Source: Chloroflexota bacterium
GTDB taxonomy: Bacteria; Chloroflexota; Anaerolineae; Anaerolineales; Villigracilaceae
Length of the DNA stretch: 39,912 nucleotides
Assembly (NCBI GenBank): GCA_024434165.1
Contig: QMIW01000036.1
Location: 1-39,912, forward strand
Direction: 5' to 3'
Positions 1 through 39,912 of this stretch are shown in pieces (position 1 is the first letter of the stretch; each line of letters begins with the position of its first letter). The notes under the pieces were generated by a model. That model had not been told where the DNA came from. It was given only the letters and a program-made list of their open reading frames with translations, and ran no database searches. The position numbers and the translations under genes are program-made.

Positions 1-14
1 CTGGGATGACTTCC

Positions 15-46
15 CCCTCTCCCGATGGGAGAGGGCAGGGTGAGGG
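15..46. repeat. REP-like palindrome with GGGTGAGGG tail
   Basis: A perfect 9-bp stem (CCCTCTCCC at 15-23, GGGAGAGGG at 27-35) encloses the 3-nt loop GAT. It is followed by CAGGGTGAGGG at 36-46. This architecture is that of the widespread intergenic REP-type palindromes known in many bacteria. The 11-nt tail recurs in reverse complement at 4180-4190. It lies downstream of the lipoprotein gene. Mobility or function cannot be judged from one copy. Confidence 0.55.
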
Positions 47-100
47 CTTTGGGCGGGGAACCTAGAAAATCTATTGGAAGGTGGCAACTTGAGTTACTTA

Positions 101-184
101 TGTGACGATGGACCATTGACCATGGACGATGGACAACAGGAAACCCTTTACGGCTATCGGCTATTACCTATCGTCTATCGTCCA
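101..184. repeat. degenerate short tandem repeats (GGACGAT / ATCGTCC units)
   Basis: The stretch about 104-134 is built from repeated GATGGAC, CCATTGACCAT and GGACGAT words. The stretch about 151-183 is built from CTATCG, CTATTACC and ATCGTCC words. The two halves are partly complementary (GGACGATGGA against TCTATCGTCC, 9 of 10), so the region can fold back. Nothing in 1-187 looks coding. It may be intergenic repeat filler or act as the 3' structure of the adjacent lipoprotein gene. Confidence 0.4.
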
Positions 185-187
185 GGG

Positions 188-880
188 TTAGGGTTCCCAC
201 TCGTAATGGACAAGCGCCGCGATGTATAGTTTCTCATCCACGCGCTCCATCCCCACCGCCCAGGTCTGCCAATCCAAGCCGCCATATTGCTCCGTACCCG
301 GGAAGTGAACAGAGTAATAATTCATGTCGGGGTAAATCCATTCGGGGACGTAGGTCACGCCGCCGGTTTTCAACTCCTTGCAGGCGAGGACTGCGCCGGG
401 TGTAAATACCTGCTGCAGAGAAGGCAGGATGATCTCTTGAAACGAACCCTTGACGGGCAAACCGCTCCCTGCGCCAAGCCCCCACTCCGCCTGGAAGGTG
501 GTTTCAAATACGAACCTGGCGTGTTCAACATCGTAGTTGACGACGTTACCGTTGCGGATGTAGGTCACATCCATGCCGCTGGCTGGGGAAACCAGCGAAG
601 CCAGCAGCGCGCCGTCCTTCGTCTGCACGGCGGTTTGCAGGGATTGAATCAACTCTCGCGGGCGGGGGTCGTCGCAAAAGGCGGGAGCCGCCGGCGGGGC
701 GGACGTTGCTGTGGGGGTGGGAATCGCCGTCAGCGCGGGGATGGGGGTGAAAGTCTCGGCGGGAGTCAAACTCGGCGGGGGCGTGGCAGTTATCAGGGCG
801 GTGGGAGGCGGGGGTGCGTCAACGGGCACGCTGCATGCGGAAAGAGTCAATAAAACCAGAAGCAGGGGCAGCTTTTTCAT
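188..880 (-). CDS. Pro/Thr-rich lipoprotein of unknown function
   Basis: A 230-aa protein with a type II signal peptide: basic MKK, a Leu-rich core, and the lipobox LSAC with Cys16 as the predicted lipidated residue. A Pro/Thr/Ala-rich linker (about residues 18-68) leads to a globular domain of about 160 residues that I do not recognise. The start is the second of two adjacent Met codons, because AAAGGAG then sits 4 nt upstream; starting at 883 would leave almost no spacing. It is therefore predicted to be anchored on the outer face of the cytoplasmic membrane. The gene begins just after the terminator of the NACHT unit, so it needs its own promoter or read-through. A weak NTF2-like shape is possible for the globular part, but I see no diagnostic motif. 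Confidence 0.8.
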   Translation of the reverse strand: MKKLPLLLVLLTLSACSVPVDAPPPPTALITATPPPSLTPAETFTPIPALTAIPTPTATSAPPAAPAFCDDPRPRELIQSLQTAVQTKDGALLASLVSPASGMDVTYIRNGNVVNYDVEHARFVFETTFQAEWGLGAGSGLPVKGSFQEIILPSLQQVFTPGAVLACKELKTGGVTYVPEWIYPDMNYYSVHFPGTEQYGGLDWQTWAVGMERVDEKLYIAALVHYEWEP

Positions 881-894
881 CATGCTCCTTTCGA

Positions 895-924
895 CGAAAA
901 ACCGGCGGATATGTTCCGCCGGTT
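895..924 (-). terminator. Rho-independent terminator of the NACHT unit
   Basis: Read on the minus strand, a perfect 10-bp stem (AACCGGCGGA/TCCGCCGGTT, plus coordinates 900-909 and 915-924) with a 5-nt loop is followed by a T-rich run. It starts 7 nt after the stop of the 136-aa gene, so it should end the NACHT bicistron. Its T-run is immediately followed by the Shine-Dalgarno of the lipoprotein gene. Confidence 0.75.
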
Positions 925-931
925 CATTGTA

Positions 932-1342
932 CTACTTTGCATCCGCTTCCTCCGCCATTTTTTTGGCGATACGTTTGACGACCTCTGCAACGCCGCCAAT
1001 TGGGTTTTTCAGCGTCTCGAAGGCGACCTCGACGATTTCGGGAGCCATGCGTTTGATGTTTCGGAAACGCCGTGCAAGGAAGGTTTCATCGGGTTCGGAT
1101 TCTTCGAGCGCGGTTTGCACTTCCTGTAACTCGGCTTTGATGTCCTGCTTCTCGGCGGGCGCAAGGTTTGGTTGACTCGCAACCGCTTCGATGATGACCT
1201 TGAAGAGCGGCGCAAGCCGGGTGCTTTGATGGGTGACGATGTTGTTATCGCCCATGACGATGTTGCTGCGTTCCACATTCCCGCCGATGACAATGCTGCC
1301 ATTCCCGGCGCTCAACCCGTCTTTTTTCTTTTTTGCCGCCAT
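932..1342 (-). CDS. small NACHT-partner protein with a Gly/Ile/Val-rich N-terminal motif
   Basis: A 136-aa soluble protein. The start at 1342 is fixed by GGAGGA 4 nt upstream of ATG; the open frame runs further but has no ribosome site there. After a Lys-rich start, residues 12-36 form a motif (AG..SI..GG.V..S.I..G...IV) that is also present near the N terminus of the adjacent NACHT protein. The rest (about 43-136) is predicted helical, with an acidic segment (about 70-87) and a basic/hydrophobic block LARRFRNIKRMAPEIVEV (89-106). From memory, similar short proteins accompany NACHT and other STAND-type conflict genes in Chloroflexota and cyanobacteria; this is unverified. I infer an adaptor or effector-associated subunit that contacts the NACHT protein through the shared motif. 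It follows the NACHT gene by 83 bp and shares its terminator. Confidence 0.75.
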   Translation of the reverse strand: MAAKKKKDGLSAGNGSIVIGGNVERSNIVMGDNNIVTHQSTRLAPLFKVIIEAVASQPNLAPAEKQDIKAELQEVQTALEESEPDETFLARRFRNIKRMAPEIVEVAFETLKNPIGGVAEVVKRIAKKMAEEADAK

Positions 1343-1398
1343 CGTTCCTCCTAACCTGTCTTTTTGTACCGCAAGATTTATCCTGCGATTTAGGTTGT

Positions 1399-1422
1399 GC
1401 GAAATGAATTTCGCGGTACCGC
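1399..1422. repeat. nested palindromes just after the NACHT-SUMF1 stop codon
   Basis: Immediately downstream of the NACHT stop (TAG at 1426-1428) lie a perfect 10-bp palindrome, GCGGTACCGC (1413-1422), and an overlapping inverted repeat, GCGAAAT-GA-ATTTCGC (1399-1414). Together they can form a cruciform or an mRNA hairpin between the two genes. The word GTACCGC occurs again at about 1367. This may stabilise the NACHT mRNA. A role as a DGR target-site hairpin is discussed in the findings. Confidence 0.5.
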
Positions 1423-1425
1423 AGC

Positions 1426-4062
1426 CTACCCATCCTTCGGTGCGATGACCACGCGGAAGCCGAGATCGTCGTTGAACATGAGCGGGATGGACCAGTTGCA
1501 GAAGGACGAGCGCGCAAACCACTGGTAGCCGATCCACGAGCCGCCGCGCACGATGCGATACTTCTTATCGTCATCATACCACGTGCGCGTCCATTCCCAT
1601 ACATTGCCGCTCATATCCCATGCGCCGTCGGGACTGACGCCCTGTGGGAAGGTGCAGACCGCTGTCGTGCCGCCCAAACCGGAACCGGTGGCTTCGCTCT
1701 CCCAGGTATTGGCGGCGGTTTTATCGAAGCCGTCGCCCCAGGGGTACTCGCGCCCGTCCGTCCCGCGCGAGGCGCGTTCCCATTCATCGTCGCGCGGCAG
1801 GCGGATGATGTATCCCTCCGGCACAGCCACGATCTTTTTCGCCAGCCAGTTGCAGTAGGCTTCGGCTTCAAAGTAACACACCCCCACCACAGGCACAATC
1901 GGGTTGCTCAACTCGATGTTATGCCAGTAATACGGCACGTTGCGTTTCGCCAGCGGGCGGTGTTCCAGCCAGTCGCGTTCCACATCCTGAAGCGTGCGCG
2001 AATCGTATTTGCCGGTGCGCCATTCCCAGCCGGCATCGCTCCAATACTCGCGGGTTTGGTAGCCGTCCTCCTTGACGAAGCGCGCAAACTGGATGTTGGT
2101 GACCGGATAGCGGGCGATGAAATACAGGTGGGGGATTTCTCTCGCCTCTTTCTTCAGCCCAGCCTGATACTCACCAGCAGGCACTTCCACAAACCGGTCC
2201 AGGTCGCCGGGTCTCCAGCCGAGCCTGCCCAACAGCAAACCAGCGTGACGCCGCAGTTCAGGGCGGATGGTTCCATCCTGCATGGTTTCGGTCAACGCCT
2301 GAAGGACGCGCTCCTTGCTTTGAAGCGGCACGCCGCCGGGCCAGGTATCCAACACCGCATCGCCTGCGAGGACCACCGCCTCCCCGGCGGGACCCGGCTG
2401 CTCCGTTACCAGCGCTTCCACAACTTCGCCGGCGATCTTCGGCAATTGCTGACGGATGCCAAGATAGCCGATGGTGAGCAGGGTCACTTCGCGCCAGGCT
2501 TGTTCGCCCACATGCCGCGACAGGGTCTCGATGATCGGCTTGGAATCGCCCTGCCCCATCAGGGCGAGCGCAACCGCCGCAAGGTATTCTTCAAACGTGA
2601 GGTGGATGAAGCCGTATTCGCCGGGTCCGCGTTCGAGCAGGAGCGCGGCGTGTTCACGCACATCCTGCATGAACTGGCGCGCCGCCTGGTGCGGAGAAAC
2701 ATCTCCGCGGTCGTGGAACAGTTCCTCGAGTTTGCGGCGCATATCCTCCCGCCTCACCAAGCCCACGCCGGGGCTGATTTCGTGCATCCACAAGGCGAGC
2801 GGGGCGAGGATGCGCACGGTCTGGATTTCGTCAATGTCCCGTCCGGGCGCGCGTCCGCTCAGGCTGCGGGCGCGGTTCCACGTGGAGAGCATGGTGTTGA
2901 CATACTGGTCATACAACTGTACGCGGCGTTCGGGCAGGGTCACGCCCTGGCGTTTCATCAAAGCCAGGATGGTCAGGAGCAGGGGCGTGGACGCCAGCTG
3001 CCGCACGCCCGGGTTGTGGTTGATGGCATCCAGCAGTTCGCGGCGTTCGGTTTCGGCGTCGGCGCTGGCGGCGGCAGTGTTGCCCTGCGCCTGCTTTTCG
3101 AGGGCGGTCGTCCAGTGACCGATGAATTCTTCGATCTCGTCGTCTTCGAAGTCAACGATGGTGCATTCGACCAAATCCTCCGCCGAGGGGCGGACGGCGC
3201 GATAACCGACCACGCGGCTGGTCAGCACGAACTTGTTGCCCTGCCTGCGATGGAAGGCGTAGAAATCCATTACGCGCTCGACGACGGTGTTGCGCATGTT
3301 GAGGTCGCGCACTTCGTCGAGACCATCCAGCAGAATCAACGCGCGCCCGGCTTTCAGCGCTTCGCTGAGCATGTCGCTCACGGGCAGGTCCGCGCCGATG
3401 CCTTCGAAGTAGTCGGCGATGAAATCATCCAGTGGGATGTCGCGGGATTGCAGGGCGTTGGCAAACGCCGCCAGCGGGAGGAGGATGGGCAGGTAATCTT
3501 CCAGCCCGAGCTGCCTGCCTTCGCCCCGCGCCAGACGCAGAGCCAGATACTTGACAAAGGTGGTTTTCCCCGCGCCGGGGTCGCCCAGTACGATGACGCC
3601 CGAATGTTTTTTCAACACCTCCAAGAGCGGAACCGGCTCCCCAAAATGCAGGGCTTCCTCTTCGTGGTCGGTGATGTCGCGCCCGGCAAGGCTGAGGTCG
3701 CGTTTCCAGGTGTCGCCTTCGGGCAGTTCCATGCGCGCCTTGAGCGGGACGTACAGGTCGAGCAGTTTGAGCCGCAATGGGACGCGGTCTGCGACGCCCA
3801 TGCCTTTGAGGCTGAGGTAGTAGTGACGGTCTGTCAGGTAGGCGAGATAAGCCGCCGTCGCCTCGCGCAACGTCTCGGCAGGCAGGGCAGGCTTGAGGTC
3901 CCGCCAGAAGCGCTCTGCGAGGACGATGGTCTGCCCGTGGATGATGGCGCTGTCTGTCACTGCGCCGCCCACGGCGATGCTCTGATCCCCTGCCTGGATT
4001 TCCTGTCCGGGAGGTTTGGTTTGTCTGGTTGTTCGTTTTGAAGTGGTTCTCTTGTCGGTCAT
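1426..4062 (-). CDS. NACHT NTPase fused to a SUMF1/FGE-type domain
   Basis: An 878-aa STAND-type protein. ATG at 4062 has GAGG 7 nt upstream and is preferred to an upstream TTG at 4122. After a basic tail, residues 24-47 carry the Gly/Ile/Val motif shared with the downstream small protein. The NACHT core has Walker A GDPGAGKT (160-167), Walker B ALILLDGLDE (241-250) and a sensor-like KFVLTSR (277-283), followed by a helical region. From about 615 to the end lies a formylglycine-generating-enzyme-like fold (FVEVPAGEY, PVTNIQFARFV, WDMSGNVWEW, VRGGSW, LGFRV). The paired catalytic cysteines of true FGE are not seen, so I read this part as a C-type-lectin-like ligand-binding module. Family knowledge makes this a candidate conflict/immune or signalling switch: ligand sensed by SUMF1, NTP-driven oligomerisation, effector recruited through the N terminus. 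Confidence 0.88.
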   Translation of the reverse strand: MTDKRTTSKRTTRQTKPPGQEIQAGDQSIAVGGAVTDSAIIHGQTIVLAERFWRDLKPALPAETLREATAAYLAYLTDRHYYLSLKGMGVADRVPLRLKLLDLYVPLKARMELPEGDTWKRDLSLAGRDITDHEEEALHFGEPVPLLEVLKKHSGVIVLGDPGAGKTTFVKYLALRLARGEGRQLGLEDYLPILLPLAAFANALQSRDIPLDDFIADYFEGIGADLPVSDMLSEALKAGRALILLDGLDEVRDLNMRNTVVERVMDFYAFHRRQGNKFVLTSRVVGYRAVRPSAEDLVECTIVDFEDDEIEEFIGHWTTALEKQAQGNTAAASADAETERRELLDAINHNPGVRQLASTPLLLTILALMKRQGVTLPERRVQLYDQYVNTMLSTWNRARSLSGRAPGRDIDEIQTVRILAPLALWMHEISPGVGLVRREDMRRKLEELFHDRGDVSPHQAARQFMQDVREHAALLLERGPGEYGFIHLTFEEYLAAVALALMGQGDSKPIIETLSRHVGEQAWREVTLLTIGYLGIRQQLPKIAGEVVEALVTEQPGPAGEAVVLAGDAVLDTWPGGVPLQSKERVLQALTETMQDGTIRPELRRHAGLLLGRLGWRPGDLDRFVEVPAGEYQAGLKKEAREIPHLYFIARYPVTNIQFARFVKEDGYQTREYWSDAGWEWRTGKYDSRTLQDVERDWLEHRPLAKRNVPYYWHNIELSNPIVPVVGVCYFEAEAYCNWLAKKIVAVPEGYIIRLPRDDEWERASRGTDGREYPWGDGFDKTAANTWESEATGSGLGGTTAVCTFPQGVSPDGAWDMSGNVWEWTRTWYDDDKKYRIVRGGSWIGYQWFARSSFCNWSIPLMFNDDLGFRVVIAPKDG

Positions 4063-4086
4063 GCCCAGCCTCGCAGTGTCGGAATC

Positions 4087-4092
4087 AGTATA
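4087..4092 (-). promoter_or_regulatory. candidate -10 box for the NACHT unit
   Basis: On the minus strand TATACT, directly preceded by TG, lies 24 nt upstream of the NACHT ATG. No convincing -35 is visible. The spacer 4063-4213 otherwise holds only a fragment of the REP-like tail (4180-4190) and the end of the FIST gene. Confidence 0.3.
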
Positions 4093-4213
4093 CAATAATT
4101 CGCAAGGAGGCGGGTTTACCAAATTGAAAGGTAGATTTTGACAGGGCGCAGATTTTGGGGATTTTCCGCGTTTTTTCCACCCTCACCCTGCATTCGATCT
4201 GGGGTTGTTCAGT

Positions 4214-5365
4214 TTATTCCGGTTCGCCGAAGAGGATGACGACGATGTGCTGGTTGAGGAATTTCGGCTTCGAGTCTTCGTCCGAGACGATTTGCCCAAG
4301 CGTATATCCGCCTGCAATCGGGACGTTTTCGCCCAGAATCTCCTGCAGGGCGGCAACTTCCACACCGGGGTGCGCTTTGAGAAGCATCTGCCAGGCGAGG
4401 TCCACCAGCACGAACGCCAGCACGGGTTTGGAATTTCCAAGCTGGCGCAGCGCCTGTTGAGCGGCGCTGCGGGCGGCGTTCTCACACGCGGCGCGGCTGC
4501 CGACGAGCAGGTAGGCGTCAATGCCATCACGGATGACGGCGTTCATGCGGAAACTCCCGTCCGCTTCCACTCGGATGGGCGCGCGCACCACCAGCCCGTC
4601 GCCCTGCTCCACGCCGAGCGGGTACAGCCTTGCGAGGTAACTCAGCGGAGGGAATGCCCAGTCGCGCGCGGGGTAGCCGAACAAGCCCGCGTACGTTTCC
4701 GAGGTGGGGCGCCCGTCCAATGTGCGCAGCCAAAAGCCGCGCGAGCGGGTGACGCGGAACTGGTTGCCCACCGGTTTCCAGCCGTGGTCGTAGCCAATGC
4801 CGACTTTCAAGCCGCCGCGGATGAAGGCTGCAACCAGCCCGCCGGTGCCGGTTTGGCTGCCTGCAATCTGGTAGGTATTGCCTGTGTGTAAATCGCCGCT
4901 GGAAAGCCCGCCGATGATGTTCAACCCAGCCGGGACGGCATTGCAAAACTGCTCGGCGTCGCCGTTGAAGCCGTCTGCAAAACAAAGGATGTGTTGACGC
5001 TCCACGCGCGCCGCGGCATGTCCCTCGACCTTGGAGGCGGCATCACGCCCGGACTGGGCGTATCCCGGCAGCCATAATGTATCCGCTTGAAAATCGCCGC
5101 TGAGCAAGGCAACTGCCACAGAATGGGGATAATGACCGTCGGTGGTGAAACCAGCCGGGGAACTGAAGCCGATCATCGGCGTATCGCCCAACAGACTGGA
5201 AACGCCGTTCAGCACTTCGCGGGGCTGGTATTGGTGGGAGGCGACCACCACGGCAAAGCCGGGAGTGAATGCCCCAAGCCGGTTCAAGGCTTGATGCGCC
5301 GCCTGCAAACCCGCCTCGCGCCCGTCGAGCGCCTGCGCTTTTCCCACAGATGCATTCAGGGTCAT
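4214..5365 (-). CDS. FIST-domain sensory protein
   Basis: A 383-aa soluble protein with FIST N and FIST C domain character. The N half has segments such as GFAVVVASHQY, TPMIGFSSPAGF and NIIGGLSSGDL; the C half has MNAVIRDGIDAYLLVGS and PIAGGYTLGQI and ends with IVVILFGE. FIST domains are extracytoplasmic- or cytoplasmic-type ligand sensors predicted to bind small molecules such as amino acids, usually fused or linked to histidine kinases and cyclases. No signal peptide or membrane segment is present. The ATG has GAGGAACG just upstream and lies only 9 bp after the stop of the large histidine kinase gene, so the two are almost certainly co-transcribed. I infer that it feeds ligand information to that kinase as a separate subunit. 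Confidence 0.85.
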   Translation of the reverse strand: MTLNASVGKAQALDGREAGLQAAHQALNRLGAFTPGFAVVVASHQYQPREVLNGVSSLLGDTPMIGFSSPAGFTTDGHYPHSVAVALLSGDFQADTLWLPGYAQSGRDAASKVEGHAAARVERQHILCFADGFNGDAEQFCNAVPAGLNIIGGLSSGDLHTGNTYQIAGSQTGTGGLVAAFIRGGLKVGIGYDHGWKPVGNQFRVTRSRGFWLRTLDGRPTSETYAGLFGYPARDWAFPPLSYLARLYPLGVEQGDGLVVRAPIRVEADGSFRMNAVIRDGIDAYLLVGSRAACENAARSAAQQALRQLGNSKPVLAFVLVDLAWQMLLKAHPGVEVAALQEILGENVPIAGGYTLGQIVSDEDSKPKFLNQHIVVILFGEPE

Positions 5366-5374
5366 CGTTCCTCG

Positions 5375-8300
5375 CTATCCTTCCGCCACCGGGATGGTGA
5401 AATGGAAGGTGGTGCCCATCCGGTATTCGCTTTCGAACCATATGCGCCCGCCCTGCATTTCCACCAGGCTTTTGGTAATGTTCAAGCCCAAACCCGTGCC
5501 GGGCACTTCGCGCGCTTTGGGGTCTTCGGAGCGGAAGAATTTCTGGAATATCTTTTGCTGGTCTTCGATGGTCATGCCGATGCCGCTGTCCTTCACCCAT
5601 AGGTGAAGCACACGCGGAGCGCCATCGGGGTCCCACTGGTTGGCGCTTTCCTCCACGCCCACGCGAATGGAACCGCCTTCGGGCGTGTACTTGATGGCGT
5701 TGCTGACAAGGTTGGTCAGCACCTGTCCCACGCGGATGCGGTCTGCCCACATTTGCGGCAGTCCGTCCGGTACGATCACTTCTAGGGTTTGTTTCTTATC
5801 CTCGATCTGACGGTTGAAGGCGCGCACCACTTCTTCAATCAGGTCGGATACGCCCGTGGCTTTGTACTCGAGGCGCAGGCGTCCCGCTTCGATCTTGGAG
5901 TTGTCGTTGAGGTCCGAAACCAGGGTGGACATGCGCTCGACGTTGGATTTGATGGTTTGCAGGAAGTTCGCCTGCATCTCGTTGACCTGCCCCACCGCGC
6001 CGCCCGCCAGCAATTCGGTGTAGCCTTTGATGGAGGTCATCGGGTTCTTCAACTCGTGCGCCACAAAGGAGACGAAGTCGCTTTTGGCGAGGTTCGCGCG
6101 CTGCACTTCGTCGTACAACTGGGCGTTGGAAATGGCAATGGCGGCATGGTCGGTCAGGCGGGTGAGGAAGTCAATATCTGCCTGCGCATCGCCCGCGCTC
6201 TCAAGATACAGCAGGCCGATCACGGTCGTTTCACGGCGGATGGGAATCACCATCTGCGTGTGCGCGGCAACCAGCAGGTTGCTCTTCGAGGCTTCGACCA
6301 CTTCCTGCTGCGGCAGACCCGTCTCCACCGCCCTCAACATGGACGGCAGTTCGATCTTCATCATTTCGTCCGGCAGGGTTTCGATCAGGTCGTCCAATCC
6401 CTGGTGCGCCATGACGCGCAGTTTTCCGTCGGTGAGCGTTCCAATCAGCCCCGCCGCCGCGCCGGATTGACGCAGCGCCCAATCGAGCGTGATGCGCATG
6501 GCGCGTCCCATTTCGAGGCTGGCGTTCAATTCGCGGTCAATGCGCTGCATGACCGAGAGTTCCTCCACGCGCTCCGCCAGTTCCTGGTCGGTGAGGGTAT
6601 AGAGGCGGGCATTCTCGATTGCCACCGCCGCCTGCCCGGCAAAGGCAGTCAGCAGGGTCTGGTCGTTCTGCACGAAGGGGAGACCGTCGCGGCGGTTGAT
6701 GACTTCGATCACGCCGATGATGCGGTCCTTGACTTGCAGGGGAACCGCCATCAGGGAACGGCTGCTGAAGCCGGTTTGCTGATCCACGCCTTTGAAGCGG
6801 TCGGGGGAGTTCTGATCTTCGTTCTCGATCACCGGTCCGCGGGTTTGGACGGCGCGCCCCACAATGCCCGTGCCGGGCGGCAGGCGCTTGCCGATCAGGT
6901 TCGAAGCGACGGGACCCACCGTCACTTGAAAGACGAGTTCGTCCGTCTGTTCGTCCATCAAAAAGAGACTGCCGGCTTCGCAGTTCAAAATTCCCACCGC
7001 GTTTTCGAGGATGTTCTGTAACAGCGGGTTCAATTCCAGTGTGGAGGTCAACTGGCGGGTGATTTCGTTCAGGGTGGAAAGCTGGTGCGCGCGTTGTTCG
7101 GTCTCTTCGAGCAGGCGCGCCTTGACGATGGCGCCGGCGGTCTGGTCGGAGATGGCTTGCAGGAGTTCCAACTGCCCGCGAGTGTAGACAATCGAACCGT
7201 CGCGGCTGCCGATGCTGAGCGCGCCGATCGTTTCCGCGCCCGCATTGAGCGGCACGCCCATCCAGGCAAAGACGTTGTCGAGCGCGGGCGTATTGCCGCG
7301 CGCCTGGCATTCGCGCAAATAATCCTGTGTGATGATCGGGCGTCCCTTGCGGATTACATCGGGACCAAGTCCGATGTTCGTGGAAAAGGGCTGGTTTTCC
7401 TTATCGGGGATGCGCTCGTTGTTTTCCAGGCAGAAGCCGTAGTAGTAATAATCGCTGTCCTTGTTGTACAAGGTGATGTGGAAATGCGAGGTGGGGATGA
7501 TCTGCGCGGTCTGGGCGTAGATCAGTTCCAGCACATCGTCGAAGGTGAGGGTGACGTTCACGCCCTTGGAGACGCGCGTTAACGCATTCATTTCCTGGAT
7601 GCGCCGTTCGAGATGGGAGACGGTCTGCACGCGCTCGATTGCCACCGAAGCCTGGTCGCAGATGTTTTCGAGGAAGCGCAGATCGCGCGGCGTGTACGGC
7701 TGCCCCGTCAAACGCGGACCCAGCGCCAGCCAGCCATTGGGGCGTTCCTTGCCCGGCAGGACGATGAACAAACGCGCGCCGAGCAGCGCCAGGCGGGATT
7801 GTTCCGGCTGGAGCGGCTCGGGCAGGTTGATGGCGTTGTCCAAATAGAGCGGCAGTTTTTCCTGCTCGAAATACTTTGCAAGCGGGCTTGCCGAGGTAAA
7901 ACGGATGTCGCTGGTGGGGCGGCGGTCATCGCCGGGGAGGGCGGAGTAAAAGTCGTTGAGCGAGTCGTAGGTGTAAATGTGGATCCGGCTTGGGGTCAGC
8001 GTGGAGGCGACCTGATCGCGCATCACAGACCCGATGGTGCTCAAATCCAGCGCGGTGGTCAGTTTGTGGGAGAAATCTTCAAGCTGCGCGGCATAGACGC
8101 GCGAACCGCGGAAGAAGACCGTATCCACCAGGTTTTGCAGGTAGGTGCGGATGGGCTCAAGGAAAATTGCCAGCAGGAACAGAACCACACTCACCACATA
8201 CGGATTGTTCGAGGGCAGGCTTTCCCCCGCGACCAACCCGGCGCCGGTGATGAGCAGGGCATAGCCGATGGTGACCAAAATCGTCAGCAGGGCATACATC

Positions 8301-9388
8301 ACCCCGCGCCGCACCAGTTCATCGGTCCGCAGGAAGCGGAAGCGCAGGATGGTGTATCCAATCGTCAGCGGGAACAATGCCAGGGGCAGGAAGAGATAGG
8401 GCGAAAAATTCGTCGGGCGGATGAAGCCGAAGACCAGCCAAACGCCAATCGGCAAAAAGGCGGCGGTGGTGCCAAACAAAATAATGCGCGACTGGGTCTT
8501 GATGACCGGCGACTGCGCGTAAAGCGCGTGATACAGGTTCATGCCGATGTAAAAGAAAACGCTCACCGCCACGAATCCGTAAATCAATTGCCAGTTTTGA
8601 ATGTAGACGGCGGGTCGTTCAAAGTTGAAGAGATTGGGGAAGGCAATAAAAGCAAGCGCTGCGCCAATGGTCACGCCGACCCAGCGCAGGTAGGGGCGGT
8701 TGATGATCGGGCGCGGTTCGGAAGGGAAGACCAGCGCAAGGTTGATCAACCCGCCGCCCGCCAGACCGCAGGCAAGCGTCCACAGGACGGTGAACTCGTG
8801 CGTGGTGATGAGGTTGAAATACACGCCGGTAACGATTGCCAGCGAAGAGGTGAAGAGCGAAAAGGCGCGTCCTGCCGGTTCACTGCGGCGGAAGCCGAAA
8901 ATCCACAGACTGACCGCCAGGAAGATCGCCCCCAAAAAAGAAGGCACGACGAAATAGACGGTGCGGCTCGATCCCGGGAATTCATGCAGGGTGATGTCGA
9001 ACGTGCGCTCGCCGCCCGCCTGCGTCAGCGCCGTCAACCGGATGGTATCGCCCGGGGCATGCGACCGCAGAATTTCGCTCACCTCTGCCGCGCTTCTGAC
9101 AGTCACGCCGTCAATCGCAAGCAGCCGGTCGCCAACCTCAACCTGCTCGTACAGGAACCAGGCTGGGTCGGAGTCCCCGGGTCCCGTGCCGTTGAAGACC
9201 ATCGTGTGTTCATAGAACGCACCCAGGAACGGCTGTTGAATCCACCGGTTTGCAAAGAACAACGCCAGCAGGAAAACGATCACCGCCATCGCCTGGTAGG
9301 CGAAGACGATCCATTGCAAAGCCTGGTTGACCAGCACACCGTAACGCCGAAAACCCAAGCGGGTGCGTTGTACGCCTTGTGCCAACAT
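5375..9388 (-). CDS. membrane PDZ / multi-GAF sensor histidine kinase
   Basis: A 1337-aa kinase. Layout: one membrane segment (about 25-47); a PDZ-like domain (about 85-135, VGDRLLAIDGVTV); about eight membrane segments (about 145-400); then four consecutive GAF-like domains (roughly 440-600, 620-770, 790-940, 960-1100) joined by helical linkers. A HisKA domain follows with the phospho-acceptor His1111 in FVAHELKNP, then a HATPase_c domain with N-box NLVSNAIKY, G1 DSGIGM, F-box FQKFF and G2 GTGLGL. All catalytic motifs are intact, so autophosphorylation is expected. No receiver domain and no adjacent response regulator gene is visible, so the output partner is elsewhere. The FIST gene follows immediately. 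The start is supported by a TAAAAT box exactly 7 nt upstream of ATG and the lack of a Shine-Dalgarno, suggesting a leaderless transcript. Confidence 0.9.
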   Translation of the reverse strand: MLAQGVQRTRLGFRRYGVLVNQALQWIVFAYQAMAVIVFLLALFFANRWIQQPFLGAFYEHTMVFNGTGPGDSDPAWFLYEQVEVGDRLLAIDGVTVRSAAEVSEILRSHAPGDTIRLTALTQAGGERTFDITLHEFPGSSRTVYFVVPSFLGAIFLAVSLWIFGFRRSEPAGRAFSLFTSSLAIVTGVYFNLITTHEFTVLWTLACGLAGGGLINLALVFPSEPRPIINRPYLRWVGVTIGAALAFIAFPNLFNFERPAVYIQNWQLIYGFVAVSVFFYIGMNLYHALYAQSPVIKTQSRIILFGTTAAFLPIGVWLVFGFIRPTNFSPYLFLPLALFPLTIGYTILRFRFLRTDELVRRGVMYALLTILVTIGYALLITGAGLVAGESLPSNNPYVVSVVLFLLAIFLEPIRTYLQNLVDTVFFRGSRVYAAQLEDFSHKLTTALDLSTIGSVMRDQVASTLTPSRIHIYTYDSLNDFYSALPGDDRRPTSDIRFTSASPLAKYFEQEKLPLYLDNAINLPEPLQPEQSRLALLGARLFIVLPGKERPNGWLALGPRLTGQPYTPRDLRFLENICDQASVAIERVQTVSHLERRIQEMNALTRVSKGVNVTLTFDDVLELIYAQTAQIIPTSHFHITLYNKDSDYYYYGFCLENNERIPDKENQPFSTNIGLGPDVIRKGRPIITQDYLRECQARGNTPALDNVFAWMGVPLNAGAETIGALSIGSRDGSIVYTRGQLELLQAISDQTAGAIVKARLLEETEQRAHQLSTLNEITRQLTSTLELNPLLQNILENAVGILNCEAGSLFLMDEQTDELVFQVTVGPVASNLIGKRLPPGTGIVGRAVQTRGPVIENEDQNSPDRFKGVDQQTGFSSRSLMAVPLQVKDRIIGVIEVINRRDGLPFVQNDQTLLTAFAGQAAVAIENARLYTLTDQELAERVEELSVMQRIDRELNASLEMGRAMRITLDWALRQSGAAAGLIGTLTDGKLRVMAHQGLDDLIETLPDEMMKIELPSMLRAVETGLPQQEVVEASKSNLLVAAHTQMVIPIRRETTVIGLLYLESAGDAQADIDFLTRLTDHAAIAISNAQLYDEVQRANLAKSDFVSFVAHELKNPMTSIKGYTELLAGGAVGQVNEMQANFLQTIKSNVERMSTLVSDLNDNSKIEAGRLRLEYKATGVSDLIEEVVRAFNRQIEDKKQTLEVIVPDGLPQMWADRIRVGQVLTNLVSNAIKYTPEGGSIRVGVEESANQWDPDGAPRVLHLWVKDSGIGMTIEDQQKIFQKFFRSEDPKAREVPGTGLGLNITKSLVEMQGGRIWFESEYRMGTTFHFTIPVAEG

Positions 9389-9395
9389 GGCTGAA

Positions 9396-9401
9396 ATTTT
9401 A
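9396..9401 (-). promoter_or_regulatory. -10 box (TAAAAT) of the histidine kinase gene
   Basis: On the minus strand TG-TAAAAT ends 7 nt before the ATG at 9388, the distance expected between a -10 box and the transcription start. No -35 of good quality is seen. This implies a leaderless or nearly leaderless mRNA. Confidence 0.45.
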
Positions 9402-9546
9402 CACTACAACCCCGCCCGAGGTATATGGTACTTTCATGACAAAGACGTAAGGTGGAGGCGGAAAATCGTGAAATTGGATTAAAAAACGCCCGCATCGCCC
9501 CGGACGATGGGACTGCTCCTGTTATTCTCAAAGCAGCTCCCCCGCT

Positions 9547-9590
9547 GACGAAATTCCCGCGCACCCGGCGGGAGCGGGTTCGTCGAACGG
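9547..9590 (-). terminator. imperfect hairpin after the first GT-C gene
   Basis: Downstream of the stop at 9595, on the minus strand, GACGAA pairs with TTCGTC. Inside this lies a second stem, TCCCGC/GCGGGA (plus 9555-9560 and 9568-9573). The T-tract is poor. It may be a weak terminator or mRNA 3' structure. Confidence 0.3.
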
Positions 9591-9594
9591 ACAC

Positions 9595-11316
9595 TTACCG
9601 GTTCACCAGCGCTTCATACACGGATTCGGGAATATCCGGCACGTGATAGATGTAAACGTACTCCAACCCATTGATAAAGATGACCTTTTCAGGCGTTACA
9701 TCCTTCAAGACGTCCAGCACCTTTTCGGTCTCAGGCTGTTTCCCGCGCACAATCGGATACAGCACGAGGTAATCCGAACTGCGGATTTCATCCGCGATCT
9801 GCTGGAAGGACTCATCGAACAGATACACGCGCTTGAAGACCAGCGTCTCGCCGGGGAAGTAGTAGGAAAACGTCCCCATGCCGTTATAGACGTAGGCGCG
9901 CAGTTCCTTTGCGTTCGGCTTTTGCGCGAGATAATCCGCCGCTTCGGAGTACCCTTCGCCGTAGCCGTAGGTTGCTGCCTGGCTGGCGAACGGATTTTTG
10001 TACGTGAAATAATACGGCGCATAGGGCAGCCCGAACCCGATCTGCGCGAGGACCAAAACGACCATCACAGCCAGAGCCGCATACACATTGGATAAGCCCC
10101 GCCAGCGCGCCTGTGCCCGGAGCAGCAGCGTCCCCCAGCCAATTCCCGCCATCCCATCGAACGCGACGTAACTGTTCATGATGTAATGAGCATGGTTGCG
10201 TCCCTGCGCGATGCCAAACATCAGGATGAATAACACCCCAAGCAAAGCCAGATACCCCAGTGTGGATTTGACGTGCGGAGAAAGTGGTTCCTTCCCTTTG
10301 GAAAACAGGAACAGCGCGGCGAACGCCAGCCCGAGCCAGGTAATGAAGGTCGTGCCGGAAACCCAATAGCGAAGATAGAGCAGGATTCCGTCGAGGCGTG
10401 TGACCACGCTGAAATTCGCGGGTTCCAACTCCTCGGTCACATCGAGGCGCGCGCCCTGGAAGGCATAACTGAAGGCGTTGCCGTACACTTCCGAGAGCAT
10501 CCTGCCCGGGTCCACCCACATGCCGGGCCAGAGAATGAAATACGTCAACGCCGCCGCCCCAAACCAGAGAGCAAAAATCCTGACCGCATCCAGAAACCGC
10601 GCGCCGGCTGTTTTCTCATCGCGTTTGAAAAGCCGGAGAACCAGCATCACCCCCGCCACTCCAAGCAGTGCAATGGATGTGGACTTGGTCAACTGCGCCA
10701 GCCCAAATGCCGCACCGGAAAGAAGGAGATACACCAACCTTCGTTCTTTGTGGAGGTAAACATGCAGCCCCAGCAGGGAGACCAGCACGAACAGCGCCCC
10801 CATGCTTTCCATGTTGAGCAGGCGGGAATGTCCGAGGAAAAAAGGCGAGATGGTCGCCAGCGCGATGGAAAGGAAGGCGGCATTTTGCCCCACGAGCGTG
10901 CTCAACAAAAAGAAGGCGGTGACTGCCAAAACGGCGAGAACCCCCGCCTGAATGTAACGGCTGTGACGGACAAGGTCGAGCGTTTCCTTGCCGTGTTCGC
11001 GCATGAACTCTTCAAAGAACGGCTTGCGCTGGTCGAAGTACCCTTGTCCGAAGCCGCGATATTCCGGGAAGTAGAAATGCAGGGCGGTCGAAATGATCCA
11101 CATATTGGTCACGCCCGGATGGTACTCGAAATAGGTGTCTTGAAAATCGCGGTGTGTGACCGCGTAATAAAAATTTACGCTCGAAATCACCCACCAGGGT
11201 TCGTCAATGTTAACGGCGCGGTCAATGTTGATGACCCGCGAAGGGAGCGTAAGGACAAGCAAAAGCAGGGCAAGCCACAGCCTGCTTCGGTCAATCGTCA
11301 GGGAAGTGGTTTTCAT
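9595..11316 (-). CDS. GT-C membrane glycosyltransferase (PMT/ArnT-like), copy 1
   Basis: A 573-aa polytopic membrane protein of the GT-C class (glycosyltransferase family 39/ArnT-like). The first extracytoplasmic loop carries the acidic pair Asp38-Glu39 in NIDEPWW, as expected for the catalytic base and metal-site region of polyprenyl-phosphate-sugar-dependent enzymes. About ten or more hydrophobic helices follow, then a soluble C-terminal tail. It is predicted to move a sugar from a polyprenyl-phosphate donor to an acceptor on the outer face of the membrane. The start overlaps the stop of the upstream gene by four bases (ATGA), so the two are translationally coupled. The upstream neighbour is a clear paralogue along its whole length (PEYRG.GQGY, EVYGNAFSYAFQGARL shared). 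Acceptor and sugar cannot be told from sequence. Confidence 0.85.
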   Translation of the reverse strand: MKTTSLTIDRSRLWLALLLLVLTLPSRVINIDRAVNIDEPWWVISSVNFYYAVTHRDFQDTYFEYHPGVTNMWIISTALHFYFPEYRGFGQGYFDQRKPFFEEFMREHGKETLDLVRHSRYIQAGVLAVLAVTAFFLLSTLVGQNAAFLSIALATISPFFLGHSRLLNMESMGALFVLVSLLGLHVYLHKERRLVYLLLSGAAFGLAQLTKSTSIALLGVAGVMLVLRLFKRDEKTAGARFLDAVRIFALWFGAAALTYFILWPGMWVDPGRMLSEVYGNAFSYAFQGARLDVTEELEPANFSVVTRLDGILLYLRYWVSGTTFITWLGLAFAALFLFSKGKEPLSPHVKSTLGYLALLGVLFILMFGIAQGRNHAHYIMNSYVAFDGMAGIGWGTLLLRAQARWRGLSNVYAALAVMVVLVLAQIGFGLPYAPYYFTYKNPFASQAATYGYGEGYSEAADYLAQKPNAKELRAYVYNGMGTFSYYFPGETLVFKRVYLFDESFQQIADEIRSSDYLVLYPIVRGKQPETEKVLDVLKDVTPEKVIFINGLEYVYIYHVPDIPESVYEALVNR

Positions 11317-13031
11317 AAGTTCGCAAGCGCTTCGAAAATTTCCGGCGGCAGGGAGTCAACCTTGTAGATTCGCACATACTCATAGCCGTTCAACCAAATG
11401 ACGTGATGAGGCTCAACGGCAGACATGACATCGAGAAAATTCCGGTAGAGTGGCAGCTGCCCCTGGTTGGCGTAATAAACAACGAGGTAATCCGAGGCGT
11501 TCAGGTTGTTCAAGAGGTCCTCGGCATGTTGACCGTCCACATAGTAGGGGCGGAAACTGATGGTCCTGCCGGGATAATAATAGGAGACGCATCCGCGGCT
11601 GTAATAGGAGAAGACTGTTGTATTTTCGGCATCGGGCAGCCCGGCGAGGTAATGGGCGGCAAGTTCCAGCCCCTCGCAATAGGGAAAGTGGGGGAATTCC
11701 CGGTACCAGCCTGCAGCGGCAAGAATCGGGTTGCGGTACGTAAAGTAATATGGGAAATTCGCCAGCGCGCTCCACACCTGGGTAAGCATGATCAGCGAGA
11801 GCAAGGCATATTGCCCGACAACTCGAAACGACGGAAGGCGCTCCCCCAGCCATTGAACCGTGTGAAACCACCCCAACCCTGCCAGCAGGTTGAGGGAGAG
11901 GTAGGCGGTGAGGATGTAATGCGGGGAGTTGCGCCCCTGCGCAAAACCTATCAACAAGACGAAGGCGGCTGCATTCACCAACAGCAAGGTGAAGAAAAGT
12001 CTGTTTCGCGGAGCGGATTCGCGGTCCCGTGTGAACGGAAGGGCAAACCCCAAAAGGACGCCGAGCCAGGTAACGGGTGTGGTGCGATAAAACAATATCC
12101 TCGCCACTTCCCAAATATCCGCCAGGCGGGTGTTCAGGCTGAAGCGGGAGACATCCAGTTCCTCGGTAATCTTGAGGCGTGCGCCCTGAAAGGCATAACT
12201 GAAGGCGTTGCCGTACACTTCATAAAGCATCCTGCCCGGCGCAACCCACATGCCGGGCCAGAAAACAAAATACGTCAGCGCCGCAAACGCCAGCCAGAGC
12301 CCAAAGGTCTTCGCCGCATTTGTGATCGCCCTTCCCCAGCCTCCTCCGCGTTCCTGGAATATCTGCCAGAGCAGAAGGACTCCCACTGCCGCCAGCATGG
12401 CAATCGCAGACGATTTCGATAATTGCGCAAAACCCGCCGCAATGCCGGAAAGAAACAGGAAAGCCAGTTTGCGGTCTTTGAACAGATACACGGCGAGCGA
12501 AATCAGCGAAACCAGCACGAAAAGCGAGACCATCGCTTCATGATTCATCAGGCGGGTCTGACTCAAATGGAAGGGGTCGAACGCGGCAAACGTCAGCGCG
12601 AAGGCGGCGGCAAGCCTGGGGAGAAATTTTTGCAACAGATAATAAAGTACAAGGAAAAGCGCCAGCAGGACAAATATTTGAAGGACACGCGAATAGATCA
12701 GCAGCGCCAGCGGGTCATATCCGCGTTCGTACATGAATGGGTCGAGCAAGCCCTTTTCATAATCCAGATACCCCTGACCCAATCCGCGATATTCGGGGAA
12801 ATAGAGAAACATCGCAAAGGCGATGATGGACATGGTGGTGACGGCGGGCTGATATTCGTAAACGGTCTTCTCGAATTCCCGCTGACCGAGGGCATAGTAG
12901 TAATTCGCGCCCATGCTCAGCCATTGCGGTTCGTCGAGGGTGACAAACGAGCCGATTTCAGGCAGGCGCGGCGCGAGAAAGACGATGATCAGCAACCCAT
13001 ATATGGCAATATCAGAAACTTTACGTGACAC
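11313..13031 (-). CDS. GT-C membrane glycosyltransferase (PMT/ArnT-like), copy 2
   Basis: A 572-aa polytopic GT-C protein, paralogous to the next gene in the same operon. It has the catalytic-type acidic pair Asp33-Glu34 in TLDEPQW and the shared signatures PEYRGLGQGYLD, SQTRLMNHE and FWPGMWV.PGRML. It begins with GTG. The sequence TATAAT lies exactly 7 nt upstream of this codon and no Shine-Dalgarno is present, pointing to a leaderless message. Its last codons overlap the start of copy 1 by ATGA. The operon is therefore copy 2 then copy 1, a tandem duplication that has diverged mainly in the C-terminal soluble tails. This suggests the same donor type but different acceptors or linkages. The role is probably glycan or protein mannosylation at the cell surface. 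Confidence 0.85.
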   Translation of the reverse strand: MSRKVSDIAIYGLLIIVFLAPRLPEIGSFVTLDEPQWLSMGANYYYALGQREFEKTVYEYQPAVTTMSIIAFAMFLYFPEYRGLGQGYLDYEKGLLDPFMYERGYDPLALLIYSRVLQIFVLLALFLVLYYLLQKFLPRLAAAFALTFAAFDPFHLSQTRLMNHEAMVSLFVLVSLISLAVYLFKDRKLAFLFLSGIAAGFAQLSKSSAIAMLAAVGVLLLWQIFQERGGGWGRAITNAAKTFGLWLAFAALTYFVFWPGMWVAPGRMLYEVYGNAFSYAFQGARLKITEELDVSRFSLNTRLADIWEVARILFYRTTPVTWLGVLLGFALPFTRDRESAPRNRLFFTLLLVNAAAFVLLIGFAQGRNSPHYILTAYLSLNLLAGLGWFHTVQWLGERLPSFRVVGQYALLSLIMLTQVWSALANFPYYFTYRNPILAAAGWYREFPHFPYCEGLELAAHYLAGLPDAENTTVFSYYSRGCVSYYYPGRTISFRPYYVDGQHAEDLLNNLNASDYLVVYYANQGQLPLYRNFLDVMSAVEPHHVIWLNGYEYVRIYKVDSLPPEIFEALANL

Positions 13032-13038
13032 GAATCGG

Positions 13039-13044
13039 ATTATA
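13039..13044 (-). promoter_or_regulatory. -10 box TATAAT, 7 nt before a GTG start
   Basis: A perfect TATAAT on the minus strand ends 7 nt before the GTG of the GT-C copy 2 gene. That spacing places the expected transcription start on the start codon itself. No -35 match is obvious. Confidence 0.55.
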
Positions 13045-13104
13045 ACATGCCGGTTTTCGGCGATTTTTTCGATGGACGTTCCCCTGAACCCGGCTTGTAA
13101 AATA

Positions 13105-13184
13105 CGACTCTACTGCCTTTTTACGAGGCAGCCCTTCAAAGAGAGTCGAAGCGAGCACAGGTCACGTTTCGAGGCGTGACCTGT
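13105..13184. other. two consecutive stable hairpins in a 158-bp spacer
   Basis: The first element has an outer stem CGACTCT/AGAGTCG (13105-13111, 13142-13148) enclosing an inner stem CTGCC/GGCAG. The second is a perfect 10-bp stem ACAGGTCACG/CGTGACCTGT (13157-13166, 13175-13184) with an 8-nt loop. On the minus strand they follow the 854-aa GT gene, and the distal hairpin is followed by TATTTTAC, so they could form a terminator. On the plus strand TAAAAT (13098-13103) precedes them, so a small RNA is an alternative. Confidence 0.45.
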
Positions 13185-13189
13185 TTCCA

Positions 13190-15754
13190 TCAAGGCTCCG
13201 GCAGCGGACATTTCAGCGGCGCGCCTGGAGCGCGGTTATACACGTAGCCCTCGCCCGAGGTGACGAAGACGACTACCCCGTCAACAAATGGCGCGTAATA
13301 GGCGGTATTCCAGCAACCCAGCACCACCACATCCGCAGTATGAAATGAGAAGGGCGGCGGGTCACCGGGGATGACCACCCCCTCCGCCTGAGCCGCATAG
13401 GGACCGATCAATGTGAACACCAGGCGTTGGTAATCGAGGTAGCGGTAATACGTGCTTCGATCCGGCTCCCCTTCCCCGGTGCGGTAATAGCGCGGGTAGA
13501 GCGCGCGCCCGGCGGTGAGCATGGCTTTGGGCTGGGAAAGAAACGCCGTCAATTCCTCGCGCGAAAAACCGGATTGTTCCAGAAGTCCCGCCGCTTCCAG
13601 ATCGGCGAGCGTCTCCTGCACGGATCGGGTCTGATAGCGCGGCTCGAAGAACATCTCCACAGCGGGCATCAAGGCGCCAATGCCAAGAATGACGAACAAA
13701 ACGGGAAGCGCTTTGAAATATTGTTCCCTTTTCAGCGATTGCAAACCTGCGGTCTCCATCGGCGCAGTTTCAACTTCGGGAGCAGCCCCCGCCAGCCGCA
13801 AAAACCAGATGACCAGTTGAAGTCCGCCCGCCGCGTAAAAAAGGGAAACCATCCAATCCACAGGGGCAATGTAACGCCCGCCCGAAGTCAGACCGAGGGA
13901 ATTGGTGAGAAGGTAAGCCAGAAAAAGGAAAACCGGCAGAAGGGTCAACGAGCGGCTTCGCCCCCAGACAGCCCCGCTCCCCAGTGCAAGCAGGACCAGG
14001 TTGAAGAGGAGCAATACCGCGCCGGCATTCCCAATTTGTCCTTCGTTCCAATCCCTTTTCCAATACGGCGTATCGGCTTTGACCGTGTTCCAAATATCGT
14101 CAAAGACAAACGAGGAAGGCAGGGAGATGACGGAGGTAACGATATTATGGACAAAGTGATTGGTCACCGAGCAGGGCAGGGAATCGCAGAATGGCTCTTC
14201 CGCAGCGCCCGCAAATTTTAGCCTGAGCCGTTCGCGCGGGAATATGCCCGGCTGCGCCGCATCCATCTCCTGCGGCGGGAGCGAGGCTTCTTCGAGAATC
14301 CCATACCGGTAGCGGAGCAGCAACTCGATGCGCGAGTAATACATGTAAAACATCGGAATACCCCTGGATTGATTCCGTATCTCCCAGGGAAGCGTGACCG
14401 CCAGCAGTCCCAACACCAGCAGGCAGGCGGTCAGCGCAGCCTGCTTCCAGCGCAGGCGCAGGGCAAGGGGAATGAAAACCAACGCCACAGGCAGGAGCGT
14501 CAATACGTGGGTGCGCACCAGGAGAGTCAGCCCGAATGCCGTACCCGCCCAGATCAGGTGATTGATTCTGGCTGGCTCCCTGCCCCACTTCAACAGGAAC
14601 AACAGGAAAAAGGCAATGCCAATCGCGGTGGGAAAATCCGTCAGCGCCATTTTGGGGCTGGCGGTATCAATCCACCTTGCGGCAACGATGGCATTCAACC
14701 CGCGCAGGGCAATCAGGATGCCCGCCGAAACCCCCAGCGCGCGGCTGTGCAATTCCCTGCCGAGCAGGTAAACCACCGCCGGGAAAACCGCAAACACCGC
14801 CGCCTGAACCGCCATGAGGATGTCGAAATCCTGCCCGAAGAAAATATGCAAATACGTGAGAAACACGCTGTAAAGTACACGGTCGAAATACCGCCCGTTG
14901 AACAAGCCCTGCCCGATCAGGGCGTACTGCCCGCCCGTGTCGAATGTCGCGCCGTCGGAGTAGGGATATATGATGTTATCCGCCGTGTCGGGCATGAAGT
15001 AATTCGGGGCGAGCGGCTCGCGCGCCCACAGCCAGGCGGCGGCAATCCACAGACCGGCAAAGAACAGGGCATCGAACCAGCCGCGCCTGTTTTCCGCAAT
15101 CTTCGGCTCGAACCAAAAGATGAGCGCGCCGGCAATCAGCGCAAAAAGGACCTGCAGCCCCAGCACAGGCACACCTGCGCCGTACCAGTATTCCGTCGGG
15201 TGGCGGTATCCAATCCCCGTGACCAGCGCAACGCCCCCAAGCAGGAGAAACGCGCCGAGGAAAATCAACGATGTTTTGATGACGACCCGCTCGACGGCTT
15301 GGGCTGGGCTGGTGGATGCTTTCTTCCGCTCGACGAGGAGGAGCGCGGTCGTGACCGCGCCGGTCACTGCCAGCCAGACAAGGAGTGGAGACAACCTTTG
15401 AATGTATCCACTCAAGCCGCCAAGGCGGTAAGGCGGCATGAACAGGGCGACCCAGCACAGAAGAAATACGACAACGGAAAGGAATAACGATGCATTATGC
15501 CGGGTGAAGACCAGCCAAAAGCGTTGAGAACGCTCCGGGTCGCGCGCCAGTTTCCACGTCAGGAAAAGAAGCGCACCTGCCAGCGTGAAGATTCCCGCCG
15601 CGAGGATCATCCGTTCGAGCGAGAATCCAAACAGGACGGAGTTTTTCGGGTCCGAGGGCGAGGCGAGGACGGCAAACAAAGCCGCGAACAATCCAACCGC
15701 CAGGAACAATCCGAAGGCGGGCAGCCGCCGGGAGGGGTCAATTCTGGGAAGCAT
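13190..15754 (-). CDS. large polytopic GT-C-like glycosyltransferase
   Basis: An 854-aa membrane protein. I take ATG at 15754 (MLPRIDPSRR) because it follows the end of the preceding gene closely, with a 17-nt overlap; the longer frame to 15829 would overlap it by 92 nt. About 12-14 hydrophobic segments are spread through the first 700 residues. A large outer loop near residues 255-300 has Asp-rich signatures (PDTADNI, SDGATFDTGG) typical of the catalytic face of GT-C enzymes. A soluble C-terminal domain of about 150 residues ends the protein. It is predicted to use a polyprenyl-phosphate-linked sugar at the outer membrane leaflet. The MraY/WecA-type transferase gene immediately upstream supports a role in lipid-linked glycan assembly. 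The exact family is uncertain. Confidence 0.75.
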   Translation of the reverse strand: MLPRIDPSRRLPAFGLFLAVGLFAALFAVLASPSDPKNSVLFGFSLERMILAAGIFTLAGALLFLTWKLARDPERSQRFWLVFTRHNASLFLSVVVFLLCWVALFMPPYRLGGLSGYIQRLSPLLVWLAVTGAVTTALLLVERKKASTSPAQAVERVVIKTSLIFLGAFLLLGGVALVTGIGYRHPTEYWYGAGVPVLGLQVLFALIAGALIFWFEPKIAENRRGWFDALFFAGLWIAAAWLWAREPLAPNYFMPDTADNIIYPYSDGATFDTGGQYALIGQGLFNGRYFDRVLYSVFLTYLHIFFGQDFDILMAVQAAVFAVFPAVVYLLGRELHSRALGVSAGILIALRGLNAIVAARWIDTASPKMALTDFPTAIGIAFFLLFLLKWGREPARINHLIWAGTAFGLTLLVRTHVLTLLPVALVFIPLALRLRWKQAALTACLLVLGLLAVTLPWEIRNQSRGIPMFYMYYSRIELLLRYRYGILEEASLPPQEMDAAQPGIFPRERLRLKFAGAAEEPFCDSLPCSVTNHFVHNIVTSVISLPSSFVFDDIWNTVKADTPYWKRDWNEGQIGNAGAVLLLFNLVLLALGSGAVWGRSRSLTLLPVFLFLAYLLTNSLGLTSGGRYIAPVDWMVSLFYAAGGLQLVIWFLRLAGAAPEVETAPMETAGLQSLKREQYFKALPVLFVILGIGALMPAVEMFFEPRYQTRSVQETLADLEAAGLLEQSGFSREELTAFLSQPKAMLTAGRALYPRYYRTGEGEPDRSTYYRYLDYQRLVFTLIGPYAAQAEGVVIPGDPPPFSFHTADVVVLGCWNTAYYAPFVDGVVVFVTSGEGYVYNRAPGAPLKCPLPEP

Positions 15755-16802
15755 GTTGAGTTTGGTCGTCGAGTGTGGGTTTGCGCTCCAGCCAGAAGAG
15801 GAACAACAAACCGAAAACGATGGTGGCAAGGAAGAACGTCAACGCAAGCCAGGGAGGCAGATAAAAGGTGAGGAACGCTACACAACTGATCAACAGTGCC
15901 GCCAGGTGGGTCGCCAGCACGGCAACTTTCGGCTGAAAGCCCATCACCACCAGGCGGTGGTAGGTGTGGTCGCGCCTGCCGCTTCCCACGCGCTGTCCCC
16001 TGCGGAAGCGGGAGAGGACAACCAGCGTGGTATCGAAGATGGGCACGCCAAGCAGCATGATCGGGACAATCCACGACGATTCGGGGCTGCGATCAAGCGG
16101 ATTATAAAGGATGCCCAGCGAGGCAAGCAGAAATCCGATGGTTTGCGCGCCGGAGTCGCCGAGGAAGAAGCGGGCGGCGATACCGTTCCAGATGTACAAG
16201 CCCGCGCAGAGCCCCAGCAAAACCCCCGACCACTGCGAAAGGATGGGCTGACCCGCCAGCGCGGTTGCGCCCATGTAAAACGCCGAGGCGATGGCGCCGA
16301 TTCCCGCCACGATGCCGTCCATGCTGTCAATCATGTTCAGGGCGTTGGTGATGCCGATGAGCCAGAACAATGTGATGAAGATGTTCAATGCCTGGGCAAG
16401 TTCGGGCGAAAGGCCGTTTGCGGCAAAGAGGATGGTCATGAACCGAACCTGCACGCCGAGGGAAATCAGGACTATGGAGGCGATAAACTGCCCGATCAAC
16501 TTCGGCACAGCCGATAACCCTTTGAGGTCGTCCCAAAGCCCGAAGAAAAAGATCACCGCCGCGCCCGCCAGCGCCGCAAGAATATCGCGGTTCAATGATG
16601 CACGGAATAGAAACGCCATGCCCGCCAGCACGGCAAACAACAAAATGCCGCCCGCCAGCGGGGTGGGCTTTGCATGTTGTTTGTGAGGCGCAGAACCGGG
16701 AACGTCCATCAGCCCGATACGGCGGGCAAGCAGCGAAGCCGGCAAACCCAGCACAAGACCCGCCAGCAGGCTTATGGAGGCAAGGAAGAAAGGGGTATCC
16801 AT
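15738..16802 (-). CDS. WecA/MraY-type polyprenyl-phosphate sugar-1-phosphate transferase
   Basis: A 354-aa polytopic protein of the MraY/WecA/TagO superfamily, which links a UDP-sugar phosphate (commonly GlcNAc-1-P) to undecaprenyl phosphate as the first membrane step of glycan assembly. The family motifs are all visible: HKQHAKPTPLAGG (40-52), the catalytic Asp pair at 91-92 in WDDLKG, NALNMIDSMDG (153-163), GDSGAQ (215-220) and the His-rich cytoplasmic loop RRDHTYHRL (276-284). The motif NMIDSMDG differs slightly from the usual N.IDG.DGL. It lies in a glycan locus rather than with mur genes, so an initiating role for a surface polysaccharide is more likely than peptidoglycan lipid I synthesis. 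It overlaps the next gene by 17 nt. Just before its ATG sits an 8-bp inverted repeat. Confidence 0.85.
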   Translation of the reverse strand: MDTPFFLASISLLAGLVLGLPASLLARRIGLMDVPGSAPHKQHAKPTPLAGGILLFAVLAGMAFLFRASLNRDILAALAGAAVIFFFGLWDDLKGLSAVPKLIGQFIASIVLISLGVQVRFMTILFAANGLSPELAQALNIFITLFWLIGITNALNMIDSMDGIVAGIGAIASAFYMGATALAGQPILSQWSGVLLGLCAGLYIWNGIAARFFLGDSGAQTIGFLLASLGILYNPLDRSPESSWIVPIMLLGVPIFDTTLVVLSRFRRGQRVGSGRRDHTYHRLVVMGFQPKVAVLATHLAALLISCVAFLTFYLPPWLALTFFLATIVFGLLFLFWLERKPTLDDQTQHASQN

Positions 16803-16808
16803 TTATTA

Positions 16809-16835
16809 TTCCATCCAGGAGGAGCGTGGATGGAA
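16809..16835 (-). promoter_or_regulatory. inverted repeat in the leader of the WecA-like gene
   Basis: A perfect 8-bp inverted repeat, TTCCATCC/GGATGGAA (16809-16816 and 16828-16835), sits 6 nt upstream of the ATG. Its mRNA loop contains CTCCTCCT, the reverse of a ribosome-binding sequence. No ordinary Shine-Dalgarno is present. It may be an operator or a translation-control hairpin. Confidence 0.35.
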
Positions 16836-16890
16836 GTTTATCAGAGTTTCCGCCCGTTTGTATTCCGCCCGCCGGGTTGTACAATCCACC

Positions 16891-16920
16891 GATGGTTTTT
16901 CCGAATGCCGGAAAAACATC
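16891..16920 (-). terminator. hairpin after the 252-aa GT2 gene
   Basis: GTTTTTCCG (16895-16903) pairs with CGGAAAAAC (16909-16917) around a 5-nt loop, extended by GAT/ATC with one bulge. It lies 17 nt past the stop of the GT2 gene on the minus strand. There is no clean T-tract, so it is a candidate terminator or attenuator between the GT2 and WecA-like genes. Confidence 0.4.
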
Positions 16921-16936
16921 GCAATCATGCCTTGCG

Positions 16937-17695
16937 TCACAACCGGCGAGCCCGACGGTATACCGGGCTTGTAAAAAAGCGAAACGCGCTTTGCAGGTGA
17001 AGAAAGAGGTAATACAGACTGCGGCGGCTGGAACGCTGCGCTTCGTGCCGGACGCGAAGATGGGAATCCACAAGAATCTTCAGTCCCTGCAGGCGGGCGC
17101 GGGCGCAAAATTCCACATCCTCAAGGTAGAGACGGTAACGCCCGTCCATGCCACCCATCCGGCGGTAGGTTTGCGAGCGCATGAACCAGAACATGCCGGC
17201 AATCCAATCGGGGTGAATCATCCCGCTGCTGTCTGGGGGGTAAGGCTTGAAGCCATAACCGGGCAAACGGCGGCGAATCAACTCGAAGGGGGTTGGAAGC
17301 GGACGGAATGAATCCTGAACGGCTCCGGTCTCATCCACGATCAGGGGTGCGAGCAAGTCCGCCTGGTGGGTTATCAGGCTTTCGCGCAATGCCGAATATA
17401 GCGGGCTTTCAAACACAAGATCAGGGTTGAGAATGGAGAAAAATTCCCCGCGCGCAAATTCAAAGGCACGGTTGTGGTTTTCCGCAAAACCCAGCCGGCG
17501 CTTGTTTCGCAAAATGGTTAGGGAAGCCCAGGGCGCGGGGTCGAAGTCCGGCAGGTCGTCCTTCAAGTTGTCGGTAAGGACGACCTGGAAACGCGAATTG
17601 GTATCCGGCTCCTGCCGGCGGATGCTTTCCAGCAGGCGCGTAACCCGGCTTGCGTCGCCGTGACTGACAATGGAGAGGGTGATGAGGGGGGTCAT
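16937..17695 (-). CDS. family 2 glycosyltransferase
   Basis: A 252-aa GT-A-fold family 2 glycosyltransferase without membrane helices. It shows the nucleotide-binding start (LITLSIVSHGD), the linker RRLGFAENHN typical of rhamnosyl-type GT2 enzymes, the metal-binding NPD (90-92) in place of DXD, and the catalytic-base segment LYLEDVEFCARA near residue 190. It is predicted to transfer a nucleotide-activated sugar, plausibly dTDP-rhamnose made by the rml genes of this window, to a lipid-linked glycan at the inner face of the membrane. Its ATG overlaps the stop of the preceding GT2 gene by four bases (ATGA), so the pair is translationally coupled. The C terminus ends in a basic stretch that may bind membrane. 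Confidence 0.85.
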   Translation of the reverse strand: MTPLITLSIVSHGDASRVTRLLESIRRQEPDTNSRFQVVLTDNLKDDLPDFDPAPWASLTILRNKRRLGFAENHNRAFEFARGEFFSILNPDLVFESPLYSALRESLITHQADLLAPLIVDETGAVQDSFRPLPTPFELIRRRLPGYGFKPYPPDSSGMIHPDWIAGMFWFMRSQTYRRMGGMDGRYRLYLEDVEFCARARLQGLKILVDSHLRVRHEAQRSSRRSLYYLFLHLQSAFRFFTSPVYRRARRL

Positions 17696-18738
17696 GCGCG
17701 GCGATTCCGCTTCAAGAATTCCTGCACAGGTTCAAATAAACCGTTGGACATCACGCGCAGCAAATCGCGGGGGCTGGCTTTGATGTCTCTTTGAATGAGC
17801 CTGCGTTTGGATAATATTTCGGGAAGTCTGAGCACGGCGTCGAAGACGGCGCGCAAAATTGCGCGGCTTTGTCCGCGCAGGGCGAGGTACATGACAAAGA
17901 ACAAAACGGCAAAACCATGCAGCGGTAGAAACAGCCAGAAGTACGGCGAGGGCATATCTTTGAAGAAGGTCCAAATCATGTTGCGATAACCGTAATAGAC
18001 CGAAAAGTCGCTGCGCTTGCCTGTGCTGGCGCTGCCCACATGACGAACGACCGCCTCCGGCACATACAGGCATTTCCCTCCATCCAAGCGAAGGCGAAAT
18101 CCCAAATCCACATCTTCAAAATAGGAAAAGTAATCTTCATCGAAACCGCCCAGGTTCAGAAACTCCTCGCGGGAATACAATGCGGCGGCGGCGCACGGAC
18201 TGAATATCTCTTTTTGTTCGAGTCCGTATTTATCCGCAGGCAGGTTATGTCCATTGCGCCAGGCAAGACCGCTGATATGGTAGGCATCGCCAGCGCCATC
18301 CAGCAATCCAGGCGAGTGATATTGAATCTGGCGGGAGGAGAAGGCCGTGCAGTCCGGGTTTTGTCGCGCAGCACGCAGCAGACTCTCAAGCCAATCCGGT
18401 TCCGGGAAGGCATCCGCATTCAGCAGGGCAAGCCACTTGCCGCGCGCCAGGCGCGCTCCGATGTTGTTCGCGGCGGCAAAACCAAGGTTGGAAGTGAGGC
18501 GCTCGATGCGGAGATCGAATATCCGGGAGAGTTCGTTCAAATTCAATCCAGCGGTATCGCCGGAGCCGTTATCTACGATTATGAGTTCGTAGCCTTTGAA
18601 AACCTGCCGGGAAAGATCCTCCAGGCATTGGGAAAGGGTATCTCTGCTGTTCCAGGTAACGAGGATGACGGAGACTTCGGGAGGGTTGGAGCCGTCAAAC
18701 TCCTCATTCCCGTTCGATTGCGCCTGAATGCCGCTCAC
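17692..18738 (-). CDS. family 2 glycosyltransferase (rhamnosyltransferase-like)
   Basis: A 348-aa GT2 enzyme. The GT-A core has VSVILVTWNS, VDNGSGD (55-61), the linker SNLGFAAANN, a metal-binding NAD (107-109) and YFSYFEDVDLGFRL with the likely base at about 213-214. A C-terminal hydrophobic segment (about 265-290) anchors it to the membrane. The SNxGFAAANN-type linker is common in WbbL-like rhamnosyltransferases, so dTDP-rhamnose is a reasonable donor, though this is inference. The start is GTG at 18738, 32 nt after the methyltransferase stop, without a clear Shine-Dalgarno. The next GT2 gene overlaps its end by ATGA. Confidence 0.83.
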   Translation of the reverse strand: MSGIQAQSNGNEEFDGSNPPEVSVILVTWNSRDTLSQCLEDLSRQVFKGYELIIVDNGSGDTAGLNLNELSRIFDLRIERLTSNLGFAAANNIGARLARGKWLALLNADAFPEPDWLESLLRAARQNPDCTAFSSRQIQYHSPGLLDGAGDAYHISGLAWRNGHNLPADKYGLEQKEIFSPCAAAALYSREEFLNLGGFDEDYFSYFEDVDLGFRLRLDGGKCLYVPEAVVRHVGSASTGKRSDFSVYYGYRNMIWTFFKDMPSPYFWLFLPLHGFAVLFFVMYLALRGQSRAILRAVFDAVLRLPEILSKRRLIQRDIKASPRDLLRVMSNGLFEPVQEFLKRNRRA

Positions 18739-18770
18739 AAGGTGTCATCCAGAAAAAAACCGGAAACCAT

Positions 18771-20192
18771 TTAATCCCGCTTTTCCATTAAGTACAGAAA
18801 TCGTTCCGATTCACGGACCTTCACTTTTTCAAGAATGGCAAAGCGTGCGCCGAATATCCTTTCGAATTCGTCCACGGTGTATTGGTCGAAGATATCCAGG
18901 CGGCTTGCCAATAGTTTTTGAACCTGGGAATCCGTCTTCGGGACGAATTCAATGACAAGCCATTTCCCCAGGTCGTGAAAGAACTCCGCCAAAAGAGGCA
19001 GGGGCACATTATTGGAAATCGCCAGATGGTGGATGACGGCCAGGGCAAAAACCATATCGGCGGGCGCGCGCTCCAGAAACGCATCGCGCTCCCGTGTGTG
19101 CCAGCCCAGGGATGGGCTGGGGTTGGTCAAATCCTGAACCAGGGGGAGGATATTGGTTTCGCGGGCGGATTTTACCTGCCGATAATTCTGCTCCACCGCC
19201 GCCGGATCAATATCGAATGCGATCGCAGGAATTCCCTGTACGGAAGCCAACCGGGTAAAGACACCGTTATTTGCTCCCACATCCCATACCTGACGGGGGC
19301 TTAAGCGGTGAACCCATTCAGAGATTATGTCCTTCTTATGCTCGAACGCCGAATCCGTATAGTTGGTCATGTTGTAATAATCGCCCCATTCCGTCCCTAC
19401 GGGGTTCCATTCCAGCTGTTTGACCGTGCTTTCCAGACTTTCGATCAACCCCTGCAGCGCCTGTTTGGTCATCCTTCCCCGGGGCGTCTTTTCCAAACGG
19501 TCGTTCCCAGCGCCCGCGTCGGCATAACGCATCTGCGCCCGCGCGTGCAAATGGATATGGGTCAGCAAGCCGAAGTTAAAGCGTGTGGATGCCGGCAATA
19601 AGCGGCTCGCAAGGTCGAGCGGCACGCCGTCAATATAGACTCGCATCAACTGGCTCAGACGCACGTCGGTCTTCGCCATCAGCGCCAGCGGAGCGAGGAA
19701 ATGCTGGCAAAATTGTCTGTATGCCACCCACGGAGCGCCGTCCTTGTAAACCTCGAAAGAGAGCGTATCTATCAGGATTGGCCTGCCGTTATGAAATTGG
19801 ATGTTATATGCGCTCGCATCCTTAAGGGACATTCCAAACTTAAGCGCATGTTTTTGGACAGCCAGCGTGGCAAGGGCGGCATCCTTCAACTGGGAAAACG
19901 ACCACTCATAGGGGTATGAGATAAAACGCACCCGCTCCGGGCAGATGACCTTGAAAGCCGACTTCGGTTCGACGGGCTGCACTTCCGCTTCCGCATGCGG
20001 AATCAGAAGATTCGCTTTCAACAGCCTGTCATACAAGCCGGATTCGATCAGAAAGGCATAGTCCTGGGAATAACTGTGATTCACCTGACGGTAGAGCTTT
20101 TCGTCCCGCGTGAACAGGAAACCGCTGGGGTCGCGGAACGAGGCGCTCAATCGCTCATTGTTTTTCAACGTCGTCATTTTCCTCGTTTTCAT
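18771..20192 (-). CDS. kinase-like / SAM methyltransferase fusion (NoeA-like)
   Basis: A 473-aa soluble protein. The C half is a class I SAM-dependent methyltransferase: motif I QVWDVGANNGVF near residue 305, an acidic end of strand 2 in FDIDP, and ALAVIHHLAISN as the later motif. The N half contains DASAYNIQF (125-133) and then ILIDTLSFE (139-147). This spacing matches the catalytic loop D....N and metal-binding D of aminoglycoside-phosphotransferase-like kinase folds. The overall pattern recalls proteins annotated as NoeA-like nodulation methyltransferases. It is predicted to methylate a sugar of the surface glycan. The first ATG overlaps the preceding small gene by 38 nt; an alternative ATG at 20177 has GAGG just upstream, so the true start could be either. 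Confidence 0.78.
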   Translation of the reverse strand: MKTRKMTTLKNNERLSASFRDPSGFLFTRDEKLYRQVNHSYSQDYAFLIESGLYDRLLKANLLIPHAEAEVQPVEPKSAFKVICPERVRFISYPYEWSFSQLKDAALATLAVQKHALKFGMSLKDASAYNIQFHNGRPILIDTLSFEVYKDGAPWVAYRQFCQHFLAPLALMAKTDVRLSQLMRVYIDGVPLDLASRLLPASTRFNFGLLTHIHLHARAQMRYADAGAGNDRLEKTPRGRMTKQALQGLIESLESTVKQLEWNPVGTEWGDYYNMTNYTDSAFEHKKDIISEWVHRLSPRQVWDVGANNGVFTRLASVQGIPAIAFDIDPAAVEQNYRQVKSARETNILPLVQDLTNPSPSLGWHTRERDAFLERAPADMVFALAVIHHLAISNNVPLPLLAEFFHDLGKWLVIEFVPKTDSQVQKLLASRLDIFDQYTVDEFERIFGARFAILEKVKVRESERFLYLMEKRD

Positions 20193-20343
20193 CTGTCTGT
20201 TTCGGTTTTATCCCAAACATCTTTTTAATTCGCGTCCATTGGGAGCGAACAAATACGCCCAACCCAAGCAGGGCAGCAAGCGCAAGTTGAATGATGATAC
20301 TGCCTGAACCGGGGTCGAGATAGGGTAATGGAGAGTAGTGCAT
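20155..20343 (-). CDS. small single-span membrane protein (DPGSGS type)
   Basis: A 62-aa protein. An N-terminal YLDPGSGSI motif is followed by one hydrophobic helix (about 18-34), an amphipathic basic stretch (RSQWTRIKKMFG) and an acidic tail (DENEENDDVEKQ). A strong CAGGAGG lies 7 nt before the ATG, so it is well translated. Similar short proteins with a DPGxGS start sit beside polysaccharide, sulfatase-like and methyltransferase genes in many bacteria (from memory). Function is unknown; a membrane scaffold for the neighbouring enzymes is possible. Its end overlaps the start of the methyltransferase gene, implying coupled translation. Confidence 0.75.
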   Translation of the reverse strand: MHYSPLPYLDPGSGSIIIQLALAALLGLGVFVRSQWTRIKKMFGIKPKQTDENEENDDVEKQ

Positions 20344-20400
20344 GGAAAGCCTCCTGGCTGAAATGTGGCTATTCTAATCGAATTTATCGTCGTCGTACCA

Positions 20401-20481
20401 GCGCCCAAACAACTGTGTACAGAGGACAAATATTGTTGAAGCTCATCGCTTTTGCCCTGCACGTTCATGTTGTTTGGGTGC
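20401..20481. repeat. 13-bp inverted repeat with a 55-nt loop
   Basis: GCGCCCAAACAAC (20401-20413) is the near-perfect reverse complement of GTTGTTTGGGTGC (20469-20481), with one G:U pair. It occupies the 212-bp spacer between the sulfatase-like gene and the small membrane protein gene. No coding sequence is convincing here. It may form a long-stem leader structure. Confidence 0.45.
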
Positions 20482-20555
20482 CAGATCGAAGCAGGCCCGT
20501 CTCCCGTGTGGACACCACCGGAACAGGAATGCGCTCCGGCGCACATGACAAACGA

Positions 20556-22061
20556 TCACTTCAACGGAATGTTGTCCTGGAACAAAAAGTTGAAAACAAT
20601 GGGGAATGTGTTTATGGGTTTCACATCCTGAGGCAGGGTGGAAATATCATATCCTGGGGCGTAGAGAGCAAACATGATGTTGCTTTTAAACTCCTCGGGG
20701 AAATTCTCTAGCGTTATCGTCGTGCTTTTGTTTTTTATGTTTCGAGCCCCGTGATCGGATTGCAGGATAATCACCGGCGGGCGTTCAGGGTCGGAATTTG
20801 CAAGTATCGTCTCCACAATCTTTACGGCAACATCCATCGAATAATTATATTGGTCCAGATAATAATTCCAATTGGCTTGATACCTCTTCGGTATCACTTT
20901 GCCATTCTCATCGAACATAAACGGCTTGTGCGGGAATACCAGATGGACATATACAAATTTCGGGGATGACACCTCGTTCAGGCCCGCGATCCTATTGGCG
21001 ATTGTGGAGATAAATCTCTTATGTTCAATTCGAGCCAAATCATCGCCGAGCGTATATAACGGCGGGTACACCCGCAGCATGGAATTCTCCGCGACCAGCC
21101 TCCCAAATTCGTCGAATAGCACCATATCGCCAACCGAATCCCTGGTCGAGTGGTTGATGGAAACGTCGGCAGAAATGGGAACAGCCGCTTCGATGAATTC
21201 GGTCAATTCCTCGATCACCACAATTGAATATCCCCTTGATTTCAGATAGCTCGTAACCCTGTTGTTGGCGATCTTTTCATAATAGAGTTCATGATATTTC
21301 TTCTGGCAACAAGGGAGTTCCTCGTAGTTCAATCTCTCCGCCATTTGATGGAGTGTGGTAATGGAACTGCTGTGACTGTCCTCTGCGACAAAAAAACCGG
21401 TTGATTTCAGGAAAGCCACAAACTCATCCACCTTGGGATTCTTCCAATATTCCCGCATGGGCTGAAAACCGGAAAATTCGTCAAAAACAATAAAATAAAT
21501 ATCGGGATAATCCTGCATCTGTGTTTTTGACGTCGAAGCCAGAACAGGCGTCGGAGCAGCGCCCCAGTCCGGCATTTTCTTGATTTCAGCGGAAACGATA
21601 CTCACCGCATTGATCAAGATCAACATGCCAACAATGAAAACCGCGCTGTTCCAGAATCTGGAAGACCTGGGTTCACCCATTTTCCATGTGAACCACGAAA
21701 CCAGCAGGGCAATCAACAGAAAAACAGGAAACAGGTATCGGTTTGTCGCAAGAAATGGAACATTTGCAGTTATCAAAAAATCCAACGTCAAGCCATATGT
21801 GTGAAAAAAAATTAGAAAAACAAAAGCGGCATTGGCGGATTCGACAACACGTCTTCCAATCATGAAGAACAGAATATAAATAACCACAGCCGCAACGATG
21901 CTCAACATCACCATTCTAAACAAACTTGGAAGCAGGAGCATCACTGCGTTATTGGCATAGTGAAGAACCGGCACATATAGTGCCAATAAAAGCGGCAGGA
22001 TACCGCGCTTCACTACCTCCAGCATCTTTCCGCCGGGTGTTTCAGAAAACACTTTGAACAT
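20556..22061 (-). CDS. membrane sulfatase / phosphoglycerol-transferase-like enzyme
   Basis: A 501-aa protein with about five N-terminal membrane helices (about 20-155) and an extracytoplasmic alkaline-phosphatase-superfamily domain (about 185-500). Strand one ends with IVFDEF (Asp194, metal ligand), and the conserved LQSDHGAR near residue 440 gives the second metal pair. This layout resembles lipoteichoic-acid-synthase and phosphoethanolamine-transferase families as well as sulfatases. The nucleophile (Ser/Thr in SSSITTL near 232-238) is not a Cys-X-Pro-X-Arg sulfatase site, so a transferase of a phospho-alcohol group is at least as likely as a sulfatase. In a glycan locus it would decorate or remodel the polymer outside the cell. 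AAAGGA lies 11 nt before the ATG. Confidence 0.78.
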   Translation of the reverse strand: MFKVFSETPGGKMLEVVKRGILPLLLALYVPVLHYANNAVMLLLPSLFRMVMLSIVAAVVIYILFFMIGRRVVESANAAFVFLIFFHTYGLTLDFLITANVPFLATNRYLFPVFLLIALLVSWFTWKMGEPRSSRFWNSAVFIVGMLILINAVSIVSAEIKKMPDWGAAPTPVLASTSKTQMQDYPDIYFIVFDEFSGFQPMREYWKNPKVDEFVAFLKSTGFFVAEDSHSSSITTLHQMAERLNYEELPCCQKKYHELYYEKIANNRVTSYLKSRGYSIVVIEELTEFIEAAVPISADVSINHSTRDSVGDMVLFDEFGRLVAENSMLRVYPPLYTLGDDLARIEHKRFISTIANRIAGLNEVSSPKFVYVHLVFPHKPFMFDENGKVIPKRYQANWNYYLDQYNYSMDVAVKIVETILANSDPERPPVIILQSDHGARNIKNKSTTITLENFPEEFKSNIMFALYAPGYDISTLPQDVKPINTFPIVFNFLFQDNIPLK

Positions 22062-22128
22062 CCAGATTTGATCCTTTCGAGGAGGAGTAATTTGGTCAAT
22101 TCACGACCTGTTCGTTGTACAAGAATGA

Positions 22129-22173
22129 CGGAGATAAGACTTTGGGATGGCATCAGGAATGTCCTTATCTCCG
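22129..22173 (-). terminator. hairpin after the 443-aa sulfotransferase gene
   Basis: A perfect 10-bp stem, CGGAGATAAG/CTTATCTCCG (22129-22138, 22164-22173), continues into a 5-bp inner stem, GGCAT/ATGTC. It lies about 70 nt past the stop of the sulfotransferase gene on the minus strand. It is followed there by TCATTCTTG, so the T-tract is weak. Confidence 0.45.
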
Positions 22174-22245
22174 ACGAATGATGAAACTTCAGGTTTCCGG
22201 TTCAACTCTAAACCGGAAGGAATTTGCGGTTCCTGTGTATGCGAA

Positions 22246-23577
22246 TTAATATCCAAACGATTTCAGGATGGAACCAAATTCTCTTTCGCACAAAGCCTGC
22301 AAAGACGGGCTGAGGTCTTTCTTCCAACGACCAATGGATTCCTCTGGCGATCTGCTGGTTCTGTGCGCCTGCTCTGCTTCATTTTCGACCGTAGAAGCAG
22401 CGGAGAGCATTGTCTCGATAATGCTGTTGGAATGCTCCAATCCCAGGTATTGTAAAATACCGCGGAGCGTGTTGATTGGATCCAAAATAACATCTTCATA
22501 CCGAACCAAGTGGGCTTTATCTCGTCTTGCCATCCAGGCCTGATGCAGGTTATGGATGCCCTTAACGCTCAACCGTCTTACATAATCCTCATCGCTTTGA
22601 ACTCTGTTACGGCCAAATTTCACAGAATTCCGCTTTACATTGAAGGCATTTATTGAAGCCAGCATGTCGCGAAAATCGCGTACCAGAATTATTTCCTTTG
22701 CCTCTGGATAAAGGTCCCGGATGATCCACGGAATAAAGGAAGGGTAAAATTTTTCAGCAAAGTACATGGGGGTCTTTTGGTTTTGAGCGGCAGCTACACT
22801 TTTGTAATATCCTTCCATACTCTGTTGGCAGAAACCTGCCAAATCTTCGACGTATCTCACACCAACCCAATGCTTTACTTGCGGGTCGCTCATGTACTTT
22901 GAGATAAAGTTGACATTTGGCATGATGGCGGGATGGTGCTGTTGAATGTTCGGAACATCCTGCTCAGGTCCCGGGTAGGAAGCGGAGAGGACTTTAAAAA
23001 ACTGCGCCCAGTAACTGGCGACGTGAACTTCATACGGATGCGGCTTCTGCACAACAATACTCGGATGAGCAGAAAACAGACGCATCAGCATTGTGGTCCC
23101 GGTACGACCAAGGCTATTTAGGATAAGCGGCTGGAGTGATGGCTTGAAGGATGAGCGAATGGGTTTGCGGGTGCCGCTGATTGTGGCTAATTTGATAACA
23201 GATCCATCATCCATTGCGCCCTGCATCACTAATTTAAAGTCCGGACAAAACCCAATCACATTAGCTAAGATTTTAAAATGCTGATGATACATGGGCCGCA
23301 TTGAGGATTTACCGCGAAAGAAATCCCTGATGGACGCCAATATCCGTCGCGTCATCCCTGCGTGATACAACGGATGTATGGAGGAAGCCCCGCTAACAAC
23401 ATCTCGAATTGTTATAGATTTGCAATAGGCATTGAATGAACGAACCCAACCTTCAAATTCGATTGCATACACATCTTCGCTTCGCCCAGCAGCAGGCGAG
23501 TTGATTTCAAAAACAAACTTTGCGCTTGAAGATTGGTGAACTTCTATTTTATTAATCGTAACAAGGGTCATTTTCAA
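22246..23577 (-). CDS. sulfotransferase with an N-terminal beta-sandwich-like domain
   Basis: A 443-aa protein. Residues about 150-440 form a PAPS-dependent sulfotransferase fold: the 5'-phosphosulfate loop LGRTGTTML (156-164) and the 3'-phosphate-binding segment IILVRDFRDMLAS near residue 295. The first 135 residues are beta-rich (FVFEINSPA, YAIEFEGWV) and resemble the accessory domain often found ahead of sulfotransferases and glycosyltransferases in glycan loci. It is predicted to add sulfate to a sugar of the surface polymer in the cytoplasm. The start has no strong Shine-Dalgarno. It lies in the AT-rich part of the cluster, downstream of the ABC exporter genes and separated from them by a long inverted repeat. 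Confidence 0.83.
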   Translation of the reverse strand: MKMTLVTINKIEVHQSSSAKFVFEINSPAAGRSEDVYAIEFEGWVRSFNAYCKSITIRDVVSGASSIHPLYHAGMTRRILASIRDFFRGKSSMRPMYHQHFKILANVIGFCPDFKLVMQGAMDDGSVIKLATISGTRKPIRSSFKPSLQPLILNSLGRTGTTMLMRLFSAHPSIVVQKPHPYEVHVASYWAQFFKVLSASYPGPEQDVPNIQQHHPAIMPNVNFISKYMSDPQVKHWVGVRYVEDLAGFCQQSMEGYYKSVAAAQNQKTPMYFAEKFYPSFIPWIIRDLYPEAKEIILVRDFRDMLASINAFNVKRNSVKFGRNRVQSDEDYVRRLSVKGIHNLHQAWMARRDKAHLVRYEDVILDPINTLRGILQYLGLEHSNSIIETMLSAASTVENEAEQAHRTSRSPEESIGRWKKDLSPSLQALCEREFGSILKSFGY

Positions 23578-23669
23578 ATCCAGGTTATTTTTGAAGAATC
23601 CAGGAAACTTTTATTGACGACACAATAGTGCTGCCACAACACACATTAGCGAGAAATGTGCTTTTGCCA

Positions 23670-23708
23670 AATTTGACCCTGTTCGCCGGCATGCCTCAGG
23701 GTCAAATT
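23670..23708 (-). terminator. 12-bp perfect inverted repeat after the ABC ATPase gene
   Basis: AATTTGACCCTG (23670-23681) and CAGGGTCAAATT (23697-23708) form a perfect 12-bp stem with a 15-nt loop. It sits 57 nt past the stop of the ABC ATPase gene on the minus strand. The stem ends in A/T runs on both sides, so it may end transcription in either direction. Confidence 0.5.
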
Positions 23709-23765
23709 GCAAATATAACGCTCTTGATTTTGACGTATTGCACAAAGAACAACAGTCTTTCAAAC

Positions 23766-24545
23766 TCAAATTAGATTATTTCGATGATCCTGAAAGACCT
23801 TATATTCATGGATGACTTTGAGGGCGGGTCCGTCCATTTTTATTCGGCCACTATCGAGCCAGATCGCCCTTGTGCAGAGAGTCCGCAGGGTGGGCAGGCT
23901 GTGCGAGACGATCATAATCGTCTTGCCCTCATCCTTCAACTTCAGAAGGGTGTTATTGCATTTCTCCCTGAACGCTTCATCTCCGGGGGAGAGCGCTTCA
24001 TCAATGAAAATGATTTCCGGGAGGGTGTTTATGATAATGCTAAAACCCAGCCTGCTGCGCATGCCGCTGGAGTATGATTTCACAGGCTCATCAATGAAAT
24101 TAGCCAGCCCCGAATATTCAATGATCGTATCAATTTTTTCCTCGATCACCTGATTGGGAATGTATTTCATGGCAGCATATAGATATATATTCTTGCGACC
24201 GGAAAGATTCATGTTAAACCCGGCGTTCAAAGCAAACAGCTCACGATAAGAATCGTGGATTCGCACCCTCCCTTTTGTAGGGCGGCTTATGCCGGTCAAA
24301 ATCCTCAACAATGTGCTTTTGCCGGAACCGTTACTGCCTATCAATCCGACAATTTCACCGGGATAAATTTTAAAGTTGATATCATCCAGCACGAGAAAAC
24401 GCGATTCCCGTCTGCCTTTTGACAACGAAGCCAGTAGAAACTCGGACAGCTTCTGTCCCCTGCGCCGCACCATTTGAGGGCGGCGGTTGTAGTATTTTGT
24501 GATATTTTCCGCTTCAATTATTGGCGATTGCATGAGTCCGTCCAT
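23766..24545 (-). CDS. wzt: polysaccharide ABC exporter ATPase (Wzt/KpsT/TagH-like)
   Basis: A 259-aa ATPase. Walker A is GSNGSGKST (70-78), the signature is the degenerate YSSGM (158-162) typical of polysaccharide exporters rather than LSGGQ, Walker B is IIFIDEAL (178-185) and the switch His is in VSHSL. An insertion rich in Arg/Lys (about 22-49) lies before strand 2. It lacks the C-terminal carbohydrate-binding domain of long Wzt proteins, so substrate selection must differ from the O9a-type system. With the permease encoded 32 nt upstream it should form an exporter moving a lipid-linked glycan across the membrane. A second Met at residue 5 is an alternative start; neither has a good ribosome site. 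Confidence 0.87.
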   Translation of the reverse strand: MDGLMQSPIIEAENITKYYNRRPQMVRRRGQKLSEFLLASLSKGRRESRFLVLDDINFKIYPGEIVGLIGSNGSGKSTLLRILTGISRPTKGRVRIHDSYRELFALNAGFNMNLSGRKNIYLYAAMKYIPNQVIEEKIDTIIEYSGLANFIDEPVKSYSSGMRSRLGFSIIINTLPEIIFIDEALSPGDEAFREKCNNTLLKLKDEGKTIMIVSHSLPTLRTLCTRAIWLDSGRIKMDGPALKVIHEYKVFQDHRNNLI

Positions 24546-24577
24546 GAATTCGAACGCCCGCTTGGGGCTGTAATTAA

Positions 24578-25363
24578 TTATTGGTAATCGGCAAACAGAC
24601 CGTCATTCTTCACAAAAAATGACACCCCTGCAAAAAAGAACAGAATACTGAAAATCAGCCAGAACAATAAAAGCAACGGGTCTGGCGGACTGGAATAGAG
24701 GATTACATTTCTAAAACTTTCTATCATAAAAAACAAAGGGTTTAGGTTCAAGAAAGACGCGAATTCTTGAGGAACCATATCCGAAGAAATCAGAACCCCT
24801 GAAAAATACAAAAAAAAGCGGAGGGCCAAGCCGGTTATTTGAGAAATATCCTGAATGAATGCACCCAGAGTGGCAAGTATGAACATCGCCCCGGCTGTAA
24901 ATGTAAAAAAAACAAATAGAAGAACAGGCACATACACATATGCAGCGGTTGGAAAATATCCAAAAAACATGTTCAACATGATCAGAATGGAAAACCCTAC
25001 CAGGAAATCCACAAATTTCTCCAGAAGATCAACAAATATCAGGGTTTGATTTGGGAATTTGATTTGGGAAATGATATTGATCTTGGAACTTATCAATGTG
25101 GACGACCTCATCAAGGCGCTGGAGAAGAATTGCCAAAGCACCATTCCGGCCAGGAAAAAAAGGACAAAGGGCGCATCGCCGCGCGGCTTCCTTACAAGAA
25201 TCAGACTAAAAATAGTAGCATAGATCAGGGTCTCCACAATGGGCTGCAGGATGATCCATAGCGCGCCCAGTTTGGAATCGAGATAATTGGCTTCGATGTT
25301 ATATCGAGCCCAGGTCGTAATTAAAAATCTGCTTTTCCAAATATCCGAAAAGAATTTACGCAT
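24578..25363 (-). CDS. wzm: polysaccharide ABC exporter permease (Wzm/KpsM-like)
   Basis: A 261-aa ABC-2 family permease with six predicted membrane helices. N-terminal LITTWARYNIEANYLDSKLGALWIIL is the amphipathic start seen in Wzm/TagG-type proteins, and the C terminus is short and cytoplasmic. It partners with the ATPase encoded directly downstream to export the undecaprenyl-linked surface glycan. The gene follows the 369-aa sulfotransferase gene by 60 bp. Codon and base use are more AT-rich than in the genes at either end of the window. Confidence 0.87.
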   Translation of the reverse strand: MRKFFSDIWKSRFLITTWARYNIEANYLDSKLGALWIILQPIVETLIYATIFSLILVRKPRGDAPFVLFFLAGMVLWQFFSSALMRSSTLISSKINIISQIKFPNQTLIFVDLLEKFVDFLVGFSILIMLNMFFGYFPTAAYVYVPVLLFVFFTFTAGAMFILATLGAFIQDISQITGLALRFFLYFSGVLISSDMVPQEFASFLNLNPLFFMIESFRNVILYSSPPDPLLLLFWLIFSILFFFAGVSFFVKNDGLFADYQ

Positions 25364-25423
25364 TTGAACGATTCGTACCTTTCAGAGACGATTAGAACAT
25401 CCAATGCAGGGCATTTGTTTACC

Positions 25424-26533
25424 TTATTGCCCTGTTAATTTGCGGTATGCCTTCTTAAAGAGGGACAGAAGTCGATTCGGTGGAAAATTAACGCGGTTCT
25501 GCTGGACGATCAGGGCGTTTTGTTGGGCGTATAATTTGTACATTATTTTTGTGATGATCGGAACCAGCCTCTCCACGGTCAGCCCTTCATAGGGTTCCCA
25601 TGCATCATCCAGATTGGGCAGAGGTTCGTAGAATAAACGGCCGTCTGCACGCTTCAAATAATCTCTCGCCACCAATTGGTTCGAAAGCTCGTATTTCTTC
25701 AGTATTTCCAATCTTTCCTTTGGAGACAAAATGCCATAAGATTCAAAAGGCTTCTTCTTGTAGCTTTCATCCAGCACTCTGTTCATCATATTATGCAGGC
25801 GCTGATCGGAAAGATTCTCATAAAAATCCCTGTTCAGAGACAGAAATTCCAGCACATCCCGGGAGAAGCCCGAATTTACATTTACATCATTACGGAGCGC
25901 GGGCTTTTCAGGCCAGTTTACATTGATCGTCTTTAAAAAGTCCGGCAAGACCCCTTCCGGCATTTGTTCCTTTTCGTAAGGGCGCACAATGATATTCTCC
26001 ATTCCAAAGTTCTGCGCCCATGGTTTGAGTAATCTATGCCAATCTGTTTGCCGCCATCCCCCCCACTGTTCGTTTTGTTTATCGAGCGAATCGAGAATTT
26101 GGCTTGAAGAGACGAACTTGTGCCCCCATTGTTTCCATGCCGACTCCAAGTGATGATCCTGCCGCCGGACGTAGCAGATCACCTTGATGTTGGCATCCAA
26201 TTTCCCCGCCAAACGTCCCATCCGTTCGCGCCAATTTACCAATAACGCCTCATGGCTGATTACAATGGAATGGAGGGAGTGTTGTTTACAGTACAGGATA
26301 CATTTGTCGAAGAGTTCGATATCCTTTGAGCCATCCGTATTTTCAAAATAATACCCATGCCAGTAATTATGCCCCTCCCGCATGGGGCTGTAAATCATCG
26401 CATCGTGAAAATTCGGGTAGAGAACGCCAGATTCATTCTTAAGTTTTGAGAAGTTCTGTTCCAAAAACCTTTGCAAAGCTGTTGTACCGGTTTTTGTTGC
26501 TCCAATATGTAAATAAAGTGTTACTTCACCCAT
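25424..26533 (-). CDS. sulfotransferase-family protein
   Basis: A 369-aa soluble protein of the sulfotransferase superfamily. The phosphosulfate loop is at the very start (HIGATKTGTTALQ, residues 9-21) and the 3'-phosphate segment is VICYVRRQDHHLESAW near residue 130. There is no signal peptide, so it acts in the cytoplasm with PAPS as donor. ATG at 26533 is chosen because AGGAG lies 6 nt upstream; the reading frame also permits a TTG one codon earlier. It is unrelated at the sequence level to the other sulfotransferase of this window beyond the fold motifs. The two suggest sulfation at two positions of the exported glycan. A hairpin in the leader and an extended -10 promoter precede it. Confidence 0.8.
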   Translation of the reverse strand: MGEVTLYLHIGATKTGTTALQRFLEQNFSKLKNESGVLYPNFHDAMIYSPMREGHNYWHGYYFENTDGSKDIELFDKCILYCKQHSLHSIVISHEALLVNWRERMGRLAGKLDANIKVICYVRRQDHHLESAWKQWGHKFVSSSQILDSLDKQNEQWGGWRQTDWHRLLKPWAQNFGMENIIVRPYEKEQMPEGVLPDFLKTINVNWPEKPALRNDVNVNSGFSRDVLEFLSLNRDFYENLSDQRLHNMMNRVLDESYKKKPFESYGILSPKERLEILKKYELSNQLVARDYLKRADGRLFYEPLPNLDDAWEPYEGLTVERLVPIITKIMYKLYAQQNALIVQQNRVNFPPNRLLSLFKKAYRKLTGQ

Positions 26534-26547
26534 CAAAAGCTCCTAAG

Positions 26548-26569
26548 ACAGGGACAAAAACATCCCTGT
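26548..26569 (-). promoter_or_regulatory. 7-bp leader hairpin before the sulfotransferase gene
   Basis: ACAGGGA (26548-26554) pairs with TCCCTGT (26563-26569) around an 8-nt loop. On the minus strand the AGGAG ribosome site follows it after 3 nt. It could tune translation. Confidence 0.3.
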
Positions 26570-26592
26570 AATATTACCAGATGTGTCTTTAA

Positions 26593-26601
26593 ATTATACC
26601 A
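26593..26601 (-). promoter_or_regulatory. extended -10 promoter (TGGTATAAT)
   Basis: On the minus strand TGGTATAAT, a perfect extended -10 element, lies 60 nt upstream of the ATG at 26533. No good -35 is visible, as is usual for extended -10 promoters. It sits in the 99-bp spacer after the epimerase gene and would drive the sulfotransferase-wzm-wzt genes. Confidence 0.5.
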
Positions 26602-26632
26602 CCCGCCAGTTGAGGCGTTTGACGGCGGCGTA

Positions 26633-27565
26633 TCATCGCTTGTCCATGTTTTGCAAAGCCCATTCATAGGTGCGAAAAATCCCATCCTGCAATCCTACTC
26701 TGGGCTCCCATGCCAGATATTGCATTGCACGGGATATATCAAGGATATTGACTGGCACATCGAATTTGCGGGCGGGCATATATCTCAACTGCAAGGGACG
26801 TTGAAGGATTTGCTCCAGACTGTTAATGATATCTTTAATGCTATGTCCCTGCCCCGCGCCAATATTAAAAATCTTGTGATCCCCTTCATAATTCGCCACC
26901 TTCATCATGGCGTCAACGATATCGCTAATATAAATATAATCGCGTATTACGGAACCGTCACCCCATATTATCAACTCGTCTCCCCGCAGGGTTTTATCCA
27001 AAAATGAGGAAATGACACCCTGAGTCATTCGAGCAGGTTGTCTGTCTCCATAGGCATTTGAAATACGTAAAATATTATAGTCCAGCCCATACAGCACCCA
27101 ATACAAATGCAGATACTTTTCAATGGTAAGTTTGCAGATTCCATACGAACTGGTGGGGTGGGTTGGATGGCTCTCCTTAATTGGTATTTCTTGAGGGATC
27201 CCGTAAACAGTGCCGCCCGATGATGAAAAAATGATTTTCTTAACTCCGGCTTTCCGCGCCTCGTCGAGCATCCGCAGTGTCCCCAGGACGTTCGCCTCTA
27301 CATCGAACGCCGGGTCATCATTTGACGTTTGGGGAACCGTTGCAGAAATCAGGTGATAAATTACGTCGGAACCTGAAAGCGGAAGGCTGGCCTCTCTCTG
27401 GTTCAGGAAGTCCCCGGTAAATACGCTTATTCCTTTGGTCTGTAGATACCCTAAATACCGGGCGCCAGGGTGATCAAAAACCGCTACTTCGTGACCGGAC
27501 GCCAATAACGCTTCAGCAAGATGGGAGCCAATAAAGCCGCCCCCACCCAAAACAAGGCACTTCAT
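26633..27565 (-). CDS. NAD-dependent sugar epimerase/dehydratase (GalE-like)
   Basis: A 310-aa extended short-chain dehydrogenase. The Rossmann motif GGGGFIGSH is at 7-15, the catalytic Ser lies in FSSSGGTVYG, and YGICK supplies the Tyr-X3-Lys pair near 136-140. The closest functional class is UDP-glucose/UDP-N-acetylglucosamine 4-epimerase, but dTDP-sugar or uronate enzymes share these motifs, so the substrate is open. It would supply an activated sugar for the glycan. Its start overlaps the stop of the upstream GT4 gene by four bases (ATGA), so the two are translationally coupled. Confidence 0.85.
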   Translation of the reverse strand: MKCLVLGGGGFIGSHLAEALLASGHEVAVFDHPGARYLGYLQTKGISVFTGDFLNQREASLPLSGSDVIYHLISATVPQTSNDDPAFDVEANVLGTLRMLDEARKAGVKKIIFSSSGGTVYGIPQEIPIKESHPTHPTSSYGICKLTIEKYLHLYWVLYGLDYNILRISNAYGDRQPARMTQGVISSFLDKTLRGDELIIWGDGSVIRDYIYISDIVDAMMKVANYEGDHKIFNIGAGQGHSIKDIINSLEQILQRPLQLRYMPARKFDVPVNILDISRAMQYLAWEPRVGLQDGIFRTYEWALQNMDKR

Positions 27566-28923
27566 ACGCCAATCTTCTCCGCTGTCAGGGAATTATAAAC
27601 CGCAAGGAGTCGATCAACGTATTCCTGAATGGAAAGGGGGCGGGGAGCGTTGTCGGATAATTTTTGTATAAGATCCGGGTTTTCGAGCAGGGTTTCAATT
27701 GTTTCTGCCAGTTCGACCTCGTTGTCGGGTTCAAACAAAAGCCCTGTTTTTCCATGTTCGATCACTTCAGCCATGCCCGCCATATTGGAGGCGATAACCG
27801 GACATTTGGCGTATTGGGCTGAATAGATTACCAGCGGGGAATTCTCATGCCAGAGCGACGGAACAACCAAGGCATCCAGGTTTGAGAACACCGTTCCAAT
27901 TTCAGGGTTCGGGAATGTCCCGCAAAATTCGATTCTGGAATCCCCATCGGACAACCTCACCAGTTCCTTGTAATAGCCGCTTAATTCATTCACCTTCCCA
28001 TATATCTTAAGAACAACGGGCTTTCCAACCAGCTGACGAACGGCTTTTATCAACACATGCACGCCTTTGTGATGGCTTAATGTCCCAATGTAACCAAGGC
28101 GCAGTTCCCTGCCGGGTTTTTGCCTCCGAACATTCTGAAGGTACTCAAAATTGATGCCGAAAGGAACGTTTACCGCCCGCTGGGTTTCCAATCCGTTATT
28201 AACAAGATTGGAGTACATTACCTTTGTTGGAATGATTACCTTATTGATCCGGTTCAATCTTTCCCGCAAAAAGGACTGGCGCTGTGCGAGCGCCAATAGC
28301 ATCGGGGAATATTGGTTATCTACGGCGCCCCATTTCTGCATCATTGAGATTGCTGTCCTGAAAAAAAGCCCGGGAATCCTCTGAAAGACCAAGTTAAACC
28401 TGCGTGACCGGGTATTGGCGGCATAGTGGCGCAGGCAATTGACTCCAAACGTATCCGGTCCTTTGCAAATCTGATTCCCGGGAAATCTCAACTCATACAT
28501 CGGGCAGATAAACCAAAAATCGGTTGGCGTGTACACCATTGGCAGCCCAAGGTCATGACACGCATCAACCGGCGACGAGGAGAGGTGTGCCAGGTGAAAG
28601 AAATGCACCACATCGGGTTTTTCCCGCCGGAGATACCCCCGGAAATAGTCTCCCACCAGGTGGTTATCGTACTCCATTTCGATTGGATTGGTCTGGGACC
28701 CCATTGGGTCACGGTTGAAATAGAAACTCTCCACTGGGATCCCGTTATACACGTAATGACCGAAGCGTTTATCGTCGGTCAGGCTGTCTTGCGTGGGAAT
28801 AGCGGTGAACACACTGACCGTATGTCCCCGTCTTTGAAGTTCCTTTGCCGTTTCGTAGGTCAGCACTTCCGTCCCTGAGAAATAATGGGGAAAAAATTGA
28901 TGGACCGTCAGGACAATCCTCAT
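27562..28923 (-). CDS. family 4 glycosyltransferase
   Basis: A 453-aa GT-B-fold retaining glycosyltransferase (GT4). The N-terminal domain begins MRIVLTVHQFFPHYFSGTE with the Gly-rich acceptor loop. The C-terminal domain has LGYIGTLSHHKGVHVLI and the nucleotide-sugar-binding E-X7-E region in PSLWHENSPLVIYSAQ near residue 365. No membrane helix is present; it acts at the inner face of the membrane. It lies between a GT2 gene and an epimerase gene with 4-bp overlaps on both sides, forming a tightly coupled three-gene unit. Donor sugar cannot be assigned. Confidence 0.87.
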   Translation of the reverse strand: MRIVLTVHQFFPHYFSGTEVLTYETAKELQRRGHTVSVFTAIPTQDSLTDDKRFGHYVYNGIPVESFYFNRDPMGSQTNPIEMEYDNHLVGDYFRGYLRREKPDVVHFFHLAHLSSSPVDACHDLGLPMVYTPTDFWFICPMYELRFPGNQICKGPDTFGVNCLRHYAANTRSRRFNLVFQRIPGLFFRTAISMMQKWGAVDNQYSPMLLALAQRQSFLRERLNRINKVIIPTKVMYSNLVNNGLETQRAVNVPFGINFEYLQNVRRQKPGRELRLGYIGTLSHHKGVHVLIKAVRQLVGKPVVLKIYGKVNELSGYYKELVRLSDGDSRIEFCGTFPNPEIGTVFSNLDALVVPSLWHENSPLVIYSAQYAKCPVIASNMAGMAEVIEHGKTGLLFEPDNEVELAETIETLLENPDLIQKLSDNAPRPLSIQEYVDRLLAVYNSLTAEKIGV

Positions 28924-29873
28924 GAAGCCATCTCCTGCGAGTGTTTTTCAATGGACAAATTCGCCTCTGCGGCCTTCAAGCCCACATACTGCCCGTATAA
29001 GGTAGCAAAGCTAAGGAATGGAATCAAGATCAACATCTTAAGCAGTTCCTTAATGCGCCTTTCGTGTTGCAGTACGTATGTCCAATCCCTCATTGTTATC
29101 CGCAAGATCAACAAAACCATATGCCCAAGAGATTCAACCAGGCGCAGACGATATTGCTCGTATAGTTTCCTGGATGTTTGCAGGTTTCTTCGATACTCGT
29201 ACATAAAGGAGCGTTCATGTGAATGGAAGACATAGGACTTTGGCCAGTATGCGATTTTCCAGCCCGCTTCAAGGACCTGCTGCGACCAGTCTATATCCTC
29301 TCCAAAATCGTTTGCGCGAAACGGTATCGTTTGCCAGACGCTTTTTCGAATTGCGGAACAAACATTATCGAAATTATAAAAGAAGTGTCTTTGCATGGGG
29401 TTTAGTTTTTTATAAGCATCCCAATCCTGAATCCAGCGAACCTCCTCCGTATCACGCCCCGTCAGCCACTGGTTCAAGTTGCGCTTGGTCAGTATATCGG
29501 CATTATCACGGGGTAGTTGACGGGCATATGCACCCGCCACTTTAGGGTCTTCAAAGGCGGTTACAAAATTCTTTACCAGGTTGCGGTCGCCGGGAAGCAC
29601 ATCCTGTGACATTAGAACAACGATCTCGCCGGTCGCCATTTCAATGCCAATATTTCTGGTCAGCCCGTGGTTAAATTCTTCAGGGGGAATGGATTTGACG
29701 ATGGCGCCATAGCTTCTCGCTATGGAAACGGTTTCATCCGTCGAACCTGAGTCAATGAACACCAATTCGATCTGACCTTCATATTCCTGCTCTTTTAGCG
29801 CCTCCAATGTCTCGCGAAATGCGGGGCCTGCATTTTTTGTGGGAATAACAACGGATACTTTTACTGTGCGCAT
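28920..29873 (-). CDS. family 2 glycosyltransferase (RfbF-type rhamnosyltransferase-like)
   Basis: A 317-aa GT2 enzyme. Motifs: VSVVIPTKNAG, FIDSGSTDET, the diagnostic FNHGLTRNIGIEMATGE found in RfbF-type rhamnosyltransferases, MSQDVLPGD as the metal site (SQD replacing DXD), and FGEDIDWSQ as the base segment. A hydrophobic stretch near 265-295 may tether it to the membrane. Rhamnose transfer from dTDP-rhamnose fits the rmlCBAD operon in the same locus. It is the first gene of the coupled GT2-GT4-epimerase unit. No clear Shine-Dalgarno is seen before its ATG. Confidence 0.85.
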   Translation of the reverse strand: MRTVKVSVVIPTKNAGPAFRETLEALKEQEYEGQIELVFIDSGSTDETVSIARSYGAIVKSIPPEEFNHGLTRNIGIEMATGEIVVLMSQDVLPGDRNLVKNFVTAFEDPKVAGAYARQLPRDNADILTKRNLNQWLTGRDTEEVRWIQDWDAYKKLNPMQRHFFYNFDNVCSAIRKSVWQTIPFRANDFGEDIDWSQQVLEAGWKIAYWPKSYVFHSHERSFMYEYRRNLQTSRKLYEQYRLRLVESLGHMVLLILRITMRDWTYVLQHERRIKELLKMLILIPFLSFATLYGQYVGLKAAEANLSIEKHSQEMAS

Positions 29874-29970
29874 CGTTTTGATACCAGAGCGACATCCTTG
29901 ATTTATTATTCTTCAGATTTAATGTTGCAGTTCGCAAAAGGGATTTCTCTCCTCCGCGAAGCGGGAATCT

Positions 29971-30891
29971 TCATTGCTTCCCGCGTTTTCCAAAAGGAAA
30001 GACGAAGGATCGGACCCTGCCCAAAAATTGTATCAAACGCCAGGATTCGCTGGTTTGAATCATTCGGATTTGCTCGTGAAGCTGATTTATATGATCTTGA
30101 TGCTGCGCGACAAGGTTCGATATCTGATCGCGAAGCAACAGAATGGTTTGCTCGTTATTTTCCACCCGGGCGGTCAACGTCTTCACCTGATATTCCGATT
30201 CCAACCTGAACCCTATCTGATAAAAATAATCCTTGATCAATAATGCTTCGTCAGGCGGTGATTTGAGCAGGACATCCAGAGAGGCGGGGTACTCCGCACC
30301 CACAGCCAACACTCCCAAACCGTGCCCGTGTGAAAATTCAAAACCCGGATACTTCTCCTTCAATTCATCCCATACCTTCCAGACGCCGAAATCCCTTTCA
30401 CGGACATTTACGTCATGAAAAACAACCACGCCGCGCGCGCTTAACTTGGGAAGCCAGTTCTCGAAATCGTGCCGCACGGCCTCATACGTATGCAGTCCGT
30501 CAATATGCAGCAGATCAACGGTGCCATTCGAGAAATATTTGACTGCTTCGTCGAAAGTGCTTTGAATCAGGCGCGAAAACCCCCCGTAGAACGCATCATG
30601 ATGGGAGCGCAGATCTTCCAATATCTCGGAACCATAAAAACCCGCCTGTGCATCCCCCTCCCAGGTATCCACAGCGAAACATTTCGTATCCAGATCGAGT
30701 TCTTTGACAGCCTGGCAAAAAGCGCAAAAGGAATTTCCGCTGTGCGTCCCCAGTTCAACCAGAAGCCTCGGACGGAGGAGGTCAATGAGAAACAACGCGA
30801 ACGGGATATGTTCGATCCACGCGGTTGGGGGAACCACCCTCACAGGCTTCGACAGGCTGATTGGATAATCGAGCGGATTGAATTTTGGCAT
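29971..30891 (-). CDS. class I SAM-dependent methyltransferase with C-terminal coiled coil
   Basis: A 306-aa protein. Start at 30891 (MPKFNPLDYP) is supported by AAGGAA 8 nt upstream; an in-frame extension to 31014 lacks a ribosome site. SAM motif I is LLVELGTHSGNSF (about 44-56). FAVDTWEGD gives the motif II acid, and VDLLHIDGLHTYEAV the metal- or substrate-binding region typical of MT_24-type sugar O-methyltransferases. ARGVVVFHDV follows. A helical, heptad-like C-terminal tail (about 235-285) suggests oligomerisation or a length-control role like that of WbdD-type enzymes; this is inference. It is located ahead of the coupled GT2-GT4-epimerase unit. Confidence 0.83.
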   Translation of the reverse strand: MPKFNPLDYPISLSKPVRVVPPTAWIEHIPFALFLIDLLRPRLLVELGTHSGNSFCAFCQAVKELDLDTKCFAVDTWEGDAQAGFYGSEILEDLRSHHDAFYGGFSRLIQSTFDEAVKYFSNGTVDLLHIDGLHTYEAVRHDFENWLPKLSARGVVVFHDVNVRERDFGVWKVWDELKEKYPGFEFSHGHGLGVLAVGAEYPASLDVLLKSPPDEALLIKDYFYQIGFRLESEYQVKTLTARVENNEQTILLLRDQISNLVAQHQDHINQLHEQIRMIQTSESWRLIQFLGRVRSFVFPFGKRGKQ

Positions 30892-31213
30892 AAATCTATT
30901 CCTTTTTTTCTGATGTACATTAACGGACGGATTATTGCGTCCTTCGCCAATATGCGCCCGTCCAATCACTGGAAATAATCTCGTCGGTAATATGATACCG
31001 TTCACGAAAATCATGGACGGCTTTTTTACACCCTTTTACTGCCCCAAAATCATCAGTGGTTATCTGTGTTGGGTTCTGGTCTGACGATCATTATTCACCT
31101 GGTACTGCAAGTTAAGTTCCAAAATTTCAAATCATGACACTGCTCCGATACATGGAACAGCAATACATCGCCCCTAAACCAAATAAGACACTCCGTTCGC
31201 AAACAATAAGTCA

Positions 31214-31251
31214 GACCAAGCAACGCCCATACTTACAGGGGTTGCTTGGTC
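31214..31251 (-). terminator. 11-bp perfect hairpin downstream of the DUF11 gene
   Basis: GACCAAGCAAC (31214-31224) and GTTGCTTGGTC (31241-31251) form a perfect 11-bp stem, extendable by CCC/GGG with one bulged G. On the minus strand it is followed by TGACTTATTGTTTG and on the plus strand by CTTTTTAT, so it can act in both directions. It would end the DUF11 gene or a small RNA started at 31311. Confidence 0.6.
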
Positions 31252-31310
31252 ACGATAAATCTTTTTATGTGCTGCCGATCCGTTTGGGCTAATTATCTAC
31301 CCGGATGAGC

Positions 31311-31319
31311 ATTATACCA
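31311..31319 (-). promoter_or_regulatory. extended -10-like element (TGGTATAAT)
   Basis: On the minus strand TGGTATAAT lies about 20 nt after the stop of the DUF11 gene. It is the same 9-mer found before the sulfotransferase gene at 26593-26601. A transcript from here would run into the 31214-31251 hairpin after about 55 nt and then toward the methyltransferase gene. Confidence 0.4.
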
Positions 31320-31338
31320 TTGCTTGGAGGTTTCCCGC

Positions 31339-33246
31339 TTAAGGTACATAGTATTGAATGATCAACTTCGGACGAACGCCGGCCGCAGCGCTCCCGCTGA
31401 AGATTTTCAGATAATCGGCGCCGAAGTCGTTGTTGTCATCCTTGGTAAACCGCAGTCGGAACTGGGTTAAACCCAGTTTATTAACATACACGAATTCGTC
31501 CGGGGTGAACGAGCGCGTGTACCAGTTGCCGGGCTTGTTCTTACTGTACGTCAGGACGTTTTTTTTGCTCGCAGCAGACTTGAAATCCGCCGGCTGCAAA
31601 GCGGCTTTTCTGCTAAAGGCGCCCCTGCGAACATCCACCTGCAACTGACCGTGTGTATTGAACGGCAGGGTACCTACAAAACCGGAATATTTGAACTTAA
31701 GCACCACGCTTGTGATAACCGCGTTATCCGGTATGCCGGAAGTATCGAAGGACAAGATCGAAATATACTGACGGTTGGCGGCGTCATCGCCGACATACAA
31801 AAGGGATGAGCCTTTGTTCATGGTCTTGCCCATATTGGTGTTTTCGCCGCTTTCGAGGACCCAGCCATCCTGTGAAGCAATGGACTTGGTGACCGATGCA
31901 CTGCCCGGTGCGACGGTAACGGTTATCGGTCCAAACGAATTGTTTGTTTCAATGCTCTCCACATCCCCAAGGCAGGATGGATCCGCATATAAATACAACT
32001 TGTGGGTGCCGGCAGGCAAACCGGAGGGGATATCCACCGAGACCAGGCCGCCATCGGCGCTCCTGGGTGGAATACCGCCGAACAGGTTGGAAGGATAAAA
32101 ATCTCCCAGGTCGGCATCGTTGGGATCGGTGGAATACAAACAGCCCTCGGGGCTGATTTGGAGTCCCAGGAAGTGGTTCTCAAAGTAAACCGAGCGGTAA
32201 AAGGGAGGCATTTCTGCGCCGCCGCGATTCTCGACAAACACCTTGATCGCAAACGGCTCGTTCGCATCGGGATTTCCAGGAAGTGGGTTGCGGCTGGGCG
32301 TTGTATCCACCAGCTGATAGCCCGTAATCACCAAATCCGGTTTGGGCTGGATGGTGGTCGGGTCGGTGTCGGTATTATTCGTCGTGATGATCTCGCCGCC
32401 GCCGCTCACGCTCACAGAATTTGTGAGCAATTCCGGGGCATCCACTTCGATGTCCACCGTCAGGGTCAGGTCTGGATAGAATGCACCAGAAGCAAGGACA
32501 TCGCTTCGCGTACAGGTTAGACCCGCGCAGTTCCAGCCATCACCGCTGAGGGTTCCATTCGTCAAACCGGTTGGCAGAGTATCGGTCACGGTAACGGTAC
32601 CGCTTGTAGGTCCTCCCCCGTTGTTCTTCACCTTGATCGTATAGATTCTGTCCTGGGCGCCTTCGGCAAAGTCATAATAGACAGGGGGATTTATGCCATC
32701 GTCAATGACGATTGAATCTTCCACATGCGACTTGATGACGATCAGATCGGGAAGCTGGGTAATCGTCGTATTATCCGTGTCAATATTATTACTTTGATTC
32801 CCGGAAGGTTCCCCGCCGCCGGCGACGCCTGCCTCGGTAAGGGCAGTGTCAGCCGTATCGTCCGCCACATCCACCGTTAATGTAATAGCAGAGTAACTTT
32901 GGGTGCTTCCCAGCGCATCGCTGCGCGTACACTCCAAAGTGGCAAGCGTACAACTCCACCCTGTGCCGCTTAATGATTGGGGGGTCAATGCGGTGGGGTC
33001 GTAAATGATAATATTAACCGTCACCATACCGGTTGTATCCGTCGTGCCTTGATTCGTCACCGTAATCGTATAAGTGCCGGTGCCGCCTTCTACGAAACCG
33101 CCCGAATTTACAATGTCTATAATCAAATCCGGCCCGGGATCGGCTCGAACGGAATTGGTTGTACCCAACAGAAGCGCCAGTATTCCAAAAGTCAATAGTC
33201 GAAAGAATCGCAACCCGGGGCGCCGGGCGGTTGAATTCGGTTTCAT
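31339..33246 (-). CDS. secreted DUF11/CARDB/DNRLRE surface protein
   Basis: A 635-aa secreted protein. A signal peptide (basic RRPGLRFF, Leu-rich core, cleavage near VRA-DP at about 36) is followed by two DUF11-type beta-sandwich repeats (about 38-160 and 170-300) with the repeated pattern PDLI..., TYTITVTNQG, GWSC..., LTCTRSD and TVDV. A CARDB-like adhesion domain follows (about 305-445, KPDLVITGY, NRGGAE, THKLYLYAD, ETNNSFG). The C terminus (about 455-635) resembles a DNRLRE domain (YISILSFDTSGIPDNAVITSVVLKF, RPKLIIQYYV). No sorting signal or membrane anchor is seen, so attachment must be non-covalent. It has its own promoter and a terminator-like hairpin. It is a likely cell-surface or extracellular-matrix protein displayed along with the glycan. 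Confidence 0.83.
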   Translation of the reverse strand: MKPNSTARRPGLRFFRLLTFGILALLLGTTNSVRADPGPDLIIDIVNSGGFVEGGTGTYTITVTNQGTTDTTGMVTVNIIIYDPTALTPQSLSGTGWSCTLATLECTRSDALGSTQSYSAITLTVDVADDTADTALTEAGVAGGGEPSGNQSNNIDTDNTTITQLPDLIVIKSHVEDSIVIDDGINPPVYYDFAEGAQDRIYTIKVKNNGGGPTSGTVTVTDTLPTGLTNGTLSGDGWNCAGLTCTRSDVLASGAFYPDLTLTVDIEVDAPELLTNSVSVSGGGEIITTNNTDTDPTTIQPKPDLVITGYQLVDTTPSRNPLPGNPDANEPFAIKVFVENRGGAEMPPFYRSVYFENHFLGLQISPEGCLYSTDPNDADLGDFYPSNLFGGIPPRSADGGLVSVDIPSGLPAGTHKLYLYADPSCLGDVESIETNNSFGPITVTVAPGSASVTKSIASQDGWVLESGENTNMGKTMNKGSSLLYVGDDAANRQYISILSFDTSGIPDNAVITSVVLKFKYSGFVGTLPFNTHGQLQVDVRRGAFSRKAALQPADFKSAASKKNVLTYSKNKPGNWYTRSFTPDEFVYVNKLGLTQFRLRFTKDDNNDFGADYLKIFSGSAAAGVRPKLIIQYYVP

Positions 33247-33296
33247 GATTTACAAACCTTTCTATTCACGTTTTTCCAGAAGAAAACCTTTTATTC

Positions 33297-33324
33297 ATTA
33301 TAAAACAAAAAGCGCCCGTCACAA
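33297..33324 (-). promoter_or_regulatory. promoter of the DUF11 surface-protein gene
   Basis: Minus strand: -35 TTGTGA (33319-33324), 16-bp spacer, perfect -10 TATAAT (33297-33302). It starts a leader of about 45 nt that carries AAAGG 10 nt before the ATG at 33246. Confidence 0.6.
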
Positions 33325-33369
33325 ATTTTCTGTTTTGCAAGGGCAACGTTTCCGCGCCAGAAGGCGCTT
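33310..33369 (-). terminator. candidate terminator of the rml operon
   Basis: Minus strand: AAGCGCC (from 33369) can pair with GGCGCTT (ending 33310), followed by TTTGTTTTAT. The loop is long and contains a competing short stem, GCGCC-AGAA-GGCGC (33354-33367), which on the plus strand is followed by TTATCTTTTTT. It overlaps the DUF11 promoter. Confidence 0.35.
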
Positions 33370-33409
33370 ATCTTTTTTGCAAACTGATTCTTGTGAGTTC
33401 GGGTAGCGC

Positions 33410-34288
33410 TTACCTTCCCATCGCCAACCGCAAGGTTTCATCCCACATGGGCAGGCTTACACCAAAAACCTTTTCAAAACGCGAGCAATTCAGCGGTGTG
33501 ACAAGGGGCCGGCGGGCTGGGGACGGAAACTCAACCGTCAGGGCGGGCAGGATGCGCTTGACAATCTGCTCCTCCGGGTTGGGGTCCAGGTCCAACACTG
33601 CTTTCGTAAAGTCAAACCGTGAAACCGTCCCGGAACCGCCCACATGATACACCCCGCATCTCTCGCCGAAAAACCCTCGCAGGTCAGGTTGACTACGCGC
33701 AATCGTCATGGCGGACACCTCCGCCAGCATGCGCGCCCACGTCGGACTCCCGACCTGATCCGTAACGATTCTCATCGTCTCCTGCTTCCTCGCCCAGGAC
33801 AAAATCTTGGAGACGAATCCCCCGCCGCCCACGCTATACACCCAACTGGTGCGCAGGATGACGTGCACGCCTCCCGCCTGACCGATGGCTTTTTCGCCTT
33901 CCAATTTGCTTTGACCATACACATTGAGCGGATTCGGCGGGTCGTCCTCGGTGTAGGCGGAGCCCTTTTCCCCGTCAAAGACATAATCGGTCGAGTAGTG
34001 AACCAACACAGCATTCAGGGAACGAGCCGCCTCCGCCATGACCCCCGGAGCCCTGCCATTGACGAGCATGGCAAGGTCTGGCTCCTGCTCCGCCCGATCC
34101 ACCGCCGTATATGCCGAAGCGTTGACGATCAGGTCCGGCTGCGTTTCTTTGAGTATCCGTTCGAGCGATTTGAGGTTCGCAAGGTCCAACTCATCGGGAC
34201 CATAGGCAAACACGCGCCCCAGCGGGGCAAGCGTGCGGTGCAATTCCCAGCCGAGTTGACCGGTCTTTCCGAAAAGGAGAATTTTCAT
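33410..34288 (-). CDS. rmlD: dTDP-4-dehydrorhamnose reductase
   Basis: A 292-aa short-chain reductase catalysing the last step of dTDP-L-rhamnose synthesis, NAD(P)H reduction of the 4-keto group. Motifs: nucleotide-binding GKTGQLGWEL (7-16), YSTDYVFDG (catalytic Thr/Asp region), NVYGQSKLEGE with Tyr-X3-Lys, and RTSWVYS. Length fits the family (about 280-300). It is the last gene of the rmlCBAD operon, 32 nt after rmlA. No Shine-Dalgarno is obvious, so translation may depend on coupling. Confidence 0.93.
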   Translation of the reverse strand: MKILLFGKTGQLGWELHRTLAPLGRVFAYGPDELDLANLKSLERILKETQPDLIVNASAYTAVDRAEQEPDLAMLVNGRAPGVMAEAARSLNAVLVHYSTDYVFDGEKGSAYTEDDPPNPLNVYGQSKLEGEKAIGQAGGVHVILRTSWVYSVGGGGFVSKILSWARKQETMRIVTDQVGSPTWARMLAEVSAMTIARSQPDLRGFFGERCGVYHVGGSGTVSRFDFTKAVLDLDPNPEEQIVKRILPALTVEFPSPARRPLVTPLNCSRFEKVFGVSLPMWDETLRLAMGR

Positions 34289-34320
34289 AGCGGGTCGCGT
34301 GAAGCGGAATTGTCCGCCTG

Positions 34321-35193
34321 CTATTTGCCCCCGTTTGCAAGCCGCGCGAGGTAATTGCCGTAACTATTGCTGCCCAATTTCCGCACCAGCGCCTTCAATT
34401 GTTCCCGGTCTATGAAGCCGCGGCGGTAGGCAATCTCTTCGGGGGAGGAGATCATCAAGCCCTGGCGTTCTTCCACCGCCTGGACGAAATTTGCCGCCTG
34501 CAGCAACGATTCGTGCGTCCCGGCATCCAGCCAGGCAACGCCGCGCCCAAGCGGGATGACCTGCAGCTCTCCCATGTCCAGATAGATGCGGTTCAAATCC
34601 GTAATCTCGATCTCGCCGCGCGCCGAAGGCTTGAGCGATTTGGCAAACTCCACCACGCGTTCGTCGTAAAAATACAAGCCGGGGACGGCGTAGTTCGAGC
34701 GCGGCTGTTTGGGTTTTTCCTCCAGGCTGATCGCCCTGCCGCGCTCATCGAATTCGATTACGCCGTAGCGTTCGGGGTCGTGCACCGGATAGGCAAAGAC
34801 CAGCGCGCCGCGTTCGAGTGTTGCAGCGGTTTGGAGTTGTTCCGGCAATCCGTGCCCAAAGAAAATATTATCGCCCAGGATCAGGCAGGCGCGCTCGCCC
34901 GCGAGGAAGGTTTCGCCGACCAGGAACGCATCTGCCAGCCCGCGCGGCTCGGCTTGTTCGGCGTAGGAAAACTTCATGCCCCAATCCGAGCCGTCGCCCA
35001 ATAAACGCCGAAAGCCGGGCAGGTCTTCCGGCGAACTGATGACCAGAATATCGCGTATCCCAGCCAGCATCAGCATGGACAGGGGGTAATAGATCATCGG
35101 CTTGTCGTACACCGGCAGGATCTGCTTGCTGACCGCCAGCGTGAGGGGATACAAACGCGTTCCGCGTCCGCCTGCAAGGATAATTCCCTTCAT
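34321..35193 (-). CDS. rmlA: glucose-1-phosphate thymidylyltransferase
   Basis: A 290-aa nucleotidyltransferase that makes dTDP-glucose from dTTP and glucose-1-phosphate, the entry step to dTDP-rhamnose. It has the N-terminal [11 protein letters not shown] signature loop, the Lys in [29 protein letters not shown] and [29 protein letters not shown] and [11 protein letters not shown], all conserved in RmlA. Length is typical. GGAG lies 9 nt before the ATG. It follows rmlB by 13 nt and precedes rmlD. Confidence 0.95.
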
Positions 35194-35206
35194 TGCCTAT
35201 ACTCCG

Positions 35207-36280
35207 TTAACGTGATTTGTAATTCGCTTCCATCCAGCCCTGATACTCGTGCTTTTGGCGGATGGCGGTCACCCACTGCGGGTGGGAGAGATACCACTGG
35301 ACGGTGTCGAGCAGCCCCTGGGTCAGGGAATGACGCGGGCGCCAGCCCAGTTCCGTGCTGATCTTGTGCGTGTCCATGTCGTAGCGGCGGTCGTGACCGG
35401 GGCGGTCCGTTACAAACTGAATCAGGTTCCTGTGCGGCTTGTGGGGGGATTCGGGTTGGAGTTCGTCCAGTATGTCGCAGATGGTTTCGACGATGGTCAG
35501 GTTGGCGGGCTGGTTTTCGCCGCCGATGTTGTAGGTGGAACCGGGCGCGCCCTTTTTCAAGACGAGATGAATCGCTTCGCAATGGTCTTCCACGTGCAGC
35601 CAGTCGCGTATCTGTTGACCGTCGCCGTAGACGGGCAGGGGTTTGCCCTCGATGGCGTTCAGGATGATGACCGGGATGAGTTTTTCGGGGAACTGATAGG
35701 GTCCGTAGTTGTTGGAGCAATTGGTGATGGTATACGGCAGTTTATAGGTATGCCCATACGCGCGGACGAGATGGTCGCTCGACGCTTTCGAGGCGGCGTA
35801 AGGGGAATTTGGCGCGTAGGGCGTTTCTTCCGTCCAGGCGGGCTCGCCGGGAGCAAGCGACCCGAACACCTCGTCGGTGGAGACGTGATGAAAGCGGACA
35901 CTTTCCAGGGGCAAGCCCTTTTCCTGAAGCCAGAATTTGCGCGCCGCCTCGAGCAGGGTGAACGTGCCCAGAACGTTGGTCTCGATGAACTGGCGCGGAC
36001 CGAGGATGGAACGGTCTACGTGGGTTTCCGCGGCAAAGTGGACGATGGTATCCACCCGGCGTTCGCGCAGAAGTCCCTCCACGAATTCGGCATCGCAGAT
36101 ATTGCCTTGAACAAAGGAATAGCGCGGGTCGCCCGCAACGTCTTGAAGGTTATCCAGGTTTCCGGCGTAGGTCAGCGCATCGAGGTTGATGACGTTAACG
36201 TCCCGCTCGGCTCGCAGCAGGTAATGAATGAAATTCGAGCCGATAAACCCGGCTCCGCCCGTGACGAGAACATTTTTCAT
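35207..36280 (-). CDS. rmlB: dTDP-glucose 4,6-dehydratase
   Basis: A 357-aa extended short-chain dehydrogenase that converts dTDP-glucose to dTDP-4-keto-6-deoxyglucose using bound NAD. Motifs: VTGGAGFIGSNF (6-17), AAETHVDRSI, HVSTDEVFG (catalytic Thr-Asp-Glu), YAASKASSDHLVRAYG (Tyr-X3-Lys) and NCSNNYGPYQFPEKLIP. The start MKNVLVTGG is chosen because the Rossmann strand begins there; a 22-residue upstream extension in the same frame is unsupported. It lies 22 nt after rmlC and 13 nt before rmlA. Confidence 0.95.
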   Translation of the reverse strand: MKNVLVTGGAGFIGSNFIHYLLRAERDVNVINLDALTYAGNLDNLQDVAGDPRYSFVQGNICDAEFVEGLLRERRVDTIVHFAAETHVDRSILGPRQFIETNVLGTFTLLEAARKFWLQEKGLPLESVRFHHVSTDEVFGSLAPGEPAWTEETPYAPNSPYAASKASSDHLVRAYGHTYKLPYTITNCSNNYGPYQFPEKLIPVIILNAIEGKPLPVYGDGQQIRDWLHVEDHCEAIHLVLKKGAPGSTYNIGGENQPANLTIVETICDILDELQPESPHKPHRNLIQFVTDRPGHDRRYDMDTHKISTELGWRPRHSLTQGLLDTVQWYLSHPQWVTAIRQKHEYQGWMEANYKSR

Positions 36281-36302
36281 AAAATTTTCTATTTTCCTTC
36301 CA

Positions 36303-36851
36303 TCAATCGAATAAGTCGGCTTGCGCCAGGGGTTTTGCTCCGGCATCCTTCTGCGAAAGGATCGGGGGAACGCCGCTTTCGAGGGGCCATTCGATCCCGA
36401 TCTGCGGGTCGTTCCAGAGCAGGCTGCGGTCCCATTCGGGGGCGTAGTAATCGGTCACTTTGTAGGTGACCTCCGCCCGCTCACTCAGGACGTAGAAACC
36501 GTGCGCAAAGCCGGGGGGAATCCAGAACTGGAATTTGTTTTGAGCGGATAGGATTATACCAACCCACTGCCGGAAGGTTGGCGAACTGCGGCGGATATCC
36601 ACTGCCACGTCGAAAATTTCGCCGGCAATGGCGCGCACCAGTTTTCCCTGCGGCTGGCGGATCTGGTAGTGCAGTCCGCGCAGGACGCCTTTTTGCGAGG
36701 CGGAGTGATTCTCCTGCACGAATTTCTGCGCGATGCCCGCCTCGACGAACCGGCTCTCGCGGTAGGTTTCAAGGAAAAACCCGCGCGGGTCTTCGATAAT
36801 TTTGGGTTTTATGACCATGACTTCGGGAATTGGGGTGGAGACAAAGTCCAT
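36303..36851 (-). CDS. rmlC: dTDP-4-dehydrorhamnose 3,5-epimerase
   Basis: A 182-aa cupin epimerase acting at C3 and C5 of the keto-sugar. Motifs: DPRGFFLETYRESRF, QENHSASQKGVLRGLHYQ with the catalytic His, GEIFDVAVDIRRSSPTF, and WIPPGFAHGFYVLSE followed by VTYKVTDYY. Length is typical for RmlC (about 180-185). Start at 36851 gives this size; the longer frame to 36920 would run over the TATAAT promoter. GAGGAG lies 12 nt upstream. It is the first gene of rmlCBAD, which supplies dTDP-L-rhamnose for the rhamnosyltransferase-like enzymes of the locus. Confidence 0.93.
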   Translation of the reverse strand: MDFVSTPIPEVMVIKPKIIEDPRGFFLETYRESRFVEAGIAQKFVQENHSASQKGVLRGLHYQIRQPQGKLVRAIAGEIFDVAVDIRRSSPTFRQWVGIILSAQNKFQFWIPPGFAHGFYVLSERAEVTYKVTDYYAPEWDRSLLWNDPQIGIEWPLESGVPPILSQKDAGAKPLAQADLFD

Positions 36852-36893
36852 TTTGCGTTCGGGCTCCTCTTGCCGGTATCGAAAGGCGGTTGA

Positions 36894-36899
36894 ATTATA
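36894..36899 (-). promoter_or_regulatory. -10 box of the rmlCBAD operon
   Basis: A perfect TATAAT on the minus strand lies 42 nt upstream of the rmlC ATG. The -35 region is weak and falls inside a hairpin-forming palindrome (36913-36935: CCCTGC.CCG GTA CGG.GCAGGG). That palindrome could be an operator. Confidence 0.5.
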
Positions 36900-37070
36900 C
36901 CCAACGCGGAAACCCTGCACCGGTACGGCGCAGGGGGCAAATTACCTGACATGCTTTGCGTGCACGCCGTCTCACCTGCACCCACCGGCGAACGGCGGCG
37001 CAGGGAGCGTTTATGCTGCTCTCGGCATTCGGTCGAAGCCGGCATCCCAGATTTGGGAAGCCAAATGCGG

Positions 37071-37076
37071 TAAAAT
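37071..37076 (+). promoter_or_regulatory. candidate -10 box of tpx
   Basis: TAAAAT lies 71 nt before the tpx ATG in the divergent spacer between rmlC and tpx. No clear -35 is seen. The spacer 36852-37147 also holds GC-rich inverted repeats near 36913-36935 and 36978-37012 and nothing that looks coding. Confidence 0.3.
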
Positions 37077-37147
37077 CCCTGCCGCAAGGTAAGAGTCCCT
37101 TACTTTTCACAATCCATACCATACATTACTCACGGAGAGAGCAAACC

Positions 37148-37672
37148 ATGGTTACCACTCGTACGGACGTTTTTAAGATCGGAGAAAAATTCGTCACCCT
37201 GCTCGGCGACGAAGTCAAGGTGGGCGATATGGCTCCCGAATTCACCTCGGTTGTGGCAGGCTGGGCACAGGTCAACCCGCTGCAGGAATCGAAGGGAAAG
37301 GTGATCATCCTTTCGGCGGTGCCTTCGCTGGATACGGATGTCTGCGACCGTGAAACCCGCCGCTTCAATGAAGAAGCCGCCAAACTAAGCGACGATATCG
37401 TCATCTACACCGTCAGCACCGACTTCCCGATGGCACAGAAGCGCTGGTGCGGCGCGGCGGGCGTGGATAAGGTGAAGGTCGTTTCGGATGTGGTGGATGC
37501 CGAGTTCGGTTTGAAGTACGGCATCCTCATCAAGGAACGCCGCTACCTGCGCCGCTCGGTCTTTATCGTGGGGCGCGACGGCAGGCTGACCTACGTCAAC
37601 TATCTGCCCGCGCTGGGCGAGGAGCCGAATTACGACGAGGTCATCGCCGATGCGAAGAAAGCCGTCGGGTAG
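37148..37672 (+). CDS. tpx: thiol peroxidase (Tpx-type peroxiredoxin)
   Basis: A 174-aa atypical 2-Cys peroxiredoxin that reduces hydrogen and alkyl peroxides using thioredoxin. The peroxidatic Cys66 lies in PSLDTDVCDRET, with Thr63 as the family's TxxC residue, and the resolving Cys101 lies in QKRWCGAAG. This pair is the Tpx signature. GDMAPEF and the C-terminal DEVIADAKKAVG are also typical. GGAGAG lies 8 nt before the ATG; an upstream extension of the frame is rejected because it lacks a ribosome site and crosses the promoter region. It is monocistronic, closed by a strong terminator. It is cytoplasmic. Confidence 0.94.
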   Translation: MVTTRTDVFKIGEKFVTLLGDEVKVGDMAPEFTSVVAGWAQVNPLQESKGKVIILSAVPSLDTDVCDRETRRFNEEAAKLSDDIVIYTVSTDFPMAQKRWCGAAGVDKVKVVSDVVDAEFGLKYGILIKERRYLRRSVFIVGRDGRLTYVNYLPALGEEPNYDEVIADAKKAVG

Positions 37673-37720
37673 GCGGCAGCCCGGAAAAACAGAACCAGGT
37701 CCGGGTTCGGAAAGAAGCGA

Positions 37721-37752
37721 AAAACCGCCTCCGAGACGGGGGCGGTTTTGTT
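37721..37752 (+). terminator. Rho-independent terminator of tpx
   Basis: AAAACCGCC (37721-37729) pairs with GGCGGTTTT (37741-37749). The stem continues with TCCG/CGGG to a 3-nt AGA loop, 13 bp in all, and is followed by TTTTGTTAT. It lies 48 nt after the tpx stop. Confidence 0.85.
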
Positions 37753-37762
37753 ATCCTGATGT

Positions 37763-37768
37763 TACAAT
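37763..37768 (+). promoter_or_regulatory. -10 box TACAAT, 8 nt before the azlC start
   Basis: TACAAT ends 8 nt upstream of the azlC ATG, just after the tpx terminator. There is no Shine-Dalgarno between them. A leaderless message is likely, as for two other genes in the window. The -35 is weak. Confidence 0.45.
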
Positions 37769-37776
37769 CCGCCGCT

Positions 37777-38478
37777 ATGGATGAAGCGAAAAAAGAATTC
37801 TGGAACGGCGTGCGCGCCGAAATTCCGCTCCTGGTGGGCGTCTTTCCCTTTGGCATGATCTATGGGGCGCTGGCGCTGGAGGCGGGGCTTTCCGTGCTGG
37901 CATCGCAAATGATGTCTTCGATTGTGTTTGCGGGATCGTCGCAGTTCATCACAGCGCAGCTGATCCACGACGCCGCGCCTGGTTTTGTCATCGTCCTGAC
38001 GATTGCGGTGGTCAATTTGCGGCACATGCTGTACAGCGCGTCGCTTGCGCCGTATTTGAAAAATCTTTCGCCGAAGTGGAAGGTTCTGCTTTCGTATCTA
38101 TTGACCGATGAAGCCTACGCGCCGAGCATCCTCAAATACGAAGCCGAAGGCGCGAAGCCGTTCAGTCATTGGTTCCTGCTGGGAGCGGGGTTCTCGCTGT
38201 GGTTTACCTGGCAGGTAAGCACGGCGCTGGGCGTTTTCCTCGGCGCGGAAATTCCCGACGACCTGCCGCTCGATTTTGCGCTGCCGATCACGTTCATTGC
38301 GATGGTCGTGCCGGTCTTGAAAAAAACGCCGATGATCGCCGCCGCGTTGAGCGCGGGCGTTACGGCGCTGGCTGCGTATCACCTGCCGTTCAAACTTGGG
38401 TTGATTCTTGCGGCGTTTGTGGGCATCGCGGTCGGCACGGTTCTGGAGGGGTTCCAGTCCAAAAAGAGGACGTCATGA
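37777..38478 (+). CDS. azlC: AzlC-family branched-chain amino-acid exporter, large subunit
   Basis: A 233-aa membrane protein of the AzlC family, the large subunit of the LIV-E type exporter of leucine, isoleucine and valine. It has the conserved start FWNGVRAEIPLLVGVFPFGMIYG, then SSIVFAGSSQFITAQLI and VNLRHMLYSASLAPYL, and about seven membrane helices. The start at 37777 gives the typical N terminus; a 6-residue extension is possible but would cover the TACAAT box. It overlaps azlD by four bases (ATGA), so the two subunits are translationally coupled. Confidence 0.9.
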   Translation: MDEAKKEFWNGVRAEIPLLVGVFPFGMIYGALALEAGLSVLASQMMSSIVFAGSSQFITAQLIHDAAPGFVIVLTIAVVNLRHMLYSASLAPYLKNLSPKWKVLLSYLLTDEAYAPSILKYEAEGAKPFSHWFLLGAGFSLWFTWQVSTALGVFLGAEIPDDLPLDFALPITFIAMVVPVLKKTPMIAAALSAGVTALAAYHLPFKLGLILAAFVGIAVGTVLEGFQSKKRTS

Positions 38479-38792
38479 ACATCTGGCTGGTCATGCTCGC
38501 CGGCGGTCTTATCACGTTTGGGATTCGCTTCTCGCTGATCTATTTGCTCGCAGAGGGCAGGTTCGAGATGCCGGAAACGATGCGCCGCGCGCTGCATTAC
38601 GTGCCGCCGGCGGTGCTTTCCGCCATCATCGTCCCCGAACTGCTCCTGCACGAAGGCAGCCTGAATCTGGCATTCACCAACACGCGGCTGATCGCCGGTG
38701 CGGCTGCCATCGCCGCCGCGTGGATTTCGAGAAATACGCTGGTCACCATTCTGGTGGGAATGGCGGCGCTGCTGCTCCTGCAATGGCTGTGA
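38475..38792 (+). CDS. azlD: AzlD-family branched-chain amino-acid exporter, small subunit
   Basis: A 105-aa membrane protein with about four helices, the small partner of AzlC. It shows the family features ITFGIRFSLIYLL, MRRALHYVPPAVLSAIIVPELL and the C-terminal ISRNTLVTILVGMAALLLLQ. Its ATG lies within the azlC stop (ATGA). Together the two form the exporter that removes excess branched-chain amino acids. It ends 1 nt before the convergent GGDEF gene, so the two 3' ends are back to back with no terminator space. Confidence 0.9.
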   Translation: MNIWLVMLAGGLITFGIRFSLIYLLAEGRFEMPETMRRALHYVPPAVLSAIIVPELLLHEGSLNLAFTNTRLIAGAAAIAAAWISRNTLVTILVGMAALLLLQWL

Positions 38793-38793
38793 A

Positions 38794-39699
38794 CTACAGG
38801 AAAACCAGGAAGACCTGATTGCCCCCGGATGCCTTTGCGCGCGCCACCGCCTGCCGCGCCTGCTGGAGGATGGGTTCCATTTCGGTGGCGGTGGTGATGC
38901 GGGCGATGGATGCAATTCCCGCGCTGACCTTCACGTTGAGCGGCGCCTCATTCGGGACCTCGATGCGGGTGCCCCGCACCCCGGCGATGATCCGCTCCGC
39001 GATTCTTTCCGCATCCGCGCCGATGACGCCCGGCAGCGCCAGCACGAACTCATCGCCCGTCCAACGTCCGATGCAATCGTAAGGACGGCTCTTCTCGCGG
39101 ATGGCTTGCGCGACAACCTTCAGGACGTTATCGCCCATTTCATCGCCGAATTTGTCGTTGATGACTTTGAAATTATCAATATCCAGCGCAATGAGGCTCA
39201 TCGGCATGGAGGCGCGGCGCGAGCGTTCCAACTCCCCTGCCGACTGGCGCATGAATGCGGCGCGGTTCAGGAAGCCGGTCAGTTTGTCGAAGACGGCGTG
39301 GTTCTCCAACTGGTCGCGGGCGCGCGCGAGACTCCTCGTCAACGAAAGGATGCGCTCCCCGATCGCCACGCGGTTGCGCAGATCCGAGGCACGGACGGGA
39401 CGTTGAATCACGTCGTCCATGCCGCTGGGGACGAGTTCTTCATCCATATTTTTCGAGGTAATCAACAGGATGTAGAAAGGCTCCGTCGAACTCAAGGCGC
39501 GTACCCGCTGGATGAACTGCGTGCGGGCAAGGTCGGTCGCATCCCAATCCGCGATCAGGAAGCGCGCCTCGCCGGACTGGACGTACTGCCAGGCTTGCTC
39601 ACTGGAGGTGATGTGGGTGAGAACATGCTTTTTTCCGCCCAGCGTCTGTTGAATGAATGCAAGTTCAAGGGGATCGTTTTCCAGCACCAAGATGTCCAT
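38794..39699 (-). CDS. receiver-GGDEF protein (diguanylate cyclase response regulator)
   Basis: A 301-aa two-domain protein. Residues 1-120 form a receiver domain: acidic pair in LENDP (Glu7, Asp9), phospho-acceptor Asp51 in IADWD, Thr81 in ITSK; the usual conserved Lys is replaced by Arg100 in QRPV. Residues 130-301 form a GGDEF domain with DKLTGFLNRAAF, the metal-binding LDIDNFKVIND, an active-site variant TGDEF (214-218), and an intact inhibitory RXXD site (RPYD, 205-208) exactly five residues upstream. It is predicted to make cyclic di-GMP on phosphorylation, though the first Gly of the motif is Thr. ATG at 39699 has AGG 8 nt upstream and lies after a TATAAT box; an upstream in-frame extension runs through that box. 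It could be the output of the orphan histidine kinase, but that is speculation. Confidence 0.88.
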   Translation of the reverse strand: MDILVLENDPLELAFIQQTLGGKKHVLTHITSSEQAWQYVQSGEARFLIADWDATDLARTQFIQRVRALSSTEPFYILLITSKNMDEELVPSGMDDVIQRPVRASDLRNRVAIGERILSLTRSLARARDQLENHAVFDKLTGFLNRAAFMRQSAGELERSRRASMPMSLIALDIDNFKVINDKFGDEMGDNVLKVVAQAIREKSRPYDCIGRWTGDEFVLALPGVIGADAERIAERIIAGVRGTRIEVPNEAPLNVKVSAGIASIARITTATEMEPILQQARQAVARAKASGGNQVFLVFL

Positions 39700-39718
39700 G
39701 GAAGCACCTGTTGCGTCC

Positions 39719-39724
39719 ATTATA
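39719..39724 (-). promoter_or_regulatory. -10 box of the receiver-GGDEF gene
   Basis: A perfect TATAAT on the minus strand lies 19 nt before the ATG at 39699, leaving a leader of about 12 nt. No good -35 is seen. Confidence 0.5.
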
Positions 39725-39795
39725 GCAGGGGGTTTGGGCGCCGGCATCGTGATTTCGCCGCTGAACTGGATTTAACATGAATCGAACCACCCACG

Positions 39796-39824
39796 TTGAC
39801 AATTCCCATTACCCATAGTAATAT
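39796..39824 (+). promoter_or_regulatory. tRNA promoter
   Basis: Perfect -35 TTGACA (39796-39801), 17-bp spacer, and -10 TAATAT (39819-39824). Transcription would begin about 12 nt before the tRNA. Confidence 0.75.
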
Positions 39825-39842
39825 TTGCCCCGCTTTGACCAC

Positions 39843-39912
39843 GCCGAGGTAGCTCAGTGGCAGAGCAGGGGACTCATAAGCCCTTGGTCGTGAGTTCAAA
39901 TCTCACCCTCGG
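39843..39912 (+). tRNA. tRNA with CAU anticodon (Met or Ile2), cut by the window end
   Basis: The cloverleaf is clear: acceptor 5' strand GCCGAGG (39843-39849), D-stem GCTC/GAGC, anticodon CAT at 39875-39877, five-base variable loop, and T-stem GTGAG/CTCAC with loop TTCAAAT. The last acceptor base and the discriminator lie beyond the window. The anticodon stem has a G:U at its outer pair and an A:G mismatch at its last pair. A CAU anticodon fits elongator Met, initiator Met, or Ile2 with modified C34. The three-GC block typical of initiators is shifted by one pair, so elongator Met or Ile2 is more likely. Confidence 0.88.

Follow-up and report, generated by a model that had tools for sequence, protein, structure and literature searches.

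The product of the gene at 18771-20192 is a homologue of rhizobial NoeA and a member of the NoeA/Lani_1194 family. The gene lies in a stretch of 39,912 nucleotides from a Chloroflexota bacterium (contig QMIW01000036.1), hereafter called the window. Judged by its sequence and structural models, the protein is probably a two-part enzyme that phosphorylates a molecule of the cell surface, or a secreted one, before methylating it. We propose, at a probability of about one half, that it forms a three-part envelope phosphate-methylation system with a 62-amino-acid membrane protein and a NoeB-like enzyme. The fusion of a kinase to a methyltransferase is not itself new, the family having been predicted as such in print in 2022 (Lani_1194 section of PMC9758233); new here is an overlapping small gene that tracks noeA.

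The noeA homologue and its family

18771..20192, minus strand: noeA homologue, 473 amino acids, kinase-like domain plus class I SAM methyltransferase (open reading frame, tblastn, model)

Annotated NoeA was aligned to the window protein by tblastn with 33.8% identity over 97% (E 8e-63), and residues D125, N130, D142, Y272, H388, H389 and R464 are common to the window protein and Sinorhizobium meliloti NoeA. The full-length model of the 473-residue protein has a pLDDT of 90.3 and a pTM of 0.90. The first-pass annotation had correctly located this open reading frame, though it gave no strand, and had also placed DASAYN (125-130) and the ILIDTLSF Asp (142) correctly. From motif spacing it had further taken the first half of the product for kinase-like and the second for a class I methyltransferase; the folds are borne out by the models, and the spacing is weak evidence by itself. 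Among 50,697 phage records nothing matched the homologue. Conservation was scored in an alignment of 107 sequences, the window's own included, which drew on 80 loci fetched by patterns including AYNIQFHN. Because those patterns contain part of the motif, its conservation was rechecked in the 26 other sequences. The 109 loci collected contain near-duplicates, not all of which were removed ahead of the counts (L081 is the window itself; L082 pairs with L001, and L104 with L105).

A kinase-like N-terminal half

19407..20192, minus strand: kinase-like domain, residues 1-262 (fold searches, conservation)
Within this domain, minus strand: G-loop-like SFRDPSG (18-24); R35 in the place of the beta-3 Lys; catalytic loop KDASAYN (124-130); metal Asp D142
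19803..19820, minus strand: codons D125-N130 (DASAYN, predicted catalytic loop; D125 and N130 invariant, 107/107)
19767..19769, minus strand: codon D142 (putative metal-binding Asp, DFG equivalent; invariant, 107/107)

These assignments rest on secondary structure and on comparison with the relative treated in the Lani_1194 section of PMC9758233, not on coordinates. When the kinase half was submitted to fold searches, the 50 matches listed in each were all kinases or kinase-homology domains by title, and the best of them reached Z 10.0 (rmsd 4.4, 201 of 264 residues). A two-lobe kinase fold was found in this half, with low TM-scores to kinases of 0.3-0.4. The first-pass annotation had allowed for an N-terminal fold unrelated to kinases; the modelled fold is kinase-like. 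The pattern D-x4-N-x(8-16)-D that had drawn attention to the protein is no evidence alone, because 11 of 65 window open reading frames of at least 150 amino acids contain it, as do 202 of 658 neighbour open reading frames of at least 200. E96, D125, N130 and D142 are invariant in all 107 sequences, as is R35 in 106 of 106, one further row being gapped. What lifts the pattern above chance is this conservation of D125, N130 and D142, which extends to all 26 sequences fetched without a motif-bearing pattern, two NoeA proteins of rhizobia (34-35% identity) included.

Sequence searches gave no such signal. Pfam and NCBIfam matched no kinase family to the window protein at a meaningful E-value, nor did Pfam to 55 kinase halves. 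RIO1 matched one of these 55 at E 0.26, which is not evidence. A phmmer search of the PDB with the window protein returned no match at E 1, and a profile search of the PDB returned 16 matches, at E 0.12 and worse, all of them methyltransferases or proteins annotated as hypothetical or uncharacterised. Aligned to the single WbdD kinase sequence, the kinase half gave an hhalign probability of 0.1, with a kinase-like fold in both.

The first-pass annotation had proposed a search for a Lys-Glu pair. An invariant Arg, R35, occupies the Lys place, and no invariant Glu was found in the alpha-C place; at the candidate position, D44, the residue is Asp in 61, Glu in 20, Asn in 13 and Thr in 6 of 107 sequences (Asp or Glu in 81/107); the invariant E96 lies elsewhere. 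The Lani_1194 family is described likewise, in the section of PMC9758233 devoted to it, as a predicted kinase and methyltransferase fusion with an Arg (R38 in a relative) in the Lys place and no ion-pair Glu. Given the Arg and the uncertain Glu, the kinase may be weak, atypical or dead. If dead, the N-terminal half would be a kinase-fold scaffold that binds substrate or nucleotide without phosphate transfer, and the enzyme would be only a methyltransferase. The Arg and uncertain Glu, shared with the published relative, would suit such a scaffold, as would the lack of a meaningful kinase family match by sequence. Against it, all 107 sequences keep the residues of the catalytic loop and the metal site, some of which pseudokinases usually lose. 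We regard loss of phosphate transfer as unlikely.

A WbdD-like methyltransferase C-terminal half

18774..19406, minus strand: class I SAM methyltransferase domain, residues 263-473 (Pfam, structure matches, hhalign)
19026..19031, minus strand: codons H388-H389, aligned with WbdD H132-H133 (profile alignment; 107/107)
18801..18803, minus strand: codon R464, WbdD R203 counterpart by eye within R-x-x-Y-L (106/106, one row gapped)

The C-terminal half was matched by PF13489 at E 1e-4, Pfam matches there lying below curated cut-offs. Residues D304, G306, N308, G310 and D327 of the glycine/acid motif are invariant in 107/107. In a Foldseek search with the full model the top match was WbdD, and the profile of the methyltransferase half was aligned to the WbdD methyltransferase with an hhalign probability of 95.7 (E 9.8e-9, 112 columns). 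The structure matches and this alignment agree with the earlier assignment of the second half as a class I methyltransferase. Ranked by Z-score, the structures matched to the domain were led by MePCE (17.8) and BCDIN3D (17.6), a lead within the tie margin as others lay within about 1; ChlM and NodS were also matched, and WbdD was absent from the best 50. BCDIN3D, like MePCE, is an RNA 5'-phosphate methyltransferase. Both differ from the window protein in acting on RNA, and the matched chains have no kinase partner domain.

Mutants of WbdD have shown that Y16, H132, H133 and R203 are required for phosphate methylation. The two His residues are aligned with H388 and H389 by profile. The pairing of Y272, invariant in 107/107, with Y16 and of R464 with R203 is a visual one and lies beyond the local hhalign alignment. 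Two His or two Tyr residues at the His-His site also occur in NodS and RebM. On these residues, WbdD-like chemistry, that is, methylation of a phosphate, is plausible for NoeA.

An overlapping gene for a small membrane protein

20155..20343, minus strand: 62-amino-acid single-helix membrane protein of a YLDPGSGS family (search with the S. meliloti 71-amino-acid protein, E 1.9e-4)

This gene overlaps the start of noeA by 38 bases, and its product has one hydrophobic segment, at residues 14-32. The protein adds a third component to the proposed system and is recognised by neither Pfam nor NCBIfam. The small-protein gene lies directly upstream of noeA in 99 of 109 loci. Strong matches were present in 29 of 29 noeA-positive relatives and 0 of 32 noeA-negative relatives, and in a phylum sample in 19 of 19 noeA-positive and 0 of 132 noeA-negative genomes, the threshold for a strong match having been chosen after the matches were known. 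Two of the 29 matches, in G021 and G044, cross a stop, and the match in G154 covers only model positions 15-55. Fisher tests were run on these counts and on those for NoeB below; the counts are not independent because the genomes have common ancestry, and the two samples overlap (G000 and G021 among the positives).

The YLDPGSGS motif is invariant in 46 aligned rows, partly by selection, since the members without it (3/100) were removed before the rows were chosen. Of 100 small proteins, 24 have an AxA sequence ahead of the motif, and not all of these 24 have a signal-like stretch. A paralogous small protein adjoins other genes for alkaline phosphatase-like (AlkP-like) proteins in five of six regions.

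A NoeB-like partner enzyme

20556..22061, minus strand: NoeB-like membrane protein, alkaline phosphatase/sulfatase superfamily, 501 amino acids (profile; PF00884 below cut-off)

The window's NoeB-like protein was matched by PF00884 at E 0.0046, below the cut-off, which S. meliloti NoeB passes (4.3e-11). The two are remote (16% identity) and are linked by profile; a phmmer search with S. meliloti NoeB did not reach the NoeB-like protein of the window. Across 31 NoeB-like sequences T236, D436, H373 and H378 are invariant and D194 and H437 are conserved in at least 90%. From the family, we take these to be the Thr/Ser nucleophile and metal-binding Asp and His residues. Several hydrophobic segments precede the AlkP-type domain in these proteins. 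With a profile built from noeA neighbours, NoeB-like proteins were found in 25 of 29 noeA-positive relatives (absent from four) and 2 of 32 noeA-negative ones, and in the phylum sample in 17 of 19 against 0 of 132. One noeA-negative genome, G053, has seven NoeB-like matches. The gene noeA is single-copy, and a genome may have up to seven NoeB matches, some partial or weaker. Near unlinked NoeB genes a cytidylyltransferase-like gene was seen by eye in 8 of 13 regions.

The Lani_1194 family agrees with the window in the fusion itself, in the Arg at the Lys place and in a NoeB-like neighbour, identified here by profile. Its neighbourhood survey, in the same section of PMC9758233, reports Lani_1193 in 65% of 816 neighbourhoods and the NoeB-like Lani_1195 in 38%; that section, which is neighbourhood-based, covers neither the co-occurrence of unlinked NoeB nor the WbdD-type methyltransferase residues.

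Proposed three-part system

In the three-part system, the kinase-fold domain of NoeA would use ATP to phosphorylate a hydroxyl on a glycan, either secreted or of the envelope, or on a lipid carrier, and the C-terminal domain would then methylate that phosphate at its WbdD-like His-His site. NoeA may work on the cytoplasmic side of the membrane together with the 62-amino-acid protein, whose tail, basic and then acidic, would face NoeA, with YLDPGSGS facing outwards. Beyond the cytoplasm, the NoeB-like enzyme would have this phosphodiester as its substrate and either transfer or hydrolyse it. Transfer and hydrolysis are not separated by the NoeB profile matches, which cover sulfatases and, weakly, phosphoethanolamine transferases. 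The chemistry is thereby narrowed to one proposal with named residues, phosphorylation followed by methylation of the phosphate, and the job of NoeA is made testable by the two membrane proteins whose genes travel with its own, the small one and the phosphatase-like enzyme.

If NoeB hydrolyses, NoeA might instead phosphorylate, and methylate, a cytoplasmic intermediate with a protecting or export group that NoeB would take off outside, much as some antibiotic pathways export a phosphorylated product and then strip its phosphate. This overlaps with the three-part system, the difference being that the product would lose the group again. The alkaline phosphatase/sulfatase features of NoeB-like enzymes and their co-occurrence with noeA are consistent with it, whereas a single dedicated deprotection step fits poorly with those genomes in which one noeA is accompanied by several NoeB matches, and the profile matches leave hydrolysis and transfer unseparated; we consider such removal doubtful. 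If NoeB instead transfers a head group, the NoeA kinase might act on the lipid left behind and the methyltransferase on the lipid phosphate, in the way that DgkA re-phosphorylates diacylglycerol after EptA or OpgB. The hydrophobic segments ahead of the AlkP-type domain, the co-occurrence with noeA and a small protein that would anchor the system in the membrane agree with such recycling, which is nevertheless very improbable: among the sequence and fold matches listed there is no lipid kinase, which leaves one possible.

An extension of the three-part system, which we put forward only tentatively, is that NoeA, with its one-helix partner, is the only synthase, on the cytoplasmic side, of a methyl-phosphate donor carried in the membrane, that NoeB-type enzymes, of which a genome may have one or several, are outward-facing transferases that pass methyl phosphate from this donor to different exported glycans, and that the 62-amino-acid protein bridges the two membrane faces. 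It would fit the single-copy noeA, the multiple NoeB matches and the unlinked NoeB genes with a cytidylyltransferase-like gene, and also the AxA sequences and the paralogous small protein beside AlkP-like genes. If true, glycans would here be phospho-methylated outside the cytoplasm in a new way, with a parallel in the one polyprenyl-phosphate-sugar synthase that feeds many GT-C transferases.

Locus context and chain capping

16937..18738, minus strand: two GT2 glycosyltransferases (17692-18738 and 16937-17695), downstream of noeA, context
22246..23577, minus strand: sulfotransferase (PF13469, E 5e-20), context
23766..24545, minus strand: Wzt-type ABC ATPase, 259 amino acids, without C-terminal extension, context
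24578..25363, minus strand: Wzm-type ABC-2 permease (PF01061), context

The wzm/wzt-type genes lie in the same locus as noeA, in keeping with the ABC-type glycan locus that the first-pass annotation had recognised. Its further suggestion, an independent chain-capping enzyme, is unsupported: the family is a known one, and several features of chain terminators are missing. In a terminator like WbdD of E. coli O9/O9a, NoeA would cap the non-reducing end of an ABC-exported glycan with methyl phosphate, setting its length and gating its export. WbdD and the window protein both combine kinase and methyltransferase in one chain, with D-x4-N, a metal Asp and the HH pair, and, by eye only, the Arg and Tyr for phosphate methylation. 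The order is opposite, as had been noted: WbdD runs methyltransferase, kinase and coiled coil over 708 amino acids and has a ruler, whereas the window protein runs kinase and methyltransferase over 473, and its longest modelled helix is 20 residues. PMC11231755 describes a second methylphosphate terminator, ORF6 of Klebsiella O7, a methyltransferase-kinase whose kinase is unlike that of WbdD and which installs methyl phosphate in vitro; it differs from NoeA in being a chain terminator and part of a coiled-coil protein that also carries a polymerase glycosyltransferase, and a coiled-coil ruler is there called characteristic of chain terminators. The local Wzt is 259 amino acids long against 431 in E. 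coli HS, to which it was aligned only over 3-235. In WbdD-type systems the Wzt C-terminal domain recognises the cap. Counting the window, 6 of 108 members of the family had a Wzt-like ATPase nearby within the fetched loci, some of which have short flanks. The nearest relative (94%) keeps the small gene, noeA and GT2, and its fetched stretch has no match to the sequence beyond 20356 (NoeB, wzt, wzm). We consider a terminator quite unlikely, and chain capping, the first reading to be weighed, was dropped as the leading one on account of the reversed domain order, the absent ruler, the short Wzt and the rarity of ABC genes nearby.

A topA-type context, different from that of the window, was found in 40 of 108 loci and also argues against a terminator; a 335-amino-acid membrane protein encoded downstream in these loci had no Pfam match. 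Neighbours elsewhere were mixed (Glycos_transf_2 7, GT87 6, NeuB 3, CTP_transf_3 3 and Sulfotransfer_1 3 among 144 proteins from 62 loci) and show only a leaning to glycan loci. The candidates numbered 172 (63 loci); 150 of them (62 loci) were selected and six then dropped out, which left the 144. These were scored over at most 300 amino acids, with NoeB-like genes excluded.

In the nodL-noeA-noeB operon of S. meliloti, as in the window, a small-protein gene (YLDPGTGS) lies directly upstream of noeA. There noeB lies directly downstream, whereas in the window the NoeB-like gene is upstream of the small gene and noeA, and no nodL was recognised in the window. The trio of small gene, noeA and noeB is found in Chloroflexi, on a planctomycete plasmid, in Zixibacteria and Gemmatimonadales metagenome-assembled genomes and in rhizobia, which suggests a general envelope-decoration system, nodulation being one use. 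The phenotype of S. meliloti NoeA is host-specific nodulation, which is not expected of the Chloroflexota host of the window; a passage of PMC4053727 notes a truncated noeA in a nodulation-deficient S. meliloti strain.

The NoeA family and its predicted structure

The window carries a homologue of the nodulation gene noeA together with genes for a small protein and a NoeB-like protein:

18771-20192, minus strand: noeA homologue, 473 aa, translated from the ORF
20155-20343: small protein, 62 aa, directly upstream of noeA and overlapping its start by 38 bases
20556-22061: NoeB-like membrane protein, recognized by profile

The residue numbers of the D/N/D kinase motif in the first-pass annotation agreed with the translated 473-aa ORF; the spaced pattern by itself is frequent, occurring in 11 of the 65 window ORFs of at least 150 aa. 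A tblastn search of plasmid records gave 65 matches to window NoeA (57 of them with names that start with Sinorhizobium), including an annotated nodulation protein NoeA (33.8% identity, 97% of the query, E 8e-63). In genome_contigs, at least 590 stretches were found by sequence pattern, among which at least 564 relatives were encoded. The 80 stretches kept were 57-94% identical to window NoeA and, by record title, came mainly from Chloroflexi/Anaerolineae and also from Krumholzibacteria, Zixibacteria, Omnitrophota and others. Whole-genome searches found noeA in 29 of 61 relatives and in 19 of 151 genomes sampled from the phylum, two samples that partly share genomes. Each positive genome had one match, except G040, with two pieces, and G154, with four. 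The gene is split in two at G040:C298:2673-4258 and is fragmented, with remnants of the small gene, at G154:C96:24083-25029.

The window protein is very probably a kinase fold joined to a methyltransferase. The first-pass annotation was correct in proposing this fusion, but the insight is not new because it had already been predicted in print. Under the name Lani_1194, the same family is treated in a Legionella kinase survey of 2022, which lists NoeA and NoeB as homologues and predicts a kinase-methyltransferase fusion in which the beta-3 Lys is replaced by Arg, the ion-pair Glu is missing, and equivalents of D166, N171 and D184 are kept; the methyltransferase is retained in 94% of about 2000 homologues (PMC9758233). 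Literature searches on Lani_1194 and on NoeA combined with kinase and alkaline phosphatase found no other paper.

NoeA was modelled with AlphaFold2 (55 sequences; pLDDT 90.3, pTM 0.90). The best Foldseek match to the full model was WbdD, the E. coli methylphosphate chain terminator (220 alignment columns, E 5.2e-8), and in a second fold search all of the best 50 matches fell in the methyltransferase half (residues 263-473). Among the matches listed for this half, the phosphate methyltransferases MePCE (Z 17.8, rmsd 3.0, 191 residues) and BCDIN3D (Z 17.6, rmsd 2.6, 183 residues) ranked first and second, an order that is only suggestive because ChlM (Z 17.3) and NodS (Z 16.7) were nearly level and WbdD was absent from the best 50 Z-ranked matches. 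For the kinase half modelled alone (pLDDT 89.5), the best 50 matches of each fold search were, going by titles, all kinases or kinase-homology domains (lowest Foldseek E 8.9e-5; PKR at Z 10.0, rmsd 4.4, 201 residues). TM-scores of 0.3-0.4 to kinases indicate a distant member of the fold. The kinase is likely to be active.

Active-site residues and the candidate methyl acceptor

In 107 aligned sequences, the window's included, E96, D125, N130, D142, Y272, K286, H388, H389 and E415 were invariant, and R20, R35 and R464 were each found in 106 of 106 with one gap. The 26 sequences obtained without the motif-bearing pattern had the same residues at every one of these positions. The WbdD substitutions H132A, H133A, R203A and Y16F were reported to keep phosphorylation and lose methylation (PMC3482155), and WbdD of E. 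coli HS has the Tyr, His-His and Arg at those positions. The NoeA methyltransferase profile matched that of WbdD (probability 95.7, E 9.8e-9) with H388-H389 aligned on H132-H133; the Arg (R-F-L-Y-L against R-P-M-Y-L) and Tyr correspondences lie beyond this local alignment and were matched by eye. On this evidence, phosphate is the favoured candidate for the methyl acceptor. The His-His match is support and not proof, since two His or two Tyr occupy the same site in NodS and RebM (PMC3482155).

The small protein upstream of noeA

The 62-aa product contains YLDPGSGS, followed by a single hydrophobic segment and a tail that is first basic and then acidic; Pfam and NCBIfam gave no match. Homologues lay upstream of noeA on the same strand, within 350 bases of its start, in 99 of 109 loci. 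The other ten comprised three loci without upstream sequence, three with the gene elsewhere on the strand, one with it on the opposite strand and three lacking it, two of these last having fewer than 240 bases upstream of noeA. In S. meliloti the counterpart encodes 71 aa, has no gene name and sits between nodL and noeA. Profile searches gave a strong match, by a threshold set after the matches were seen, in 29/29 noeA-positive relatives (E ≤2.6e-15) and 19/19 positive genomes of the phylum sample (E ≤1.6e-10), each just upstream of noeA as read from coordinates, and in 0/32 and 0/132 of the respective noeA-negative genomes. Weak matches (4e-7 to 5e-4) occurred in the negative genomes G005, G030, G034, G056 and G086; those in G005, G030 and G086, whose regions were fetched, belong to a second, paralogous family.

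An AxA ahead of the motif in 24 of 100 homologues resembles a signal-peptidase site, from which the motif would face the outside of the cell.

The paralogous protein (MYIDP...GG) was seen at L110:5815-6000 (G000:C172) and likewise in L111, L112, L113 and L115. In five of six regions fetched it directly adjoins a ~600-aa ORF that is, by eye, an alkaline-phosphatase-superfamily phosphodiesterase; the small motif may partner alkaline-phosphatase-superfamily enzymes in general.

The NoeB-like partner

Identity between the window NoeB-like protein and S. meliloti NoeB is only 16%, and phmmer with the latter matched six loci, the window not among them. Aligned with 30 others, it retains T236, D436, H373 and H378. 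Run against solved structures, the NoeB profile matched sulfatases (lowest E 2.4e-7); its matches to phosphoethanolamine transferases were weak, at E 0.012 and 0.24. In 33 of 109 loci a NoeB-like gene sat on the noeA strand and no more than 600 bases from noeA. Other contexts were a 335-aa membrane protein downstream of noeA (40/108 loci) and a topoisomerase I gene, named by eye, upstream (39/108); the fetched stretches of these loci held no NoeB-like gene.

Genome-wide, NoeB accompanied noeA with Fisher p values that are too strong because the genomes share ancestry: 25/29 noeA-positive against 2/32 negative relatives (p 8e-11), 17/19 against 0/132 in the phylum sample (p 1e-20), and 21/24 against 1/13 in the window's genus alone (p 3e-6). 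Counting against the pairing are noeA without NoeB in G003, G017 (both 77-78% complete), G021, G044 and G154 (noeA fragmented), and NoeB without noeA in G024 and G053. G053 has seven NoeB-like matches and neither noeA nor the small protein was found there, which may reflect an assembly gap or another donor system. NoeB was apart from noeA in 13 of 14 NoeB regions fetched, and eight of those 13 have nearby a CMP-sugar cytidylyltransferase-like gene (by eye), a pointer to glycans.

From homology, folds, conserved residues, gene overlap and co-occurrence, all established by computation, we propose that NoeA would phosphorylate a hydroxyl of an envelope or secreted glycan, or of its lipid carrier, and would then methylate that phosphate. 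The small protein would hold NoeA at the membrane and NoeB would act outside, on the same group. We put phosphate methylation with this three-gene system at a probability of about 0.5.

Chain capping and other window genes

The first-pass annotation had suggested a chain-capping enzyme recalling WbdD, a role that we consider unlikely. Terminators of the WbdD type and others have a coiled-coil ruler (PMC11231755), and none was present in the NoeA AlphaFold2 model. The window Wzt has 259 aa, whereas that of E. coli HS has 431 and was matched over residues 3-235 only. Blastn aligned the nearest relative, L001 (94%), with 17837-20356 and 13194-16712, and the ABC and NoeB part of the window had no match in L001 within its 8 kb flank. 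A Wzt-like ATPase cluster was found in at least 6 of 108 loci, the window counted, a lower bound because flanks are short; its members range from 245 to 754 aa and may therefore include other ABC ATPases.

The L001 alignment ends at window position 20356, a short way upstream of the small gene; beyond this point lie the NoeB, sulfotransferase and ABC genes. The sulfotransferase and the sulfotransferase-like ORF around the ABC genes parallel the rhizobial sulfation and NoeA/NoeB genes. Further window features are:

22246-23577: sulfotransferase (PF13469), on one side of the ABC genes
25424-26536: second sulfotransferase-like ORF, by eye (Pfam gave no match), on the other side
9595-11316 and 11313-13031: two adjoining PMT-family membrane glycosyltransferases, resembling each other by eye
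1426-4122: large ORF, by eye a NACHT-like NTPase joined to a formylglycine-generating-enzyme-like C-terminus
932-1537: neighbouring ORF with a repeat-like IVIGGN/IVMGDN stretch

The last two are possibly a defence or signalling pair.
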